Below, piece by piece: positions 1 through 45,928 of a stretch of 45,928 nucleotides of DNA. The stretch lies in contig CALVXM010000007.1 of NCBI GenBank assembly GCA_944371305.1, forward strand, positions 1-45,928, in the 5' to 3' direction. The stretch's first letter is position 1. The number at the start of each line of letters is the position of its first letter. Position numbers and translations under genes: made by a program. The notes under the pieces are model-generated. The model did not search any database. It was not told the DNA's origin and was given only the letters and a program-made list of their open reading frames with translations. The DNA comes from an uncultured Bacilli bacterium (GTDB lineage: Bacteria > Bacillota_I > Bacilli_A > RF39 > UBA660).

Positions 1-25
1 TTCTGATATGACTCTTTTTAATATT

Positions 26-62
26 AAAAAATAGTATTAGTGATTTTTTCACCAACACTATT
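26..62 (-). terminator. Intrinsic terminator after the CDP-alcohol phosphatidyltransferase gene
   Basis: A 14-bp stem (30-43 with 49-62, two G-T pairs) is followed on the minus strand by a T-run (26-29). A second A6/T6-flanked hairpin at 75-102 overlaps the stop codon of the same gene and may also end transcription. Confidence 0.6.
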
Positions 63-90
63 TATTATAGAACCAAAAAACATTATAAAA

Positions 91-867
91 TTAATGTTTT
101 TTTGTAAGATTTAATCTTTTAGCTTCTTCTTCTTTACTTAATAAACTTTCTTTGATGTTTTTATAAGCGATGATATCTTTTTGGGTTTGAGATAGTTCTT
201 CAGTTTTAACTTCTTGTTTTTCTTCTTTTACAGTAGTTTCTTCTTTTTTAATTTTGTTTTGGTCTTGTTTTTTATCGATTATGTGATATTGTAAAGCGGT
301 TGCCCCTTGAAAAATATTAGTAATACCTATTAATGGAATTAAATTTGTAATTGATAGATTTAAACATTTAAATAGATATAACAGAGTTAAACTTATATAT
401 AAAAAATTAGTTTTAATTTTTCCTAGTAGAGTTGAATGAGGGTTGTTTTGTTTGACTTTTGATTTGACGTTGACAGATCCAATTACAATTTCTAACAACA
501 TACTAGGTAATATAATTAAAGGATTAGTAAATAAAAAAGGTAAAATTAATCCTAAGGCAAACATTTTATCACTTATAGTATCTAGTAGTCTTCCATATTC
601 ACTAGTGGCATTCCATTTGCGCGCTAAATGACCATCAAAAGCATCAGTTAAACCAAATAATCCAGCAATGATAGCAGCTATAGTAAAATTACCTAAAATA
701 GCAGCAGGTGCGATTAAAAAAGGTGCAAGAATTCGTGATTTAGTTAACAAATTAGGAATTCTTTTTTTCATTTTTTCTTTAAAAGTTTTTTCATTATTAA
801 TGGAATTTAAATATTCTTGTTTACTTAGATTGTAATTATCGATAACTTTTTGAATTTTATCTTTCAT
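91..867 (-). CDS. CDP-alcohol phosphatidyltransferase family protein
   Basis: This is an integral membrane enzyme that transfers a phosphoalcohol from or to a CDP-linked lipid, as phosphatidylglycerophosphate synthase does. The family signature D-x2-DG-x2-AR-x8-G-x3-D-x3-D is complete: D75, D78, G79, A82, R83, G92, D96 and D100. Hydrophobic segments follow to about residue 195. The last 50 residues are a charged Lys/Glu-rich tail that ordinary PgsA proteins lack, and residues 1-35 are also charged. At 258 residues it is longer than a typical PgsA (about 190). The start is preceded by a G-rich ribosome site (GGGGGG, 5 nt before ATG) and an extended -10 (TGGTAAAAT). The alcohol substrate (glycerol-3-phosphate, inositol phosphate or other) cannot be read from the sequence. 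The family is certain and the reaction is not. Confidence 0.85.
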   Translation of the reverse strand: MKDKIQKVIDNYNLSKQEYLNSINNEKTFKEKMKKRIPNLLTKSRILAPFLIAPAAILGNFTIAAIIAGLFGLTDAFDGHLARKWNATSEYGRLLDTISDKMFALGLILPFLFTNPLIILPSMLLEIVIGSVNVKSKVKQNNPHSTLLGKIKTNFLYISLTLLYLFKCLNLSITNLIPLIGITNIFQGATALQYHIIDKKQDQNKIKKEETTVKEEKQEVKTEELSQTQKDIIAYKNIKESLLSKEEEAKRLNLTKKH

Positions 868-946
868 AGGCCCCCCTTACGTATTTAATATTTTACCACA
901 TTTTCATACTAAAAGTACATAAATAATTAAAACGTGCATATAATAT

Positions 947-1001
947 TAATGTATCAATTTGATACATTAGGGAACTCGTAGGATTACGGTTTCCTTTTTT
1001 T
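947..1001 (+). promoter_or_regulatory. Leader with inverted repeat and terminator hairpin upstream of the dockerin-cohesin operon
   Basis: A TATAAT box lies at 939-944. Just downstream is an almost perfect inverted repeat (947-957 with 959-969). A 10-bp stem with one mismatch follows (971-980 with 985-994, GGAT loop) and then seven Ts (995-1001), a classic intrinsic terminator. It stands alone between divergent genes, so it either ends a short RNA of about 50 nt or attenuates transcription into the operon at 1088. I do not recognise a known riboswitch class. Confidence 0.5.
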
Positions 1002-1062
1002 GTACAAAAAATGTAAAAATATGGAAAAAGGTTTTTAACTATATACAAAATATGTCGAAAAA

Positions 1063-1071
1063 TGTTATAAT
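1063..1071 (+). promoter_or_regulatory. Extended -10 promoter for the dockerin-cohesin operon
   Basis: TGTTATAAT ends 16 nt before the ATG at 1088, so the predicted transcript would begin almost at its ribosome binding site (AAAGGTGAGG). No clear -35 is visible, as expected for an extended -10 promoter. Confidence 0.5.
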
Positions 1072-1087
1072 TATTAAAGGTGAGGCT

Positions 1088-3094
1088 ATGAAAAAGTTAG
1101 TTAATATTTTATTGCTTTCAACAATTTTTTTTATGAACTTAGTTCCTCCTGTTTTAGCGGAAGAAGTAAGATATGGTTATGTTAACTCAACTGAAGGTAA
1201 TGGTATCTCAGTAAGAAAAGGTCCAGGTACTAGTTATGATAGGTTAAGTGATGGTTTAGCCGAAGGTGAATTAGTTAAAATCTTAAGTGAACATAAACCT
1301 AATGATGGTACCAATAGTAGTTGTAGTTTATGGTATAAAATTGAATTTTTGGAAGTTGATGATGGTTTAGGATATGCTTGTGCAGATTTAGTAAAATTAA
1401 TTGAAATTCAAACCGATGAGAGTTTTGAAGAAAGTTTAGAGTCTTTTCCTGAAAGCTATCATGATTCTTTAAGATTGTTACATACAATCTATCCTAATGC
1501 TATTTTTAAAGCTTATGATACAAGATTAGATTTTAATACGGTTGTTGAAAATGAAACTGTTTTAGGAAAAAGTTTGATATGGGATTCTAATAATTCTCGA
1601 GATGGTTTAAAACATATGGATAGTTATAATTATAAAACTAATAAATTTGCTAACGATTATTCTGGCGGTGGTAAAAATTGGTATGCTGCTAGCGATGAGA
1701 CAATTGCTTATTATGTTGATCCAAGAAACTTTTTAAATGAATCACGAGTTTTTATGTTTGAAAGTTTATCTTATAGTGCAATTACCCATAGTGAAAGTGG
1801 AGTTGAGGCAATTTTAGCTGGTAGTTTTATGGCTAAAGAGAAGGTTGATGGTGGTAAAAAAAGCTTTGCGCAGGTTATTATGGAAGCAGGTAAAAAATAT
1901 AACGTCAATCCTTACTATTTAGCTAGTCGTATTTTGCAGGAAACCGGATCGACAAGGAGTGATTTGGTTAAAGGTGATTATTCAGGCGAATATGATAAAT
2001 ATGATGGATATTATAACTTCTTTAATTATGGCGCTAGCGGTGATGATGTCGTTGGTAATGGCCTAGCTTATGCTTATAAAAAAGGCTGGAATTCCGAAAA
2101 AAAAGCTATTATGGGTGGAGCTAGCTTAATCGTTGCTGACTATATTAGTATCGGGCAAAATACTGGATATTTTCAAAAATGGGATGTTACATGTCGCAAA
2201 GATAATGTTAATGATTGTAGCTTTTATGTTCATCAGTATATGCAAAATATCGAAGCACCTTATAGTGAAGCTAACTCTACTTATAAAGCTTATAAAGAAA
2301 TTTTTGGTAAAGATTTTTATGATTTAGCTTTTGTTTTTACAATTCCTGTTTATAAAAATATGCCTGATAAAAATAGTTTACCTAGTGAAGATAATCCGAT
2401 TAATTATTTAAAAACACTGACTGTTGATGGTAAAAGTGTCACTAATTTCAATAGTTTAAAAACTAGTTATTCAATTAATATTCCAGAAACGACTAAATCG
2501 GTAAAAGTTGCAGCTACTAAAATCGAAAATCGTTCTTCAATTAAAGGAACTGGAACTATTTCAATTACTAAAGATGGTCAGGTTATTCCAATTACGGTAA
2601 CGGCCGAAAATGGTGATAAGTTAGTTTATAATATAACTGTTAATTTAAAAGAAGTGAATACTGAAGAAATGACTTTAGCTGAAACTATTGCTGGTATTAA
2701 ATCAGGTACTTTTAAAGATGGTTATATAACAGGTTTAACCAATGCAAATAGTATTTTGAAAGCAGTTACTGATGTAAATCCAGAAGCAGAAGTTGTCGTT
2801 AAGGATTTAAATAATAAGACTGTTAGTAGTTCAGTTGGAACTGGTTATAAAGTGACGATTACTGTTTTAGATGAAAATAAAACTTACGAAGTTGTAATAA
2901 TTGGTGATACTAATGGCGATAGTGAAATTGATATTTTGGATTTATTACGTGTTCAAAAACATATATTAAAAAGTTCAACTTTATCTGGTGCTAATGGCAA
3001 AGCTGCCGATGTTAGTAAAGATGGTAAAATCGATATTTTGGATTTATTAAAAGTTCAAAAGCATATATTAGGAAGTAGTACAATTAAACAATAG
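1088..3094 (+). CDS. Secreted N-acetylglucosaminidase-type wall hydrolase with SH3, cadherin-like and dockerin domains
   Basis: The 668-residue product has a signal peptide (residues 1-24, ending VLA-EE). A bacterial SH3 domain follows at about 28-105. A glucosaminidase/LytG-like peptidoglycan hydrolase region spans about 190-410 (motifs DPRNFLNE, NPYYLASRILQETG, NFFNYGA). A cadherin-like beta-sandwich lies at about 440-530, and a type I dockerin at 606-668. The dockerin has two near-identical calcium-loop/helix repeats (DTNGDSEIDILDLL and DVSKDGKIDILDLL). I chose the ATG at 1088 rather than an in-frame ATG at 1052 because it follows AAAGGTGAGG and begins the signal peptide. The next gene, 8 bp away, encodes a membrane-anchored cohesin. 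The inferred job is cleaving peptidoglycan glycan strands while held at the cell surface through cohesin-dockerin binding. Domain calls are from motif recognition only. Confidence 0.85.
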   Translation: MKKLVNILLLSTIFFMNLVPPVLAEEVRYGYVNSTEGNGISVRKGPGTSYDRLSDGLAEGELVKILSEHKPNDGTNSSCSLWYKIEFLEVDDGLGYACADLVKLIEIQTDESFEESLESFPESYHDSLRLLHTIYPNAIFKAYDTRLDFNTVVENETVLGKSLIWDSNNSRDGLKHMDSYNYKTNKFANDYSGGGKNWYAASDETIAYYVDPRNFLNESRVFMFESLSYSAITHSESGVEAILAGSFMAKEKVDGGKKSFAQVIMEAGKKYNVNPYYLASRILQETGSTRSDLVKGDYSGEYDKYDGYYNFFNYGASGDDVVGNGLAYAYKKGWNSEKKAIMGGASLIVADYISIGQNTGYFQKWDVTCRKDNVNDCSFYVHQYMQNIEAPYSEANSTYKAYKEIFGKDFYDLAFVFTIPVYKNMPDKNSLPSEDNPINYLKTLTVDGKSVTNFNSLKTSYSINIPETTKSVKVAATKIENRSSIKGTGTISITKDGQVIPITVTAENGDKLVYNITVNLKEVNTEEMTLAETIAGIKSGTFKDGYITGLTNANSILKAVTDVNPEAEVVVKDLNNKTVSSSVGTGYKVTITVLDENKTYEVVIIGDTNGDSEIDILDLLRVQKHILKSSTLSGANGKAADVSKDGKIDILDLLKVQKHILGSSTIKQ

Positions 3095-3102
3095 GAGGTA
3101 GT

Positions 3103-4563
3103 ATGAAAAAAGTATGGTTATTATTATTTAGTTTATTTTTCAGTTTTATTTTGATAGATAATGTCGAAGCAGCAAGTGCTAGTATTAATGCTTCATCTTC
3201 TAAATCAACTGTTATTGTTGGTGATACAGTAACAGTTACAGTCAAAATATCTTCATCATCAAATTTAGGTGCGTGGAACTTTGATGTTGATTATTCATCA
3301 AATTTAACTTTTGTTAGTTCTAGTTTTGGTGGATTATATATTGCTGATGCTGCTCAAACTGCTACTACCAAAAGTAAGAGTTATACTTTCACTTTTAGAG
3401 CTAAATCAAGTGGAACTGGTAAGGTTAGTATCAGTAATGCTAGAGTTATAGATTTTGATACAGAAAAAAACATGTCAGTATCAAAAGGAAGTACTAGTTT
3501 TAGAATCATGACACAAAGTGAACTAGAATCAACGTATAGCAAAAATAATAACTTATCAAGTCTAGAAGTTGAAGGTCATAATTTATCTCCTATATTTGAT
3601 AAAGATACTTTAGAATATAGTTTAGAGTTAGAATATGGAACTGAAAGTATTAATATTAAAGCTACTAAGGAAGATAGTAGGGCTAGCGTTGACGGAACTG
3701 GAAAGATTAATTTGTCTGAGGGATTGAATGTTTTAAAAATTATTGTTACCGCTGAAAATGGTAGTACTAAAACATATGTCATCAATGCTACTGTTAAAGA
3801 ATTAGATCCAATTAATGTTACAGTTGATAGTGAAGAATATTCAGTGGTAAGAGAGAAAGAGTTTCTTCCTAATGTAGGTAGTACTTATCAAGATACTGTT
3901 ATTAAAATAGATGATAAAGATGTTCCTGCTTATTATAATTCTATTACTGATTTTACCTTAGTAGGTTTAAAAAACAAAGCCGGTGATATTAATTTATATC
4001 TTTATAAAGACGGAACTTATAAATTATATGAGGAATATAATTTTAATCAATTAGCTATTTATCTATTAGAGATGGACGAATCACTATTACCTAGTGGTTA
4101 TTCTAAAAATAATATTAAAATAGGTGATAAAGAAGTTGTAGCATATACCAAAGAAGGTTTAGAATATCCGATTGTTTATGGTTTAAATATTGCAACTGGT
4201 GAGAAGAATTTATATAAATATGATGCTAAAGAAAATACTATTCAAAGAGTTGAAAGTACTAGTTCTAATAAAGAAGAATTATATTTTAATATTATATTAG
4301 GTTCATTAGGATTTACTGCTGTATCTTATTTATTCTTTATTACATTGTTAACTAAGAAAAATAAGCAACAAAAAAATTTTTTAGAAAAGACAATGCGCAT
4401 GAATATTTCAGATATTAAAACGGATAAAGATTTAAGTGATACTTTATATAAAAATAATGAAAAATTAAGTAAAAAAGAGCAAAAGAAAAGTAAAAAAGAA
4501 AATAAGAAAAAATTAAAAAAAGAAGCCAAGAAGACTGATGATGATGAAATGGCTAGTTTATAA
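3103..4563 (+). CDS. Membrane-anchored single-cohesin protein with cadherin-like domain
   Basis: The 486-residue product has a signal peptide (1-23, NVEA-ASA). A cohesin-like beta-sandwich lies at about 25-145, with the typical LGAWNFDVDYSSNLTFVSS strand near its start. A cadherin-like beta-sandwich follows at about 150-230, then an unassigned extracellular stretch. One transmembrane helix lies at about 395-416, followed by a cytoplasmic tail very rich in lysine. It starts 8 bp after the dockerin hydrolase behind a strong AGGAGG and shares its transcript. The inferred role is the receptor that pins the upstream dockerin protein to the outer membrane face. Only one cohesin is present, so this is a tether and not a multi-subunit scaffold. 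The cohesin call rests on fold-like sequence features and is less certain than the dockerin call. Confidence 0.72.
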   Translation: MKKVWLLLFSLFFSFILIDNVEAASASINASSSKSTVIVGDTVTVTVKISSSSNLGAWNFDVDYSSNLTFVSSSFGGLYIADAAQTATTKSKSYTFTFRAKSSGTGKVSISNARVIDFDTEKNMSVSKGSTSFRIMTQSELESTYSKNNNLSSLEVEGHNLSPIFDKDTLEYSLELEYGTESINIKATKEDSRASVDGTGKINLSEGLNVLKIIVTAENGSTKTYVINATVKELDPINVTVDSEEYSVVREKEFLPNVGSTYQDTVIKIDDKDVPAYYNSITDFTLVGLKNKAGDINLYLYKDGTYKLYEEYNFNQLAIYLLEMDESLLPSGYSKNNIKIGDKEVVAYTKEGLEYPIVYGLNIATGEKNLYKYDAKENTIQRVESTSSNKEELYFNIILGSLGFTAVSYLFFITLLTKKNKQQKNFLEKTMRMNISDIKTDKDLSDTLYKNNEKLSKKEQKKSKKENKKKLKKEAKKTDDDEMASL

Positions 4564-4564
4564 G

Positions 4565-4589
4565 AACTATCGTAAAACGATAGTTTTTT
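4565..4589 (+). terminator. Intrinsic terminator of the dockerin-cohesin operon
   Basis: A perfect 8-bp stem AACTATCG / CGATAGTT with a 5-nt loop is followed by TTTTTT. It begins 2 nt after the stop codon. Confidence 0.85.
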
Positions 4590-4650
4590 CATAAAATCTA
4601 GTTTTTAAATCATTAAAAACTATAAAAACTTAAAAAAAGATAAATTTTAC

Positions 4651-4676
4651 AATAAAAAACTAACTAAATGTTAGTT
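4651..4676 (-). terminator. Intrinsic terminator of gpsA
   Basis: On the minus strand a 7-bp stem AACTAAC / GTTAGTT is followed by TTTTATT, just past the gpsA stop codon. Confidence 0.75.
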
Positions 4677-4679
4677 AAA

Positions 4680-5651
4680 TCATTTATTTATTAAAAATTT
4701 TTTAATTTCATTAGGATCTTTATCATTAAAAATAATATCATAAATTAGATTAATGATAGGAATATTTACTTTTTTATTATCTAGTAGTTTATAAATTGAT
4801 TTTAAAGTATATAATCCTTCAATGGTAGTATTATTTTTGAATTCTTCAATTAATTCTTTAGGCGTGTTTTCCCCAACCATTTTACCGAATCTAAAATTTC
4901 TACTTTTAATACTAGTAGCTGTTAATAATAAATCACCAAATCCAGCAAATGAAAGAATAGTTTTTTTATCGCCACCTAAAGCTTTGATTAATTCTTTTAT
5001 ATCATGTAGTGATTCAGTTATAAACATTGCTTGAGTTGATTCTGGTAATCCCATACCGTCGATCATTCCGGCTGCTATAGCGATAATATTTTTAACTGAG
5101 CCACATATTTCAATACCAATAATATCATCAGTTGTTCTTAATTTTAAGTAATTATTTTGTAAGGCATTGATGACTACTTTTTCAGTATGGTTATCATTAG
5201 TAGCTAATGATAGTCCAATTGGTACTTTTTTGATAATATCAATCGCAAAACTAGGACCAGATATAACAGCAATTTTATCAGTTTTAATATATTTTTTAAC
5301 GACATCATCTACAAACAAACATGTATCTTGTTCAATTCCTTTACTAGCAATACAAATTGGTTGATTTTCATAATAATCACTTAATTCTTTGGAAACTGAA
5401 TCAACAAAACCAGCTGGAACAGCAATAATAATTAAATCACTATTTTTAACAGCTTTTTTCAAATTATTTGTATATTCAAAGTTATTTGGTAATATAAAAT
5501 CAGGTAAAACACGGTTATTAGTGTGATATTTCTTTAATTCTTCTAATTCAGTATCTAATTTTGTCCAAATAGTTATATTATGGCTATTTTCATTTACCAT
5601 TGTAGCTAGAGCTAATCCGTATGCTCCAGCGCCTAAAATTGTCACTTTCAT
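4680..5651 (-). CDS. gpsA: NAD(P)H-dependent glycerol-3-phosphate dehydrogenase
   Basis: This cytoplasmic enzyme reduces dihydroxyacetone phosphate to sn-glycerol-3-phosphate, the backbone for phospholipids and for CDP-glycerol used in teichoic acids. The 323-residue protein has the N-terminal Rossmann motif GAGAYG (7-12), the SGPSFA loop, the conserved lysine segment EICGSVKNIIAIAAG and the C-terminal AGFGDLLLTATSIKSRNFRFG motif. Length matches the family. It is a single-gene unit with its own extended -10 promoter (TGTTATACT on the minus strand, 5668-5676) and terminator. The nearby polymer locus probably uses its product, but it is not in the same operon. Confidence 0.95.
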   Translation of the reverse strand: MKVTILGAGAYGLALATMVNENSHNITIWTKLDTELEELKKYHTNNRVLPDFILPNNFEYTNNLKKAVKNSDLIIIAVPAGFVDSVSKELSDYYENQPICIASKGIEQDTCLFVDDVVKKYIKTDKIAVISGPSFAIDIIKKVPIGLSLATNDNHTEKVVINALQNNYLKLRTTDDIIGIEICGSVKNIIAIAAGMIDGMGLPESTQAMFITESLHDIKELIKALGGDKKTILSFAGFGDLLLTATSIKSRNFRFGKMVGENTPKELIEEFKNNTTIEGLYTLKSIYKLLDNKKVNIPIINLIYDIIFNDKDPNEIKKFLINK

Positions 5652-5703
5652 AAAATCACCAATATTAGTATAACATATTTTTAAAAGTATAAATTATTAA
5701 ATA

Positions 5704-5732
5704 TTGCAGTCTTTGTAATTGTATGGTATACT
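5704..5732 (+). promoter_or_regulatory. Promoter of the acyltransferase gene
   Basis: TTGCAG (5704-5709), a 17-nt spacer and TATACT (5727-5732), with TG one base upstream of the -10. The ATG follows 25 nt later. Confidence 0.7.
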
Positions 5733-5757
5733 TTTTTTATAAGAGAGTAGGTGTTTA

Positions 5758-6732
5758 ATGAAAGAAAGAATACATTATTTTGATAATCTTAAATTTGTTT
5801 TGATTTTTTTAGTAGTTTTAGCACATTTTATTGCTCCGTTAAAAGACATAACTTTTATTAAATATATATACTGGTTTATCTACATATTCCATATGCCATG
5901 TTTTGTTTTTATTCTCGGATTTTTTATGAAAAATACAGTTAAAGATGGAAAAATAGTAAATAATAAATGGTTAAATTATTTATTATTATATTGTATTATG
6001 CAATTGTTGTTAATAGTTATAAATGATTCTTCTTATACCTTCTTTACACCAAAACATGGTTTATGGTATCTTCAATGCTTAATTATATGGACTTTGTTGT
6101 TGCCTGTTTTAACGAGAATAAATCCTAAGCTTTGTATTATATTTACCTTTTTAGCTAGTTTAATTATTGGATTTGACGATAGCGCTGGTTCTGTAGCTAG
6201 TTTATCGCGTGCGGTTACCTTTTTACCATTTTTTATGTTAGGATTTTATGCCACTAAAGAAAATATAGCAAAAATAAAAGAGAACAAAAAAATAATCGTT
6301 ATAACTACTATTTTTTCTTTATTAATTCTTTTAGCTTTATTGCAATTGGGAGAATTGAATAATTTTTCAAAGGTTTTTTATGGTAAAAGTTCTTATGATA
6401 ATTCAAATCTTGGAAATATTGGAGTTTTATATCGAAGTTTATGGTATTTACTTGCAATATCTTTTAGTGCTTTATTAATGGCTTTTGTTCCTAAAAATAA
6501 AAATTTATTTACTAATTTTGGTGGGAGAACATTACAAGTATATTGTTTACATATACTTCTATTTGCAATATATAAAAAATTTGAAATATTTGAAGTTTTT
6601 AATAGTAACATTGGTGCAATCATATTGATGGTATTATCATTTGGATTAACTGTATTACTGTCTACCAAAATATTTTCGATTCCTTTTAATTGGATAATGA
6701 ATTTAAAATTCAAACGAATATTAAACGAGTAG
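5758..6732 (+). CDS. Membrane acyltransferase family 3 (fucose O-acetylase-like)
   Basis: The 324-residue polytopic protein has about ten hydrophobic helices. It begins with the hallmark of acyltransferase family 3 proteins, YFDNLKFVLIFLVVLAHF, including the conserved histidine in the first helix. Family members O-acetylate surface sugars or other exported molecules using cytoplasmic acyl-CoA. It starts at an ATG 9 nt after AGTAGGTG and has its own promoter and terminator. Given the adjoining polymer locus (separated only by the insertion sequence), it may acetylate that polymer, which is inference. The acceptor is unknown. Confidence 0.8.
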   Translation: MKERIHYFDNLKFVLIFLVVLAHFIAPLKDITFIKYIYWFIYIFHMPCFVFILGFFMKNTVKDGKIVNNKWLNYLLLYCIMQLLLIVINDSSYTFFTPKHGLWYLQCLIIWTLLLPVLTRINPKLCIIFTFLASLIIGFDDSAGSVASLSRAVTFLPFFMLGFYATKENIAKIKENKKIIVITTIFSLLILLALLQLGELNNFSKVFYGKSSYDNSNLGNIGVLYRSLWYLLAISFSALLMAFVPKNKNLFTNFGGRTLQVYCLHILLFAIYKKFEIFEVFNSNIGAIILMVLSFGLTVLLSTKIFSIPFNWIMNLKFKRILNE

Positions 6733-6753
6733 ATAAAAATGATTGTTGCTATG

Positions 6754-6784
6754 AAATAGATACAAATAATGTATCTATTTTTTT
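6754..6784 (+). terminator. Intrinsic terminator after the acyltransferase
   Basis: A perfect 11-bp stem AAATAGATACA / TGTATCTATTT (6754-6764 with 6770-6780) is followed by a T-run to 6784. Confidence 0.8.
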
Positions 6785-6844
6785 ATTAAAAATTGTAATT
6801 TAAAGCATTTTTTGTATAATGAATGAAAAATTAGTGGGTAATCG

Positions 6845-6864
6845 AAAAACAAAACTAACTTTCT
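6845..6864. repeat. Left copy of the 20-bp target site duplication
   Basis: The 20 bases (AAAAACAAAACTAACTTTCT) recur identically and in the same orientation at 8462-8481. They exactly flank the insertion sequence, as target duplications do. Long duplications (about 24-29 bp in some members) are a known trait of IS1202-group elements. Confidence 0.9.
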
Positions 6865-6889
6865 GTCAATAATTTTTGATTAATTCCTA
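6865..6889 (+). repeat. Left terminal inverted repeat of the insertion sequence
   Basis: It begins GTCAATAATTTTTGATTAAT and pairs with the reverse complement of 8437-8461 at about 20 of 25 positions. A second internal copy of the TTTTGATTAGTTCCT motif follows near 6908. Confidence 0.8.
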
Positions 6890-6945
6890 AAAATAAATTA
6901 AAAAAATTTTTTGATTAGTTCCTTTTTCTTTTGAAAATTTATTAT

Positions 6946-7003
6946 TTGCCCGCTCGCTCGATTTTACGCATTTACAAATGCATAAAATCGAACGGGCGGG
7001 CAA
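6946..7003. repeat. GC-rich 28-bp imperfect hairpin inside the insertion sequence
   Basis: TTGCCCGC...GCATTT pairs with AAATGC...GGGCAA around a 2-nt centre, with three imperfect pairs. T6 follows on the plus strand (7007-7012). Outer arms CCTTTTTCTTTTG (from about 6921) and CAAAAGAAAAGG (to about 7030) extend the palindrome. It lies downstream of the transposase stop. It may end transcription at the IS edge or block read-in from outside. Confidence 0.7.
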
Positions 7004-7085
7004 TCGTTTTTTAGTAAGCAAAAGAAAAGGAAAAAAATGAAAAAATTTGTAGTATTATTTTAATTGAATTTTTAAATTAATAATG

Positions 7086-8351
7086 TTATGATGTTGTTAG
7101 CAAAGGAGCTAATTCTTTTGAATTATAGCTACATAAATTAGTTGCAAATTCTTTTACTTCTAATTCATGATCTTTGCATAATTTAGTGAAATTCAAATTT
7201 GAATAAGAAATAGGTACATTATCAATACAAATAACCTTGTACCTTTTTTCTTTATATTCAACAATAATACCAATTTTATGACTTATATAAATATTAACTT
7301 TAACATTAGGTAAAATATTGTTGTTAACTATTTGAAATTTTTTGTTGTTTATAGTAAATGTTCCAGCACTATCTATAACTCTGGTTAATTTATTTGATAA
7401 TAAAATATCTAAATCTATATACGATGGAATGGGAATAAATTTACTATTTTTATTTTCAGGTTCAACAGCAAATTTTTTGTTATATTTTTCTATATATTTA
7501 GGTAAAAATTTATTAGCTTCTTCAATGGTTGTAATATGATTTATTTTAAATTCAGTAACTAATCTGTCTTGTAAAGTTTCCCAAAGCCTTTCGATTCTGC
7601 CTTTAGCTTGTGAAGTAGAAACGGCAATTAATTCGATTCCTAGAAAATCCATAATTCTATGAAATTGAGTAGTAGGTTTAAGTTTTCCTTTTAATTCTTC
7701 TTCAATAGTTACTTTTTGATAAGAAGTGGGAAAAAACACAGAATATTTATCAGAATATATAGCAATAGGCGAACCATATTTTTTTAACATTTGCCTTGTA
7801 ATTTCTAAATACCCCATAAGGCATTCATTTTCACACATATAAAGTCCAAGTATTTTTCCAGTTGCATCATCAATATAACCATGAAGAGAATATTTTTTAC
7901 CAATATTGAACCAATCAAATGGCGTTCCATCAGTTTGAACTAATAAACCTTCTGCTTCTTTTCTTTTTCTTCTTCTATGTGTTTTTTTACATTTATGAGC
8001 TTTTTTAGATGTAATATGATTGTTATTTAAAATATTATATAAAGCAGAGTAAGAAATTTTAATATTTTCTCTTTCTTCTAATAAATCCCTAAAATGACTA
8101 AAATTAGTATTTGAATAGTCATCAGATAATTTTAATTGAATAATTTTTTCTTTTAACTCATTAGATAGAGTATGTACTGGTTTATAATTTTTATTTTTAT
8201 GTTTTATTCCTTCTGGGCCTTCGTCTTTAAATCTTTTAACAATTTTTCTAATTTGTCTATCTGATAGTTTTAATATCTTAACTGCTTCTTTTTGAGTTCT
8301 TATTCCATCAACTACAGATTGAATAACAGTAATTCTTTTTAATTCGTTCAT
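7086..8351 (-). CDS. ISNCY/IS1202-group DDE transposase
   Basis: The 421-residue transposase has an N-terminal helix-turn-helix (about 10-55, QKEAVKILKLSDRQIRKIVKRF). A linker basic region (KKTHRRRKRKE) follows, then an rve-type DDE catalytic domain. Visible acidic residues are D in VQTDGTPFDWF, D in IYSDKYSVFF and E in AKGRIERLWETLQDRL. I place the start at the ATG on 8351. It follows AAAGGA at a 9-nt spacing, whereas the upstream in-frame ATG abuts its ribosome site. The reading frame is intact, so the element may still be active. Confidence 0.9.
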   Translation of the reverse strand: MNELKRITVIQSVVDGIRTQKEAVKILKLSDRQIRKIVKRFKDEGPEGIKHKNKNYKPVHTLSNELKEKIIQLKLSDDYSNTNFSHFRDLLEERENIKISYSALYNILNNNHITSKKAHKCKKTHRRRKRKEAEGLLVQTDGTPFDWFNIGKKYSLHGYIDDATGKILGLYMCENECLMGYLEITRQMLKKYGSPIAIYSDKYSVFFPTSYQKVTIEEELKGKLKPTTQFHRIMDFLGIELIAVSTSQAKGRIERLWETLQDRLVTEFKINHITTIEEANKFLPKYIEKYNKKFAVEPENKNSKFIPIPSYIDLDILLSNKLTRVIDSAGTFTINNKKFQIVNNNILPNVKVNIYISHKIGIIVEYKEKRYKVICIDNVPISYSNLNFTKLCKDHELEVKEFATNLCSYNSKELAPLLTTS

Positions 8352-8436
8352 TGTAAACATTCCTTTCAAAATAATCATTCCTTTCATCTACATTTTGTTG
8401 TAGAATTTTAGGAATTATTCATAAATAAACTTATAA

Positions 8437-8461
8437 TAGGAATTTATCATAAATTTAAGAC
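8437..8461 (-). repeat. Right terminal inverted repeat of the insertion sequence
   Basis: Read on the minus strand it begins GTCTTAAATTTATGATAAAT and matches the left end. A second internal motif copy, ATGAATAATTCCTA, lies near 8410-8425. Confidence 0.8.
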
Positions 8462-8481
8462 AAAAACAAAACTAACTTTCT
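8462..8481. repeat. Right copy of the 20-bp target site duplication
   Basis: Identical to 6845-6864. The native sequence resumes at 8482 with ATACAATTAATT. Confidence 0.9.
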
Positions 8482-8500
8482 ATACAATTAATTATATATA

Positions 8501-8509
8501 TGATATAAT
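8501..8509 (+). promoter_or_regulatory. Extended -10 promoter of the polymer locus
   Basis: TGATATAAT lies 19 bp after the target duplication and 38 nt before the ATG at 8539. Its -35 region overlaps the junction with the target duplication, so the insertion left the -10 intact but may have altered upstream control. Confidence 0.6.
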
Positions 8510-8530
8510 ATTTGTAATTAGGGAGGCGTT

Positions 8531-8542
8531 ATGACTAAATGA
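8531..8542 (+). other. Three-codon reading frame (Met-Thr-Lys-stop) overlapping the next start
   Basis: ATG ACT AAA TGA sits 4 nt after GGGAGG, and its stop overlaps the next gene's ATG as ATGA. It could couple translation by termination and re-initiation, or be a chance ATG under the real ribosome site. Confidence 0.35.
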
Positions 8543-9771
8543 TAATAAAAAAAATAAATAAAGCGATGATGAGTGGTGATTTTTTGTTACGTGGTATAAA
8601 GAAAGTTGATCGTAGTTTACAGTCTTTGGCAATTAAAAGATTTGAAAAGAAAATCCCAGTTGATAATAATAAAATAATGTTTGTTACATTTCAGGGAAAA
8701 TATACTTGTAATCCAAAGGCAATAGCAGAAGAAATTTTACGTCAAAAATTACCATATAAACTAGTATGGGTGGCTTTTGGAGAAAACATAACTGATTTAG
8801 AAACATTTAGAGATTATCCTAAGGAGCTAAAGATTGTTAAAAGAGGATCTTATGAATTTTATGAACAGGCAGCTTCAGCCAAAATTATAATAGACAATGC
8901 TTTAAATATGGAATATTTAAACTTTAACAAGAAAAAAAAACAAATAGTTATTCAAACATGGCATGGATCACTTGGACTTAAAAAAATTAATGATGTTAGC
9001 AATCAAAAATGGATAAAGAAGGCATTTAATTATGCATCTAAAACAGATTATTGTATATCAAATAGTAAATTTGAAACGAATGAAGTTTATCGTGATTCAT
9101 ATTGGAAAGATAATAAAATATTAGAGTATGGTCATCCAAGAAATGATATATTATTTTTACCAAAAACTAATAAGGAAATAAAAAAAATAGATTCAAAGGT
9201 AAGGGAGTTTTTTAATCTTGACAAAAAAACAAAAATATTTTTATATGCGCCAACATTTAGAGAAACAGATGATGCAGAAGCGTATAATATTAACTTTGAA
9301 GAAGTTTTAAAAGCTTTAAATAAGAAGTTTAATGATACTTGGGTTGTATTGGTAAAATTGCATTTTAAGGATAGAAAAGGTTTGAAATTGATAACTGATA
9401 GTAAGAATATTATTAATGCGACAAATTATTCTGATATACAAGATCTTATTGCCGTAAGTGATATTGCTTTAACAGACTATTCAAGTTGGATTTGTGATTG
9501 GGTTTTGACAAAAAAACCAGGATTCTTATTTGCTTCAGATTTAAAAAAATATATTTCTGAAAGAGGTTTTTACTATCCACTTGAAGAAACTCCTTTTCCA
9601 ATTGCTGAAACAAATGATCAACTTATTGACAATATTTTAAATTTCGATATAGATAAATATGAAGAAAAACGTCAAGAGTTTTTAGAAAAAAGAGGTTGTT
9701 GCGAAAATGGTACTGCTTCAAAACAGGTAGTTGAATTAATAAAAGGAATAATTGATAAAGAAAGTAGGTAA
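8539..9771 (+). CDS. CDP-glycerol glycerophosphotransferase family protein (TagF/TarF-like)
   Basis: This is a 410-residue GT-B transferase of the teichoic acid polymerase/primase family. It takes glycerol-phosphate, ribitol-phosphate or a related unit from a CDP donor and adds it to a lipid-linked polymer at the inner membrane face. Family motifs are QTWHGSLGLKK, GHPRND, YAPTFRET, LVKLHF, and the C-terminal ALTDYSSWICDWVLTKKPGFLF / RGFYYPLEETPFP block. It is the first gene of the run to 14983. The GGGAGG ribosome site is 12 nt from this ATG but 4 nt from an upstream three-codon frame, so the exact start is slightly uncertain. The linked cytidylyltransferase suggests the donor is made locally. 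Confidence 0.88.
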   Translation: MIIKKINKAMMSGDFLLRGIKKVDRSLQSLAIKRFEKKIPVDNNKIMFVTFQGKYTCNPKAIAEEILRQKLPYKLVWVAFGENITDLETFRDYPKELKIVKRGSYEFYEQAASAKIIIDNALNMEYLNFNKKKKQIVIQTWHGSLGLKKINDVSNQKWIKKAFNYASKTDYCISNSKFETNEVYRDSYWKDNKILEYGHPRNDILFLPKTNKEIKKIDSKVREFFNLDKKTKIFLYAPTFRETDDAEAYNINFEEVLKALNKKFNDTWVVLVKLHFKDRKGLKLITDSKNIINATNYSDIQDLIAVSDIALTDYSSWICDWVLTKKPGFLFASDLKKYISERGFYYPLEETPFPIAETNDQLIDNILNFDIDKYEEKRQEFLEKRGCCENGTASKQVVELIKGIIDKESR

Positions 9772-9775
9772 TTAA

Positions 9776-10552
9776 ATGAAAAAAAACATAGCAATTATAT
9801 TTGCCGGTGGGACTGGTACTAGAATGGGAATTGAAAATATTCCTAAACAATTTTTAGAAGTTGATGGTAAGCCAATAATAATTTATACTTTGGAATTTTT
9901 TCAAAATCATTTAGAAATTGACGAAATTTATATTGCTTGCATTTCAACTTGGATTGACTATATGAAAGATATTGTAAAAGAATTTAAAATTGATAAAGTA
10001 AAAGAAATTGTCGAGGGAGGAAAGACTGGACAAGATTCTATTTATAATGCCTTGATTGCGGCTAGAAAAAATAATGATCCAGATTCTAATGTTTTGATTC
10101 ACGATGGAGTTAGACCATATATTACTTATGATTTGATTAGTGATTGTATTAATAGTATAAATTTATATGGTACAGCGATAACTTGTACATCTTGTTTTGA
10201 AACTATTATTATTAGTAAAGATGGTAATGAAATTAGTCAAGTTCCTTATCGAAAAGAAACTTATGCTGCCCAAGCTCCTCAAGGATTTGTATTAGGAGAA
10301 ATAATTGAAGCACATAATCAAATGAGAAAAATTAATCCAGAATATGAAAATATTGTCGATTCATGTACTTTATATCGAGTTTTAGGAAAAGATGTGAAAT
10401 TAGTACAAGGAAATAGAGGTAACATTAAGGTTACAACTCCAGAAGACTATTTTCAATTTAAGTCTTTATTAGAATACAAGAAAAGCATTGATGAAACTGG
10501 ATTTAATGTTCCAGAAATGAGTGAAAAATTAAAGAAAATGGTAATGAATTAG
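9776..10552 (+). CDS. IspD/TarI family cytidylyltransferase, probably making a CDP-alditol donor
   Basis: The 258-residue cytoplasmic enzyme couples CTP to a phosphorylated polyol. It has the nucleotide-binding loop FAGGTGTRMG near the N-terminus, PKQFLEVDGKPIIIYTLE, the IHDGVRPYI motif and the C-terminal VKLVQGN-IKVTTPEDY block. All of these are shared by IspD (isoprenoid pathway) and TarI (ribitol-5-phosphate). Its place, 4 bp after a CDP-glycerol-type transferase and 9 bp before a sugar epimerase/dehydratase, favours a TarI-like role in surface polymer synthesis. Motifs alone do not separate the two, so I leave the symbol blank. Confidence 0.85.
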   Translation: MKKNIAIIFAGGTGTRMGIENIPKQFLEVDGKPIIIYTLEFFQNHLEIDEIYIACISTWIDYMKDIVKEFKIDKVKEIVEGGKTGQDSIYNALIAARKNNDPDSNVLIHDGVRPYITYDLISDCINSINLYGTAITCTSCFETIIISKDGNEISQVPYRKETYAAQAPQGFVLGEIIEAHNQMRKINPEYENIVDSCTLYRVLGKDVKLVQGNRGNIKVTTPEDYFQFKSLLEYKKSIDETGFNVPEMSEKLKKMVMN

Positions 10553-10561
10553 GGGGTATTT

Positions 10562-11626
10562 ATGAATAAAATAATTAAAGAAGATTTAAATAATATTTCG
10601 GTTGATTCTTCACTTTCAAAATTAAAAAATAAAAAAGTAATGATTGTTGGTGCTAATGGTTTAATTGCTAAATATTTTACTTATTTTTTAATGTACTTAA
10701 ATGAAGAGAAAAATTACAATATAAAAGTTATCGCTTTGGCAAGAAATCTTGATAAAGCGAAAATTAATTTCGAAGATTATTTAGGTAATCCTAATTTTGA
10801 ATTGATTCAACAAGATGTTTGTGATCCAATTAGTTATGATGGCGATGTTGACTATATGATTCATGCTGCTGGTGCCGCTAGTCCTAAATTTATTATCAAT
10901 GATCCAGTTGGTATTATAAAAGCTAATACAATTGGAACTATAAATGTGTTAGAGTTCGCTAAAAATAAAAATGTTGATAATGTTTTATTCACTTCTACCA
11001 GAGAAGTTTATGGTAAGGTAGCTGATGATATAAGTTTAATTGATGAGGATGTTATTGGTAGTATTGATACATTGGAATCCAGATCATGTTATCCTGAAAG
11101 TAAAAGAGTAGCGGAAACAATTTTTAAAGCTTACTATAATCAATTTAATGTTCCTTTTACGATTGCAAGAATTGCTCACACTTATGGACCAACAATGGAA
11201 ATTAAAAATGATGGACGTGTAATGGCAGATTTTATTTCTTGTGCTGTTGATGGAAAAGATATAACTTTAAATAGTGATGGTACTGCTGTTAGATCTTTTT
11301 GCTATATAACCGATACAGTGGTAGGATTGGTTAAAATATTATTATATGGAAAAATTGGTGAAGCTTATAATCTTGCCAATGAAACAGAACCTTATCCAAT
11401 CAAAGAAGTTGCAACAATGTTAACTGACATTTTTCCAGAAAAAAATTTAAAGGTGGTTTTAAATACAACTGATTCTTTTAGTAAAGGTGGATATAGTAAA
11501 GTAAAACTTATTCACATGAACACTAAAAAATTAGAAAGTTTAGGATGGCAACCTAAAGTAAAATTAGTAGATGGAATGCGAAATACAGTTTTATATTTTG
11601 AAGAAGAGAAGAAACGTAGCAGATGA
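10562..11626 (+). CDS. NAD-dependent epimerase/dehydratase (extended SDR)
   Basis: The 354-residue enzyme binds NAD through the Rossmann motif VGANGLIAKYF (about 29-39). Catalytic residues visible are the Thr/Ser of FTSTREVYG and the Tyr-Lys pair in CYPESKRVAE. It resembles UDP-glucuronate decarboxylase and dTDP-glucose dehydratase relatives. It follows the cytidylyltransferase after 9 bp with a good site (AGGGGG). It overlaps the next gene by 4 bp (ATGA). In many capsule/teichoic loci such a gene pairs with a TarI-like enzyme and may modify a CDP-linked sugar or polyol. The substrate is not determinable here. Confidence 0.82.
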   Translation: MNKIIKEDLNNISVDSSLSKLKNKKVMIVGANGLIAKYFTYFLMYLNEEKNYNIKVIALARNLDKAKINFEDYLGNPNFELIQQDVCDPISYDGDVDYMIHAAGAASPKFIINDPVGIIKANTIGTINVLEFAKNKNVDNVLFTSTREVYGKVADDISLIDEDVIGSIDTLESRSCYPESKRVAETIFKAYYNQFNVPFTIARIAHTYGPTMEIKNDGRVMADFISCAVDGKDITLNSDGTAVRSFCYITDTVVGLVKILLYGKIGEAYNLANETEPYPIKEVATMLTDIFPEKNLKVVLNTTDSFSKGGYSKVKLIHMNTKKLESLGWQPKVKLVDGMRNTVLYFEEEKKRSR

Positions 11627-12750
11627 TAAAAACAATATTTTTAAACTTGGCTTTATTAGTTTTAAAAACAATTTATGCCTTTATAAAAATTTTTCCAACT
11701 GAAAATAAAATAACATTTATAAGTCGTCAATCTAATAAACCATCTGTTGATATTAAATTGTTAAGCGAAGCTTTAAAAAAAAGTTTACCTAATTATAAAA
11801 TAGTAGTTTTATCAAAAAAAATTGACGATGGGCTAATTAATAAAATATGTTATTGTTTTCATATCATTAAACAAATGTATCATATTGCGACTTCTAAAAT
11901 TGTTATTTTAGATTCATATTGCATTTCAATAAGTGTTTTAAATCATAAGAAAAATTTAAAAGTTATTCAAATGTGGCATGCTATAGGTTTATTAAAAAAA
12001 GCGGGATACAGTATAGTTAATAAAACTGAAGGCAGAAAACAAACATTAGCTAAAACGTTAAAAATGCATAATAATTACGATTACATATTAGTTAGTTCAG
12101 ATAATTTAAGAAAACCATTTCAGAAAGTATTTAATTGTTCAAATTCACAATTGATAACTTTACCGCTTCCTCGTGTTGATTTACTAAAGAATAAAAAATA
12201 CCACGAAAACAATTGCATAAAAATATTTGAAGAATATCCGATTATGAAGGATAAAAAAAATATTTTATATGTGCCAACTTTTAGAAAAAATAAGGATTGT
12301 CATCAAAATAAAATTTATGAATTAATTAGTAATGTTAACTTTGAAGAATATAATTTAATAATTAAATTACACCCACTATCTAAAATTAAGATTGAAAATA
12401 ACAATGTGATTAATGATAATAAGTTTTCTTCTATAGAAATGATTTCAGCTTGTGATTTCGTAATATCTGATTATTCGACAATTATTTATGAAGCAGCAAT
12501 TGCTAAAAAGCCTTTATTCTTTTACGCTTTTGATAAAGACAATTATAAAGGAAATCGTGGTTTTTTTATCAATTATGAAAAAGAAATGCCAGGATTAATT
12601 TCTGGTGATTCTAAAGAAATAATTACTGCTATTGAGAATCAAAACTTTAATTTACGAAAAGTCAATCAATTTTTAAATAAATATGTCGATATGAAATTTA
12701 AGAGTTGTACTGATGAAATTGTTAAATTTATTAGAAAAAATTTAAAATAG
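11623..12750 (+). CDS. Second CDP-glycerol glycerophosphotransferase family protein (TagB/TarB-like size)
   Basis: The 375-residue peripheral membrane transferase has a hydrophobic N-terminal segment (about 4-22). Family motifs follow: IQMWHAIGLLKKAGYS, LPRVDLL, YVPTFRKN, LIIKLHPLS and FVISDYSTIIYEAAIAKKPLFFY. It overlaps the epimerase by ATGA, so translation is coupled. With two family members in one operon, one may prime and the other extend or decorate the polymer. This shorter one is closer in size to TagB primases. That split of roles is inference. Confidence 0.87.
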   Translation: MIKTIFLNLALLVLKTIYAFIKIFPTENKITFISRQSNKPSVDIKLLSEALKKSLPNYKIVVLSKKIDDGLINKICYCFHIIKQMYHIATSKIVILDSYCISISVLNHKKNLKVIQMWHAIGLLKKAGYSIVNKTEGRKQTLAKTLKMHNNYDYILVSSDNLRKPFQKVFNCSNSQLITLPLPRVDLLKNKKYHENNCIKIFEEYPIMKDKKNILYVPTFRKNKDCHQNKIYELISNVNFEEYNLIIKLHPLSKIKIENNNVINDNKFSSIEMISACDFVISDYSTIIYEAAIAKKPLFFYAFDKDNYKGNRGFFINYEKEMPGLISGDSKEIITAIENQNFNLRKVNQFLNKYVDMKFKSCTDEIVKFIRKNLK

Positions 12751-12760
12751 GGTGGTAATT

Positions 12761-14983
12761 ATGATAGTGTTAAAACAACCATATTTGGAAGATAATAATG
12801 TTTGTTGTGATTTTTATGAGAATGGAATAAAAAGGACTTTTTTCGTAAAAATTAACAGTGATTTAAAAATTGATTATAAAATCATGGATAGTTTTGTTTT
12901 TTCGATTGTCTTTTATGCCATATTAAAGAATCATGATATTAAAATAGAAGGGGCAATTTCAAATAGTTTTAACGAAATTTTGCTTAATGTTATTGTTCCT
13001 TCTTTATGTCAATTTTTAAGGAAAAAGAATATAAATATTAATGTCGACAAAATTATAAAAAATAAAACTAAATCAAAAGATAGTTGCATTTGTATAAATG
13101 ACTTTTGTGTTGATACATTTGTAGTATTAAATAAGATAGAAAAGATTAATTATTTAGTCTATATTGATACAAATATAATAAAAAAAGATAGTAATAAATT
13201 TATTCCTAAATTTGAAAAATTTTGCAAAGAATTTAATTATCATAGTATAGTTGTTGAAAATAATTTTAATGATGTTTTAATTATTGATAAACCATATCAA
13301 AAGATTAATAGATTATTTTGCTACTTGGCTAGTTTATTTTTCTTTCAAGGACAAATATCGCAATTTTATGTCAACTTTAATGCGAATGATAAAATACTAT
13401 CTTTGTTAAATTGCATTGACAAGCCAAAAATAGTAAAACTAGATATAAGCAATTCCTTAAATAGAATTGAAAAGATAAAAAATGTTAATAAAGAGAAGAA
13501 AAGTTATTCATATTTAAATGAATGTAAAAAAAGTAAAGACAAAATGTGTGGCAAATGTGATAATTTGTTGAAATTGGATTTTTTTGGAAATATCGCAAAT
13601 TATAATAAAATTTATAATATGGAAACTTACAAAAAACAAAAGAACCATTGCATTGCTTTTTTACTAAGAAATGGTTCTAATTATCCTTATTTATATGATT
13701 ACTATATTAATAACTGTTCAAAAAATCTAAAACCATATTTAATCAATGTTAAAAAAAATATAACTGATAAAAAATTGAATATTGGTTTAGTATATTTAGA
13801 TGTTTTAAATTTTGGTGATATGGTTATTTATGATAATACTAAATACTTAGTAAAATTAGTATTAAAGAATTTAAAAATAAAAAAATATAATATTGTTTCG
13901 ATTGACATTGGCGATTATAATAGTCGAAATTATAAAGTTGCTGAAGAAATAATTCAAAATAATAATAAAATATATGCAAATGATTCTGATTTTATAAGAG
14001 AATGGAAGAATAGTAAAAATTATAATTATTATTTAAAAAATGAGTCTCCAAAATTAAAAGATTTAGATTTAATTATTTTTGTTGGTGGTGGATTAATAAA
14101 GTATTCTAATCAACTTTACATTACAATGATGATTGATGAAATTACTAAATATGCTGAAAATAATAGAATACCAGTTATTTTTAATGGGGTAGGTATCGAA
14201 GGATATGACGAAAATGATGAAGTTTGTAAATTTCTTAAAAATGCTATTAATCGTAAAAGTGTTGTAGCTATTACAACTAGAGATGATATTGAAACATTAA
14301 ATACTAAATATTTAACAAATAAAAATATTTATACATCTTTAACTTTTGATTCAGCTATTTTTTCACAGGAAACTTATGATATAAAGAGAAACGATGATAG
14401 CGAAACAATTGCGCTAGGTGTTATTAGAAGCAATATATATGAAGAATATGGTTCTAAAATTGACGAAGATAAATTGTTAGAATTTTATAAACAGACGATA
14501 GAAAAGTTAAGGAAACAAAAAATTAAGTTTAAACTTTTTACTAATGGTGGAATATCTGATTTTAAATTCATAGTAAAGTTGAAAGATTATATGCAGGAAA
14601 ATGATGATTTTTATAATAATGTTGAATCAACACCTTGTAATGCATATGATTTAGTAAAAAAAATATCAAATTTTAAATTGGTTATATCTTGTCGTTTGCA
14701 CGGTTCGATAATCGCTTATTCATTAGGAATTCCAACAATCGGATTGGTATGGAATCATAAGCAGATTTTATTTAGTAAAATGATTAAGCAAGAAAGTAAT
14801 TTTATTCAAACAAAAGATTTTAATGCTAATTATATAATAAAAAAAATAAATGAAAATATAAGTGGTGGCGTTAAAGTGGATTTAACATCGCAAAAAGAAA
14901 AAGCGTATAATGAATTAGAAATTTCAATAATAAAAGCAATAAATATAAATATAAATCTTAAGGTTAAGCTAAATACAGTTTGA
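12761..14983 (+). CDS. Two-domain protein: uncharacterised PP-loop-like region plus polysaccharide pyruvyl transferase domain
   Basis: The 740-residue protein has two parts. Residues about 345-700 are a polysaccharide pyruvyl transferase domain (FGDMVIYDN near its start, IIFVGGGLIKYS, and SCRLHGSIIAYSLGIPTIGL at its end). Residues 1-310 resemble an uncharacterised domain seen in surface polysaccharide loci. Its recognisable parts are the IEGAISNSFNEILLNVI segment and a terminal C-x2-C (MCGKCDNLLKLDFFGNI). The latter recalls the cysteine motif ending QueC-like ATP-using enzymes. I chose ATG 12761 (after GGGTGG) over a GTG at 12752. It may add pyruvate, or another activated group, to the locus polymer. 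The N-terminal assignment is tentative. Confidence 0.68.
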   Translation: MIVLKQPYLEDNNVCCDFYENGIKRTFFVKINSDLKIDYKIMDSFVFSIVFYAILKNHDIKIEGAISNSFNEILLNVIVPSLCQFLRKKNININVDKIIKNKTKSKDSCICINDFCVDTFVVLNKIEKINYLVYIDTNIIKKDSNKFIPKFEKFCKEFNYHSIVVENNFNDVLIIDKPYQKINRLFCYLASLFFFQGQISQFYVNFNANDKILSLLNCIDKPKIVKLDISNSLNRIEKIKNVNKEKKSYSYLNECKKSKDKMCGKCDNLLKLDFFGNIANYNKIYNMETYKKQKNHCIAFLLRNGSNYPYLYDYYINNCSKNLKPYLINVKKNITDKKLNIGLVYLDVLNFGDMVIYDNTKYLVKLVLKNLKIKKYNIVSIDIGDYNSRNYKVAEEIIQNNNKIYANDSDFIREWKNSKNYNYYLKNESPKLKDLDLIIFVGGGLIKYSNQLYITMMIDEITKYAENNRIPVIFNGVGIEGYDENDEVCKFLKNAINRKSVVAITTRDDIETLNTKYLTNKNIYTSLTFDSAIFSQETYDIKRNDDSETIALGVIRSNIYEEYGSKIDEDKLLEFYKQTIEKLRKQKIKFKLFTNGGISDFKFIVKLKDYMQENDDFYNNVESTPCNAYDLVKKISNFKLVISCRLHGSIIAYSLGIPTIGLVWNHKQILFSKMIKQESNFIQTKDFNANYIIKKINENISGGVKVDLTSQKEKAYNELEISIIKAINININLKVKLNTV

Positions 14984-14989
14984 CCTTTT

Positions 14990-15250
14990 TTATTCCTCAA
15001 AAAATGCTGAAATACTAACATTTAATGATTCGGCTATTCTTCCTAAAACAGCAATTATCAAATGTTTGTTTCTTTTTTCATTTTCGATATCGCAAATATA
15101 TTTTCGAGACATTTCTGTCATATCCGCTAAATTTTGTTGAGTAAGATTTTGCTGCTTTCTAAATTTTTTAACATTTTTTCTTATAATTGTATAATAATAT
15201 TCATCATCATGAACATAGGCTTTATCTCTTATACATGTTGCTTCTCTCAT
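14990..15250 (-). CDS. XRE-family helix-turn-helix regulator
   Basis: The 86-residue DNA-binding protein has a standard Cro/cI-type helix-turn-helix at about 27-82 (FRKQQNLTQQNLADMTEMSRKYICDIENEKRNK). I set the start at 15250, where ATG follows GGTGAT; a longer frame to 15316 exists but lacks a ribosome site. It converges with the preceding gene (6-bp gap) and diverges from the gene at 15415, so it may control that promoter. It is cytoplasmic, with no sensing domain visible. Confidence 0.83.
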   Translation of the reverse strand: MREATCIRDKAYVHDDEYYYTIIRKNVKKFRKQQNLTQQNLADMTEMSRKYICDIENEKRNKHLIIAVLGRIAESLNVSISAFFEE

Positions 15251-15319
15251 TACATCACCACTTATAACTATATTTTGTATTTTTTTAAGGATTAATATAT
15301 AGGCTATTAGCCACATTTG

Positions 15320-15388
15320 TGATATAATAAAAAAGTAACTAGAAGTATTAGCAAAAAATGGATAAAATTATTGTTTGTTGCAAATACT
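15320..15388 (+). promoter_or_regulatory. Promoter and leader hairpin before the second pyruvyl transferase gene
   Basis: TGATATAAT (15320-15328) gives an 80-nt leader, longer than usual here. The leader contains an 11-bp inverted repeat with one mismatch (AGTATTAGCAA at 15344 and TTGCAAATACT at 15378). It could be a structured leader or an operator for the divergent XRE regulator. Confidence 0.45.
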
Positions 15389-15414
15389 AAAATTAAGAAA
15401 TAGGAGGGTACAAG

Positions 15415-16560
15415 ATGAAATATGGAGTATTAGTTAATAGGGGAACTCAAAACTTAGGCGATGATATACAATCTTATGCTGAATCATTATTTTATCCCCA
15501 TGTTGATTATATGGTAGATAGGGAAACTATCGATAAATTTAAACCGGATAAGGAAGAGCCGGTTGGAGTAATTATGGGAGCATGGTATATGTGGAACAAA
15601 TGGAACTGGCCACCTTCAAAATACATTGTTCCTCATATGATTGCATATCATCATTATGATAGATCACATCCTTTAAAAGCTTGTCCAATTACAACTGAAC
15701 ATTATACTGGTCCAGGCGGAGAATGGATGAAAGCTTATGGTCCAGTAGGTTGTCGTGATTTAGATACAATGGATGTATTAGATAAAATGGGAATAGATAA
15801 TTATTTTTCTGGTTGTGTTACTTTAACTTTACCAAAACAAAAGAAAACTGCTGATCGTGGTAAATATATTTGTTTAGTTGACTTGAATCCTAAAGTAGAA
15901 GCTAAGATTCGTCAAATAGTTGGTGATAAATATGAAATACGTAAGCTAACTCATTCCGTTCCGAGAAAATCTAATGCATCATGGGAAGAAAAAGCGAAAG
16001 ATGTTATAGATGTATTAACAATCTATCAAAATGCAGCATATGTTGTTACGAGAAGATTGCATGTAGCTTTACCATGCTTAGCGATGGAAACACCAGTTTT
16101 AGTTGTTATCGGCGAAAAGATGAATGATCCAAAAAGATTTAAGCCTTACGATAAATGGCTAAATTATGTTTTAGTTGATGACTTTTTAAAAGGAAAATAT
16201 GAATTTGATTTTGATAAAGGAACACCTAATCGTAAAGAATATTTAGAAACTAGGAAGAAATTGATTAAGTCATGCAAAGATTTTGTTGCTTATTGCGAAA
16301 AAAATAGTGATAAAACTGTAGACGAACTTAATAAAACAAAATATACTAGACAAGAATTATTAGAATGGCAAAACAATTTAATGTGCGATGCGTTGAAAAA
16401 AATGTCTACCGAAAATAGAAAACTTTATGATAAGATGGTAAAACAAAAAAGCAAAAATGTTCAAATTAAAGAAGAATCGAAACTTGTTAAGAAGATAAAA
16501 AAATATGTTCCTGAGCCAATAAAAAACACTATAAAAAAAGTAAGAAAAAAACTAAAATAG
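15415..16560 (+). CDS. Polysaccharide pyruvyl transferase family protein
   Basis: The 381-residue protein starts with the family's N-terminal strand GVLVNRGTQNLGDDIQSYA and includes VIMGAWYMW, GPVGCRDLDTMDVLDKMGI and the C-terminal VVTRRLHVALPCLAMETPVLVV motif. The last 80 residues are lysine-rich and helical, possibly binding the membrane or partner proteins. It has its own promoter, a strong AGGAGG and a terminator, so it is a single transcription unit inside the polymer locus. Family members transfer pyruvate or similar groups to sugars, and some relatives have other roles. The substrate is unknown. Confidence 0.8.
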   Translation: MKYGVLVNRGTQNLGDDIQSYAESLFYPHVDYMVDRETIDKFKPDKEEPVGVIMGAWYMWNKWNWPPSKYIVPHMIAYHHYDRSHPLKACPITTEHYTGPGGEWMKAYGPVGCRDLDTMDVLDKMGIDNYFSGCVTLTLPKQKKTADRGKYICLVDLNPKVEAKIRQIVGDKYEIRKLTHSVPRKSNASWEEKAKDVIDVLTIYQNAAYVVTRRLHVALPCLAMETPVLVVIGEKMNDPKRFKPYDKWLNYVLVDDFLKGKYEFDFDKGTPNRKEYLETRKKLIKSCKDFVAYCEKNSDKTVDELNKTKYTRQELLEWQNNLMCDALKKMSTENRKLYDKMVKQKSKNVQIKEESKLVKKIKKYVPEPIKNTIKKVRKKLK

Positions 16561-16561
16561 T

Positions 16562-16582
16562 AGCACTTATAAGTGCTCTTTT
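16562..16582 (+). terminator. Intrinsic terminator
   Basis: A 7-bp stem AGCACTT / AAGTGCT is followed by CTTTTATTTT, directly after the stop codon. Confidence 0.75.
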
Positions 16583-16631
16583 ATTTTGATTAAAAATATG
16601 ATAAAATATTAATGTATCTTTGGAGGTAAAA

Positions 16632-17417
16632 ATGAAGAAATTTTTTCAAGATGTAAAAAAATATTATAAATATATTATTTATTCAACTAAATCTAACTTG
16701 AAATCTGAAGTTGCTAATTCTTATTTAAATTGGCTTTGGTGGATCTTAGATCCCTTATGTTTCATGTTAGTTTATACTTTTATTGTTCAAATAGTTTTTA
16801 AAACTAATGAAGAATATTTGCCTGTTTTTGTTTTAATTGGTTTAACAGCTTGGAATTTTTTTAATTCTACGATGAATGGTAGCGTAAAATTAGTATCAAG
16901 TAATAAATCAATTGTTACTAAAGTATATATACCAAAATATATATTAATATTAATTAAGATGTTTACCAATTTGTTTAAGATGATGATTTCTTGGGGACTA
17001 ATTTTAATTATGATGTTGATATTTAAAGTTCCATATACGTTATATATGTTACAATTTTTCCCGGTATTAATAGTATTATTTGTTTTATCATTCGGTTTTG
17101 CAACAATTCTTATGCATTTTGGTGTCTTTGTGGAAGATTTAAGCAATATTATTAAAATTGTTTTAAAGCTAACATTTTACTTATCAGGAATATTTTATGC
17201 AATTTCTACTAGAGTACCTGCTCCATACAATCAAGTGTTATTAAGTTTAAATCCAGTCGCTTTAATTATCGATTCGTTTAGAAGTACATTTTTATATGGT
17301 AACTTTGTTAATTATCCATTGTTAGGTGTTTGGTTATTAATTGGAATTATTATATCAATAATTGGCATTAAAACAATTCAAAAATACGAGAACAGTTATG
17401 TAAAGGTGATGAAATGA
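16632..17417 (+). CDS. ABC-2 type polysaccharide/teichoic acid export permease (TagG-like)
   Basis: The 261-residue membrane protein has about six transmembrane helices and the ABC-2 polysaccharide export pattern (NSYLNWLWWILDPL near the start, GIFYAIS before the last helices). It forms the channel through which lipid-linked polymer crosses the membrane, together with the ATPase encoded next (ATGA overlap at 17414). The ATG at 16632 follows GGAGGT; an in-frame TTG lies upstream at 16620. The neighbours (CDP-glycerol transferases, tagO) support polymer export. Confidence 0.88.
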   Translation: MKKFFQDVKKYYKYIIYSTKSNLKSEVANSYLNWLWWILDPLCFMLVYTFIVQIVFKTNEEYLPVFVLIGLTAWNFFNSTMNGSVKLVSSNKSIVTKVYIPKYILILIKMFTNLFKMMISWGLILIMMLIFKVPYTLYMLQFFPVLIVLFVLSFGFATILMHFGVFVEDLSNIIKIVLKLTFYLSGIFYAISTRVPAPYNQVLLSLNPVALIIDSFRSTFLYGNFVNYPLLGVWLLIGIIISIIGIKTIQKYENSYVKVMK

Positions 17418-18148
17418 AAAAATATGCAATTACAGTTAAAAATCTACATATAAGTTATCGAACATTAAAAGGTTTTTCGATAAAAAAATCTTTGTTAAAA
17501 TTAAAAATGAGTAAAGCGGAAGTTTTTGAGGCGGTTAGAGGTGTTTCATTTGAAGTTGAAAAAGGTAAAATTTTAGGTATTGTTGGTAAGAACGGAAGTG
17601 GTAAATCAACTCTATTAAGAAGTATTGCTGGGATATTTTCAGCTGATTCAGGTACTATTGATTTACACGGTAACACAGTTTCATTATTATCCATCGGAGT
17701 TGGTTTTCAAAGTAAATTAACTGGTTATGAGAATATATTTTTATCAGGAATGTTGTTAGGATTTTCTGAAAAGCAAATAAAAGAAAAGATAAATGAAATT
17801 ATTGAGTTTTCTGAACTAGGCAAATTTATTTATAAGCCAGTATCTAGTTATTCAAGCGGAATGCATTCTAAATTAGCTTTTTCGATTACCGCTATCTTAG
17901 AAACGGATATAATGTTAATAGATGAAGTGTTTAGTGTAGGTGATATAAAATTTAAAAAGAAAAGTTATGATAAAATGAAGGAATTAATTTCTGACGAAAA
18001 TAGAACAGTATTAATCGTTTCCCATAGTTTAGGAACGTTAAAAGAGTTATGTGATGAAGTATTATGGTTACATGATGGTAAAATAAAACAAATAGGTGAT
18101 CCAGAAGAAGTTATATCGGCATATGAAGAATTTATGAAAAAAGATTAA
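17414..18148 (+). CDS. ABC transporter ATP-binding protein for polymer export (TagH/Wzt-like)
   Basis: The 244-residue cytoplasmic ATPase has Walker A GKNGSGKST (about 58-66), the signature SYSSGMHSKLAFSI, Walker B IMLIDEVFSVGD and the switch histidine in VSHSLGTL. The N-terminal stretch before Walker A is long and typical of polysaccharide exporters. No C-terminal carbohydrate-binding extension is present, unlike Wzt of O-antigen systems. It overlaps the permease gene by 4 bp and is the last gene before a bidirectional terminator. Confidence 0.9.
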   Translation: MKKYAITVKNLHISYRTLKGFSIKKSLLKLKMSKAEVFEAVRGVSFEVEKGKILGIVGKNGSGKSTLLRSIAGIFSADSGTIDLHGNTVSLLSIGVGFQSKLTGYENIFLSGMLLGFSEKQIKEKINEIIEFSELGKFIYKPVSSYSSGMHSKLAFSITAILETDIMLIDEVFSVGDIKFKKKSYDKMKELISDENRTVLIVSHSLGTLKELCDEVLWLHDGKIKQIGDPEEVISAYEEFMKKD

Positions 18149-18181
18149 AAAAATGATAAATATTTCTACTTATCATTTTTT
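18148..18181. terminator. Bidirectional terminator between the exporter and tagO
   Basis: A perfect 12-bp stem AAAAAATGATAA / TTATCATTTTTT with a 10-nt loop has A/T tails on both sides. It serves the converging genes and overlaps the 3' end of tagO. Confidence 0.85.
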
Positions 18182-19212
18182 GTTTTTTTATGTTCAATTA
18201 TAACATCAGTTTTAATTATAAAAAGAATAACAACTAATAATAATATTCCATATAACAGGTAACCTAATTGTCTATCTATTAGAACATAGACAACTGATGT
18301 AAAAGCAAATAAAGCATCAATCAAGCAAATTATTAAAACCGTTTTTCTATGAGAAAAGTTCATTTTCAATAATTGGTGGTGAATGTGAAATTTATCGGGT
18401 TTGGTAATACTTTCATTTTTTAATGTTCTTCTAACGATAGCGAATAAGGTATCTAAAACAGGAATGGCGATAATCATAAATGGTATTACTAATGAAGTCA
18501 TTGTAACATTTTTAAATCCTAATAAAGCAATAATACTAATGATAAAACCTAAAAACATTGAACCTGTATCGCCCATAAATATTTTGGCTGGATATCTATT
18601 ATGCATTAAGAAACCTAAACAAGAACCTAACATAATGAAGCATAACATAAAATCTAGTCCATGAGAGTTTTTAAATATTGCAATAGTTCCAACGGTTAAA
18701 AAGAAGATACTACTTATTCCTGTCGCTAATCCATCTAGTCCATCAATTAAATTCATACAATTAATAAAAGTTAAAATAAATAAAATAGTAATTGGGTAGG
18801 AAAACCAGCCAAAATTAATATAAAACCCAAAGGCACTAATACTTGATAGTAGTATATTACCATGGACAACTACTACTAATATAGCGGCTAATTGACCTAA
18901 TAATTTTACTTTGGCATCAAGTGGTTTAATGTCATCAATAATTCCTGTGATAATGATAATAAAACTACCAATCAAAATTGAAGTCATTAAATCATTTTGC
19001 TTACCAAAAGCCATATAACCAAATAAAAATCCGGCAAAAATGGCAAGACCTCCCAATCTAGGAATAGGGACCTTATGAATTTTACGATTATTTGGTTCAT
19101 CCATTGCTCCAATATGATTAGCTATTTTTTTTACTATTGGTACTAAAATATAGACAAATAAGAAGCAAGTCAATATAACTAACAATATTTTTATGAATAA
19201 TTCTGTCGACAT
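18166..19212 (-). CDS. tagO: Undecaprenyl-phosphate N-acetylglucosaminyl 1-phosphate transferase
   Basis: The 348-residue polytopic enzyme (about ten helices) begins surface polymer assembly by moving a HexNAc-1-phosphate from UDP onto undecaprenyl phosphate. Motifs of the MraY/WecA/TagO family are visible: PRLGGLAIF, GIIDDIKPLDAKVKLLGQ, NCMNLIDGLDGLATG, KIFMGDTGSMFLGF and FHIHHQLL. The HIHH motif and GDTGS separate it from MraY. It is a single gene with an extended -10 on the minus strand (TGGTAAAAT at 19231-19239). It supplies the lipid primer for the neighbouring teichoic-type locus. Confidence 0.92.
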   Translation of the reverse strand: MSTELFIKILLVILTCFLFVYILVPIVKKIANHIGAMDEPNNRKIHKVPIPRLGGLAIFAGFLFGYMAFGKQNDLMTSILIGSFIIIITGIIDDIKPLDAKVKLLGQLAAILVVVVHGNILLSSISAFGFYINFGWFSYPITILFILTFINCMNLIDGLDGLATGISSIFFLTVGTIAIFKNSHGLDFMLCFIMLGSCLGFLMHNRYPAKIFMGDTGSMFLGFIISIIALLGFKNVTMTSLVIPFMIIAIPVLDTLFAIVRRTLKNESITKPDKFHIHHQLLKMNFSHRKTVLIICLIDALFAFTSVVYVLIDRQLGYLLYGILLLVVILFIIKTDVIIEHKKTKNDK

Positions 19213-19365
19213 AATACACCTCTAGATATAATTTTACCAAAATTTTAAATATTAGTCCATCAATTTAAATTTATATGTAAAGTTAAATACCATATTTTCC
19301 CATCTTTTTAACACATCATTTCTACATTTTTATTTTATAATTATTTATAGAAATGAGGTGAGATT

Positions 19366-19596
19366 ATTAACATAAAAGTAATTGGAACTAATTGTAGTAA
19401 TGGTATGAAATTATCTAAATTAGTCGATAAAGCAGTTGAAGAAATTGATGCTGAAATAAGTGTCGATAAATTAGATGATTCATCTAAAAATAAATATGGC
19501 ATTAAAAATGTTCCTGGATTGGTTATTAATGGTCAAATAGTTAGTCAAGGAAAAGTTTTATCAGTAAGAGAGATAAAAAAATTATTGTTAGCCTAA
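19366..19596 (+). CDS. Small thioredoxin/glutaredoxin-like protein with apparent ATT start
   Basis: The frame from 19366 gives 76 residues (INIKVIGTNCSNGMKLSKLV ... YGIKNVPGLVINGQIVSQG) matching the small 'redox-active disulfide protein 2' thioredoxin-fold family: beta strand, GT-x-C, helix, cis-Pro motif VPGLVI and a C-terminal helix. Starting at the first ATG (19405) would delete the first strand and active site. Upstream there is no ATG, GTG or TTG, but ATT at 19366 lies exactly 5 nt after GAGGTG, the spacing used elsewhere here. The usual C-x2-C is C-S-N-G, so only one cysteine remains. Function is probably thiol chemistry and is not certain. Confidence 0.65.
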   Translation: MNIKVIGTNCSNGMKLSKLVDKAVEEIDAEISVDKLDDSSKNKYGIKNVPGLVINGQIVSQGKVLSVREIKKLLLA

Positions 19597-19622
19597 AGAT
19601 TCTAAATTTAGAATCTTTTTTC
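19597..19622 (+). terminator. Intrinsic terminator
   Basis: A perfect palindrome AGATTCTAAATTTAGAATCT followed by T8 comes right after the stop codon. Confidence 0.85.
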
Positions 19623-19671
19623 TTGTTTTTTATATTTTTTTAAAGTATAATTTAAAATAGAGGTTGATAAT

Positions 19672-20184
19672 ATGGATAAGAATAAGAAAAAAGAAATAGT
19701 TAGAATGCTACTTAAAAATGAAAAAAACATGGATGAAGAAGATTTGATTGAATTGTTATTTGATCAGCCAATAGCAGTCGATGTCGATAAATTAGATAAG
19801 AACAATTTAAAATTTTCTGATAAAGTTGCTGATAAAATCACTCAAATTGCTGGTAGTTGGTATTTTATTATTGGATTTACTTTATTTTTAATTGTATGGG
19901 TTGTTTTAAATTTGTATTTGTGGGATAACGTTGACCCATATCCATTTATATTGCTTAATTTATTATTATCTTGTATAGCAGCTTTACAAGCACCAATTAT
20001 TATGATGAGTCAAAATCGACAAGCCAAAAAAGATAGTTTAAGAAACCAAAATGATTATCGTACTGATTTAAAAAGTGAACTTATATTAGAAGAATTACAT
20101 GATCATATTGAAATATTAATAGCTAATCAAAAGAAAATAATAAAATTATTGTCAGAAAATGACTTGACTAAGAATAAGGAATAG
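19672..20184 (+). CDS. DUF1003 membrane protein
   Basis: The 170-residue protein matches DUF1003. It has a charged N-terminal region, a two-helix membrane hairpin (GSWYFIIGFTLFLIVWVVLNL and DPYPFILLNLLLSCIAALQAPIIMM), then the conserved SQNRQAKKD and a helical C-terminus. The family's biochemical role is unknown. It has its own TATAAT (19646-19651) and GAGGT ribosome site. The promoter of the following Fur-type gene overlaps its 3' end. Confidence 0.85.
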   Translation: MDKNKKKEIVRMLLKNEKNMDEEDLIELLFDQPIAVDVDKLDKNNLKFSDKVADKITQIAGSWYFIIGFTLFLIVWVVLNLYLWDNVDPYPFILLNLLLSCIAALQAPIIMMSQNRQAKKDSLRNQNDYRTDLKSELILEELHDHIEILIANQKKIIKLLSENDLTKNKE

Positions 20185-20221
20185 AGTATACTTATAATTG
20201 AAGTAGGAATCATTACTACTT
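20164..20221 (+). promoter_or_regulatory. Promoter and candidate operator of the Fur-rubrerythrin operon
   Basis: TTGACT (20164-20169), a 17-nt spacer and TATACT (20187-20192). An inverted repeat AAGTAG-N9-CTACTT (20201-20206, 20216-20221) covers the expected start of transcription, where a repressor such as the encoded Fur-family protein would block. It does not closely match the textbook PerR or Fur box. Confidence 0.5.
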
Positions 20222-20233
20222 TTGAGGTGATTC

Positions 20234-20635
20234 ATGAAATACTCAAAACAACGAGAACAAATCTTACAAATAGTCAATAATAGTTATTGTCATCCTGATG
20301 CTTATACAATCTACGAACAGGTGAAAAAAACAATTCCTAATATCAGTTTAGGTACAGTTTATCGTAATTTAAATGTTTTATGTAACAATAACTTAATTAG
20401 AAAATTGTCTATTTGTAATAAAAATGATCATTTTGATCATATTGATCATCATTGTCATTTATACTGCATCAAATGTCATAATATTATCGATATTTCTAAT
20501 GATTTGTTACAGGAATTTGATAAAATAATTTTAGAAAATTTAAATTTTCGTATTTTATCAGATGATTTAATTTTGAATGGTATTTGTCATGAATGTAGTG
20601 AAAGGAAGGAAAATTATGGAATTAAAAGGAAGTAA
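20234..20635 (+). CDS. Fur-family transcriptional regulator (PerR-like)
   Basis: The 133-residue regulator has the Fur winged helix ([25 protein letters not shown]), the histidine-rich metal region [13 protein letters not shown], and two CxxC pairs (CIKC and CHEC) for the structural zinc site. It is co-transcribed with rubrerythrin, whose gene it overlaps by 20 bp. This favours a peroxide-sensing PerR role, derepressing rubrerythrin under oxidative stress, rather than iron uptake control. A Zur or Fur specificity cannot be excluded. Confidence 0.82.
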
Positions 20636-21155
20636 AACTGAACAAAATTTGATGGCCGCTTTTGCTGGTGAGTCACAAGCAAGAAACAAATATACTTACT
20701 ATGCATCTAAAGCTAAAAAGGAAGGATTTGAACAAATTGCTGCTATTTTTGAAGAAACAGCAAGTAACGAGAAAGAACACGCTAAATTATGGTTTAAATT
20801 ATTACACGGTGGGGAAGTACCTTCTACGTTAGAAAACTTAGAAGATGCTGCTAGTGGCGAAAATTATGAATGGACAGATATGTATGCTGAATTTGCTAAA
20901 GTTGCTAAAGAAGAAGGATTTTCTAAAATAGCTTTCTTATTTGAAGGTGTAGCAAAAATTGAAAAAAATCATGAAGATAGATATAGAACTTTAATTGATA
21001 ATATTAAAAATGATATGGTATTTAATAAACCAGCTGAAAATATGTGGATTTGTCGTAATTGTGGTCATGTACATTTTGGTGCTTCAGCTCCAGAAGTATG
21101 TCCAGTATGTTCACATCCAAAAGCATATTTTGAATTGAGAAGTCAAAATTACTAG
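20616..21155 (+). CDS. rbr: Rubrerythrin
   Basis: The 179-residue cytoplasmic peroxidase reduces hydrogen peroxide in anaerobes. The four-helix diiron domain is complete ([54 protein letters not shown]). The C-terminal rubredoxin-like domain carries both cysteine pairs (CRNC and CPVC). I start at ATG 20616 after GGAAGG, inside the end of the Fur-type gene, so translation is probably coupled. An upstream in-frame ATG at 20577 lies deep inside that gene and has no ribosome site. Confidence 0.95.
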
Positions 21156-21176
21156 GCTTATTTAAGCCTTTTTTTT
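21154..21176 (+). terminator. Intrinsic terminator between rubrerythrin and hydrogenase
   Basis: A 7-bp stem AGGCTTA / TAAGCCT is followed by T8. The hydrogenase ribosome site (GGAGGT) starts directly after the T-run, so no promoter fits between. Hydrogenase expression would need read-through or anti-termination from the Fur-rbr transcript. Confidence 0.75.
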
Positions 21177-21186
21177 GGAGGTAAAT

Positions 21187-22557
21187 ATGAATATATATGA
21201 AGATAGTGATAAAAGGGTACCTATTAAATTAGATAATCCTTCTATTCAAAGAGATTATGATAAATGTATTTTGTGTGGAGCTTGTAAAAATATTTGTAAA
21301 TTTGCACAAGGTGTCTATGGAAATTATGACCACACCAAAGAGGCAATATGTATTAATTGTGGACAGTGTATAGCAGTTTGCCCAACAGGAGCACTTAGTG
21401 AAGTAAAAGATTATCACAAAGTAATTGAAAAAATAAAGAATGATAATTATATCGTTATTTTTCAAACAGCTCCTGCAGTTAGAGTCGCTTTAGGTGAACA
21501 TTTTAATCTTGAACCAGGAACTTTTATCGAAGGGAAGCTAGTTAGTGCTTTAAGAAAATTAGGCGCAGATTATGTATTTGATACTACTTTTGGCGCTGAT
21601 TTAACTATTATGGAAGAAGCTAATGAATTGGTTAGTCGAATTAAAGAAAATAAAAATTTACCGCAGTTTACTAGTTGTTGCCCTGCTTGGGTCAAATTTG
21701 TTGAATTATTTCATAAAGAATTAATACCTAATTTATCGACAACTCGAAGTCCTATTTTGATGCAAGGACCAATTATTAAAACTTACTTTGCTAATAAAAT
21801 GCATCTTGATCCTAAAAAAATAATTAATGTCGCGGTTGCTCCTTGTACAGCTAAAAAATATGAGATAACAAGACCACAATTTAAAGCAGTGGCTAACTAT
21901 TATAATGATGGTTCTTTAAAAGATATGGATTATATTATTACTACTAATGAATTAGCAATGTGGTTAAAAGAAGAAAATATTGATTTCAATTCTTTAGAGG
22001 ATAGTAATTATGATGATTTACTTGGAAGTGGTAGCGGTTCAGGATATATTTTTGGTAATAGTGGGGGAGTAATGGAAGCTAGTGTAAGATGTGCTTATCA
22101 CATTTTAACCGGTGAAGACCCAAAAGATAAATTATTAGAGTTTAACGATGTAAGGGGTGTCGATGGTATTAAAGAAGCTACTTTAAACATTAATAATAAA
22201 ACTTTAAAATTAGCTATTTTAAGTGGGACAAATAATGTTAATAGACTTTTAAAACAGATTGAAGAAAATAATTTACAATATGATTTTATTGAAGTAATGG
22301 CTTGCCCAGGCGGCTGTATTTCTGGTGGTGGCCAGCCAAGATTAGAAGTACCTATTACTAATGTTATTAGAGAAAAAAGAATTGCGGGCTTATATAATAA
22401 AGATAAAAATTTAAAAATTCGTAGTAGTTATCAGAATAAAGATATTATTAAATTATATGAAGAATTTTTAAAATATCCTTTAAGCGATATATCTAAATCA
22501 TTGTTGCATACTCATTATGAAGATAAAAGTAAATTAAAACAAACAATTGAATCTTGA
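21187..22557 (+). CDS. Monomeric [FeFe] hydrogenase
   Basis: The 456-residue enzyme interconverts protons and H2, using ferredoxin as electron partner. Two 4Fe-4S clusters are bound by CILCGACKNIC and CINCGQCIAVCP (about 28-65). The H-cluster domain has L1 TSCCPAW, an L2-type motif APCTAKKYE and L3 MACPGGCISGGGQP. The usual L2 is MPCxxKxxE, and here Met is Ala. The small size places it among short M2-type enzymes. The HydEFG maturases are not in the window. The ATG at 21187 follows GGAGGT 10 nt after a terminator. Sensory or reverse roles are possible given the changed residue. Confidence 0.88.
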   Translation: MNIYEDSDKRVPIKLDNPSIQRDYDKCILCGACKNICKFAQGVYGNYDHTKEAICINCGQCIAVCPTGALSEVKDYHKVIEKIKNDNYIVIFQTAPAVRVALGEHFNLEPGTFIEGKLVSALRKLGADYVFDTTFGADLTIMEEANELVSRIKENKNLPQFTSCCPAWVKFVELFHKELIPNLSTTRSPILMQGPIIKTYFANKMHLDPKKIINVAVAPCTAKKYEITRPQFKAVANYYNDGSLKDMDYIITTNELAMWLKEENIDFNSLEDSNYDDLLGSGSGSGYIFGNSGGVMEASVRCAYHILTGEDPKDKLLEFNDVRGVDGIKEATLNINNKTLKLAILSGTNNVNRLLKQIEENNLQYDFIEVMACPGGCISGGGQPRLEVPITNVIREKRIAGLYNKDKNLKIRSSYQNKDIIKLYEEFLKYPLSDISKSLLHTHYEDKSKLKQTIES

Positions 22558-22610
22558 AATTTATTTCCTTTTCTTAATTATTGAATATAATAATGAGAAA
22601 GGAGTTTTTT

Positions 22611-23483
22611 ATGGATAAGTCGTATAGTTGCAAAGAATTTGAATCTAAATATCCACCTCAAGAACAGCCACGGCAACCAGGATTAGAATATTTAATGAAT
22701 CCAAGACCAATCTTTGATAATAATTATCAAGGAAGTAATCGTTTAAAAGACAAGGTTGCTATTATTACTGGTGGTGATTCGGGAATTGGTAGAGCAGTTA
22801 GTGTGGCTTTTGCTAAAGAAGGAGCAAAAGTTGTCATAGTTTATTATGATGAACTAATTGATGCTAATGAAACTAAAGAATATATTGAATCATTTAATGG
22901 TGATTGTATATTGTTATGTGGTGATGTTAAAGATCATGATTTTAGCAAATTTATCATTGATACCACCTTAGATACATACGGTAAAATTGATATTTTAGTT
23001 AATAATGCTGGGGTTCAGTTTTATCAAAAAGAGTTAATTGATATAAGTGATGAACAATTTGACTGTACAATGAAGACTAATATATATGGAATGTTTTATT
23101 TAACTAAAGAAGCATTACCTTATTTAAATGAAGGTGCATCAATCATTAATTTAAGTAGCATTACAACTTTTATTGGTGAACCAGAATTAATTGATTATGT
23201 AACTACTAAAGGAGCCATAGTGGGATTCACTAGATCTTTAGCTACTAATTTAGCCTCAAAAAAAATTCGAGTTAATGCGGTAGCACCGGGAGTTTTTTGG
23301 ACGCCAATTCAGCCATCATGTTGGCCAGCTTGGAAGATTCCTACGCTTGGTAGTGATTCAGACATGAGAAGAGCAGCTGAACCGTATGAAATAGCGCCTA
23401 TTTTTGTTTATTTGGCTAGTGATGAAGCTTCTTTTACAACTGGTCAAATATTTCATATTAATGGCGGAGAGTATAAAGGTTAA
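22611..23483 (+). CDS. Short-chain dehydrogenase/reductase (general-stress YdaD/YhdF-like)
   Basis: The 290-residue oxidoreductase has the NAD(P) motif TGGDSGIGRA (about 50-59), NNAGVQ, and catalytic Ser-Tyr-Lys (LSSITTF, DYVTTKG). The N-terminal 40-residue extension (PPQEQPRQPGLEYLMNPRP) marks the YdaD/YhdF subgroup, which is stress-induced in Bacillus. The start is the ATG after GAAAGGAG. The substrate is unknown. It has its own TATAAT upstream and a terminator after, so it is monocistronic. Confidence 0.88.
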   Translation: MDKSYSCKEFESKYPPQEQPRQPGLEYLMNPRPIFDNNYQGSNRLKDKVAIITGGDSGIGRAVSVAFAKEGAKVVIVYYDELIDANETKEYIESFNGDCILLCGDVKDHDFSKFIIDTTLDTYGKIDILVNNAGVQFYQKELIDISDEQFDCTMKTNIYGMFYLTKEALPYLNEGASIINLSSITTFIGEPELIDYVTTKGAIVGFTRSLATNLASKKIRVNAVAPGVFWTPIQPSCWPAWKIPTLGSDSDMRRAAEPYEIAPIFVYLASDEASFTTGQIFHINGGEYKG

Positions 23484-23495
23484 AAAAATATGTAG

Positions 23496-23520
23496 GAAAT
23501 CAATGATTTGATTTCTTTTT
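23496..23520 (+). terminator. Intrinsic terminator after the SDR gene
   Basis: An 8-bp stem GAAATCAA / TTGATTTC with a 4-nt loop, then TTTTT. Confidence 0.8.
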
Positions 23521-23531
23521 GTTTTAAAAGA

Positions 23532-23540
23532 TGGTATAAT
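23532..23540 (+). promoter_or_regulatory. Extended -10 promoter of glyA
   Basis: TGGTATAAT ends 15 nt before the glyA ATG. The predicted leader is only about 9 nt long and holds little more than the ribosome site GGTGAT. Confidence 0.55.
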
Positions 23541-23555
23541 TAAATTGGTGATAGT

Positions 23556-24758
23556 ATGGATATAAGAATCAAAAACGCTTTAGAAAAAGAAAAGATAAGA
23601 CAACAAAATAATATTGAATTAATCGCCTCAGAAAATTTTGCTTCCAAAGATGTAATGACTTTACAGGGTAGTATTTTTACTAATAAATATGCTGAAGGGT
23701 ATTCTGGTAAAAGATATTATGGAGGATGTGTTAATGTCGATACTATTGAAGATTTGGCTATTGAATATGTAACTAAATTGTTTAATTGTAAGTATGCAAA
23801 TGTTCAACCACACTCTGGTAGTAGTGCTAATATGGCAGTCTATAAAGCATTACTTAACGTTGGCGATAAAGTAATGGGAATGAATCTAGCTCATGGTGGT
23901 CATTTAACGCATGGTCATCCAATTAATTTTAGTGGTTTAGAATATGAAATTATTAGTTATGATGTCGATCCTGTAACCGAATTAATCGATTATGATAAGT
24001 TAGAAAAATTAGCTTTAGAAACCAAACCTAAAATGATTATTGCTGGTGCTTCAGCTTATTCAAGAATAATCGATTTTAAAAGATTTAGAGAAATAGCTGA
24101 TAAGGTGGGAGCTTATTTAATGGTTGATATGGCGCATATTGCCGGATTAGTGGCTACTAATTTACATCCTTCACCAATTCCTTATGCTGATGTAGTTACA
24201 TCGACTACTCATAAAACTTTAAGGGGACCAAGAGGCGGAATTATTTTAACTAATAATGAAGAAATAGCTAAAAAAATTAATAAAATTGTTTTCCCTGGTA
24301 TTCAAGGTGGACCTTTGATGCATGTTATTGCTGCTAAAGCTGAATGTTTTTATGAAGCTTTACAGCCATCATTTAAAAATTATCAAGAACAGGTTTTAAA
24401 AAATATTAAATCATTGGCCAAAGTGTTAAGTGATAACGGATTAAGAATTGTATCAGGTGGAACTGATAATCATTTAATTTTAGTTGATGTAACATCACTT
24501 CATATAACTGGTAAAGAAGCAGAAACATTATTAGATGAAGTCAATATTACCGTTAATAAAAACACTATTCCTTTTGATAAAGAATCTCCTTTTAAAACAA
24601 GTGGGATTAGATTAGGTAGTCCCGCTATGACCACCCGTGGTTTGAAAGAAGAAGATTTTGCGGAAATCGGTTATATTATTATTGATGCATTACATAATAA
24701 AGATAAAGAACAATTAAAATTAAGGGTTAAAAGTATAACTGATAAATATCCCTTATAA
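23556..24758 (+). CDS. glyA: Serine hydroxymethyltransferase
   Basis: This cytoplasmic PLP enzyme converts serine and tetrahydrofolate to glycine and methylene-tetrahydrofolate. The 400-residue sequence shows [11 protein letters not shown] near the start, [14 protein letters not shown], the AHGGHLTHG loop, [10 protein letters not shown] and the PLP-lysine motif [14 protein letters not shown]. Length is slightly short of the usual 410-420 but complete. folD follows 46 bp later, placing two one-carbon enzymes together. Confidence 0.96.
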
Positions 24759-24804
24759 AAATTTAATTAAAAAACAGTATTAATTATGTAAGGAGATGAT
24801 CAAT

Positions 24805-25647
24805 TTGTTATTAGATGGTAAAGTTTTAAGTAATAAAATTAAAGATGAATTGACAAAAAAAGTTAAAAATTTTTTAGTTAAACCTTGTTTAGCGGTAATT
24901 CAAATTGGTAATGATGAGGCAAGCAATGTTTATATTAAATCAAAAGAAAAAGCTTGTAATGAGATTGGTATTAATTTTATCCATGCTAAATTTGAAGAAG
25001 ATGTTGATGAGCAAGAAGTGATTAATAAAATAATTGAATTAAATAATGATAAGTATGTTAATGGTATTTTATTACAATTACCAATACCTAAGCATTTTAA
25101 TCAACAAAAATTACTTAATTTAATCGATAAAAATAAAGATGTTGATGGCTTAACTGATATTAATGTTGGATTATTATTTAAAGGAAATAATAATTTAGTT
25201 CCTTGTACACCTTTAGGTATTATTAAATTACTACAAGAATATAATATTGAAATATCAGGTAAACATGCTGTTGTTGTCGGTAAATCCAATTTGGTTGGGA
25301 AACCTTTAGCAATGTTGCTGTTGCAAAATGGAGCAACAGTAACGATTTGTCATTCTAAAACTGTTAATTTAAAAAAATATACTGAGCAAGCAGATATATT
25401 AATTAGTGCGGTTGGTAAGAAAGGATTAATAACTGAGGATATGATTAAAGATAATTCTATAATTATCGATGTTGGTATTAATCGGATTGATGGAAAACTA
25501 TATGGTGATGTTGATTTTGACAATGTTATTGACAAAGCATCATATATTACACCAGTTCCAGGTGGAGTAGGACCAATGACTGTTGCTATGTTACTTAATA
25601 ATGTTATTAAAAATTATGAAAATAATGTTGAAAAAAATTCTAGGTAA
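24805..25647 (+). CDS. folD: Bifunctional methylene-tetrahydrofolate dehydrogenase/cyclohydrolase
   Basis: The 280-residue enzyme oxidises methylene-THF and hydrolyses the product to formyl-THF, working directly with the glyA product. Motifs: the YxxxK catalytic segment VYIKSKEKACNEIGI, LLQLPIPKHFN, the NAD(P) loop VVVGKSNLVGKPLA and TPVPGGVGPMTVAML. I choose TTG at 24805: AGGAG (24791-24795) is 9 nt upstream of it, but directly abuts the ATG at 24796. The protein then begins LLDGKVLS, as family members do. Confidence 0.93.
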   Translation: MLLDGKVLSNKIKDELTKKVKNFLVKPCLAVIQIGNDEASNVYIKSKEKACNEIGINFIHAKFEEDVDEQEVINKIIELNNDKYVNGILLQLPIPKHFNQQKLLNLIDKNKDVDGLTDINVGLLFKGNNNLVPCTPLGIIKLLQEYNIEISGKHAVVVGKSNLVGKPLAMLLLQNGATVTICHSKTVNLKKYTEQADILISAVGKKGLITEDMIKDNSIIIDVGINRIDGKLYGDVDFDNVIDKASYITPVPGGVGPMTVAMLLNNVIKNYENNVEKNSR

Positions 25648-25864
25648 TAATATTAAATACTATCGTTATGCTAAAAAACTTACTCAGGAACAATTAGGAG
25701 ATTTACTTAATGTTAGTTGTAATTATATAGGTAGAATTGAAAGGGGACAACATAATCCTTCTTTAGACAAAATCCAATTAATCGCTGATATTTTAGAAGT
25801 AAAACCATACGAATTATTTAAGGAAAATGATTATAATTTGAAAAATAGAGTCAACTTAAAATAG
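25625..25864 (+). CDS. Small XRE-family helix-turn-helix protein
   Basis: The 79-residue protein is essentially one Cro/cI-type helix-turn-helix (NNIKYYRYAKKLTQEQLGDL ... YIGRIERGQHNPSLDKIQLIA). Its start overlaps the end of folD by 23 bp, in another frame and without a clear ribosome site, so translation coupled to folD is likely. ATG at 25616 is an alternative start. No ligand domain is present. Targets are unknown. Confidence 0.78.
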   Translation: MLKKILGNNIKYYRYAKKLTQEQLGDLLNVSCNYIGRIERGQHNPSLDKIQLIADILEVKPYELFKENDYNLKNRVNLK

Positions 25865-25903
25865 CAATATAATATAAAATTTATAAAAAAAGCATATTTT
25901 ATA

Positions 25904-25932
25904 TTGTCAAATTTGATGAAATATGTTATCAT
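25904..25932 (+). promoter_or_regulatory. tRNA promoter
   Basis: TTGTCA (25904-25909), a 17-nt spacer and TATCAT (25927-25932), with a TG extension. The tRNA begins 18 nt after the -10. Confidence 0.75.
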
Positions 25933-25949
25933 TATATTGCTTGATTTTT

Positions 25950-26026
25950 GGCGACGTAGCTCAGTTGGCTAGAGCACCTGGTTCATACCCAGTAGGTCGA
26001 GAGTTCGAATCTCCCCGTCGCTACCA
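25950..26026 (+). tRNA. tRNA-Met (anticodon CAT), elongator type
   Basis: A 77-nt cloverleaf with encoded CCA. The acceptor stem is GGCGACG / CGTCGCT with one G-T, the D-arm GCTC...GAGC, the anticodon loop TTCATAC and the T-loop TTCGAAT. The anticodon stem (CCTGG/CCAGT) has a C-T mismatch at 27-43, and the T-stem (GAGAG/CTCCC) an A-C mismatch. The first acceptor base pairs with position 72 (G-T), unlike initiator tRNA. A CAT tRNA-Ile modified to lysidine cannot be excluded. Confidence 0.88.
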
Positions 26027-26037
26027 ATTTGTATTTC

Positions 26038-26062
26038 ACTAGGTATCATACCTAGTTTTATT
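26038..26062 (+). terminator. Intrinsic terminator of the tRNA
   Basis: An 8-bp stem ACTAGGTA / TACCTAGT with a 3-nt loop, followed by TTTATTTT. Confidence 0.75.
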
Positions 26063-26170
26063 TTGGTTTGATATTCAAGTTATTTTTCAAAAACATGAAA
26101 ATAATTATAAATATTAAAATTATAAAATTTTTTTAGTAATTTTTTATAAAAACAATTCATAATCAAGATT

Positions 26171-26199
26171 TTGTAATAAATTTTGTATGATGATATAAT
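26171..26199 (+). promoter_or_regulatory. Promoter of the VanZ-family gene
   Basis: TTGTAA (26171-26176), a 17-nt spacer, and TATAAT (26194-26199) with the TGA extension. Confidence 0.7.
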
Positions 26200-26224
26200 T
26201 AAATATAGTGAATAGGAGTTAATC

Positions 26225-26938
26225 ATGAAAAGGAGAAATCTAATTTTTAAAAATATAATTTTAATATTAAGTATTTTAATTTATTTCTTTTTGGTTTTTA
26301 TAGGGACAAACAGATTTATATATAATATCTCATATACTAAAGTTTTAATATTTATGTTACTTATAAGTTTGTTTATTTATATTTATGGAATGATTGATAA
26401 CCAAAGAAAGACTTATCAGAAAAATATAAATATTTATATTGGTCTATATTTGATTTTATTAATTAGTTTAACTTTTTTTATCGGAAGAAGTAATATTAAA
26501 TTTTATAGTTGGGGGAATGCAGGTAATTACGGACTTTTCTATACGATTATTTCACAGCTTAAAAGTGGTAATTTTTCATCAATATTGATAAATATTTTTG
26601 GTAACATGATTGCCTTAATCCCCCTTTCTTTCTTATTGATGATTAAAGATAAAAAATATAATAACATATTTAGACAATTATTAATTATTTTATCAATCAT
26701 TATTAGTATTGAAGTACTACAAGGTTTTACTCATGTAGGATCATTTGATGTTGATGATATCTTTCTAAATTATTTTGGAACAGTTATATTCACTTTTATC
26801 ATCACAAGGTTTTCAATAATAGATAAAATTAGATTACTTTTTTATACTGACTATAAAATTAAAGATAGTATAAAAAATTTATTATTTTATTTAGTAGGAT
26901 TAGCAATAATAATATATATTTTGATACTATTTATTTGA
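26225..26938 (+). CDS. VanZ-family membrane protein
   Basis: The 237-residue protein has about six to seven hydrophobic helices. The VanZ-like core includes NIFGNMIALIPLSFLL and EVLQGFTHVGSFDVDDIFLNYFGT. VanZ relatives affect sensitivity to cell-wall antibiotics such as teicoplanin, by an unclear mechanism. Start at the ATG 6 nt after AGGAG. An ABC transporter follows 67 bp later behind its own ribosome site and may be on the same transcript. Confidence 0.85.
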   Translation: MKRRNLIFKNIILILSILIYFFLVFIGTNRFIYNISYTKVLIFMLLISLFIYIYGMIDNQRKTYQKNINIYIGLYLILLISLTFFIGRSNIKFYSWGNAGNYGLFYTIISQLKSGNFSSILINIFGNMIALIPLSFLLMIKDKKYNNIFRQLLIILSIIISIEVLQGFTHVGSFDVDDIFLNYFGTVIFTFIITRFSIIDKIRLLFYTDYKIKDSIKNLLFYLVGLAIIIYILILFI

Positions 26939-27005
26939 GGGAAGTATTTACTTATTTATTTTATAAATATATAATACATATAACGAGTTATGAAAGGAAG
27001 TAAAA

Positions 27006-27701
27006 ATGAAATTAATAATAGAAAATTTAAAAAAAAGTTTTGATAAAAAAGAAGTTTTAAAAAATATTAATTTTGAATTTAAAAAAGGTAAAATTTACGG
27101 ATTATTAGGAAGAAATGGTGCTGGTAAAACGACATTATTTAATTGCTTAAACGAAGATTTAACTATTGACGGTGGGAATATATACTTAGAAGATAAAATT
27201 AAAAGAAAATTAGAACCAGAAGATATTGGTTATGTTTTATCTATTCCCAATGTACCAGAGTTTTTAACAGGAAGAGAATTTTTAAAATTTTTTATTGAAA
27301 TTAATAAAGACCGCATAAAAAAGGACAAACCAATCGATGATTATTTTGAATTTATGAAAATTGATAAAATGGATCGTGATAAATTATTAAAAGATTATTC
27401 TCATGGTATGAAAAACAAAATGCAGATGTTAGTTAATATTATTGCTAGTCCTAATATTTTATTATTAGATGAGCCATTAACCTCTTTTGATGTTGTAGTA
27501 GCTGAAGAGATGAAACAGATGCTTAAGAGTATAAAAAAAGATCATATTATTATTTTTTCGACTCATATTATGGAATTAGCTCTAGATTTATGTGATGAAA
27601 TAGTAATTTTAAACAAAGGGATGTTAGAACAAATTCCAAAGGATGATTTGGACGATAAAGAATTAAAAACTAAAATCATTGAAGCTTTGAAGGAGGAATA
27701 A
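27006..27701 (+). CDS. ABC transporter ATP-binding protein
   Basis: The 231-residue ATPase has Walker A LLGRNGAGKTTLFN (about 34-47), a signature SHGMKNKMQM, Walker B ILLLDEPLTSFD and the switch histidine FSTHIM. It ends 1 bp before the permease gene, so both form one unit. The sequence resembles the BcrA/YhaQ-type ATPases that partner with large two-part permeases. The substrate is unknown. The VanZ neighbour hints at envelope stress or drug export, which is only suggestive. Confidence 0.88.
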   Translation: MKLIIENLKKSFDKKEVLKNINFEFKKGKIYGLLGRNGAGKTTLFNCLNEDLTIDGGNIYLEDKIKRKLEPEDIGYVLSIPNVPEFLTGREFLKFFIEINKDRIKKDKPIDDYFEFMKIDKMDRDKLLKDYSHGMKNKMQMLVNIIASPNILLLDEPLTSFDVVVAEEMKQMLKSIKKDHIIIFSTHIMELALDLCDEIVILNKGMLEQIPKDDLDDKELKTKIIEALKEE

Positions 27702-27702
27702 T

Positions 27703-29280
27703 ATGATAAAATCATTTATTACATCTTTCAAATTAAAAAATACTTATCGTGTTAACAGTGTTATTTATTCGATAAGACAATTTCCATTTGTTAAAAAAAT
27801 TTTACCTAATACTTTGTATAAGAATAAAGTTTTAAAAATAATTGGTAATATTATTAGTGTAATTATTGAGCTTTGTAGTATTTTCTTAGGTAAATTCCTT
27901 TATCTTTGGCTATGTATTGTTTCAATTGTTGGTTTATATAAAACTAATCAAGCTACAACTTTTATTCATATCTTTACATTTTTAACTTTAGCTGGAGCCT
28001 TTTTGAATACCTATATGTTTAATCCTACTAAAGACAAATATTATGCGATGATGATAATGAATATGGATGTTAAAAATTATACTTTGTCTAACTATTGCTA
28101 TGCGATGATTAAAGTTTTTGTAGGCTTTTTACCATTTACAATAATCTTTGGTATTATTTATAATATACCATTATTTATTAGTTTATTGATGCCATTATTT
28201 GTTATATGTGCAAAAATGTGTTTTAACGCTTATACTTTAATTAAATACGATAAATCTAATTTAGTTATTAATGAGAATACTCTTACCAAAACATTTTGGA
28301 TTGTAATTATTGGTTTAGTTGTATTTGCTTATGGATTACCTTATTTAGGATTAAGCATTAATTATTTTATTTTTATAATTATTTTTTTAGTTAGTCTTGT
28401 TTTAAGTATTTATAGCTTTATAATAATAAAAAAATTCGATAAATACAAATCACTATATAAAAAATTATTGACTAATGAAAATGTTTATGCCGTAGAGAAT
28501 AATAACAGTGCTAAAACTATAAAAGAAAATACAGTTAAACAAATAACTTTAGATACTAATTTTACAAGTAATAAATCCGGTTTTGCTTATTTTCACGAGT
28601 TATTTGTCAAAAGACATAGTAAAATTTTGACTAAAGCTATTAAGAAACAATCTATTTTTATTGCTGGTGTAATTATAGTAGCTATCTTTTTAGTTTTAAC
28701 TAACAAAGATTTAGCTAAACAAATTAATAGCATATTACTTGTTTATTTACCTTATTTTGTTTTTATTATGTATATGTTAAATCGAGGAACAACTTTAACA
28801 CAAGCTATGTTTATGAATTGTGATCATAGTATGCTAACTTATAGAATTTATCGAACCCCTAAAGTTATTCTAGGATTGTTTAAAGAAAGATTAAAAACTT
28901 TAGTTTTTATTAACTTGATACCGGCAATTTTAATAGGCTTTGGTTTGGTTATTTTGTTATATTTAACAGGTGGGACCGATGAAGTTTTAAATTATTTAGT
29001 TTTATTTATATCAATTATCGCAATGAGTATTTTCTTTTCAGTTCATTATTTGGTTATGTATTATTTACTTCAACCTTATAATATCAATACAGAAATTAAA
29101 AGTAGTACTTATAGGGTCGTTCAAATGATAACTTATTTTGTTTGTTATTTCATGATAGATCAAAAAATATCAACTTTATATTTTGGAATGGGAACAATTA
29201 TCTTCAGTATTTTATATTGTTTTATATCTTTAGTTATTGTTTACAGATATGCTCCTAAGACTTTTAAAATTAGAATTTAA
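27703..29280 (+). CDS. ABC transporter permease, 525 residues
   Basis: The large membrane protein has about twelve predicted helices in two halves, separated by a hydrophilic stretch at about 250-300. It is 2 nt from the ATPase gene (GGAGGAATA ribosome site) and must be its membrane partner. I recognise no substrate-specific motif. Similar permeases in Firmicutes are unassigned exporters. The next gene has its own promoter. Confidence 0.75.
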   Translation: MIKSFITSFKLKNTYRVNSVIYSIRQFPFVKKILPNTLYKNKVLKIIGNIISVIIELCSIFLGKFLYLWLCIVSIVGLYKTNQATTFIHIFTFLTLAGAFLNTYMFNPTKDKYYAMMIMNMDVKNYTLSNYCYAMIKVFVGFLPFTIIFGIIYNIPLFISLLMPLFVICAKMCFNAYTLIKYDKSNLVINENTLTKTFWIVIIGLVVFAYGLPYLGLSINYFIFIIIFLVSLVLSIYSFIIIKKFDKYKSLYKKLLTNENVYAVENNNSAKTIKENTVKQITLDTNFTSNKSGFAYFHELFVKRHSKILTKAIKKQSIFIAGVIIVAIFLVLTNKDLAKQINSILLVYLPYFVFIMYMLNRGTTLTQAMFMNCDHSMLTYRIYRTPKVILGLFKERLKTLVFINLIPAILIGFGLVILLYLTGGTDEVLNYLVLFISIIAMSIFFSVHYLVMYYLLQPYNINTEIKSSTYRVVQMITYFVCYFMIDQKISTLYFGMGTIIFSILYCFISLVIVYRYAPKTFKIRI

Positions 29281-29308
29281 TTAAATAATTTTATATTATG
29301 AATATTTA

Positions 29309-29317
29309 TGTTATAAT
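29309..29317 (+). promoter_or_regulatory. Extended -10 promoter of the lipoprotein gene
   Basis: TGTTATAAT ends 18 nt before the ATG, with GAGGTGAT between. Confidence 0.6.
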
Positions 29318-29335
29318 TTAAAAAGAGGTGATTTG

Positions 29336-29872
29336 ATGAAAAAGTTTTTGGTTTGTTTATTTATTTTAACTACTGTCTTATCTCTAACTGGCTGTGGTAA
29401 TGACAAACAGCCTTCTATCGAGGAAGAAACTGTTTATAGTGAGGAAGAAACTGTTCAAATTTTAACAGCAAAATTTAATACAGAAATTATCGAAAATGGA
29501 ACTGAAACTCCTGTCTATGATGAAAATTTAACAATTAATAATGATACTTATTTTTATAATCTTTTTGAAGATATAAATTATTATATTAAACCAGTGAAAT
29601 TCACCGAGGATATTGAAAAAGATGTAGCAAAATCAAGTGTAATATATTACTCTATTGATAGCGAATTTGAAGATATAGCTTTAAAGTATGTTAAACATTT
29701 AATAAAAGCTAACAAAATTGATATTTCTGCCTCTGAAATCGATGAGGCTTTAGAACAAGCAAAAAAATTATCAGATGATGAACTTGAGTATGATGGCAAA
29801 AATGGTTTACTTATTAAATATTATGAAAAAGATGGAAATAAGTATTATGAAATTACTAGAGTTTATGAATAA
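29336..29872 (+). CDS. Small surface lipoprotein of unknown function
   Basis: The 178-residue protein has a lipoprotein signal (MKKFLVCLFILTTVLSLTGC) whose lipobox LTGC places lipidated cysteine at residue 20. The rest is acidic, glutamate-rich and soluble, with no domain I recognise. The start is the ATG at 29336 behind GAGGTG. It is monocistronic with its own promoter and terminator. Confidence 0.8.
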   Translation: MKKFLVCLFILTTVLSLTGCGNDKQPSIEEETVYSEEETVQILTAKFNTEIIENGTETPVYDENLTINNDTYFYNLFEDINYYIKPVKFTEDIEKDVAKSSVIYYSIDSEFEDIALKYVKHLIKANKIDISASEIDEALEQAKKLSDDELEYDGKNGLLIKYYEKDGNKYYEITRVYE

Positions 29873-29897
29873 AAGCAAATTTGTGTTGCTTTTTTTC
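29871..29897 (+). terminator. Intrinsic terminator of the lipoprotein gene
   Basis: An 8-bp stem AAAAGCAA / TTGCTTTT followed by TTTT, overlapping the stop codon. Confidence 0.75.
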
Positions 29898-29998
29898 ATT
29901 TTATTTTTTTATATAATTGAATTATAGTTTGATATGTGTTAAAGTTTAAATGTAGAATAAATAATATATAATTATTAATAGAAAGTAGGCATAATTAG

Positions 29999-30130
29999 AT
30001 GTTAGAAAATAAGAAAACATCATCATTAGCCAATAGCACACATGGGGGGGGGCAGAACTTTTATAAAGTAAATTGCTATTTGTTTAAAATAAACAAATTA
30101 CCTCACATTAAAAATGTAACTTATTATTAG
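29999..30130 (+). CDS. Small frame in leader A, 43 residues (MLENKKTSSLANSTH...)
   Basis: It begins MLENK-K-TSS-LANSTH like its partner at 45534, then GGGQNFYKVN against KSDNNLYRLK. K/R, V/L and F/L exchanges suggest the peptide, not only the DNA, is conserved. A ribosome site GAAAGTAGG lies 9 nt upstream. In this copy the stop seen in copy B is TGC, so the frame runs on to TAG at 30128. That TAG is in frame with the broken gene that follows. No hydrophobic segment or known domain. Confidence 0.45.
   Translation: MLENKKTSSLANSTHGGGQNFYKVNCYLFKINKLPHIKNVTYY
30044..30052 (+). repeat. Run of nine Gs inside the small frame
   Basis: A G9 homopolymer in very AT-rich DNA, absent from the matching leader at 45.5 kb. 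Such tracts can slip and switch reading frames. Confidence 0.9.
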
Positions 30131-31166
30131 AATAAAGGTGATACGATATCAGAAAGTGAAATCGCGTTATGGTATGTATGGATACCAAGATATACATACA
30201 CGATAATTTAATGGCAATAATGAAGGTGTTAAAAGGCAAGTAATCGATGTTAAATTTGAAAATGGAACTAATAGTAGTGGTACAGTTGAATGTGTTGATA
30301 ATGTAACAGGTAGTGGAGAAACTAGTGAGGTATGTACGGATAGTAAAAATGGAAGTATAATAAATGGAACAAGTACCTATACCCATCCAGCTTTCACTTT
30401 TGGTTCAGAAGAATTAACAGGCTTTTGGGTTGGAAAATTTGAAATTAGTACCATAGATGCAACATGTAACGCAACACCAAATGAAACTAATTGTGATAAA
30501 GTATTACCGATAACAATAAAACCAGGCGTAAGTAGCTATAGTTATGCTAGTAATTATCATATTTTTGAATCAATTAAGAAGATAAATGAAGATTATAATC
30601 TAAATGGGGATTCCCATATGATTAAGAATATGGAATGGGGAGCAGTAGCATATTTAAAACAAAGTCAATACGGCTTAGAAGATGTAGATATAGCGATAAA
30701 TAATAACGGAACAACATATTATACTGGTGGTGGCGCTAGTAATGCTTATAAAGATAATATCACACAATCAACAACCGGAAATATCTATGGTGTATATGAT
30801 ATGAGTGGCAATGATTGGGAAAGAGTAATGGGAAATGTAGTAAATAGTAGTGGAGAATTTAGTCTTGGTTATTCTGGCTTTACGGATGCCCCAGATGTTA
30901 AATATTATGATAAATATACATATGGAAGTTTAAACACAACATATATAAGAGGAAAATTAGGAGATGCAACAAAGGAAACTTTAACTAATTTTGGAAGTAC
31001 TACAGGGGGATGGCACAGTGATTATGCTAGTCTCGCTTATTCTACCTATCCGTGGTTCATTCGTGGCGGTTACTATGACAATGGTTCTGCTGCAGGTGTA
31101 TTTAACTTTCATTACTATGGTGGCAATGCTTATGGAAACTATAGTTCTAGAGCTGTTTTGTCATAA
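30131..31166 (+). pseudogene. Broken pilin-type surface protein with C-terminal FGE/C-type lectin-like domain
   Basis: In frame after the TAG at 30128, the sequence reads NKGDTISESEIALWYVWIPRYTYTI, then meets TAA at 30209. One extra A near 30205 shifts the frame. Without it the protein continues FNGNNEGVKRQVIDV and runs unbroken to 31166. The rest includes GFWVGKFEIS, NMEWGAVAYLKQSQYG, YGVYDMSGNDWERVMGN and the C-terminus RGGYYDNG...SSRAVLS. These are hallmarks of formylglycine-generating-enzyme/C-type-lectin-fold domains. No N-terminal prepilin or signal sequence is present, though related proteins often have one. An ATG at 30618 could start the last 182 residues, but no ribosome site is seen. 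Confidence 0.75.
31053..31166 (+). other. Variable-region-like 3' end of the lectin-like gene (DGR target pattern)
   Basis: Codons after CGT GGC GGT are TAC TAT GAC AAT, later AAC TTT CAT TAC TAT, then GCT TAT GGA AAC TAT. Nearly all changeable positions are NNY codons giving Tyr, His, Asp or Asn. This is expected when AAY codons of a template repeat are mutagenised at adenines. No reverse transcriptase or template copy is in the window. Confidence 0.5.
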
Positions 31167-31196
31167 GAATTCAAATGATATATTGAATTCTTTTTT
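31165..31196 (+). terminator. Intrinsic terminator of the lectin-like gene
   Basis: A 10-bp stem AAGAATTCAA / TTGAATTCTT followed by TTTTTT, overlapping the stop codon. Confidence 0.85.
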
Positions 31197-31238
31197 ACCT
31201 TCTTTTTACACATCCATATTTTCTTTTAAATATCATTA

Positions 31239-31247
31239 TGCTATACT
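31239..31247 (+). promoter_or_regulatory. Extended -10 promoter of lepB
   Basis: TGCTATACT ends 18 nt before the signal peptidase ATG. Confidence 0.5.
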
Positions 31248-31265
31248 AAATTATAGTGATGCTAT

Positions 31266-31787
31266 ATGGATTTAAGAGGTTTTAAAGAATTTATCAAAGA
31301 CTTTATTAAAATAGCTATTTTAGTAATAGTTATCTTAGCTATTTATACTTGGGTAATTAGTTTACAACAAGTGATTGGTTCTAGCATGAGTAACACTTTA
31401 AATAATGGTGATATGGTTTTACTATTTAAAGCTAAATATAAATTTAGTGATGTTAAAAGGTTTGATGTTATATCATTTTATTATGATGAGACTAAATATT
31501 TAATTAAAAGGGTAATTGGACTACCCGGTGAACATATTGCTTATAAAGACAATAAGTTATATGTCAATGGTGAATATGTCGAAGAAAATAGAGATTTTAT
31601 TACTGATGATTTTGATTTAAAACAACTAGGATATGATGTTATCCCTGATGATATGTATTTTGTTTTGGGTGATAGTCGTGAAAATAGTTTGGATAGTAGA
31701 GAAATAGGATTAGTGGCCAAAAAAGATATTGTTGGTAAAGTTGTTGTTAGAATTTGGCCGATTACAGGTATAAAACTAGTTAAATAG
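31266..31787 (+). CDS. lepB: Signal peptidase I
   Basis: The 173-residue membrane serine protease cleaves signal peptides of exported proteins. It has one N-terminal helix (about 15-35), the serine motif GSSMSNTL (normally SMxPTL; Pro is Asn here), the catalytic lysine in YLIKRVIGLPGE and the box VLGDSRENSLDSREIG. The serine-lysine dyad is intact. The ribosome site before the ATG (AGTGAT) is weak. The next gene lies 10 bp away behind AGGAGG and is co-transcribed. Confidence 0.93.
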   Translation: MDLRGFKEFIKDFIKIAILVIVILAIYTWVISLQQVIGSSMSNTLNNGDMVLLFKAKYKFSDVKRFDVISFYYDETKYLIKRVIGLPGEHIAYKDNKLYVNGEYVEENRDFITDDFDLKQLGYDVIPDDMYFVLGDSRENSLDSREIGLVAKKDIVGKVVVRIWPITGIKLVK

Positions 31788-31797
31788 GAGGAATTTG

Positions 31798-32187
31798 ATG
31801 TCTTATATTAAATTTAAAGAATTAACAAAGTATTTTGATTTTAAATATGAAATATTACCAAAAGATTTACCAGAATATGTTTTAGAATATTCTTATGATG
31901 ATGAAAAAATATTATTAGGTTATAAAAATAATCGTGATTATATTATGTTTACTAATCGAAGAATGTATTTATTTGACCGTGATGTAGCAGGAGTGTATTA
32001 TAAAAAAATTCATATTATTCCTTATCGCTCAATTTCTAGTGGGGCTATTAATTTTAAACCTGGGAAAGCTGAATTACTGTTGTCGTTAGATAGTGGTTAT
32101 CAATTACACATTAATTTTATTGCAATGAATCATGACAAAAAAGAGAATTTAAAAAAGATTTATAAGATCATGTTTAGGGATAAATAA
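31798..32187 (+). CDS. Bacterial PH-domain protein
   Basis: The 129-residue cytoplasmic protein resembles the bacterial pleckstrin-homology domain (YvbH-like): LLGYKNNRDYIMFTNRRMYLFDRD, IPYRSISSGAINF and a C-terminal helix. Function in bacteria is unclear. The start at 31798 follows AGGAGG. It follows lepB by 10 bp. Confidence 0.75.
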   Translation: MSYIKFKELTKYFDFKYEILPKDLPEYVLEYSYDDEKILLGYKNNRDYIMFTNRRMYLFDRDVAGVYYKKIHIIPYRSISSGAINFKPGKAELLLSLDSGYQLHINFIAMNHDKKENLKKIYKIMFRDK

Positions 32188-32369
32188 ATCTTTTTTTATA
32201 ATTTGTTTTTATAATTTATCTGATTTTGAAAATTATGGCAAAAAATAGCAGTAAAATCAAAAATCTATGTATAAAATACTTGATTTTTTCTTAATTTTTG
32301 ATATTATATAATTACGTTCGACAATTTTTTTGCCGTAACGAATATTCATATTACAGGAGGGGAAATTAT

Positions 32370-35369
32370 ATGAATAAGAAAAAAATTATTATTATCATAA
32401 TTGTTCTCTTATTATTAGGCATTATAGTTTATTCATTCGCCGTTAAACCTACTGCCGAACCTGAACAACCTGATGATAATAATCCACCAACTGAGCAACA
32501 GGATGGTGAAGACGATGATCAACAAACAACACCTTCTGATGAGGAAGATGACGATCAAAGTCAAGATGAGCCTGAAGATGATACTGCTGTATCTGGTGAT
32601 GGTACTATTGATCAAGAAGAGCCAATTGATTATTTAGCACTAGCCCAAGAAGCAGTTGCTAAAGCAGAACAATCTTTAACTCAAAGTGATATTGATATTG
32701 CTAAGGATGCTATTAATGAAGTTGAAAATAGTGATGTCAGCGATTTAGTAGATCGTATTGAAAATGTTCAAAACGTTGTTGATTTTGAAAGTTTATTCAA
32801 AGAATTAGAAGAAAAAACTAATTCATCTACTAATAAGGCTCAATTAGATGAGGCAAGAAATTATAACACTACTAATGATTTAACTACAAAATTAAATGAT
32901 TTATTAGAAAAATTAGTAGAAAATGATACTAAAACAAGTTTGGAAAATAGATATAAAACTGTTTTAGCTAAATTAAATGATATTTCTGCACCTAGTATTG
33001 ATGCAGGTATTCAAAAAGGCGAATTTACCAAAGGACCAGTAAGTTTGACTATTACTGATGATTCAAGTTTTAAGGCTACATTAAGTAAAAATGGAGTAGA
33101 AATTGGAACTTATGTTACTGGTGATGAAATTGAGGAAGATGGTAAATATACTTTGACTTTAGTTGATAGTTCATTTAATAAAAATGTAATTGAATTTGTT
33201 ATTAATAATACAGATCCAGTTATTGCATTACCAACTTTAAAAGAAAACATCTTCACTAATGATGGTACTATCAATGTTACTGACGATATTGAATTTGAAG
33301 TTGTAATTACTTTAGATGGCGAAACTAAAGATACAATTACTGCTACAGTTCAAACTGATGGCACTTATTTAGCTACTTTAGATTTAAGTCAATATGGTAA
33401 AGGTGAATACACAATTACTGCTACTGATAAAGCTGGAAACACTGTAACAAGCGCTACTTTTGATTTTGATGCTACAGGAGCTTTAGTTACTAATATTGAT
33501 GAATTAAATGCTGCTTTAAGTGACAATACTATTGAAACAATTTATTTAAATAATGATATTACAGATTTAACTTCAAGAGTTGTTGTTAATCGTGCTGTTA
33601 CAATTAATGGTAACAATCATAAATTAACTTTCACTGATGCTATCAATACAGCACCTGATGGTGAAAGACAAGGTATCGTTGTTACTGCTAACGATGTTGT
33701 AATTAATGATTTAACAGTAGAGATGAATGCTATTGATAATGAAGCTTGGACTGGTACATATGCTATTCAAGTATATAACGGAACAGCTACATTAAATAAT
33801 ATTACTGCTACAAAAGCAGATGGTGGTATTTTTGCTAATAATTCAACTATAACATTAACTGGAACAATCGATGTATCAGGAAATGAATTTGGTGGAATTG
33901 AAGTATCAAATGGTAATCCTGTTTTAAATGCAACAGAGGCTACTTTAGTAAATACCACAGAAGAATTTAAAAAACCAACTATTTGGACAGATAAAACTCC
34001 AAATGCAGTAGTTAATGTTAATGACTTTACTGCTAATGATTCAATCGTAGTAGACCAAGTTCAATATTATTTAAGTGAAAACAATATTGAAGGTTCTGAA
34101 ATGACTACAAATGTTAATGATATTTATACAAGTACTGATTTAAATCAACCTACATCTATTACACCTAATGCTTCAGCAACTATTACAGTTTATAAATCTT
34201 ATACAAATATTAGATTTAGAGTTGAAAACTTTAATACTCCAGATGGAGCAAATGTTAAAGTATGGGCTCAAGATACCAATGGTAATATTTGGGATATGGT
34301 TACAACTGGTTGGGGACCAGCTAATGGATTCCCAGTCGAAGCTGGATATAGTGCTACAACTCCTTTCCAAATAGTAGTAGATAAAGCTGGTAGTTATTCA
34401 GCTGATATAGTTTTATACGATGTTATTACTAATGAAGAATTATCTAGACAAACGATCGCTTTTGAAGCAAATATGCTTGTTACAAACGAAACTGAATTAA
34501 GTGAAAGTTTAGCTGATAGTACTATTGATACAATTTATTTACCTGCTGATTTTACTAGTACTACCACTGCTTTAGATATTAATAGACCAGTTACAATCGT
34601 TGGTAATGGCGCTACTTTAAATAATCAAGTAATTATTTCTGGTGATAATGTAGTATTAGAAGATGTAGTTTTAACTGATAATCTTACTGTTACTGGTGCT
34701 AATACAACATTAGAAAAAGTTACAATGACTGGTGTTAATTCAGAAGGTACTGGAAATGGTAATGGTCATAGCGTAATTAAAGTTACTACTGATGGTGATT
34801 TTACAATGACTAATTCAATAATTGATAATACAACTAGTACTGGTTCATTCTATAATGCTTTAAATATTCAAGCAGATGGTAAAGTAACTGTTGAAAATAA
34901 CACTTTTACTAATATGAATAATGTATATAATGTTATTGAATTTTCACAATCTGTAGCTACTGCTAATGGAACTACTATTAAAGGTAATACTTTCACAGGT
35001 CAAAGTAAAAATAATGTTATTAATCTATTCTTATTTGAAGAAGGTACAGTTATAAATATTGAAGATAATGAATTTGCATATGCTTCAAATGCAGTACGTG
35101 TATCTAACTATAACAATGTTAGTGATGTAACTATCAATATTACTAACAATGAATATAAAGATTCAAGTTCTGGAGCTTATGCTGGATTTATGTTATTCCA
35201 AGAAGTTAAAAATGAAAGCTTTAATGGTATTACAGTTAATGTGACTAACTTAATCGGTCCAAGTGGTGAAAAAGTTACTGCTGACAGTACTGATAAGGAT
35301 AGATTCTGTTATTATTATTTTAATCATACTACAAATACTGGTGAGGCTATTATCAATTTCTTAGATTAA
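32370..35369 (+). CDS. Large membrane-anchored surface protein with Ig-like and repeated beta-helix domains
   Basis: The 999-residue product begins with an uncleaved-looking signal anchor (MNKKKIIIIIIVLLLLGIIVY). An acidic Pro/Glu/Asp/Gln linker follows (about 28-85), then a helical region (about 88-205). Two Ig-like domains span about 208-368. Then come two pectate-lyase-like beta-helix segments starting near residues 370 and 701. The two segment starts repeat a pattern (LVTN-x2-EL, TI-x-TIYL, NR-x-VTI-x-GN). Only one cysteine is present, near the C-terminus. No LPXTG sorting motif. The ATG at 32370 follows CAGGAGGGG. Likely an adhesin or carbohydrate-binding stalk. No catalytic residues are identifiable. 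Confidence 0.8.
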   Translation: MNKKKIIIIIIVLLLLGIIVYSFAVKPTAEPEQPDDNNPPTEQQDGEDDDQQTTPSDEEDDDQSQDEPEDDTAVSGDGTIDQEEPIDYLALAQEAVAKAEQSLTQSDIDIAKDAINEVENSDVSDLVDRIENVQNVVDFESLFKELEEKTNSSTNKAQLDEARNYNTTNDLTTKLNDLLEKLVENDTKTSLENRYKTVLAKLNDISAPSIDAGIQKGEFTKGPVSLTITDDSSFKATLSKNGVEIGTYVTGDEIEEDGKYTLTLVDSSFNKNVIEFVINNTDPVIALPTLKENIFTNDGTINVTDDIEFEVVITLDGETKDTITATVQTDGTYLATLDLSQYGKGEYTITATDKAGNTVTSATFDFDATGALVTNIDELNAALSDNTIETIYLNNDITDLTSRVVVNRAVTINGNNHKLTFTDAINTAPDGERQGIVVTANDVVINDLTVEMNAIDNEAWTGTYAIQVYNGTATLNNITATKADGGIFANNSTITLTGTIDVSGNEFGGIEVSNGNPVLNATEATLVNTTEEFKKPTIWTDKTPNAVVNVNDFTANDSIVVDQVQYYLSENNIEGSEMTTNVNDIYTSTDLNQPTSITPNASATITVYKSYTNIRFRVENFNTPDGANVKVWAQDTNGNIWDMVTTGWGPANGFPVEAGYSATTPFQIVVDKAGSYSADIVLYDVITNEELSRQTIAFEANMLVTNETELSESLADSTIDTIYLPADFTSTTTALDINRPVTIVGNGATLNNQVIISGDNVVLEDVVLTDNLTVTGANTTLEKVTMTGVNSEGTGNGNGHSVIKVTTDGDFTMTNSIIDNTTSTGSFYNALNIQADGKVTVENNTFTNMNNVYNVIEFSQSVATANGTTIKGNTFTGQSKNNVINLFLFEEGTVINIEDNEFAYASNAVRVSNYNNVSDVTINITNNEYKDSSSGAYAGFMLFQEVKNESFNGITVNVTNLIGPSGEKVTADSTDKDRFCYYYFNHTTNTGEAIINFLD

Positions 35370-35373
35370 TTAT

Positions 35374-35405
35374 AAAAGTAAGCTTTTAAAAGCTTACTTT
35401 TTTGT
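35374..35405 (+). terminator. Intrinsic terminator of the large surface protein gene
   Basis: A perfect 14-bp palindrome AAAAGTAAGCTTTT / AAAAGCTTACTTTT followed by TTT. Confidence 0.85.
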
Positions 35406-35409
35406 AAAT

Positions 35410-35435
35410 AAAAAAGTAGAGCGTATAACTCTACT
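35410..35435 (-). terminator. Intrinsic terminator of the FemABX gene
   Basis: On the minus strand a 7-bp stem AGTAGAG / CTCTACT (35429-35435 with 35415-35421) is followed by TTTTT. Confidence 0.75.
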
Positions 35436-36696
35436 ATTTTGTTAGTTTACTTTTAATCAGTTTTTTAAGTGGTACATAATTACGATATAAATTATAATTA
35501 CGTTTATGAGTAACTAATTCAAAATCTCCAGCATATTCATACATTTTCGCCCCAAATCCTAATTTAAATTCATCTAATCCTGTATAGCGATTAGAGTCAA
35601 TTGTAATATTAGAAACTCCTCCAAGATTAAACTTAGTAAAACCTTGTTTTTGGTGCATTTCTATTATTTGCCAAATTAATAAATGTTTAGAATTTAATTT
35701 TTTAAAATTAGGAGCATAACCATCCATTAAAATAGTTATTTCTTTATCTTGTTTTACTAATAATATACATGAAGTTACGACTCCTTCAGGATAATTTCTC
35801 AGCATGTTAGTAGCACTTATTAATTCGTTACGATATTGATTTAAATATTTATCAATATTTATTTTTTTACTGATTAATTTATGTTTATATTTTGTTTTTT
35901 TATTCATGATTAAATTATTTAATTGATTACTTTTGTTTTCATAAGAAGCTAGTTTATCTTGAATAGTTTTTAAATATATTTTAGTATCTAATTTGGTGTA
36001 GTATAGATCAATCATGTTTCTTTTAAGAAAAAAACCGAAACAATCTTTAAAGTAATCTAGTCCTCTTGGGTATCGATATTTAGTAAATTCATGAAGATAT
36101 TCTAAATCATTTACATTACCGCGATAAGTTCTAATACCATTTTTAATCGCACTTCTAATTTTAGTTCGATATGATTTTGATACATTTTTAAATAGTTCAT
36201 ATAGAGGTTTATTTAAATCAATAATAGCTTCAAATCTTGGTTTTAAAGCTTCAAAAAAATTATTATAACCCAAGTGATAGTAACCATTTTGTTTTAATGC
36301 TTCAAAAATTAAATCATATTTTGGATTAGTATCTTTTGTTTGGGTATTTAAATCATAAATGTTTCTAATAATCATTGGATTTATTTTAATACCGATAATT
36401 CCTTTTTTACCCAAATAATTTTTAATATGAGCAGTAAAATCTTTGATTAAGTAAAAATCTTCGTAATTTAAAATGAATCCTCTTGGTGCGTAGGCATATT
36501 TAAACCCTTCTTCTTTTTTTACTAAGATTAAACTAGCTCCTACAACTTTAGAATTATCAACTAATCCTAAAAGTAGGGGAGTATATTTTTGTTGTTCCAT
36601 TATTAAACCGTATTCTTGGGTTTGATAAATTGATTTTAAAGGGAAAATTTTAGTAAATTCATTAAATTCTTGATCATTTAATTCGCGAAATTCCAT
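35434..36696 (-). CDS. FemABX-family peptidyltransferase (peptidoglycan cross-bridge)
   Basis: The 420-residue cytoplasmic enzyme moves amino acids from aminoacyl-tRNA onto lipid-linked peptidoglycan precursor. It has two GNAT-like subdomains (SIYQTQEYGLIME; FKYAYAPRGFIL; SKSYRTKIRSAIKNGI; KFNLGGVSN). A lysine-rich coiled-coil arm at about 225-285 is the tRNA-contacting helical arm of FemA and MurM. The C-terminal block includes GLDEFKLGFGAKMYEYAGDFEL. The amino acid added is not predictable. Single gene, with its promoter facing the next operon. Confidence 0.92.
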   Translation of the reverse strand: MEFRELNDQEFNEFTKIFPLKSIYQTQEYGLIMEQQKYTPLLLGLVDNSKVVGASLILVKKEEGFKYAYAPRGFILNYEDFYLIKDFTAHIKNYLGKKGIIGIKINPMIIRNIYDLNTQTKDTNPKYDLIFEALKQNGYYHLGYNNFFEALKPRFEAIIDLNKPLYELFKNVSKSYRTKIRSAIKNGIRTYRGNVNDLEYLHEFTKYRYPRGLDYFKDCFGFFLKRNMIDLYYTKLDTKIYLKTIQDKLASYENKSNQLNNLIMNKKTKYKHKLISKKINIDKYLNQYRNELISATNMLRNYPEGVVTSCILLVKQDKEITILMDGYAPNFKKLNSKHLLIWQIIEMHQKQGFTKFNLGGVSNITIDSNRYTGLDEFKLGFGAKMYEYAGDFELVTHKRNYNLYRNYVPLKKLIKSKLTK

Positions 36697-36714
36697 GCTT
36701 AATCACCTTTTTAA

Positions 36715-36748
36715 ATTATATCATATAATTATTAAAATGTCATATAAT
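36715..36748. promoter_or_regulatory. Divergent promoters of the FemABX gene and the dehydratase operon
   Basis: Minus strand: ATGACA, a 17-nt spacer and TATAAT with TG extension (36715-36723). Plus strand: TATAAT at 36743-36748. The minus -35 overlaps the plus -10, so the two may exclude each other. Confidence 0.55.
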
Positions 36749-36783
36749 TCATAATTAATAATATATTTATGTAGGGTGAGATA

Positions 36784-37665
36784 ATGAAAATAGGAATACC
36801 TAAAGCACTTTATTACTATTATTATTTTGAAAAATGGCGGTATTTTTTTGATGAGTTTAATATTGAATTAGTAAGTTTTGATACCGATAGGGAAATCATT
36901 GCTAAAGGTAATTATTATGCATCTAGTGAGATGTGCTTATCACTTAAAATATTTTTAGGTCATATCGCCAAATTGGTTGATAAATGTGATTATATTCTTA
37001 TTCCTAAGGTTGATAATTATGGTCTTAAAGATCAGATGTGTGCGAATTTTAGTTGTTTATATGATTTAGTTAATAATTTGTTTGACGTTAAAATATTGAC
37101 ATATGAAATTGATTATATACATAATTTAAATGAGTTAAAAGGGTTTATCAAACTTGGTAAGCAATTAAATCTTAAAATTAAAGATATTAAAAAAGCGTAT
37201 CATAAAGCTTGTATTAAATTTAATAAAAAAATGAAAGAAAAAATTATGATTAATACCAATAAATTAGATAGTTGTAATAAAAAAATTTTGATAGTTTCCC
37301 ATGCTTATAATATTCATGATAATTATATTGGTAAAATTATTAAAGATAATTTAACTAAATTTAATTGTGAAATAATATATAGTGATTTATTTAACAATAC
37401 ATCTGACTTATCTTTTTATTTGTCAAATGAGTTATATTGGAAATATAGCAAACAAAATATTGGAGCAATTGTTTTATGCAAAGAAAAAATTGATGGGATT
37501 ATATTTTTAACAACTTTTCCTTGTGGATTAGATAGTTTAGTTAATGAATTGGTAATTAGGAAAATTGACAAGCCATATTTAAATTTAGTAATTGATGATT
37601 TGGATGCTGAAGCAGGAATTGAAACACGTATAGAAAGTTTTGTCGATATTCTTGAACAAGCTTAA
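36784..37665 (+). CDS. Acyl-CoA dehydratase activase-related protein (DUF2229-like)
   Basis: The 293-residue protein begins MKIGIPKALYYYYY, typical of the DUF2229 section of large activase-related proteins. It has conserved cysteines in SSEMCLSLK and QMCANFSC, and ends TFPCGLDSLV ... LVIDDLDAEAGIETRIESF. The cysteines probably hold an iron-sulfur cluster. It is the first of three overlapping genes. In many clostridia the equivalent domains form one long polypeptide. The physiological substrate is unknown. Confidence 0.8.
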   Translation: MKIGIPKALYYYYYFEKWRYFFDEFNIELVSFDTDREIIAKGNYYASSEMCLSLKIFLGHIAKLVDKCDYILIPKVDNYGLKDQMCANFSCLYDLVNNLFDVKILTYEIDYIHNLNELKGFIKLGKQLNLKIKDIKKAYHKACIKFNKKMKEKIMINTNKLDSCNKKILIVSHAYNIHDNYIGKIIKDNLTKFNCEIIYSDLFNNTSDLSFYLSNELYWKYSKQNIGAIVLCKEKIDGIIFLTTFPCGLDSLVNELVIRKIDKPYLNLVIDDLDAEAGIETRIESFVDILEQA

Positions 37666-38719
37666 AGTATCATTTCCTCATATGGCTAATTATTATATTC
37701 CTGCTAAATATTTATTTTCTAATATTTTAAATGTTGATATTATGATTGCTCCTTTTATAACTTCTAAGACAATTGAACTTGGTAGTAAATATAGTCCTGA
37801 TTTCGTTTGTACTCCGTTTAAATATACTTTAGGATCGATGATTGAAGCTTTAGATAATGGAGCTAATATTTTGCTTCAATTTGGAGGTGGATGTCGTTAT
37901 GGTTACTATAGTGAATTACAAGAAAAAATTTTAAAAGATTTAGGATATAAGTTTGAATTATACAATCTTATTAATGCAGGTAAAGCTGATGTTAAAAGAA
38001 TATATAAAACAATTAAAAAAATTGATAAAAAGTTTAATGTTTTTAAAGGCTTATATTATTTATTTATTGCCATTAATATGGTTAAATATATGGATAAAAT
38101 CGATGATTATATTAGACAAAATATCGGTTTTGAGGTAAAAAAAGGCAGTTTTGATAAATTATTAAAAGAAATGTTAGAAAAATTTGAAACTGTTAAAAAT
38201 CCTTTTAGTTTGTATGTTTTATATAAAAAATATTTTAAAAAATTTAAACAAATCAAAATAAATAAACCAAATAATTATTTGAAAGTAGGGGTAATAGGAG
38301 AACTTTATACTTTAATGGAACCTTTTAGTAATTATTATTTAGAAAAAGAACTAGCTAGTTTTAATATTGAAATCAAAAGATTTACCAATGTCGATTATTT
38401 GCTATTTAATAATAAAAAAGTTCATAAAAAAGCTTTAAAAAATTCCAAGAAATATATGAAGTATAAAATGGGCGCGGATGCGTCTAGTAATGTTTATTGG
38501 ACGAAATATTTATGTGAACATAAATATGATGGTATTATTCACATTAAATCAAGTTTTTGTACGCCTGAGATTGGTGTAATGCCAATAATTGATAAAATAG
38601 CTAGTGATTATGATATACCTATTATTTATTTTAGTTTTGATGCAAATACTAGTGAAATTGGCATCAAAACTAGATTAGAAGCTTTTTATGATATGATAGA
38701 AATGAGGAAAAAAAGATGA
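37652..38719 (+). CDS. 2-hydroxyacyl-CoA dehydratase-like protein
   Basis: The 355-residue protein carries the dehydratase D-type pattern: SFPHMANYYIPAKYLF at the start, SPDFVCTPFKYTLGSMIEAL, LQFGGGCRYGYYSELQ and SSFCTPEIGVMPII. The three conserved cysteines would ligate a 4Fe-4S cluster. The frame is open from a TTG at 37640. I use TTG 37652 because the protein then begins NKLKVSFPHM as family members do, but no strong ribosome site is seen. ATG 37691 would cut the first motif. It overlaps the upstream gene, implying coupled translation. Confidence 0.78.
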   Translation: MNKLKVSFPHMANYYIPAKYLFSNILNVDIMIAPFITSKTIELGSKYSPDFVCTPFKYTLGSMIEALDNGANILLQFGGGCRYGYYSELQEKILKDLGYKFELYNLINAGKADVKRIYKTIKKIDKKFNVFKGLYYLFIAINMVKYMDKIDDYIRQNIGFEVKKGSFDKLLKEMLEKFETVKNPFSLYVLYKKYFKKFKQIKINKPNNYLKVGVIGELYTLMEPFSNYYLEKELASFNIEIKRFTNVDYLLFNNKKVHKKALKNSKKYMKYKMGADASSNVYWTKYLCEHKYDGIIHIKSSFCTPEIGVMPIIDKIASDYDIPIIYFSFDANTSEIGIKTRLEAFYDMIEMRKKR

Positions 38720-39660
38720 ATTGTTATTTAGGAGTCGATATTGGTAGTATGTCGACTAAAGGTGTAATTATCGATGAAAATAATAAAATTATCGCATTAT
38801 CTTATATTTGGACTGAAGGTAATCCTGTTGAAGCAGTTAAAAAATTAATTAATATTTTAAAAAATCAGTTAGATAAAAAATATATTGTTAAAGGAGTTGG
38901 AACAACTGGTAGTGCGCGTAAATTAATTGGTTTATTGTTAAATGCCAATGTTGTTAAAAATGAAATCATGGCACATGCGATTGGGACTTTATCGATTTAT
39001 CCTGATGCTAAGACCATATTAGAAATAGGTGGTCAAGATTCTAAAATTATTTTACTCAACAATGGTATTATTACTGACTATGCGATGAATACGTTATGCG
39101 CGGCTGGAACTGGCTCTTTTTTATCGAGTCAAGCTAAAAGACTAAATATTAATATTGAAGATTTCGGTCCACTTGCTTTAAAAAGTAATAATCCTGTTAA
39201 GATAGCGGCTCGTTGTACTGTTTTTGCCGAGTCAGATTTAATTCATAAAGCTCAAGTTGGATATAAGAAAGAAGATATTGTTGCTGGTTTATGCCGAAGT
39301 ATTGTTTTAAATTATTTAAATAATGTTGGAAAAGGTAAAAAAATTAATTCACCTATTATTTTTCAAGGTGGTGTTTCCAAAAATATTGGAGTTTTAAAAT
39401 ATTTTAAAGAAATATTAGGTACTGATGTTATTGTCGATTCTAATAGTCACTTGATGGGAGCTTTGGGAATAGCTATTTTGTCTAAGAAAAATAGTAGTGA
39501 TAAAGTGTATGATTTAAATATCGAAAATATTGAATTTAAAACTAAAGCTATTGAATGTAAAGGTTGTAGTAATAATTGTGAAATTTTAAGAATTTATAAA
39601 GATAATCGATTAATTGATAACTGGGGTAATCGATGTGATAAATATATAAAAAATTGCTAA
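38716..39660 (+). CDS. Acyl-CoA dehydratase activase (BadF/HgdC-type ATPase)
   Basis: The 314-residue ASKHA-fold ATPase uses ATP to drive a low-potential electron onto its partner dehydratase. Motifs: GVDIGSMSTKGVII (phosphate 1), ILEIGGQDSKII (phosphate 2), LCAAGTGSFLSSQAKRL, and AARCTVFAESDLI with the bridging cluster cysteines. A 40-residue C-terminal extension has a second cysteine set (CKGCSNNC, NRC). ATGA overlap with the previous gene. It would activate the protein encoded just upstream. Confidence 0.9.
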   Translation: MNCYLGVDIGSMSTKGVIIDENNKIIALSYIWTEGNPVEAVKKLINILKNQLDKKYIVKGVGTTGSARKLIGLLLNANVVKNEIMAHAIGTLSIYPDAKTILEIGGQDSKIILLNNGIITDYAMNTLCAAGTGSFLSSQAKRLNINIEDFGPLALKSNNPVKIAARCTVFAESDLIHKAQVGYKKEDIVAGLCRSIVLNYLNNVGKGKKINSPIIFQGGVSKNIGVLKYFKEILGTDVIVDSNSHLMGALGIAILSKKNSSDKVYDLNIENIEFKTKAIECKGCSNNCEILRIYKDNRLIDNWGNRCDKYIKNC

Positions 39661-39743
39661 TACGATAACTTTTATTTAAAGTTTTGAAGTATTAGGATTT
39701 ACGATAATTGTGCTACTACTGGTGCTATTCTTTCATAAATTAT

Positions 39744-39774
39744 GCGATTTGATCATAATGATAAATCGCTTTTT
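39744..39774 (+). terminator. Intrinsic terminator after the dehydratase operon
   Basis: A stem GCGATTT / AAATCGC (inner ATCAT/ATGAT also pairs) followed by TTTTT. Confidence 0.8.
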
Positions 39775-39827
39775 CTTGTATAGATTTTGTAAAAATTATA
39801 ATTATATAAATAAAGGGAATAAAAATA

Positions 39828-39836
39828 TGATATAAT
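39828..39836 (+). promoter_or_regulatory. Extended -10 promoter of the LCP gene
   Basis: TGATATAAT ends 18 nt before the ATG, with GTGGTGAT between. Confidence 0.6.
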
Positions 39837-39854
39837 TATGTAGTGGTGATTTAA

Positions 39855-41885
39855 ATGAAAAAAATTAGTTTTAATAAAATATTGTTTTTAATTATGTCAA
39901 TCTTAATATTAGCTTTTATTATATTTGTTATAACAGCAAATATAATTCCTTTAAAATTTTTATTGATTTTAATTGCTGTAATGTTATTATGGGATGTTGG
40001 CTTGTTCTTTTTATTAGTGTTTAAAACTAAGAAAGGGAAAAATAAAAAACGAAAAATAACTGGTTATGTAATAAGCGGTATTTTAGTTATTTTAATGGCA
40101 ATTATTGTTTATTATTTAAGTATAACCATGGGCTTTTTTAAAGGTTTTGGCTCTAATAAATATAAAGAGGAAAATTACTTAGTGTTAGTACTTAATGATA
40201 GTACTTTTCAAACTTTAACTGATTTATCTAATATTGGTTACACTTCAAATGAATTGTCTAATATTAATGAAGCTTTAACTAAATTAAATGAGGAAGTAAT
40301 GATTGAAAATATTCAATATGATGACTCATCAACAATGTTTGACGATCTAATCAACAAAAAAATTGATTCGGTTTTAATCGAGGAATCAGCGATGGGAATT
40401 TTATATGAACAACATGAAGAATATGAAGGATTATTTAGAACTATTTATACAATTAATATTAAAACGGAAATTGAGATTGCCAAAGAAACTGATGTAACTA
40501 ATCAACCTTTTACTGTTTATATAAGTGGAATAGATTCTTACGGTAGTATCGCTAGTGTGTCACGTAGTGATGTTAATATTGTAGCAACTATAAATCCTAA
40601 AACCAAACAAATTTTACTTATCTCAACGCCACGTGATTATTATGTCCAATTAAGAGGTACAACTGGTCTTAAAGATAAATTAACTCATGCTGGAGTTTAT
40701 GGTGTGGAAACATCAGTCGGAACTTTAGAAGATTTATTAGCAACGGATATAAACTATTATTTTAGAGTTAATTTTACTTCGTTAGAAAAAATAGTCGATG
40801 CTTTAGGTGGCGTAGATGTATATTCTAAGTATAGTTTTAATTCTTCTAAAGCAACCGGTGGAACCTATTATTTTGCTAAAGGTTATAATCATATGAATGG
40901 TAAACAAGCTTTATCTTTTTCAAGAGAAAGAAAAAGATTACCAGGTGGTGATCGGGCTCGTGGTGAGAATCAACAAGCGGTTATCGATGGTATCGTTAGA
41001 AAGGCAACTAGTCCAGCTATTATAACTGGTTATAGTAAAATATTAAATTCTTTAAAAGATACATTTCAAACTAATATGACTGATAATGATATTCAAAAGT
41101 TAATTAAAATGCAATTAAATGATATGGCAAGTTGGAACATTACAAGCTATAGTTTAGATGGTTCTGACGGTAGTGATTATACTTATTCTTATCCATCTTC
41201 TAAAGCATATGTAATGATTCCTTATGAAGATTCTGTTAATGAAGCTCAAAATTTAATTGATCGTGTTATTGCTGGTGAAGTATTAGAAAGTAGTTATGAT
41301 GAAGAGATTGGCGATATTAAAGATCCAGTTTATGTTGAACCTAAGCCAGAACCAAAGCCAGAACCAAAACCAGATCCAGAACCAGAAACACCAGAAGAAC
41401 CAACAATTACAGGAACTGTTCCGGTTATTAGTTTTGATGTTAATAGTATAACTATTGCTAAAGGTCAAGCTTATGACTTATTAAGTGGTGTAACTGTTAC
41501 TGATATTGAAGATGATTTATTAAACTTAAAATTAGAAGTTAAAGCTGATTGGTCAGATACTACTATTTTAGACGTAGGGGAGTATACTATTACTTATACA
41601 GTAACAGATAGTGATGGTAATACGACAACAGCTAAAAGAACTTTAGTCGTAAAGCCAGATTTAAACAACGATAGCATTCCTGATGATGAGATTCCTATTG
41701 AACCAGAGGATCCAGATGATTCTACTGATGTTGAAAAACCAGAAAACCCAGATGGTGAAGAACCGACTGATCCAGTTGATCCTGATTCACCATCAGATTC
41801 TGATAATTCTGATATTTCCGATAACACTGGTTTAGAAAATGAAAATATTCTTATGAATAATTTAGCTATTAATAGTATTTATTAA
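39855..41885 (+). CDS. LytR-CpsA-Psr (LCP) family wall polymer ligase with Ig-like and acidic C-terminus
   Basis: The 676-residue protein has three N-terminal helices (about 8-30, 36-58, 70-92), an accessory extracellular domain (about 105-215), and the LCP catalytic domain (about 220-400). LCP motifs are SRSDVNIVATINP, LISTPRDYYV, KLTHAGVYG and FSRERKRLPGGDRARGENQQ. LCP enzymes attach lipid-linked teichoic acid or capsule to peptidoglycan. Past the domain lie a KPEPKPEP spacer, an Ig-like DUF5011-type domain (about 515-605) and an Asp/Pro/Ser-rich tail, which ordinary LCPs lack. It could attach the polymer made at 8.5-19 kb. Confidence 0.92.
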   Translation: MKKISFNKILFLIMSILILAFIIFVITANIIPLKFLLILIAVMLLWDVGLFFLLVFKTKKGKNKKRKITGYVISGILVILMAIIVYYLSITMGFFKGFGSNKYKEENYLVLVLNDSTFQTLTDLSNIGYTSNELSNINEALTKLNEEVMIENIQYDDSSTMFDDLINKKIDSVLIEESAMGILYEQHEEYEGLFRTIYTINIKTEIEIAKETDVTNQPFTVYISGIDSYGSIASVSRSDVNIVATINPKTKQILLISTPRDYYVQLRGTTGLKDKLTHAGVYGVETSVGTLEDLLATDINYYFRVNFTSLEKIVDALGGVDVYSKYSFNSSKATGGTYYFAKGYNHMNGKQALSFSRERKRLPGGDRARGENQQAVIDGIVRKATSPAIITGYSKILNSLKDTFQTNMTDNDIQKLIKMQLNDMASWNITSYSLDGSDGSDYTYSYPSSKAYVMIPYEDSVNEAQNLIDRVIAGEVLESSYDEEIGDIKDPVYVEPKPEPKPEPKPDPEPETPEEPTITGTVPVISFDVNSITIAKGQAYDLLSGVTVTDIEDDLLNLKLEVKADWSDTTILDVGEYTITYTVTDSDGNTTTAKRTLVVKPDLNNDSIPDDEIPIEPEDPDDSTDVEKPENPDGEEPTDPVDPDSPSDSDNSDISDNTGLENENILMNNLAINSIY

Positions 41886-41894
41886 TAGCTTTTT
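41864..41894 (+). terminator. Intrinsic terminator of the LCP gene
   Basis: A 10-bp stem AGCTATTAAT / ATTAATAGCT and TTTTT, overlapping the stop codon. Confidence 0.8.
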
Positions 41895-41947
41895 CTGTTA
41901 AATTTAAAAGGGAAATATAAACTAATAAAACTATTAGGAGGAAGATA

Positions 41948-41998
41948 ATGCCAAAATTTTATACAGCAAGATATGAACAGATATGTATTGTATGGTAA
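41948..41998 (+). pseudogene. 16-codon frame behind a strong ribosome site, possible gene remnant
   Basis: AGGAGG lies 5 nt before ATG of MPKFYTARYEQICIVW-stop. The opening resembles, to my memory, the start of Rpn-type PD-(D/E)XK nuclease/transposase proteins. The remaining bases to 42063 show nothing further, so this may be a decayed 5' end. It could also be a real small peptide. Confidence 0.25.
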
Positions 41999-42063
41999 AA
42001 CAAGATATATTAAAAATTTCTAGTTTAAAAAGTTAATTTCAAATAAAAATTTAAACAAATAAT

Positions 42064-42093
42064 GTATGAAAAATTTTCTTTGATATCATAATT
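42064..42093 (+). promoter_or_regulatory. Candidate sigma-G/F-type promoter before sigG
   Basis: GTATG (42064-42068), 18-nt spacer and CATAATT (42087-42093), against the sigma-G consensus GHATR-N18-CATNHTA: one base differs. This fits autoregulation of sigG known from Bacillus. Confidence 0.5.
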
Positions 42094-42115
42094 GATATGA
42101 AAGGAGATTTTTTAT

Positions 42116-42889
42116 ATGGCACGCCATCGCGTTGAAATATGTGGCGTGAATACTGCGAATATTAAAGTTTTAAGTAATGAAGAAATGCTAGAATTATTTA
42201 AAAAATATCAACAAGGTGATTTACAAGCAAAAGAAGATTTAATTAATGGCAATTTAAAACTAGTTCTATCGATTTTAAAAAAATATAACAATCGAACAGA
42301 TAATTTAGATGATTTATTTCAAATCGGTTGTGTGGGCTTAATTAAAGCGATTGATAACTTCGATTTGGCTCACGAGGTAAAGTTCTCTACTTATGCTGTT
42401 CCGATGGTTTTAGGGGAAATTAAACGGTATTTACGGGATAGTAGTTCTGTAAGAGTAACAAGAAGTTTAAAAGATATTGCTTATCGGGGATTAAAAGCAA
42501 AAGAAGAATTAACAAATAAATTAAACCGTGAACCAAGTGTCAAAGAAATAGCTGATTTATTAGGTATTGCTGAACTGGATGTCATTCAAGCTTTTGATGC
42601 TGTTAAAGATGCTGTTAGTATGTCCGAACCGATTTATAACGATGGTGGAGATACTATCTATTTATCTGAACAAATAGCAGATACCAAAGATAAAGTAGGA
42701 ATCGATATGAATTTAATGTTAAAAGAAACTTTGAATAAATTAAAACCAAAAGAAAAATTTATTATTTATAAAAGATATTTTGAAGGTATTACTCAAATTG
42801 AATTATCAGAAGAAATTGGAATTAGTCAAGCCCAAATTTCTAGAATTGAAAAAAATTGTTTAGATAATATGAAAAAAATGATGAAATAA
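42116..42889 (+). CDS. sigG: RNA polymerase forespore sigma factor SigG
   Basis: The 257-residue sigma-70 factor directs late forespore genes during endospore formation. It has the SigG-specific N-terminus HRVEICGVNT and region 2 (DDLFQIGCVGLIKAIDNFDLAHEVKFSTYAVPM). Also visible are LGEIKRYLRDSSSVRVTRSLKD, EPIYNDGGDTIYLSEQI, and the region 4 helix-turn-helix QIELSEEIGISQAQISRIE. Length equals Bacillus SigG. Start at ATG after AAAGGAG. The next gene is ylmC-like, an order also seen near sigG in Bacilli. SigF is the main alternative, but VEICGVNT favours SigG. Confidence 0.92.
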   Translation: MARHRVEICGVNTANIKVLSNEEMLELFKKYQQGDLQAKEDLINGNLKLVLSILKKYNNRTDNLDDLFQIGCVGLIKAIDNFDLAHEVKFSTYAVPMVLGEIKRYLRDSSSVRVTRSLKDIAYRGLKAKEELTNKLNREPSVKEIADLLGIAELDVIQAFDAVKDAVSMSEPIYNDGGDTIYLSEQIADTKDKVGIDMNLMLKETLNKLKPKEKFIIYKRYFEGITQIELSEEIGISQAQISRIEKNCLDNMKKMMK

Positions 42890-42914
42890 ACATAAATTTT
42901 AAATAGGTGGTAGT

Positions 42915-43142
42915 ATGTACTTAAGCGAGCTTCAGTCAAAAAATATTGTAACTACTTCAGGAAAATTAATTGGCAATATTGTCGATATCGTTATCGATAG
43001 TGGCAATATCAAATATTTAATTGTCGAAAAAACTAAATTTTTAATATCGATGTTTACCTCTAAAAATGAAGTGGAAATCAAATGGGATCAAATAAAAACG
43101 ATTGGTGATGATGTCATAATTGTTGATGTAAATAAGATATAA
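42915..43142 (+). CDS. YlmC/YmxH-family PRC-barrel protein
   Basis: The 75-residue protein is a single PRC-barrel domain (LQSKNIVTTSGKLIGNIVDIVID ... FLISMFTSKNEVEIKWDQIKTIGDDVIIV), the form called YlmC/YmxH in spore formers. The exact role is unknown. It lies 25 bp after sigG with GGTGGT before its ATG and is probably co-transcribed. Confidence 0.88.
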   Translation: MYLSELQSKNIVTTSGKLIGNIVDIVIDSGNIKYLIVEKTKFLISMFTSKNEVEIKWDQIKTIGDDVIIVDVNKI

Positions 43143-43159
43143 AATTTTAAAAAAATGGT

Positions 43160-43189
43160 TTGACATAGACTAAAATTTTATGATATACT
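43160..43189 (+). promoter_or_regulatory. Promoter of the gene at 43217
   Basis: TTGACA, an 18-nt spacer and TATACT with TGA extension: the closest match to the vegetative consensus in the window. Confidence 0.8.
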
Positions 43190-43216
43190 GAAAACTCGCG
43201 GGAGGAAAAAGATAGT

Positions 43217-43666
43217 ATGTTTGACAAAATTACATTAGATTATTTATACGTAGCAAATTATGTATCTGAAACATTAGAATATATTTATACTGGGATTTAT
43301 AATCCTGTTACTATTACACATCATTTTAAGAAAAAAAGTAAGAAGCAAGTATTTATTGCTTTAATGGATAATAAGCAAAAATTTGTTGGTTATATGAATT
43401 TGTTCGATGGACAAGTTTATTCTGAGAAGTTTAATTCGACCGATGATTATGATTTGATAGTCGATCAAAATGATCAAAATGGTATAGCTTCAGCTTGTAA
43501 AACTAATAGTGGTTATTATGATTTTGAGCCATTATCTAATTATAATTCAAAATATATAAAACCTTATATGACATTAAGTGAAACTAAAAAAGCTTTAAAG
43601 GATATTAATAGACAAATAAGTAAAATCAATGAAAAAGGTAAAACTAAACAATTTTTACCTTTTTAA
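43217..43666 (+). CDS. Hypothetical protein, 149 residues
   Basis: I do not recognise this family. It is a soluble, mixed alpha/beta-looking protein. It begins MFDKITLDYLYVANYVSETLEYIY, has a lysine-rich HHFKKKSKKQ segment near residue 36, and ends with a charged helix (KKALKDINRQISKINEKGKTKQF). No signal peptide or membrane helix. A strong promoter and GGGAGG site suggest steady expression. It lies just upstream of the RNase J-like gene, separated by a weak terminator. Confidence 0.7.
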   Translation: MFDKITLDYLYVANYVSETLEYIYTGIYNPVTITHHFKKKSKKQVFIALMDNKQKFVGYMNLFDGQVYSEKFNSTDDYDLIVDQNDQNGIASACKTNSGYYDFEPLSNYNSKYIKPYMTLSETKKALKDINRQISKINEKGKTKQFLPF

Positions 43667-43680
43667 ATGTCCATAATTGG

Positions 43681-43719
43681 TAAGAAAGTTATATAAACTA
43701 GACTAATTTCTTATTTTTT
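43681..43719 (+). terminator. Probable weak intrinsic terminator
   Basis: A 7-bp stem TAAGAAA / TTTCTTA with a 19-nt loop, followed by TTTTTT. Confidence 0.45.
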
Positions 43720-43727
43720 GATATAAT
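43719..43727 (+). promoter_or_regulatory. Extended -10 promoter of the RNase J-like gene
   Basis: TGATATAAT lies 39 nt before the ATG. The ribosome site is AAAGGAGGT. Confidence 0.55.
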
Positions 43728-43766
43728 TATTTAGGTTTTAATGTAATTTGGGAAAGGAGGTAAGTT

Positions 43767-45407
43767 ATGAGTAAAATTAAAATATTTGCTTTAGGTGGAC
43801 TTAATGAAATTGGAAAAAATATGTATGTTATCGATGTTGATAATGAATTATATATATTTGAATCTGGATTAAAATATGCCGATGATAAAATGTTAGGTGT
43901 TGATTATATTATCCCTAATTATGATTATTTAGTTAATAATCAAGCTAGAATTCAAGGTATCTTTCTATCACATGGTCATGATGAGCAAATCGGTGCTTTA
44001 CCTGATATGTTACACGATTTACCAAATGTTAAAATATATGGAACTAAATTCACTTTGGAACTATTGAAGGAAGAATTAGAACTTGAAAAAATTAAAGCTA
44101 ATTTGGTAGAAGTTGTACCTCATAAAAAAATCAAAGTTGGTAAAAATTATATTTTTCCTATCAGTTTATCTCATTCTGTACCTGATAGTGTTGGTTATGT
44201 TTTATATACTAAAGATGGCGCTATTTTCTATACTGGTAACTTTGTTTTTGATTCTTCAATGCAAAAAAGTTATAAAACTGATATTGGTAAATTAGCTTAT
44301 GTTGGTAAACAAGGAGTTTTATGTTTGCTAAGTGAATCTTTATATGCTGATAAAACTGGTTTTACTTCACCTAAACATCGTAGTTATAAGTATTTAAAAG
44401 AAACTATTAATAAATATAATAATCGCATTTTAGTTAATATTTTTCAAGGACAAATTTATCGTATGCAAGAGTTATTAAATGCTATTACTGAAGCTAATCG
44501 TAAAATTGTTATTTTAGGAAAAAGTTTAGAACAAAATTTAATTAAAGCTATTGATAACGGTTATATTACTTTTGATAAATCACGAATTGGTAATATTCAT
44601 CATTTAGAAAAAAATTCTATTATTATCATATCTGATGAAAGAGAAAAACCTTTTTCTAACATTAAACGGATCGTTAAAGGTTATGATAAGTTTGTCACTT
44701 TAAATGAAGATGATACTATTATCTTTGCTTCACCAGTTTACGATGGAATGGAGAAAAGTGCTACAATGTTGTTTGATGAAATTGCTAAAAAAGGATGTAA
44801 TTTAATTACTATGTCTAGTAAACAATTTTATTCTCTACATGCATCAAGTGAAGATTTGATGTTAATGATTAATTTGATGCAACCTAAGTATTATTTTCCT
44901 ATAATTGGTGAATATCGCCATCAAGTAGCCAATGCGGAAGTGGCTAAACAAATGGGATTTAAAGAAGAAAATATTATCTTAAATTTGAACGGTCAAGTAG
45001 CTACTTTTATCGATGGTAAATTAGTTGATGAAAGTGAAACCGTTAAAGTTGATGATATTCTAATCGATGGTAAAACAGTGGGTGACGTTGGTGAATTAGT
45101 CATTAAAGATCGTGAAATGTTAGGCGAAAATGGTATAGTTTTAGTAGTAGCTATTATTGATAAATTAACTAAAAAAGTTCTATCTGGTCCTGAAATTATT
45201 ACCAAAGGATTTGTCTATGTTAAAGATAATAGCGATTTACTTAAAGAAGCTTCTAAAATGGCTTTAGAAATAATTAATAATAATACTAAGGTATCATATA
45301 TTGATTATAATAAAACTAAAAACCAAATTAGAGATAATATTGGTAAATACTTTTATCAAGAAACTGAATCAAAACCAATTATTTTGATAATGATGCAAGA
45401 AGTTTAA
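43767..45407 (+). CDS. RNase J-family protein with degenerate active site (J2-like)
   Basis: The 546-residue protein has the full RNase J layout. A metallo-beta-lactamase core is split by a beta-CASP domain, and a C-terminal domain follows (GPEIITKGFVYVKD). Active RNase J has HGHEDH; here it is HGHDEQ (69-74), so the second Asp is Glu and the last His is Gln. TGDF is TGNF, HVSGHAS is FYSLHAS, and PVHGEYR is PIIGEYR. At least four metal-site residues are replaced. The Firmicute RNase J2 subunits are likewise degenerate and act with J1. A structural partner role in mRNA decay is likely. No second rnj gene is in the window. Confidence 0.88.
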   Translation: MSKIKIFALGGLNEIGKNMYVIDVDNELYIFESGLKYADDKMLGVDYIIPNYDYLVNNQARIQGIFLSHGHDEQIGALPDMLHDLPNVKIYGTKFTLELLKEELELEKIKANLVEVVPHKKIKVGKNYIFPISLSHSVPDSVGYVLYTKDGAIFYTGNFVFDSSMQKSYKTDIGKLAYVGKQGVLCLLSESLYADKTGFTSPKHRSYKYLKETINKYNNRILVNIFQGQIYRMQELLNAITEANRKIVILGKSLEQNLIKAIDNGYITFDKSRIGNIHHLEKNSIIIISDEREKPFSNIKRIVKGYDKFVTLNEDDTIIFASPVYDGMEKSATMLFDEIAKKGCNLITMSSKQFYSLHASSEDLMLMINLMQPKYYFPIIGEYRHQVANAEVAKQMGFKEENIILNLNGQVATFIDGKLVDESETVKVDDILIDGKTVGDVGELVIKDREMLGENGIVLVVAIIDKLTKKVLSGPEIITKGFVYVKDNSDLLKEASKMALEIINNNTKVSYIDYNKTKNQIRDNIGKYFYQETESKPIILIMMQEV

Positions 45408-45435
45408 AATGTTTGTGAAATACAGACATTTTTTT
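45408..45435 (+). terminator. Intrinsic terminator of the RNase J-like gene
   Basis: A 9-bp stem AATGTTTGT / ACAGACATT (one G-T) with a 5-nt loop, followed by TTTTTT. Confidence 0.8.
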
Positions 45436-45501
45436 ATTATATTTAAAACATTACTTAATTTATTATTTATAATAAGTATTGCTTTTAGCTACTTTTTTAT
45501 A

Positions 45502-45670
45502 TATAATTATTAATAGAAAGTAGGTGTAGTTAGATGTTAGAAAATAAGGCAACACCCGTATTAGCAAATAGCACACATAAAAGCGACAATAACCTTTATA
45601 GACTAAAATAGTATTTATTTAATTTAAAAATAAACAAACTACCTCACATCAAAAATGTCACATATTATTA
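45502..45670 (+). repeat. Leader module copy B (promoter, small reading frame, conserved tail)
   Basis: The second copy of the module at 29967. It has the same TATAAT, AGTAGG, ATG and MLENK frame at the same spacing. After the frame's stop, the tail AAATAAACAAACTACCTCACAT... is still conserved, so this part must act as DNA or RNA. It precedes a prepilin gene. It fills most of the 360-bp gap between the RNase J-like gene and the prepilin. Confidence 0.8.
45534..45611 (+). CDS. Small frame in leader B, 25 residues (MLENKATPVLANSTH...)
   Basis: MLENKATPVLANSTH followed by KSDNNLYRLK and TAG. Hydrophilic, no signal or membrane segment. Compared with copy A the changes are largely conservative, which supports translation. 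The ribosome site is AGTAGG, 9 nt upstream. The role is unknown. A leader peptide controlling the downstream gene is one possibility. Confidence 0.45.
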   Translation: MLENKATPVLANSTHKSDNNLYRLK

Positions 45671-45680
45671 AAAAAGATAA

Positions 45681-45709
45681 TTGACTTATAACCTAATATA
45701 AGTTAGAAT
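45681..45709 (+). promoter_or_regulatory. Second promoter directly before the prepilin gene
   Basis: TTGACT (45681-45686), a 17-nt spacer and TAGAAT (45704-45709), giving a leader of about 50 nt. The prepilin could thus be read from this promoter or from the one inside leader B. Confidence 0.6.
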
Positions 45710-45767
45710 GAAGTTATAGAATAAACAATATAAATATAAGACATAATAGAAGTGAGGAGAGAAATAG

Positions 45768-45928
45768 ATGAAAAAAGGATTTACATTAGTCGAATTATTG
45801 GCCGTAATAATAATACTTGGGATAATAGCATTAATAACTTTTCCAATAGTCGATAATTCAATAAAAAATAGTAAGCAAGCAGCATTAGAAAGAACCATTG
45901 GTAGTATAGAAGAAGCAGCTCATAATTA
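45768..45928 (+). CDS. Type IV prepilin/pseudopilin-like protein (partial, runs off the window)
   Basis: The 53 visible codons begin MKKGFTLVELLAVIIILGII, the class III signal of type IV pilins. It has a short basic leader, a G-F cleavage site, Glu5 of the mature protein and a hydrophobic helix. NSIKNSKQAALERTIGSIEEAAHN follows. A prepilin peptidase would cut after Gly4. ATG at 45768 follows GTGAGGAG. By analogy with the broken gene at 30.1 kb, the missing C-terminus may carry a lectin-like domain, which is inference. Confidence 0.88.
   Translation, partial: MKKGFTLVELLAVIIILGIIALITFPIVDNSIKNSKQAALERTIGSIEEAAHN

Follow-up and report, generated by a model that had tools for sequence, protein, structure and literature searches.

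A likely membrane-tethered peptidoglycan hydrolase split between a dockerin-bearing enzyme and a one-cohesin anchor in an uncultured Bacilli bacterium

Introduction

What does a dockerin-cohesin pair do when its enzyme is predicted to act on peptidoglycan? To our knowledge, cohesin-dockerin docking has been studied and engineered almost wholly for the extracellular breakdown of plant, mucin and host glycans. The window, the whole stretch of 45,928 nucleotides analyzed here, comes from an uncultured Bacilli bacterium of the gut (small genome of 1.14 Mb, about 92% complete) and contains two adjacent genes, one for a dockerin-bearing wall hydrolase and one for a protein with a cohesin and a membrane helix.

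Organization of the locus

1088..3094, + strand: gene 1, predicted secreted GH73 glucosaminidase with a C-terminal dockerin (668 aa; open reading frame list, Pfam, fold)
3093..3098, + strand: ribosome-binding site AGGAGG of gene 2, overlapping the gene 1 stop codon (3092-3094)
3103..4563, + strand: gene 2, predicted single-cohesin membrane anchor (486 aa; open reading frame list, six-frame Pfam, profile, fold)
4565..4589, + strand: terminator-like hairpin and U-run after gene 2 (by eye; fold z -4.64)

Genes 1 and 2 are separated by 8 nt; across 96 loci the intergenic gap ranges between -86 and 30 nt. A second in-frame ATG for gene 1 lies upstream, at 1052. The promoter scan gave 16 sites against 23.9 expected, which is no promoter evidence, and the hairpin at 4565..4589 was absent from the output of the consensus scan.

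When the genome was searched for dockerins that could compete with that of gene 1, no other was found above the Pfam cut-off, and the cohesin of gene 2 was also the only one above its cut-off, in agreement with the single-cohesin receptor proposed in an earlier note on this DNA. A second cohesin-like match (C9, 15.7 bits, below the cut-off) in a 519-aa membrane protein was taken as chance. C9 is flanked by genes read by eye as a lysyl-tRNA synthetase and a phosphatase. The host wall appears to be crosslinked, with six transpeptidase matches in the genome.

The dockerin-bearing hydrolase

1088..1159, + strand: signal peptide, aa 1-24 (sequence; model helix 2-16; A24 nearly invariant)
1199..1405, + strand: bacterial SH3 domain, aa 38-106 (PF08239, 23.6 bits, just below the cut-off of 27)
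1625..2362, + strand: GH73 catalytic domain, SagB/AtlE type, aa 180-425 (NF052642, 79.1 bits; PDB 4pi7, 7.9e-17)
2405..2653, + strand: cadherin-like domain, aa 440-522 (PF12733, 21.2 bits, just below the cut-off of 24.2)
2660..2893, + strand: small beta-rich X module preceding the dockerin, aa 525-602 (kept in relatives; model)
2894..3073, + strand: type I dockerin whose two repeats share the same recognition residues, aa 603-662 (PF00404, fold, repeat symmetry)

A hydrophobic N-terminal segment is present in 159 of 160 partner enzymes. In the AF2 model of the gene 1 product (pLDDT 90.5), residues 26-106 match SH3-like wall-binding domains, and the GH73 domain resembles AtlE, SagB and the C. 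perfringens autolysin with Z of about 19-22. The predicted catalytic residue E285 (codon 1940-1942) is invariant in 73 sequences and is aligned with E138 of AtlE, the residue replaced by Ala in the AtlE E138A PDB entry. By its predicted catalytic Glu and modelled fold, the catalytic domain is a GH73 glucosaminidase of SagB/AtlE type, and it scores far below the cut-off of the curated SagB model NF052642 (79.1 against 425 bits). The secreted wall hydrolase read from the sequence earlier is thus borne out as a predicted activity.

The same reading had placed a type I dockerin at the end of the protein. PF00404 matched residues 606-661 (numbered from the start at 1088) with 8.6e-15 and 55.1 bits, well above its cut-off of 22.9 bits, and the modelled dockerin superposed on 1OHZ_B with 0.8 A over 56 residues.

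The single-cohesin membrane anchor

3103..3171, + strand: signal peptide, aa 1-23 (A23 invariant in 92 sequences)
3172..3513, + strand: cohesin, aa 24-137 (PF00963, 30 bits; 2jh2, Z 13.6; co-variation)
3544..3798, + strand: cadherin-like domain, aa 148-232 (PF12733, 43.7 bits against a cut-off of 24.2)
3805..4257, + strand: unnamed membrane-proximal domain with internal duplication, aa 235-385 (halves align; recurs in family)
4285..4341, + strand: transmembrane helix, aa 395-413 by hydropathy (model helix 389-417)
4354..4560, + strand: lysine-rich, predicted cytoplasmic tail, aa 418-486 (sequence; low-confidence model)

All 186 anchors have a hydrophobic N-terminus. The N-terminal domain had been proposed to be a cohesin, and hmmscan of the whole gene 2 protein against Pfam did not report one; a Pfam scan reported it in 19 of 92 anchor homologues (E 0.01). 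However, the reading of gene 2 as a protein without a cohesin is overruled by three results. In the six-frame Pfam search of the genome, PF00963 scored 30 bits, above the cut-off of 24.1. The profile of 92 anchor homologues found PDB cohesins, first 3l8q (1.5e-4) and then 1qzn, 3f2l, 1g1k and others. In the AF2 model (pLDDT 89.9), the domain was closest to C. perfringens cohesins, namely 2jh2 (Z 13.6, 113 aligned residues, 2.3 A) and 2vo8 (Z 13.2); cohesins were the majority among the best 50 fold matches, and some other sandwiches were similar (9ifr, Z 12.9). We conclude from model and sequence that the predicted domain is a cohesin with the nine-strand sandwich fold. Pfam found no carbohydrate-binding module in gene 2.

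The cadherin-like domain is present in all 92 anchor homologues. Its proposed presence in both proteins is clear in gene 2, while in gene 1 it has the score just below the cut-off noted above together with fold support that spans residues 434-522 (8yk1, Z 11.1); the enzyme's copy also matches the anchor's own copy in sequence searches. The halves of the unnamed domain align with an hhalign probability of 98.5 over 56 columns. This domain has no common Pfam match across the 92 homologues, is hardly reached by the list of fold matches for the whole gene 2 model, and is found in 93 of 145 family genomes. A transmembrane segment follows it in all 173 complete anchors, consistent with the proposed membrane anchor. 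The lysine-rich tail was confirmed in gene 2 but is not general, since the charge is not conserved and the tail is net negative in 25 of the 173.

Co-variation between dockerin and cohesin

We compared 171 pairs, mostly from dockerin- or enzyme-led searches, using distance-stratified contrasts between column pairs. At z>4, 25 of 7440 dockerin-cohesin column pairs co-varied compared with 0/5040, 0/8820, 1/9176 and 3/27156 in the controls, column pairs being only approximately independent. At z>3 the proportion was 2.31% for dockerin-cohesin and 0.28% for GH73-cohesin, an excess of about eightfold. Block enrichment by DCA alone was modest, with 10 among the 50 highest-ranked where 5.9 were expected. 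The co-variation sits at the dockerin recognition positions and on one face of the cohesin, where the residues are G56, W58, V62, Y64, Y94, F96, F98, I110, R114 and I116. The apparent codes differ among pairs, with Q17 accompanying W58 and K17 accompanying G58. In gene 1 the code reads ILLLQK, facing G56 and W58 in its cohesin partner's sequence, and in one relative it reads AVYVKN, paired to L56 and G58.

The two dockerin repeats are identical to each other at positions 10, 11, 17 and 18 in 148, 134, 166 and 156 of 169 sequences, respectively (chance 19-37%), compared with 23 of 170 at position 4, and those of gene 1 are identical at positions 10, 11, 13, 14, 17 and 18. Since the dockerin and cohesin co-vary and both repeats carry the same code, the sequences support direct docking of the gene 1 dockerin on the gene 2 cohesin in two orientations, and the link suggested earlier between the two proteins is strengthened by the paired changes at recognition positions. 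The calcium loop ligands D1 and D12 are kept in 170 and 171 of 171 first repeats and in 153 and 163 of 171 second repeats, and in both loops of gene 1 the ligands at positions 1, 3, 5, 9 and 12 are acidic or polar. This conservation fits a calcium-dependent docking.

Proposed mechanism

We consider it likely that the two genes encode a split, membrane-tethered peptidoglycan hydrolase whose parts are joined by dockerin and cohesin. The gene 1 product would be exported as a soluble GH73 N-acetylglucosaminidase, and the gene 2 product would be exported and retained in the membrane by its single C-terminal helix. The type I dockerin of the enzyme may then bind the single cohesin of the anchor in either orientation, since the two repeats share one recognition code, and calcium would stabilise the dockerin loops. 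A stalk of the cohesin, cadherin-like and unnamed domains would hold the enzyme close to the membrane, where it may trim emerging glycan strands, by analogy with SagB and SpdC in S. aureus. Type I dockerin-cohesin pairs are very tight, and the proposal that the tether is reversible was left without support, as nothing in the analysis speaks for reversibility.

Recurrence of the pair and alternative explanations

Anchor genes were found at 94 loci, spread over 93 of 145 family genomes. A dockerin gene adjoins the anchor directly upstream at 89 of these loci and directly downstream at two; one of the remaining loci is broken by a contig end and two have no adjoining dockerin gene. Among the 145 genomes, 92 have anchor and dockerin, one the anchor only, 17 a dockerin only and 35 neither. 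The two-gene arrangement recurs in many Bacilli and Clostridia, including Roseburia, Blautia and Pseudoflavonifractor records. The neighbour is a SagB-type GH73 with a dockerin in 85 of the 94 loci; inside the family an M6 peptidase (G181 and G032) or other GH73 is also found, and outside it GH25 or other GH73 (six partners scanned). The catalytic domain is therefore exchanged across pairs while the dockerin is constant. Labour is also divided between the two proteins, with an internal transmembrane segment in only one of 181 partner enzymes against 173 of 173 complete anchors.

Domain counts were made with separate clean enzyme and anchor models, since both proteins share a domain. At least 60% of the cadherin-like domain was retained in 68 of 93 complete enzymes compared with 98 of 98 anchors, and the domain also occurs in a CHAP enzyme of the same genome that has its own membrane helix. 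The cadherin-like domain is therefore not the link between the proteins, and it is probably a spacer.

Of 181 distinct pairs, 10 have an upstream enzyme without a detected dockerin. The family genome G105 keeps the anchor and a GH73 and has no dockerin, and in eleven named Clostridia records the anchor adjoins an enzyme without one; counting a frameshifted R. inulinivorans, 12 named genomes have such a pair, eight of them without any dockerin match. These pairs indicate that a genome can retain the anchor where its ligand is missing. Together with the cadherin-like domain of 92/92 anchors, they speak for an explanation in which the two proteins cooperate at the wall and the dockerin-cohesin contact is secondary, the dockerin being an optional strengthener and the cohesin-like, cadherin-like or unnamed domain of the anchor binding the enzyme core or the wall. 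We regard this as unlikely, since dockerin-cohesin co-variation exceeds GH73-cohesin co-variation about eightfold and the dockerin is common to partners from other enzyme families. Moreover, the dockerin-less enzymes nest among those of Clostridia in the GH73 tree, a placement that needs four changes and is read best as losses, the root of this tree being unsure.

The pair had also been called self-contained, which stands for this genome with its one dockerin and one cohesin but not for the family, where 38 of the 93 anchor-bearing genomes have at least two dockerins, up to 12. These counts and the M6 peptidase partners would suit a general one-cohesin receptor that displays several dockerin proteins, such as surface peptidases and giant surface proteins, instead of serving an autolysin. 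Such a role is still less probable, as 54 of the 93 genomes, like this one, have exactly one dockerin, the SagB-type enzyme is the usual neighbour, and the giant proteins bear their own cohesins. That the anchor senses occupancy, reading hydrolase docking and relaying it across the membrane to the cytoplasmic tail, is very improbable: the duplicated membrane-proximal domain, helix and tail are conserved, but the tail differs widely between anchors, both in its charge and in its length, which ranges from 5 to 304 residues.

The tethered hydrolase thus remains our preferred reading. The chances are about even that it extends to a general docking system for wall hydrolases in Bacilli and Clostridia of animal guts, with a constant one-cohesin anchor, exchangeable dockerin enzymes and lineage-specific codes. 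If true, this system would be the in trans equivalent of hydrolases that carry a membrane helix in cis.

Comparison with known systems

Like a cellulosome, the pair has a type I dockerin on the enzyme and a cohesin on a non-catalytic protein. Unlike a cellulosome, the genome holds one cohesin and one dockerin, with neither repeated cohesins on a scaffoldin nor several dockerin enzymes, and anchoring is by a predicted membrane helix. The C. perfringens X82 cohesins each reside on a glycoside hydrolase, with host glycans as substrates (PMC12997984). These pairs are similar in being non-cellulosomal, with one cohesin per protein and pairwise docking, and the C. perfringens cohesins 2jh2, 2w1n and 2vo8 are the closest folds to the gene 2 cohesin among the matches listed; in contrast, the cohesin here is on a membrane anchor that is itself non-enzymatic and is encoded next to a peptidoglycan hydrolase. 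The Limousia mucinolysome also uses cohesin-dockerin docking outside plant fibre in gut bacteria, but with multi-cohesin scaffoldins and mucin-degrading enzymes (PMC12997984). SagB-SpdC of S. aureus, whose role as a peptidoglycan release complex is described in PMC12272431, likewise has a membrane protein acting with a GH73, one that shares the fold of the gene 1 domain (6u0o, Z 19.1); there the partner belongs to the CAAX-protease family and the contact is not dockerin-cohesin.

Cohesin-dockerin docking is known, and so are dockerins on wall hydrolases inside cellulosomes, as reported for the lysozyme and other wall hydrolases of Ruminococcus champanellensis (PMC6403190). In searches of a single open-access library, we found no description of a private one-cohesin membrane anchor for a cell's own hydrolase.

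Implications

The recurrence of the pair in many Bacilli and Clostridia suggests that this connector serves the cell's own wall, not only plant-fibre digestion. If the proposed tether is true, a private pair holding the cell's own hydrolase at the membrane would make the connector part of the growth machinery of the bacterium. It would also provide numerous naturally matched one-to-one pairs whose recognition codes apparently differ, and a testable explanation of the way in which gut bacteria with reduced genomes may hold an autolysin in place.

Domain organization of the gene pair

Genes 1 and 2 lie on the same strand and are separated by 8 nt, and the stop codon of gene 1 is overlapped by the AGGAGG of gene 2. 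Fold computation revealed a hairpin and U-run 3' of gene 2, which is absent from the list of the consensus scan. The features of the region are as follows:

1088-3094, gene 1, secreted GH73 glucosaminidase of the SagB/AtlE type (the enzyme)
3103-4563, gene 2, same strand as gene 1, single-cohesin membrane protein (the anchor)
3805-4257, unnamed domain on the membrane side of the anchor, formed by internal duplication (hhalign probability of 98.5 over 56 columns)
7086-8387, minus strand, transposase-like gene, recognized by eye only
8539-9771, plus strand, glycerophosphotransferase-like gene, recognized by eye only, which would suit teichoic acid synthesis

The enzyme is composed of a signal peptide, an SH3 domain, GH73, a cadherin-like domain, a small X module, and a type I dockerin, while the anchor consists of a signal peptide, the cohesin, a cadherin-like domain, the unnamed domain, a membrane helix, and a Lys-rich tail. 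The AF2 models of both proteins were confident, with mean pLDDT values of 90.5 and 89.9, respectively. The type I dockerin that the earlier note had placed on the enzyme is indeed located at its C-terminal end. For the cohesin proposed in the anchor, hmmscan of the protein listed none; nevertheless, the six-frame Pfam search of the genome scored it at 30 bits (cut-off, 24.1), a 92-member profile of anchor homologues matched solved cohesins, and the nearest folds to the AF2 model were non-cellulosomal C. perfringens cohesins, so that three approaches agree on its presence. The unnamed domain had no Pfam match common to the 92 homologues scanned.

When we searched the organism's own genome (1,138,845 bases, 92.28% complete), we found one cohesin over the cut-off and one dockerin, that of gene 1. 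Six matches to penicillin-binding transpeptidase domains were also found, and the host therefore makes a crosslinked wall.

Conservation of the pair

The unnamed domain, being independent of dockerin and cohesin, was used as the anchor marker. It was present in 93 of the 145 family genomes and, with two loci in one genome, gave 94 loci. A dockerin gene lies directly upstream on the same strand at 89 of these and overlaps downstream at two; one locus is interrupted at a contig end, its dockerin gene lying on the other fragment, and the remaining two (in genomes G105 and G082) have no dockerin neighbour. Dockerins occur in 109 of the 145 genomes: 92 have anchor and dockerin, one the anchor only, 17 the dockerin only, and 35 neither (Fisher p 1.4e-19, relatedness ignored).

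Among 392 genomes drawn from the phylum, 33 contained the marker, 13 of them from the same family. In 18 of the other 20, which were examined, the dockerin gene was upstream in 15, one had no upstream gene on its contig, and two anchors begin at the cadherin-like domain, with neither cohesin nor dockerin neighbour. In these two cohesin-less anchors (L331 and L333), both halves were possibly lost jointly. From 568 loci of named genomes encoding an enzyme relative, 80 were kept, including records of Lachnospiraceae, Oscillospiraceae, Pseudoflavonifractor, and Roseburia inulinivorans; in 60 the anchor follows an enzyme with dockerin, in 12 the anchor is present but no dockerin was detected on the enzyme, six have a dockerin without anchor, and two have neither. 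One Bacilli genome contains two tandem enzyme-anchor pairs (L265, 5614-12780) with slightly different recognition residues. In addition, giant surface proteins with cohesin, in frames of about 2,500-3,100 aa, were observed in relatives (L096, L097, L099-L102, L109, L110, and L202), and several contain cohesin and dockerin in one chain.

Co-variation of dockerin and cohesin

For 171 distinct adjacent pairs, taken from 187 distinct anchors, alignments were built of four domains (dockerin, cohesin, cadherin-like, and unnamed). Of the 50 highest-ranking inter-domain pairs in mean-field DCA, 10 were dockerin-cohesin, a modest excess over the 5.9 expected; the leading ones included, for both dockerin repeats, position 11 paired with cohesin residue 116 and position 17 paired with cohesin residue 58. 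The second test used 82 disjoint nearest-neighbour contrasts, selected by the other domains and distance-stratified. Column pairs with z > 4 numbered 25 of 7440 for dockerin-cohesin, while the controls gave 0 of 5040 (dockerin-cadherin-like), 0 of 8820 (dockerin-unnamed domain), 1 of 9176 (X module-cohesin), and 3 of 27156 (GH73-cohesin). Independence of the contrasts is approximate only, and adjacent columns depend on one another.

On the dockerin side, the co-variation falls in positions 9-22 of the repeats, with little in loop positions 1-8; positions 10, 11, 17, 18, and 22 are presumably the recognition positions. On the cohesin side, it involves residues 56, 58, 62, 64, 94, 96, 98, 110, 114, and 116, which are alternate residues on three strands of the AF2 model that we take to be the known dockerin-binding face, and a few other residues ranked high as well (57, 70, 113, and 143). 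The two repeats of one dockerin agree at positions 10, 11, 13, 14, 17, and 18 in 134-166 of 169 proteins, and these positions vary between species, while the repeats mostly disagree at positions 4 (agreeing in 23 of 170) and 7 (47 of 169). A dockerin under selection to bind a single partner in two orientations would be expected to show such agreement.

Exchange of partner enzymes and probable loss of the dockerin

A SagB-type GH73 with dockerin is the partner at 85 of the 94 family anchor loci. Among other partners, Pfam scans identified PF01832-type GH73 (at five phylum-level loci and also at L315, L175, and L187), GH25 (L326), and an M6 (immune inhibitor A-like) peptidase with dockerin (L321 and L323), and the top solved relative of the L324 partner was pneumococcal LytB. 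The dockerin is the common element of these unlike enzymes. At L321 and L323, the peptidase gene overlaps the anchor gene downstream, replacing the upstream glucosaminidase.

G105 retains the anchor and a GH73 enzyme in a genome without dockerin, and the 12 named genomes with no dockerin detected on the enzyme comprise eight without any dockerin match and four with some elsewhere. One of them, Roseburia inulinivorans DSM 16841 (L261), has a frame broken inside the enzyme's dockerin after the first loop, attributable to a genuine loss or to misassembly. In the GH73 tree (149 rows, midpoint root), the nine dockerin-less rows, including the L261 record, require four changes and lie within the Clostridia part, which under this root reads best as repeated dockerin loss there. 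Since the anchor is kept beside a dockerin-less enzyme in G105 and these named genomes, it must have some use without dockerin in those lineages.

Proposed role of the anchor

A helix follows the unnamed domain in 173 of 173 complete anchors, whereas an internal membrane helix was found in one of 181 partner enzymes, indicating at the sequence level that the enzyme is probably soluble and that the anchor provides membrane attachment. The earlier note had suggested a reversible, calcium-dependent tether and had noted a cadherin-like domain common to both proteins. Calcium dependence would follow from the conserved dockerin loop ligands, while reversibility found no support. The cadherin-like domain is present in both proteins but is better read as a spacer than as a link, because part of the enzymes lack it and a CHAP-domain enzyme of the own genome has it together with its own helix. 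This enzyme (L334, 1363-2364, minus strand, contig C2:79500-83000), whose C-terminal membrane helix was read by eye and whose gene adjoins a small GH73 gene at 684-1268, represents cis anchoring of a wall hydrolase in the organism whose gene 1 product would be anchored in trans.

Docking of this pairwise kind outside cellulosomes is known in C. perfringens (PMC12997984), and dockerin-bearing wall hydrolases are described as cellulosome parts in PMC6403190. The open literature searched yielded no account of a membrane anchor with one cohesin that partners a wall hydrolase of the same cell; this does not imply that such a system is unpublished. The best reading is that the dedicated anchor would keep the soluble glucosaminidase close to the membrane, where it would cut glycan strands, an action comparable to that of the SagB-SpdC release complex as presented in PMC12272431.

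Follow-up and report, generated by a model that had tools for sequence, protein, structure and literature searches.

What does a short, promoter-bearing module do when it recurs ahead of surface genes and carries a run of Gs in its small reading frame? An earlier note on the DNA analysed here (a stretch of 45,928 nt from an uncultured Bacilli bacterium, hereafter the window) had described such a module as duplicated, with a constant distance from promoter to ATG, and had proposed a shared control leader, a recombination site, or both. The duplication is real: two copies of ≈170 bp and ≈79% identity lie at 29964–30132 (copy A) and 45499–45673 (copy B), their promoter-to-ATG spacing is the same, and 13 more copies are found elsewhere in the genome.

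Copy B is the only one in the window that precedes an intact gene start; all features given for A and B are on the + strand. Its promoter, P1 (TTGCTT-17-TATAAT, 45479–45507), is followed by a small-ORF region at 45534–45671, where the ATG at 45534 opens a 25-aa frame (MLENKATPVLANSTHKSDNNLYRLK) that ends at a TAG in codon 26 (45609–45611). Without this one TAG the frame would reach the TAA at 45669–45671, the same end as the long frame, which is kept across a degenerate tract (AAAAGCGA, 45579–45586). The tail of the small ORF includes CCTCAC (45642–45647), an anti-Shine–Dalgarno sequence that is predicted to pair (P = 1.00) with GTGAGG at 45752–45757, the pilin Shine–Dalgarno sequence (SD), itself part of a 3′ pairing arm (GACATAATAGAAGTGAGG, 45740–45757). 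A second promoter, P2 (TTGACT-17-TAGAAT, 45681–45709), whose spacer contains an inverted repeat, is followed by the pilin. This gene (45768–45928), a class III prepilin of the ordinary type, starts MKKGFTLVELLAVIIILGIIALITFP, gives an N_methyl match and is cut by the contig end.

Copy A is a decayed, dead member of the set. Its P1 retains a TATAAT −10 box (29967–29972) and lacks the TTGTTT −35 box of most other copies. A P2-type promoter remnant (TTGAAT-17-TAAAGT, 29917–29945), of the sequence type that precedes module-free pilins in this genome, stands directly upstream, and none is found in the usual place behind the small ORF. The long, in-frame form of the ORF encodes 43 aa (MLENKKTSSLANSTHGGGQNFYKVNCYLFKINKLPHIKNVTYY; 29999–30130) across a tract of exactly nine Gs (30044–30052), as had been counted before. 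The tail has CCTCAC at 30101–30106; the GTGAGG that it matches in intact copies is missing, and so is the pilin start. The earlier claim that both modules stand ahead of surface genes therefore holds for B and fails for A, behind which there is only a 5′-truncated lectin-type fragment (30131–31166) with one frameshift. It had also been claimed that loss of the stop would place the small frame in register with this broken gene. This is correct just past the TAG at 30128–30130, where the frame continues as ESEIALWYVWIPRYTYTII, but the register (30131–30208) lasts only ≈26 codons, to a stop near 30209, and the rest of the fragment, up to 31166, is in the +1 frame. A Pfam search of 30552–31163 in this fragment gave no match below 0.01.

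Copies were counted in the organism's own assembly (1.14 Mb, 47 contigs) by sequence search with copy A as the query. There are 15 in all, the 13 outside the window having E values from 1e-47 to 1e-17. The layout comprises P1 (TTGTTT-17-TATAAT in most copies), a ribosome site, a start codon, a head (MLENKVTPxLANSTH in the alignment), a G-rich tract and a tail (NLYRLNCYLFNLKINKLPHIKNVTYY before the stop); in most copies P2 (TTGACT-17-TAAAAT, again with an inverted repeat in the spacer) comes after the tail, followed by GAAGTGAGGAG and the start of the pilin. The next gene is a class III prepilin in 10 of the 10 intact copies that have enough downstream sequence, two of which (L004 and L006) have a TGA in the pilin just ahead of the mature start. 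Three copies stop at contig ends, and copy A and L014 stand before broken lectin fragments. The idea of a leader shared by surface genes is thus borne out, and scatter ahead of unrelated genes, the mark of a mobile repeat, was not seen; the one exception is an extra 41-nt match to the promoter part only, which precedes a lipoprotein gene. We therefore ruled out a mobile repeat. A known RNA class was likewise rejected: Rfam 15 gave no match above any family's gathering score in 29000–45928, in agreement with the earlier remark that no known leader class was recognised. N_methyl (PF07963) matches number 33 in this genome, among them the prepilin that follows copy B; 32 exceed the cut-off, and roughly a third of the pilins have the module.

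Some further features of these pilins were recorded. The pilin starts behind L004 (C1:98452–98511) and L006 (C5:48701–48760) are near-identical, both reading MKKK-stop(TGA)-FTLIELL. Contig C23 of the same genome encodes a reverse transcriptase of 331 aa (L043:1074–2069), which has GLPIGNLTSQ and YMDD motifs and resembles the enzymes of diversity-generating retroelements; the C-terminal lectin-like ends (SSRAVLS) of some pilins could be its targets. Alternating pyrimidine–G runs (ccgcgcgcgcgtaattt, ccgtgtgtgtgtaattt, cgtgtatgtgtaattt) lie a short distance upstream of pilin promoters at L082 and L085 in relatives and at L172 on contig C14 of this genome.

The earlier note had also looked to relatives for copies. 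No recognisable nucleotide copy of the whole module was found there, and five weak matches were chance A+T-rich matches within unrelated genes; what the relatives do have is a homologous leader within the prepilin gene itself. This leader (L-T/A-N-S-K-x-Gn), with a tract of G9–G14, is fused to the prepilin in 8 of 17 congeners, as in MIKLTNSKT-Gn-HLLNNAFTLIELLAVIIIL. Extended G runs are conspicuous in a genus as A+T-rich as this one. Seven of the 17 congeners contributed 29 tracts of at least 10 Gs, every one of them within the leader of a prepilin-like gene, including one (L081) whose contig ends just past the leader. At G012:C5 and other loci the same leader sits on a different membrane start, GFAISGIIYSIL. 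It was also seen on genes that start with GFAISGIIYSILILFLLL and not with the FTLIELL prepilin motif (L092, L093 and L127 in relatives), so that the leader is not tied to a single kind of membrane start. No fused G-tract leader was present on any of the pilin starts examined in the window's own genome. A strict element pattern matched 0 of 392 genomes across the phylum, and in a scan of all species representatives 34 of 35 matches fell in MAGs labelled Bacilli bacterium; the element is thus not common in the phylum. The 35th, in a Proteobacteria MAG, looks like chance. A phage-borne module was rejected as well, since the viral scan gave a single match in an unrelated context.

G homopolymer tracts of this kind give phase variation through slipped-strand mispairing. 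The 34 fused leaders with G9–G14, duplicates collapsed, include 9 that are in frame and 25 that are out, close to the one third in frame that free slippage would leave. Past the tract, the genes that are out of frame remain free of stops for as many as 600 codons or more, the shortest values coming from contig ends. One gene has G9, in frame, in G011 and G10, out of frame, in G010, and the next 639 nt are identical; this natural allele pair is a single one, from two draft assemblies. The fused leaders thus have what is expected of contingency loci: tracts within the gene in all three frames, OFF genes that are otherwise intact, and alleles that differ in length. That the G tract could be a slippage switch, as the earlier note suspected, is supported for the fused form by these tallies, and slipped-strand phase variation of the fused prepilin leaders is strongly supported. 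The Gs fall within the segment that prepilin peptidase would remove, so that in-frame changes of length should spare the mature pilin.

Three observations on these loci stand apart. The alleles of the G9/G10 gene (L088/L212 at G011:C70 and L089/L218 at G010:C26) are unrelated beyond ≈80 nt upstream of the leader motif, and such unlike far flanks are a sign that the leader–pilin gene was transferred or relocated between genomes. At L131 (G004:C38) a G10 tract is followed by a 36-nt insertion, a second G7 tract and the usual continuation, as if the G run had received an insert. In G040, TTAACAAATAGCAAAAAT-G9-C(G)ATTTA, like the fused leaders, lies ahead of two pilins (L200, on the reverse strand, near 981, and L207, near 5779), with no start codon in frame and with GCCCTCCTCC after the tract, able to pair with the G run.

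The detached and fused leaders are kin. They have the motif L-A/T-N-S-x-x-Gn in common, and both the head of the module (LANSTH-Gn) and the first residues of its tail (NLYRLN) match fused leaders, the closest being in G004 (LANCKP-Gn-QNLYKIRLNYGFTLIELL). G004 is the one relative in which the leader is also detached: four such leaders, one with its start lost, stop shortly before an ordinary prepilin start, and their tails match those of the window's species as far as NC..NLK, beyond which sequence and length differ. One pilin type occurs there in both forms, fused at L134 (QNLYKIRxNYGFTLIELL) and detached at L249 and L251 (QNLYKIRVNCQFHNLKQ...). On this likeness the detached module would derive from the fused switch, or the reverse, and we hold with high confidence that its origin is phase-variable.

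How might a detached leader act on a separate pilin gene? The tail of the module contains TACCTCACAT, complementary to the pilin SD, GTGAGG, ≈110 nt downstream, with extra pairing of ATGTC to GACAT. For full transcripts from P1, the predicted probability that the SD is unpaired was 0.00–0.02 in 11 of 17 detached loci, and that of pairing between anti-SD and SD was 0.98–1.00, again in 11 of 17; when CCTCAC was held open in the same 11 loci, the predicted probability of an unpaired SD rose to 0.26–0.84. The tail–SD duplex was stronger than in dinucleotide shuffles in most own-genome copies (P = 0.001–0.04), with P = 0.05–0.16 in the G004 copies; L012 and L013 failed this comparison and L007 was marginal and not significant. 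In L003 and L015, neither of which has P2, the standard lower arm is lost and a new arm, ATAACTTATT with AATAAGTTAT, is present, and for the tail of L015 the pairing is better with its own type of arm than with those of other copies. The SDs of the module-free pilins L162 and L167 are also predicted to be masked. Between leader and pilin the folds showed no G+C-rich hairpin with a T run behind it, and transcription attenuation was rejected on this ground.

RNAalifold recovered the CCTCAC:GTGAGG stem. Covariation, one of the checks proposed by the earlier note, was partly seen: within own-genome copies no pair in this stem had changed on both sides, but two pairs of the upper stem had done so between the P2-less copies and G004. 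In G004, CCTTAC stands opposite GTGAGG and, in L250, opposite GTAAGG, its exact complement.

The reading frame gives a second line of evidence. Frames were tallied by hand. Where the G tract of a detached locus is interrupted, the long frame across it is kept in 8 of 8 cases (L003, L008, L009, L010, L011, L014, L250 and L251), although L010 has a nonsense codon after the tract and L014 a frameshift before it. When related copies are counted once, the eight amount to ≈6 independent cases, and the chance of all being in frame is ≈0.001 (≈1 in 700). Among the nine detached loci with a pure tract, three are in frame. Out-of-frame readings halt just behind the G tract, ahead of the anti-SD, both in this genome and in G004. 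The amino acids appear to matter little: pN/pS was 0.89 over the first 15 codons (the head) and 0.43 over the tail (P = 0.12 by column permutation), so that strong coding selection on the small ORF, for which the earlier note had suggested a test, is unsupported. Selection for translatability to the end of the ORF, irrespective of most amino acids, would show the pattern of a ribosome-passage device.

Taken together, these observations make us lean towards the module being the detached form of a phase-variable prepilin leader, widespread in the genus, and controlling pilin translation through SD unmasking. In relatives, slippage that adds or removes a single G would switch the prepilin into or out of its reading frame, and any added glycines would be lost when the leader is cleaved off. 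The window's species and G004 have the leader as a small ORF of its own, upstream of an ordinary prepilin gene. Out of frame, its translation would end just past the G tract, and the tail would be free to fold onto the SD and block pilin translation; in frame, ribosomes crossing the tail stretch would free the SD. The genome could then be seen as a switchboard of pilins, with the leader-dependent part of their expression going on and off at random. For the unmasking step itself, which was predicted from the folds, we put the chance slightly short of even.

Against this reading stands the possibility that the detached leader lost its role once the pilin had gained its own start and P2, and that the copies spread by duplication or conversion of whole pilins with their upstream DNA. 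We consider this unlikely but not negligible. P2 lies between small ORF and pilin in most own-genome copies, being absent from L003, L015 and the G004 copies, and the SD is predicted to be free (0.55–0.89) in most transcripts started there. P2 would bypass leader control in most own-genome copies. Because its transcripts begin after the anti-SD, the leader may add to pilin output here and not decide it, or be on its way out. The G tracts of this genome are also shorter (6–9 Gs) or interrupted, compared with 9–14 in relatives, pN/pS is near 1 over the head, and several copies have decayed (A, L014, L015 and a remnant upstream of L166). A functionless remnant does not readily account for the long frame being kept in all eight interrupted tracts, for a tail that is open in every out-of-frame copy checked, or for complementarity to the SD that most copies retain and that arose anew in the two without P2.

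A functional, phase-variable micro-protein encoded by the small ORF, with the SD pairing incidental, is improbable. A 45-residue frame is kept, the tail has the lower pN/pS and it is held in common with G004 up to NC..NLK; however, the constraint on the tail is not significant, the first 15 codons have none, and past NLK the G004 tails differ. Slightly less probable still is a module that serves mainly as a recombination site, or as a G-quadruplex that starts surface-gene conversion as at gonococcal pilE, since the presence of the same module before different pilin families in one genome, the G010/G011 gene with its different far-upstream flanks and identity from ≈80 nt upstream of the leader motif, and the noncoding element copy ahead of two pilins in G040 are set against tracts in relatives whose position and frame follow the coding leader and whose lengths over the frames fit slippage, while no recombinase target or crossover was mapped and ordinary homologous exchange can give shared 5′ ends.

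Among known systems, the detached leader with SD unmasking, as we prefer to read it, comes close to pil1 of Streptococcus gallolyticus, in which a leader peptide is extended by GCAGA repeats and a transcription terminator is disrupted by ribosomes (Danne et al. 2014, PMC3894217). In both, a pilus gene is preceded by a leader ORF that contains a variable repeat tract, and in pil1 passage of ribosomes along the long leader turns that gene on. In contrast to the GCAGA pentamers, transcription terminator and single sortase-pilus operon of pil1, the module has a G homopolymer, predicted SD masking with no leader-controlled terminator seen, type IV prepilins and many loci, and it is kin to a fused prepilin leader. 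The module resembles the pil1 switch and is not a member of the pil1 system. In Neisseria pilC, slippage in a G tract within an exported type IV pilus gene causes on/off frameshifts (PMC5953494, PMC5231331). The tract is of similar length, and the fused leaders in relatives would work like pilC. The pilC tract, too, lies within the signal-peptide region. PilC differs in that it acts at the tip and in retraction and is no prepilin, and it has no detached leader ORF. In ermC-type translation attenuation, translation of a leader ORF frees a masked downstream SD, the trigger being antibiotic-stalled ribosomes. The RNA of the module's leader ORF is predicted to pair with a downstream SD, but the input would be a random change of frame and not a stalled ribosome. 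The gonococcal pilE gene has an upstream G-quadruplex. G-rich DNA upstream of a type IV pilin gene is common to both, whereas the Gs of the module form one homopolymer of varying length within a reading frame, and exchange with silent cassettes belongs to pilE. In the open-access literature we found no report of poly-G prepilin leaders or poly-G prepilin phase variation in this clade. We tentatively propose, at rather less than even confidence, a new kind of switch, in which the homopolymeric G run of a detached leader ORF would control a separate pilin via SD unmasking at about a dozen loci, giving each cell a random combination of pilins.

The fused leaders show that uncultured Bacilli with small genomes have surface fibres governed by slippage at multiple loci, a system which can be likened to the contingency loci of mucosal pathogens. 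Automatic annotation would label many such pilins as broken, when about two in three are only out of phase. The occurrence of fused and detached forms side by side, even within G004, suggests that an in-gene switch and an upstream regulatory ORF are interconvertible.
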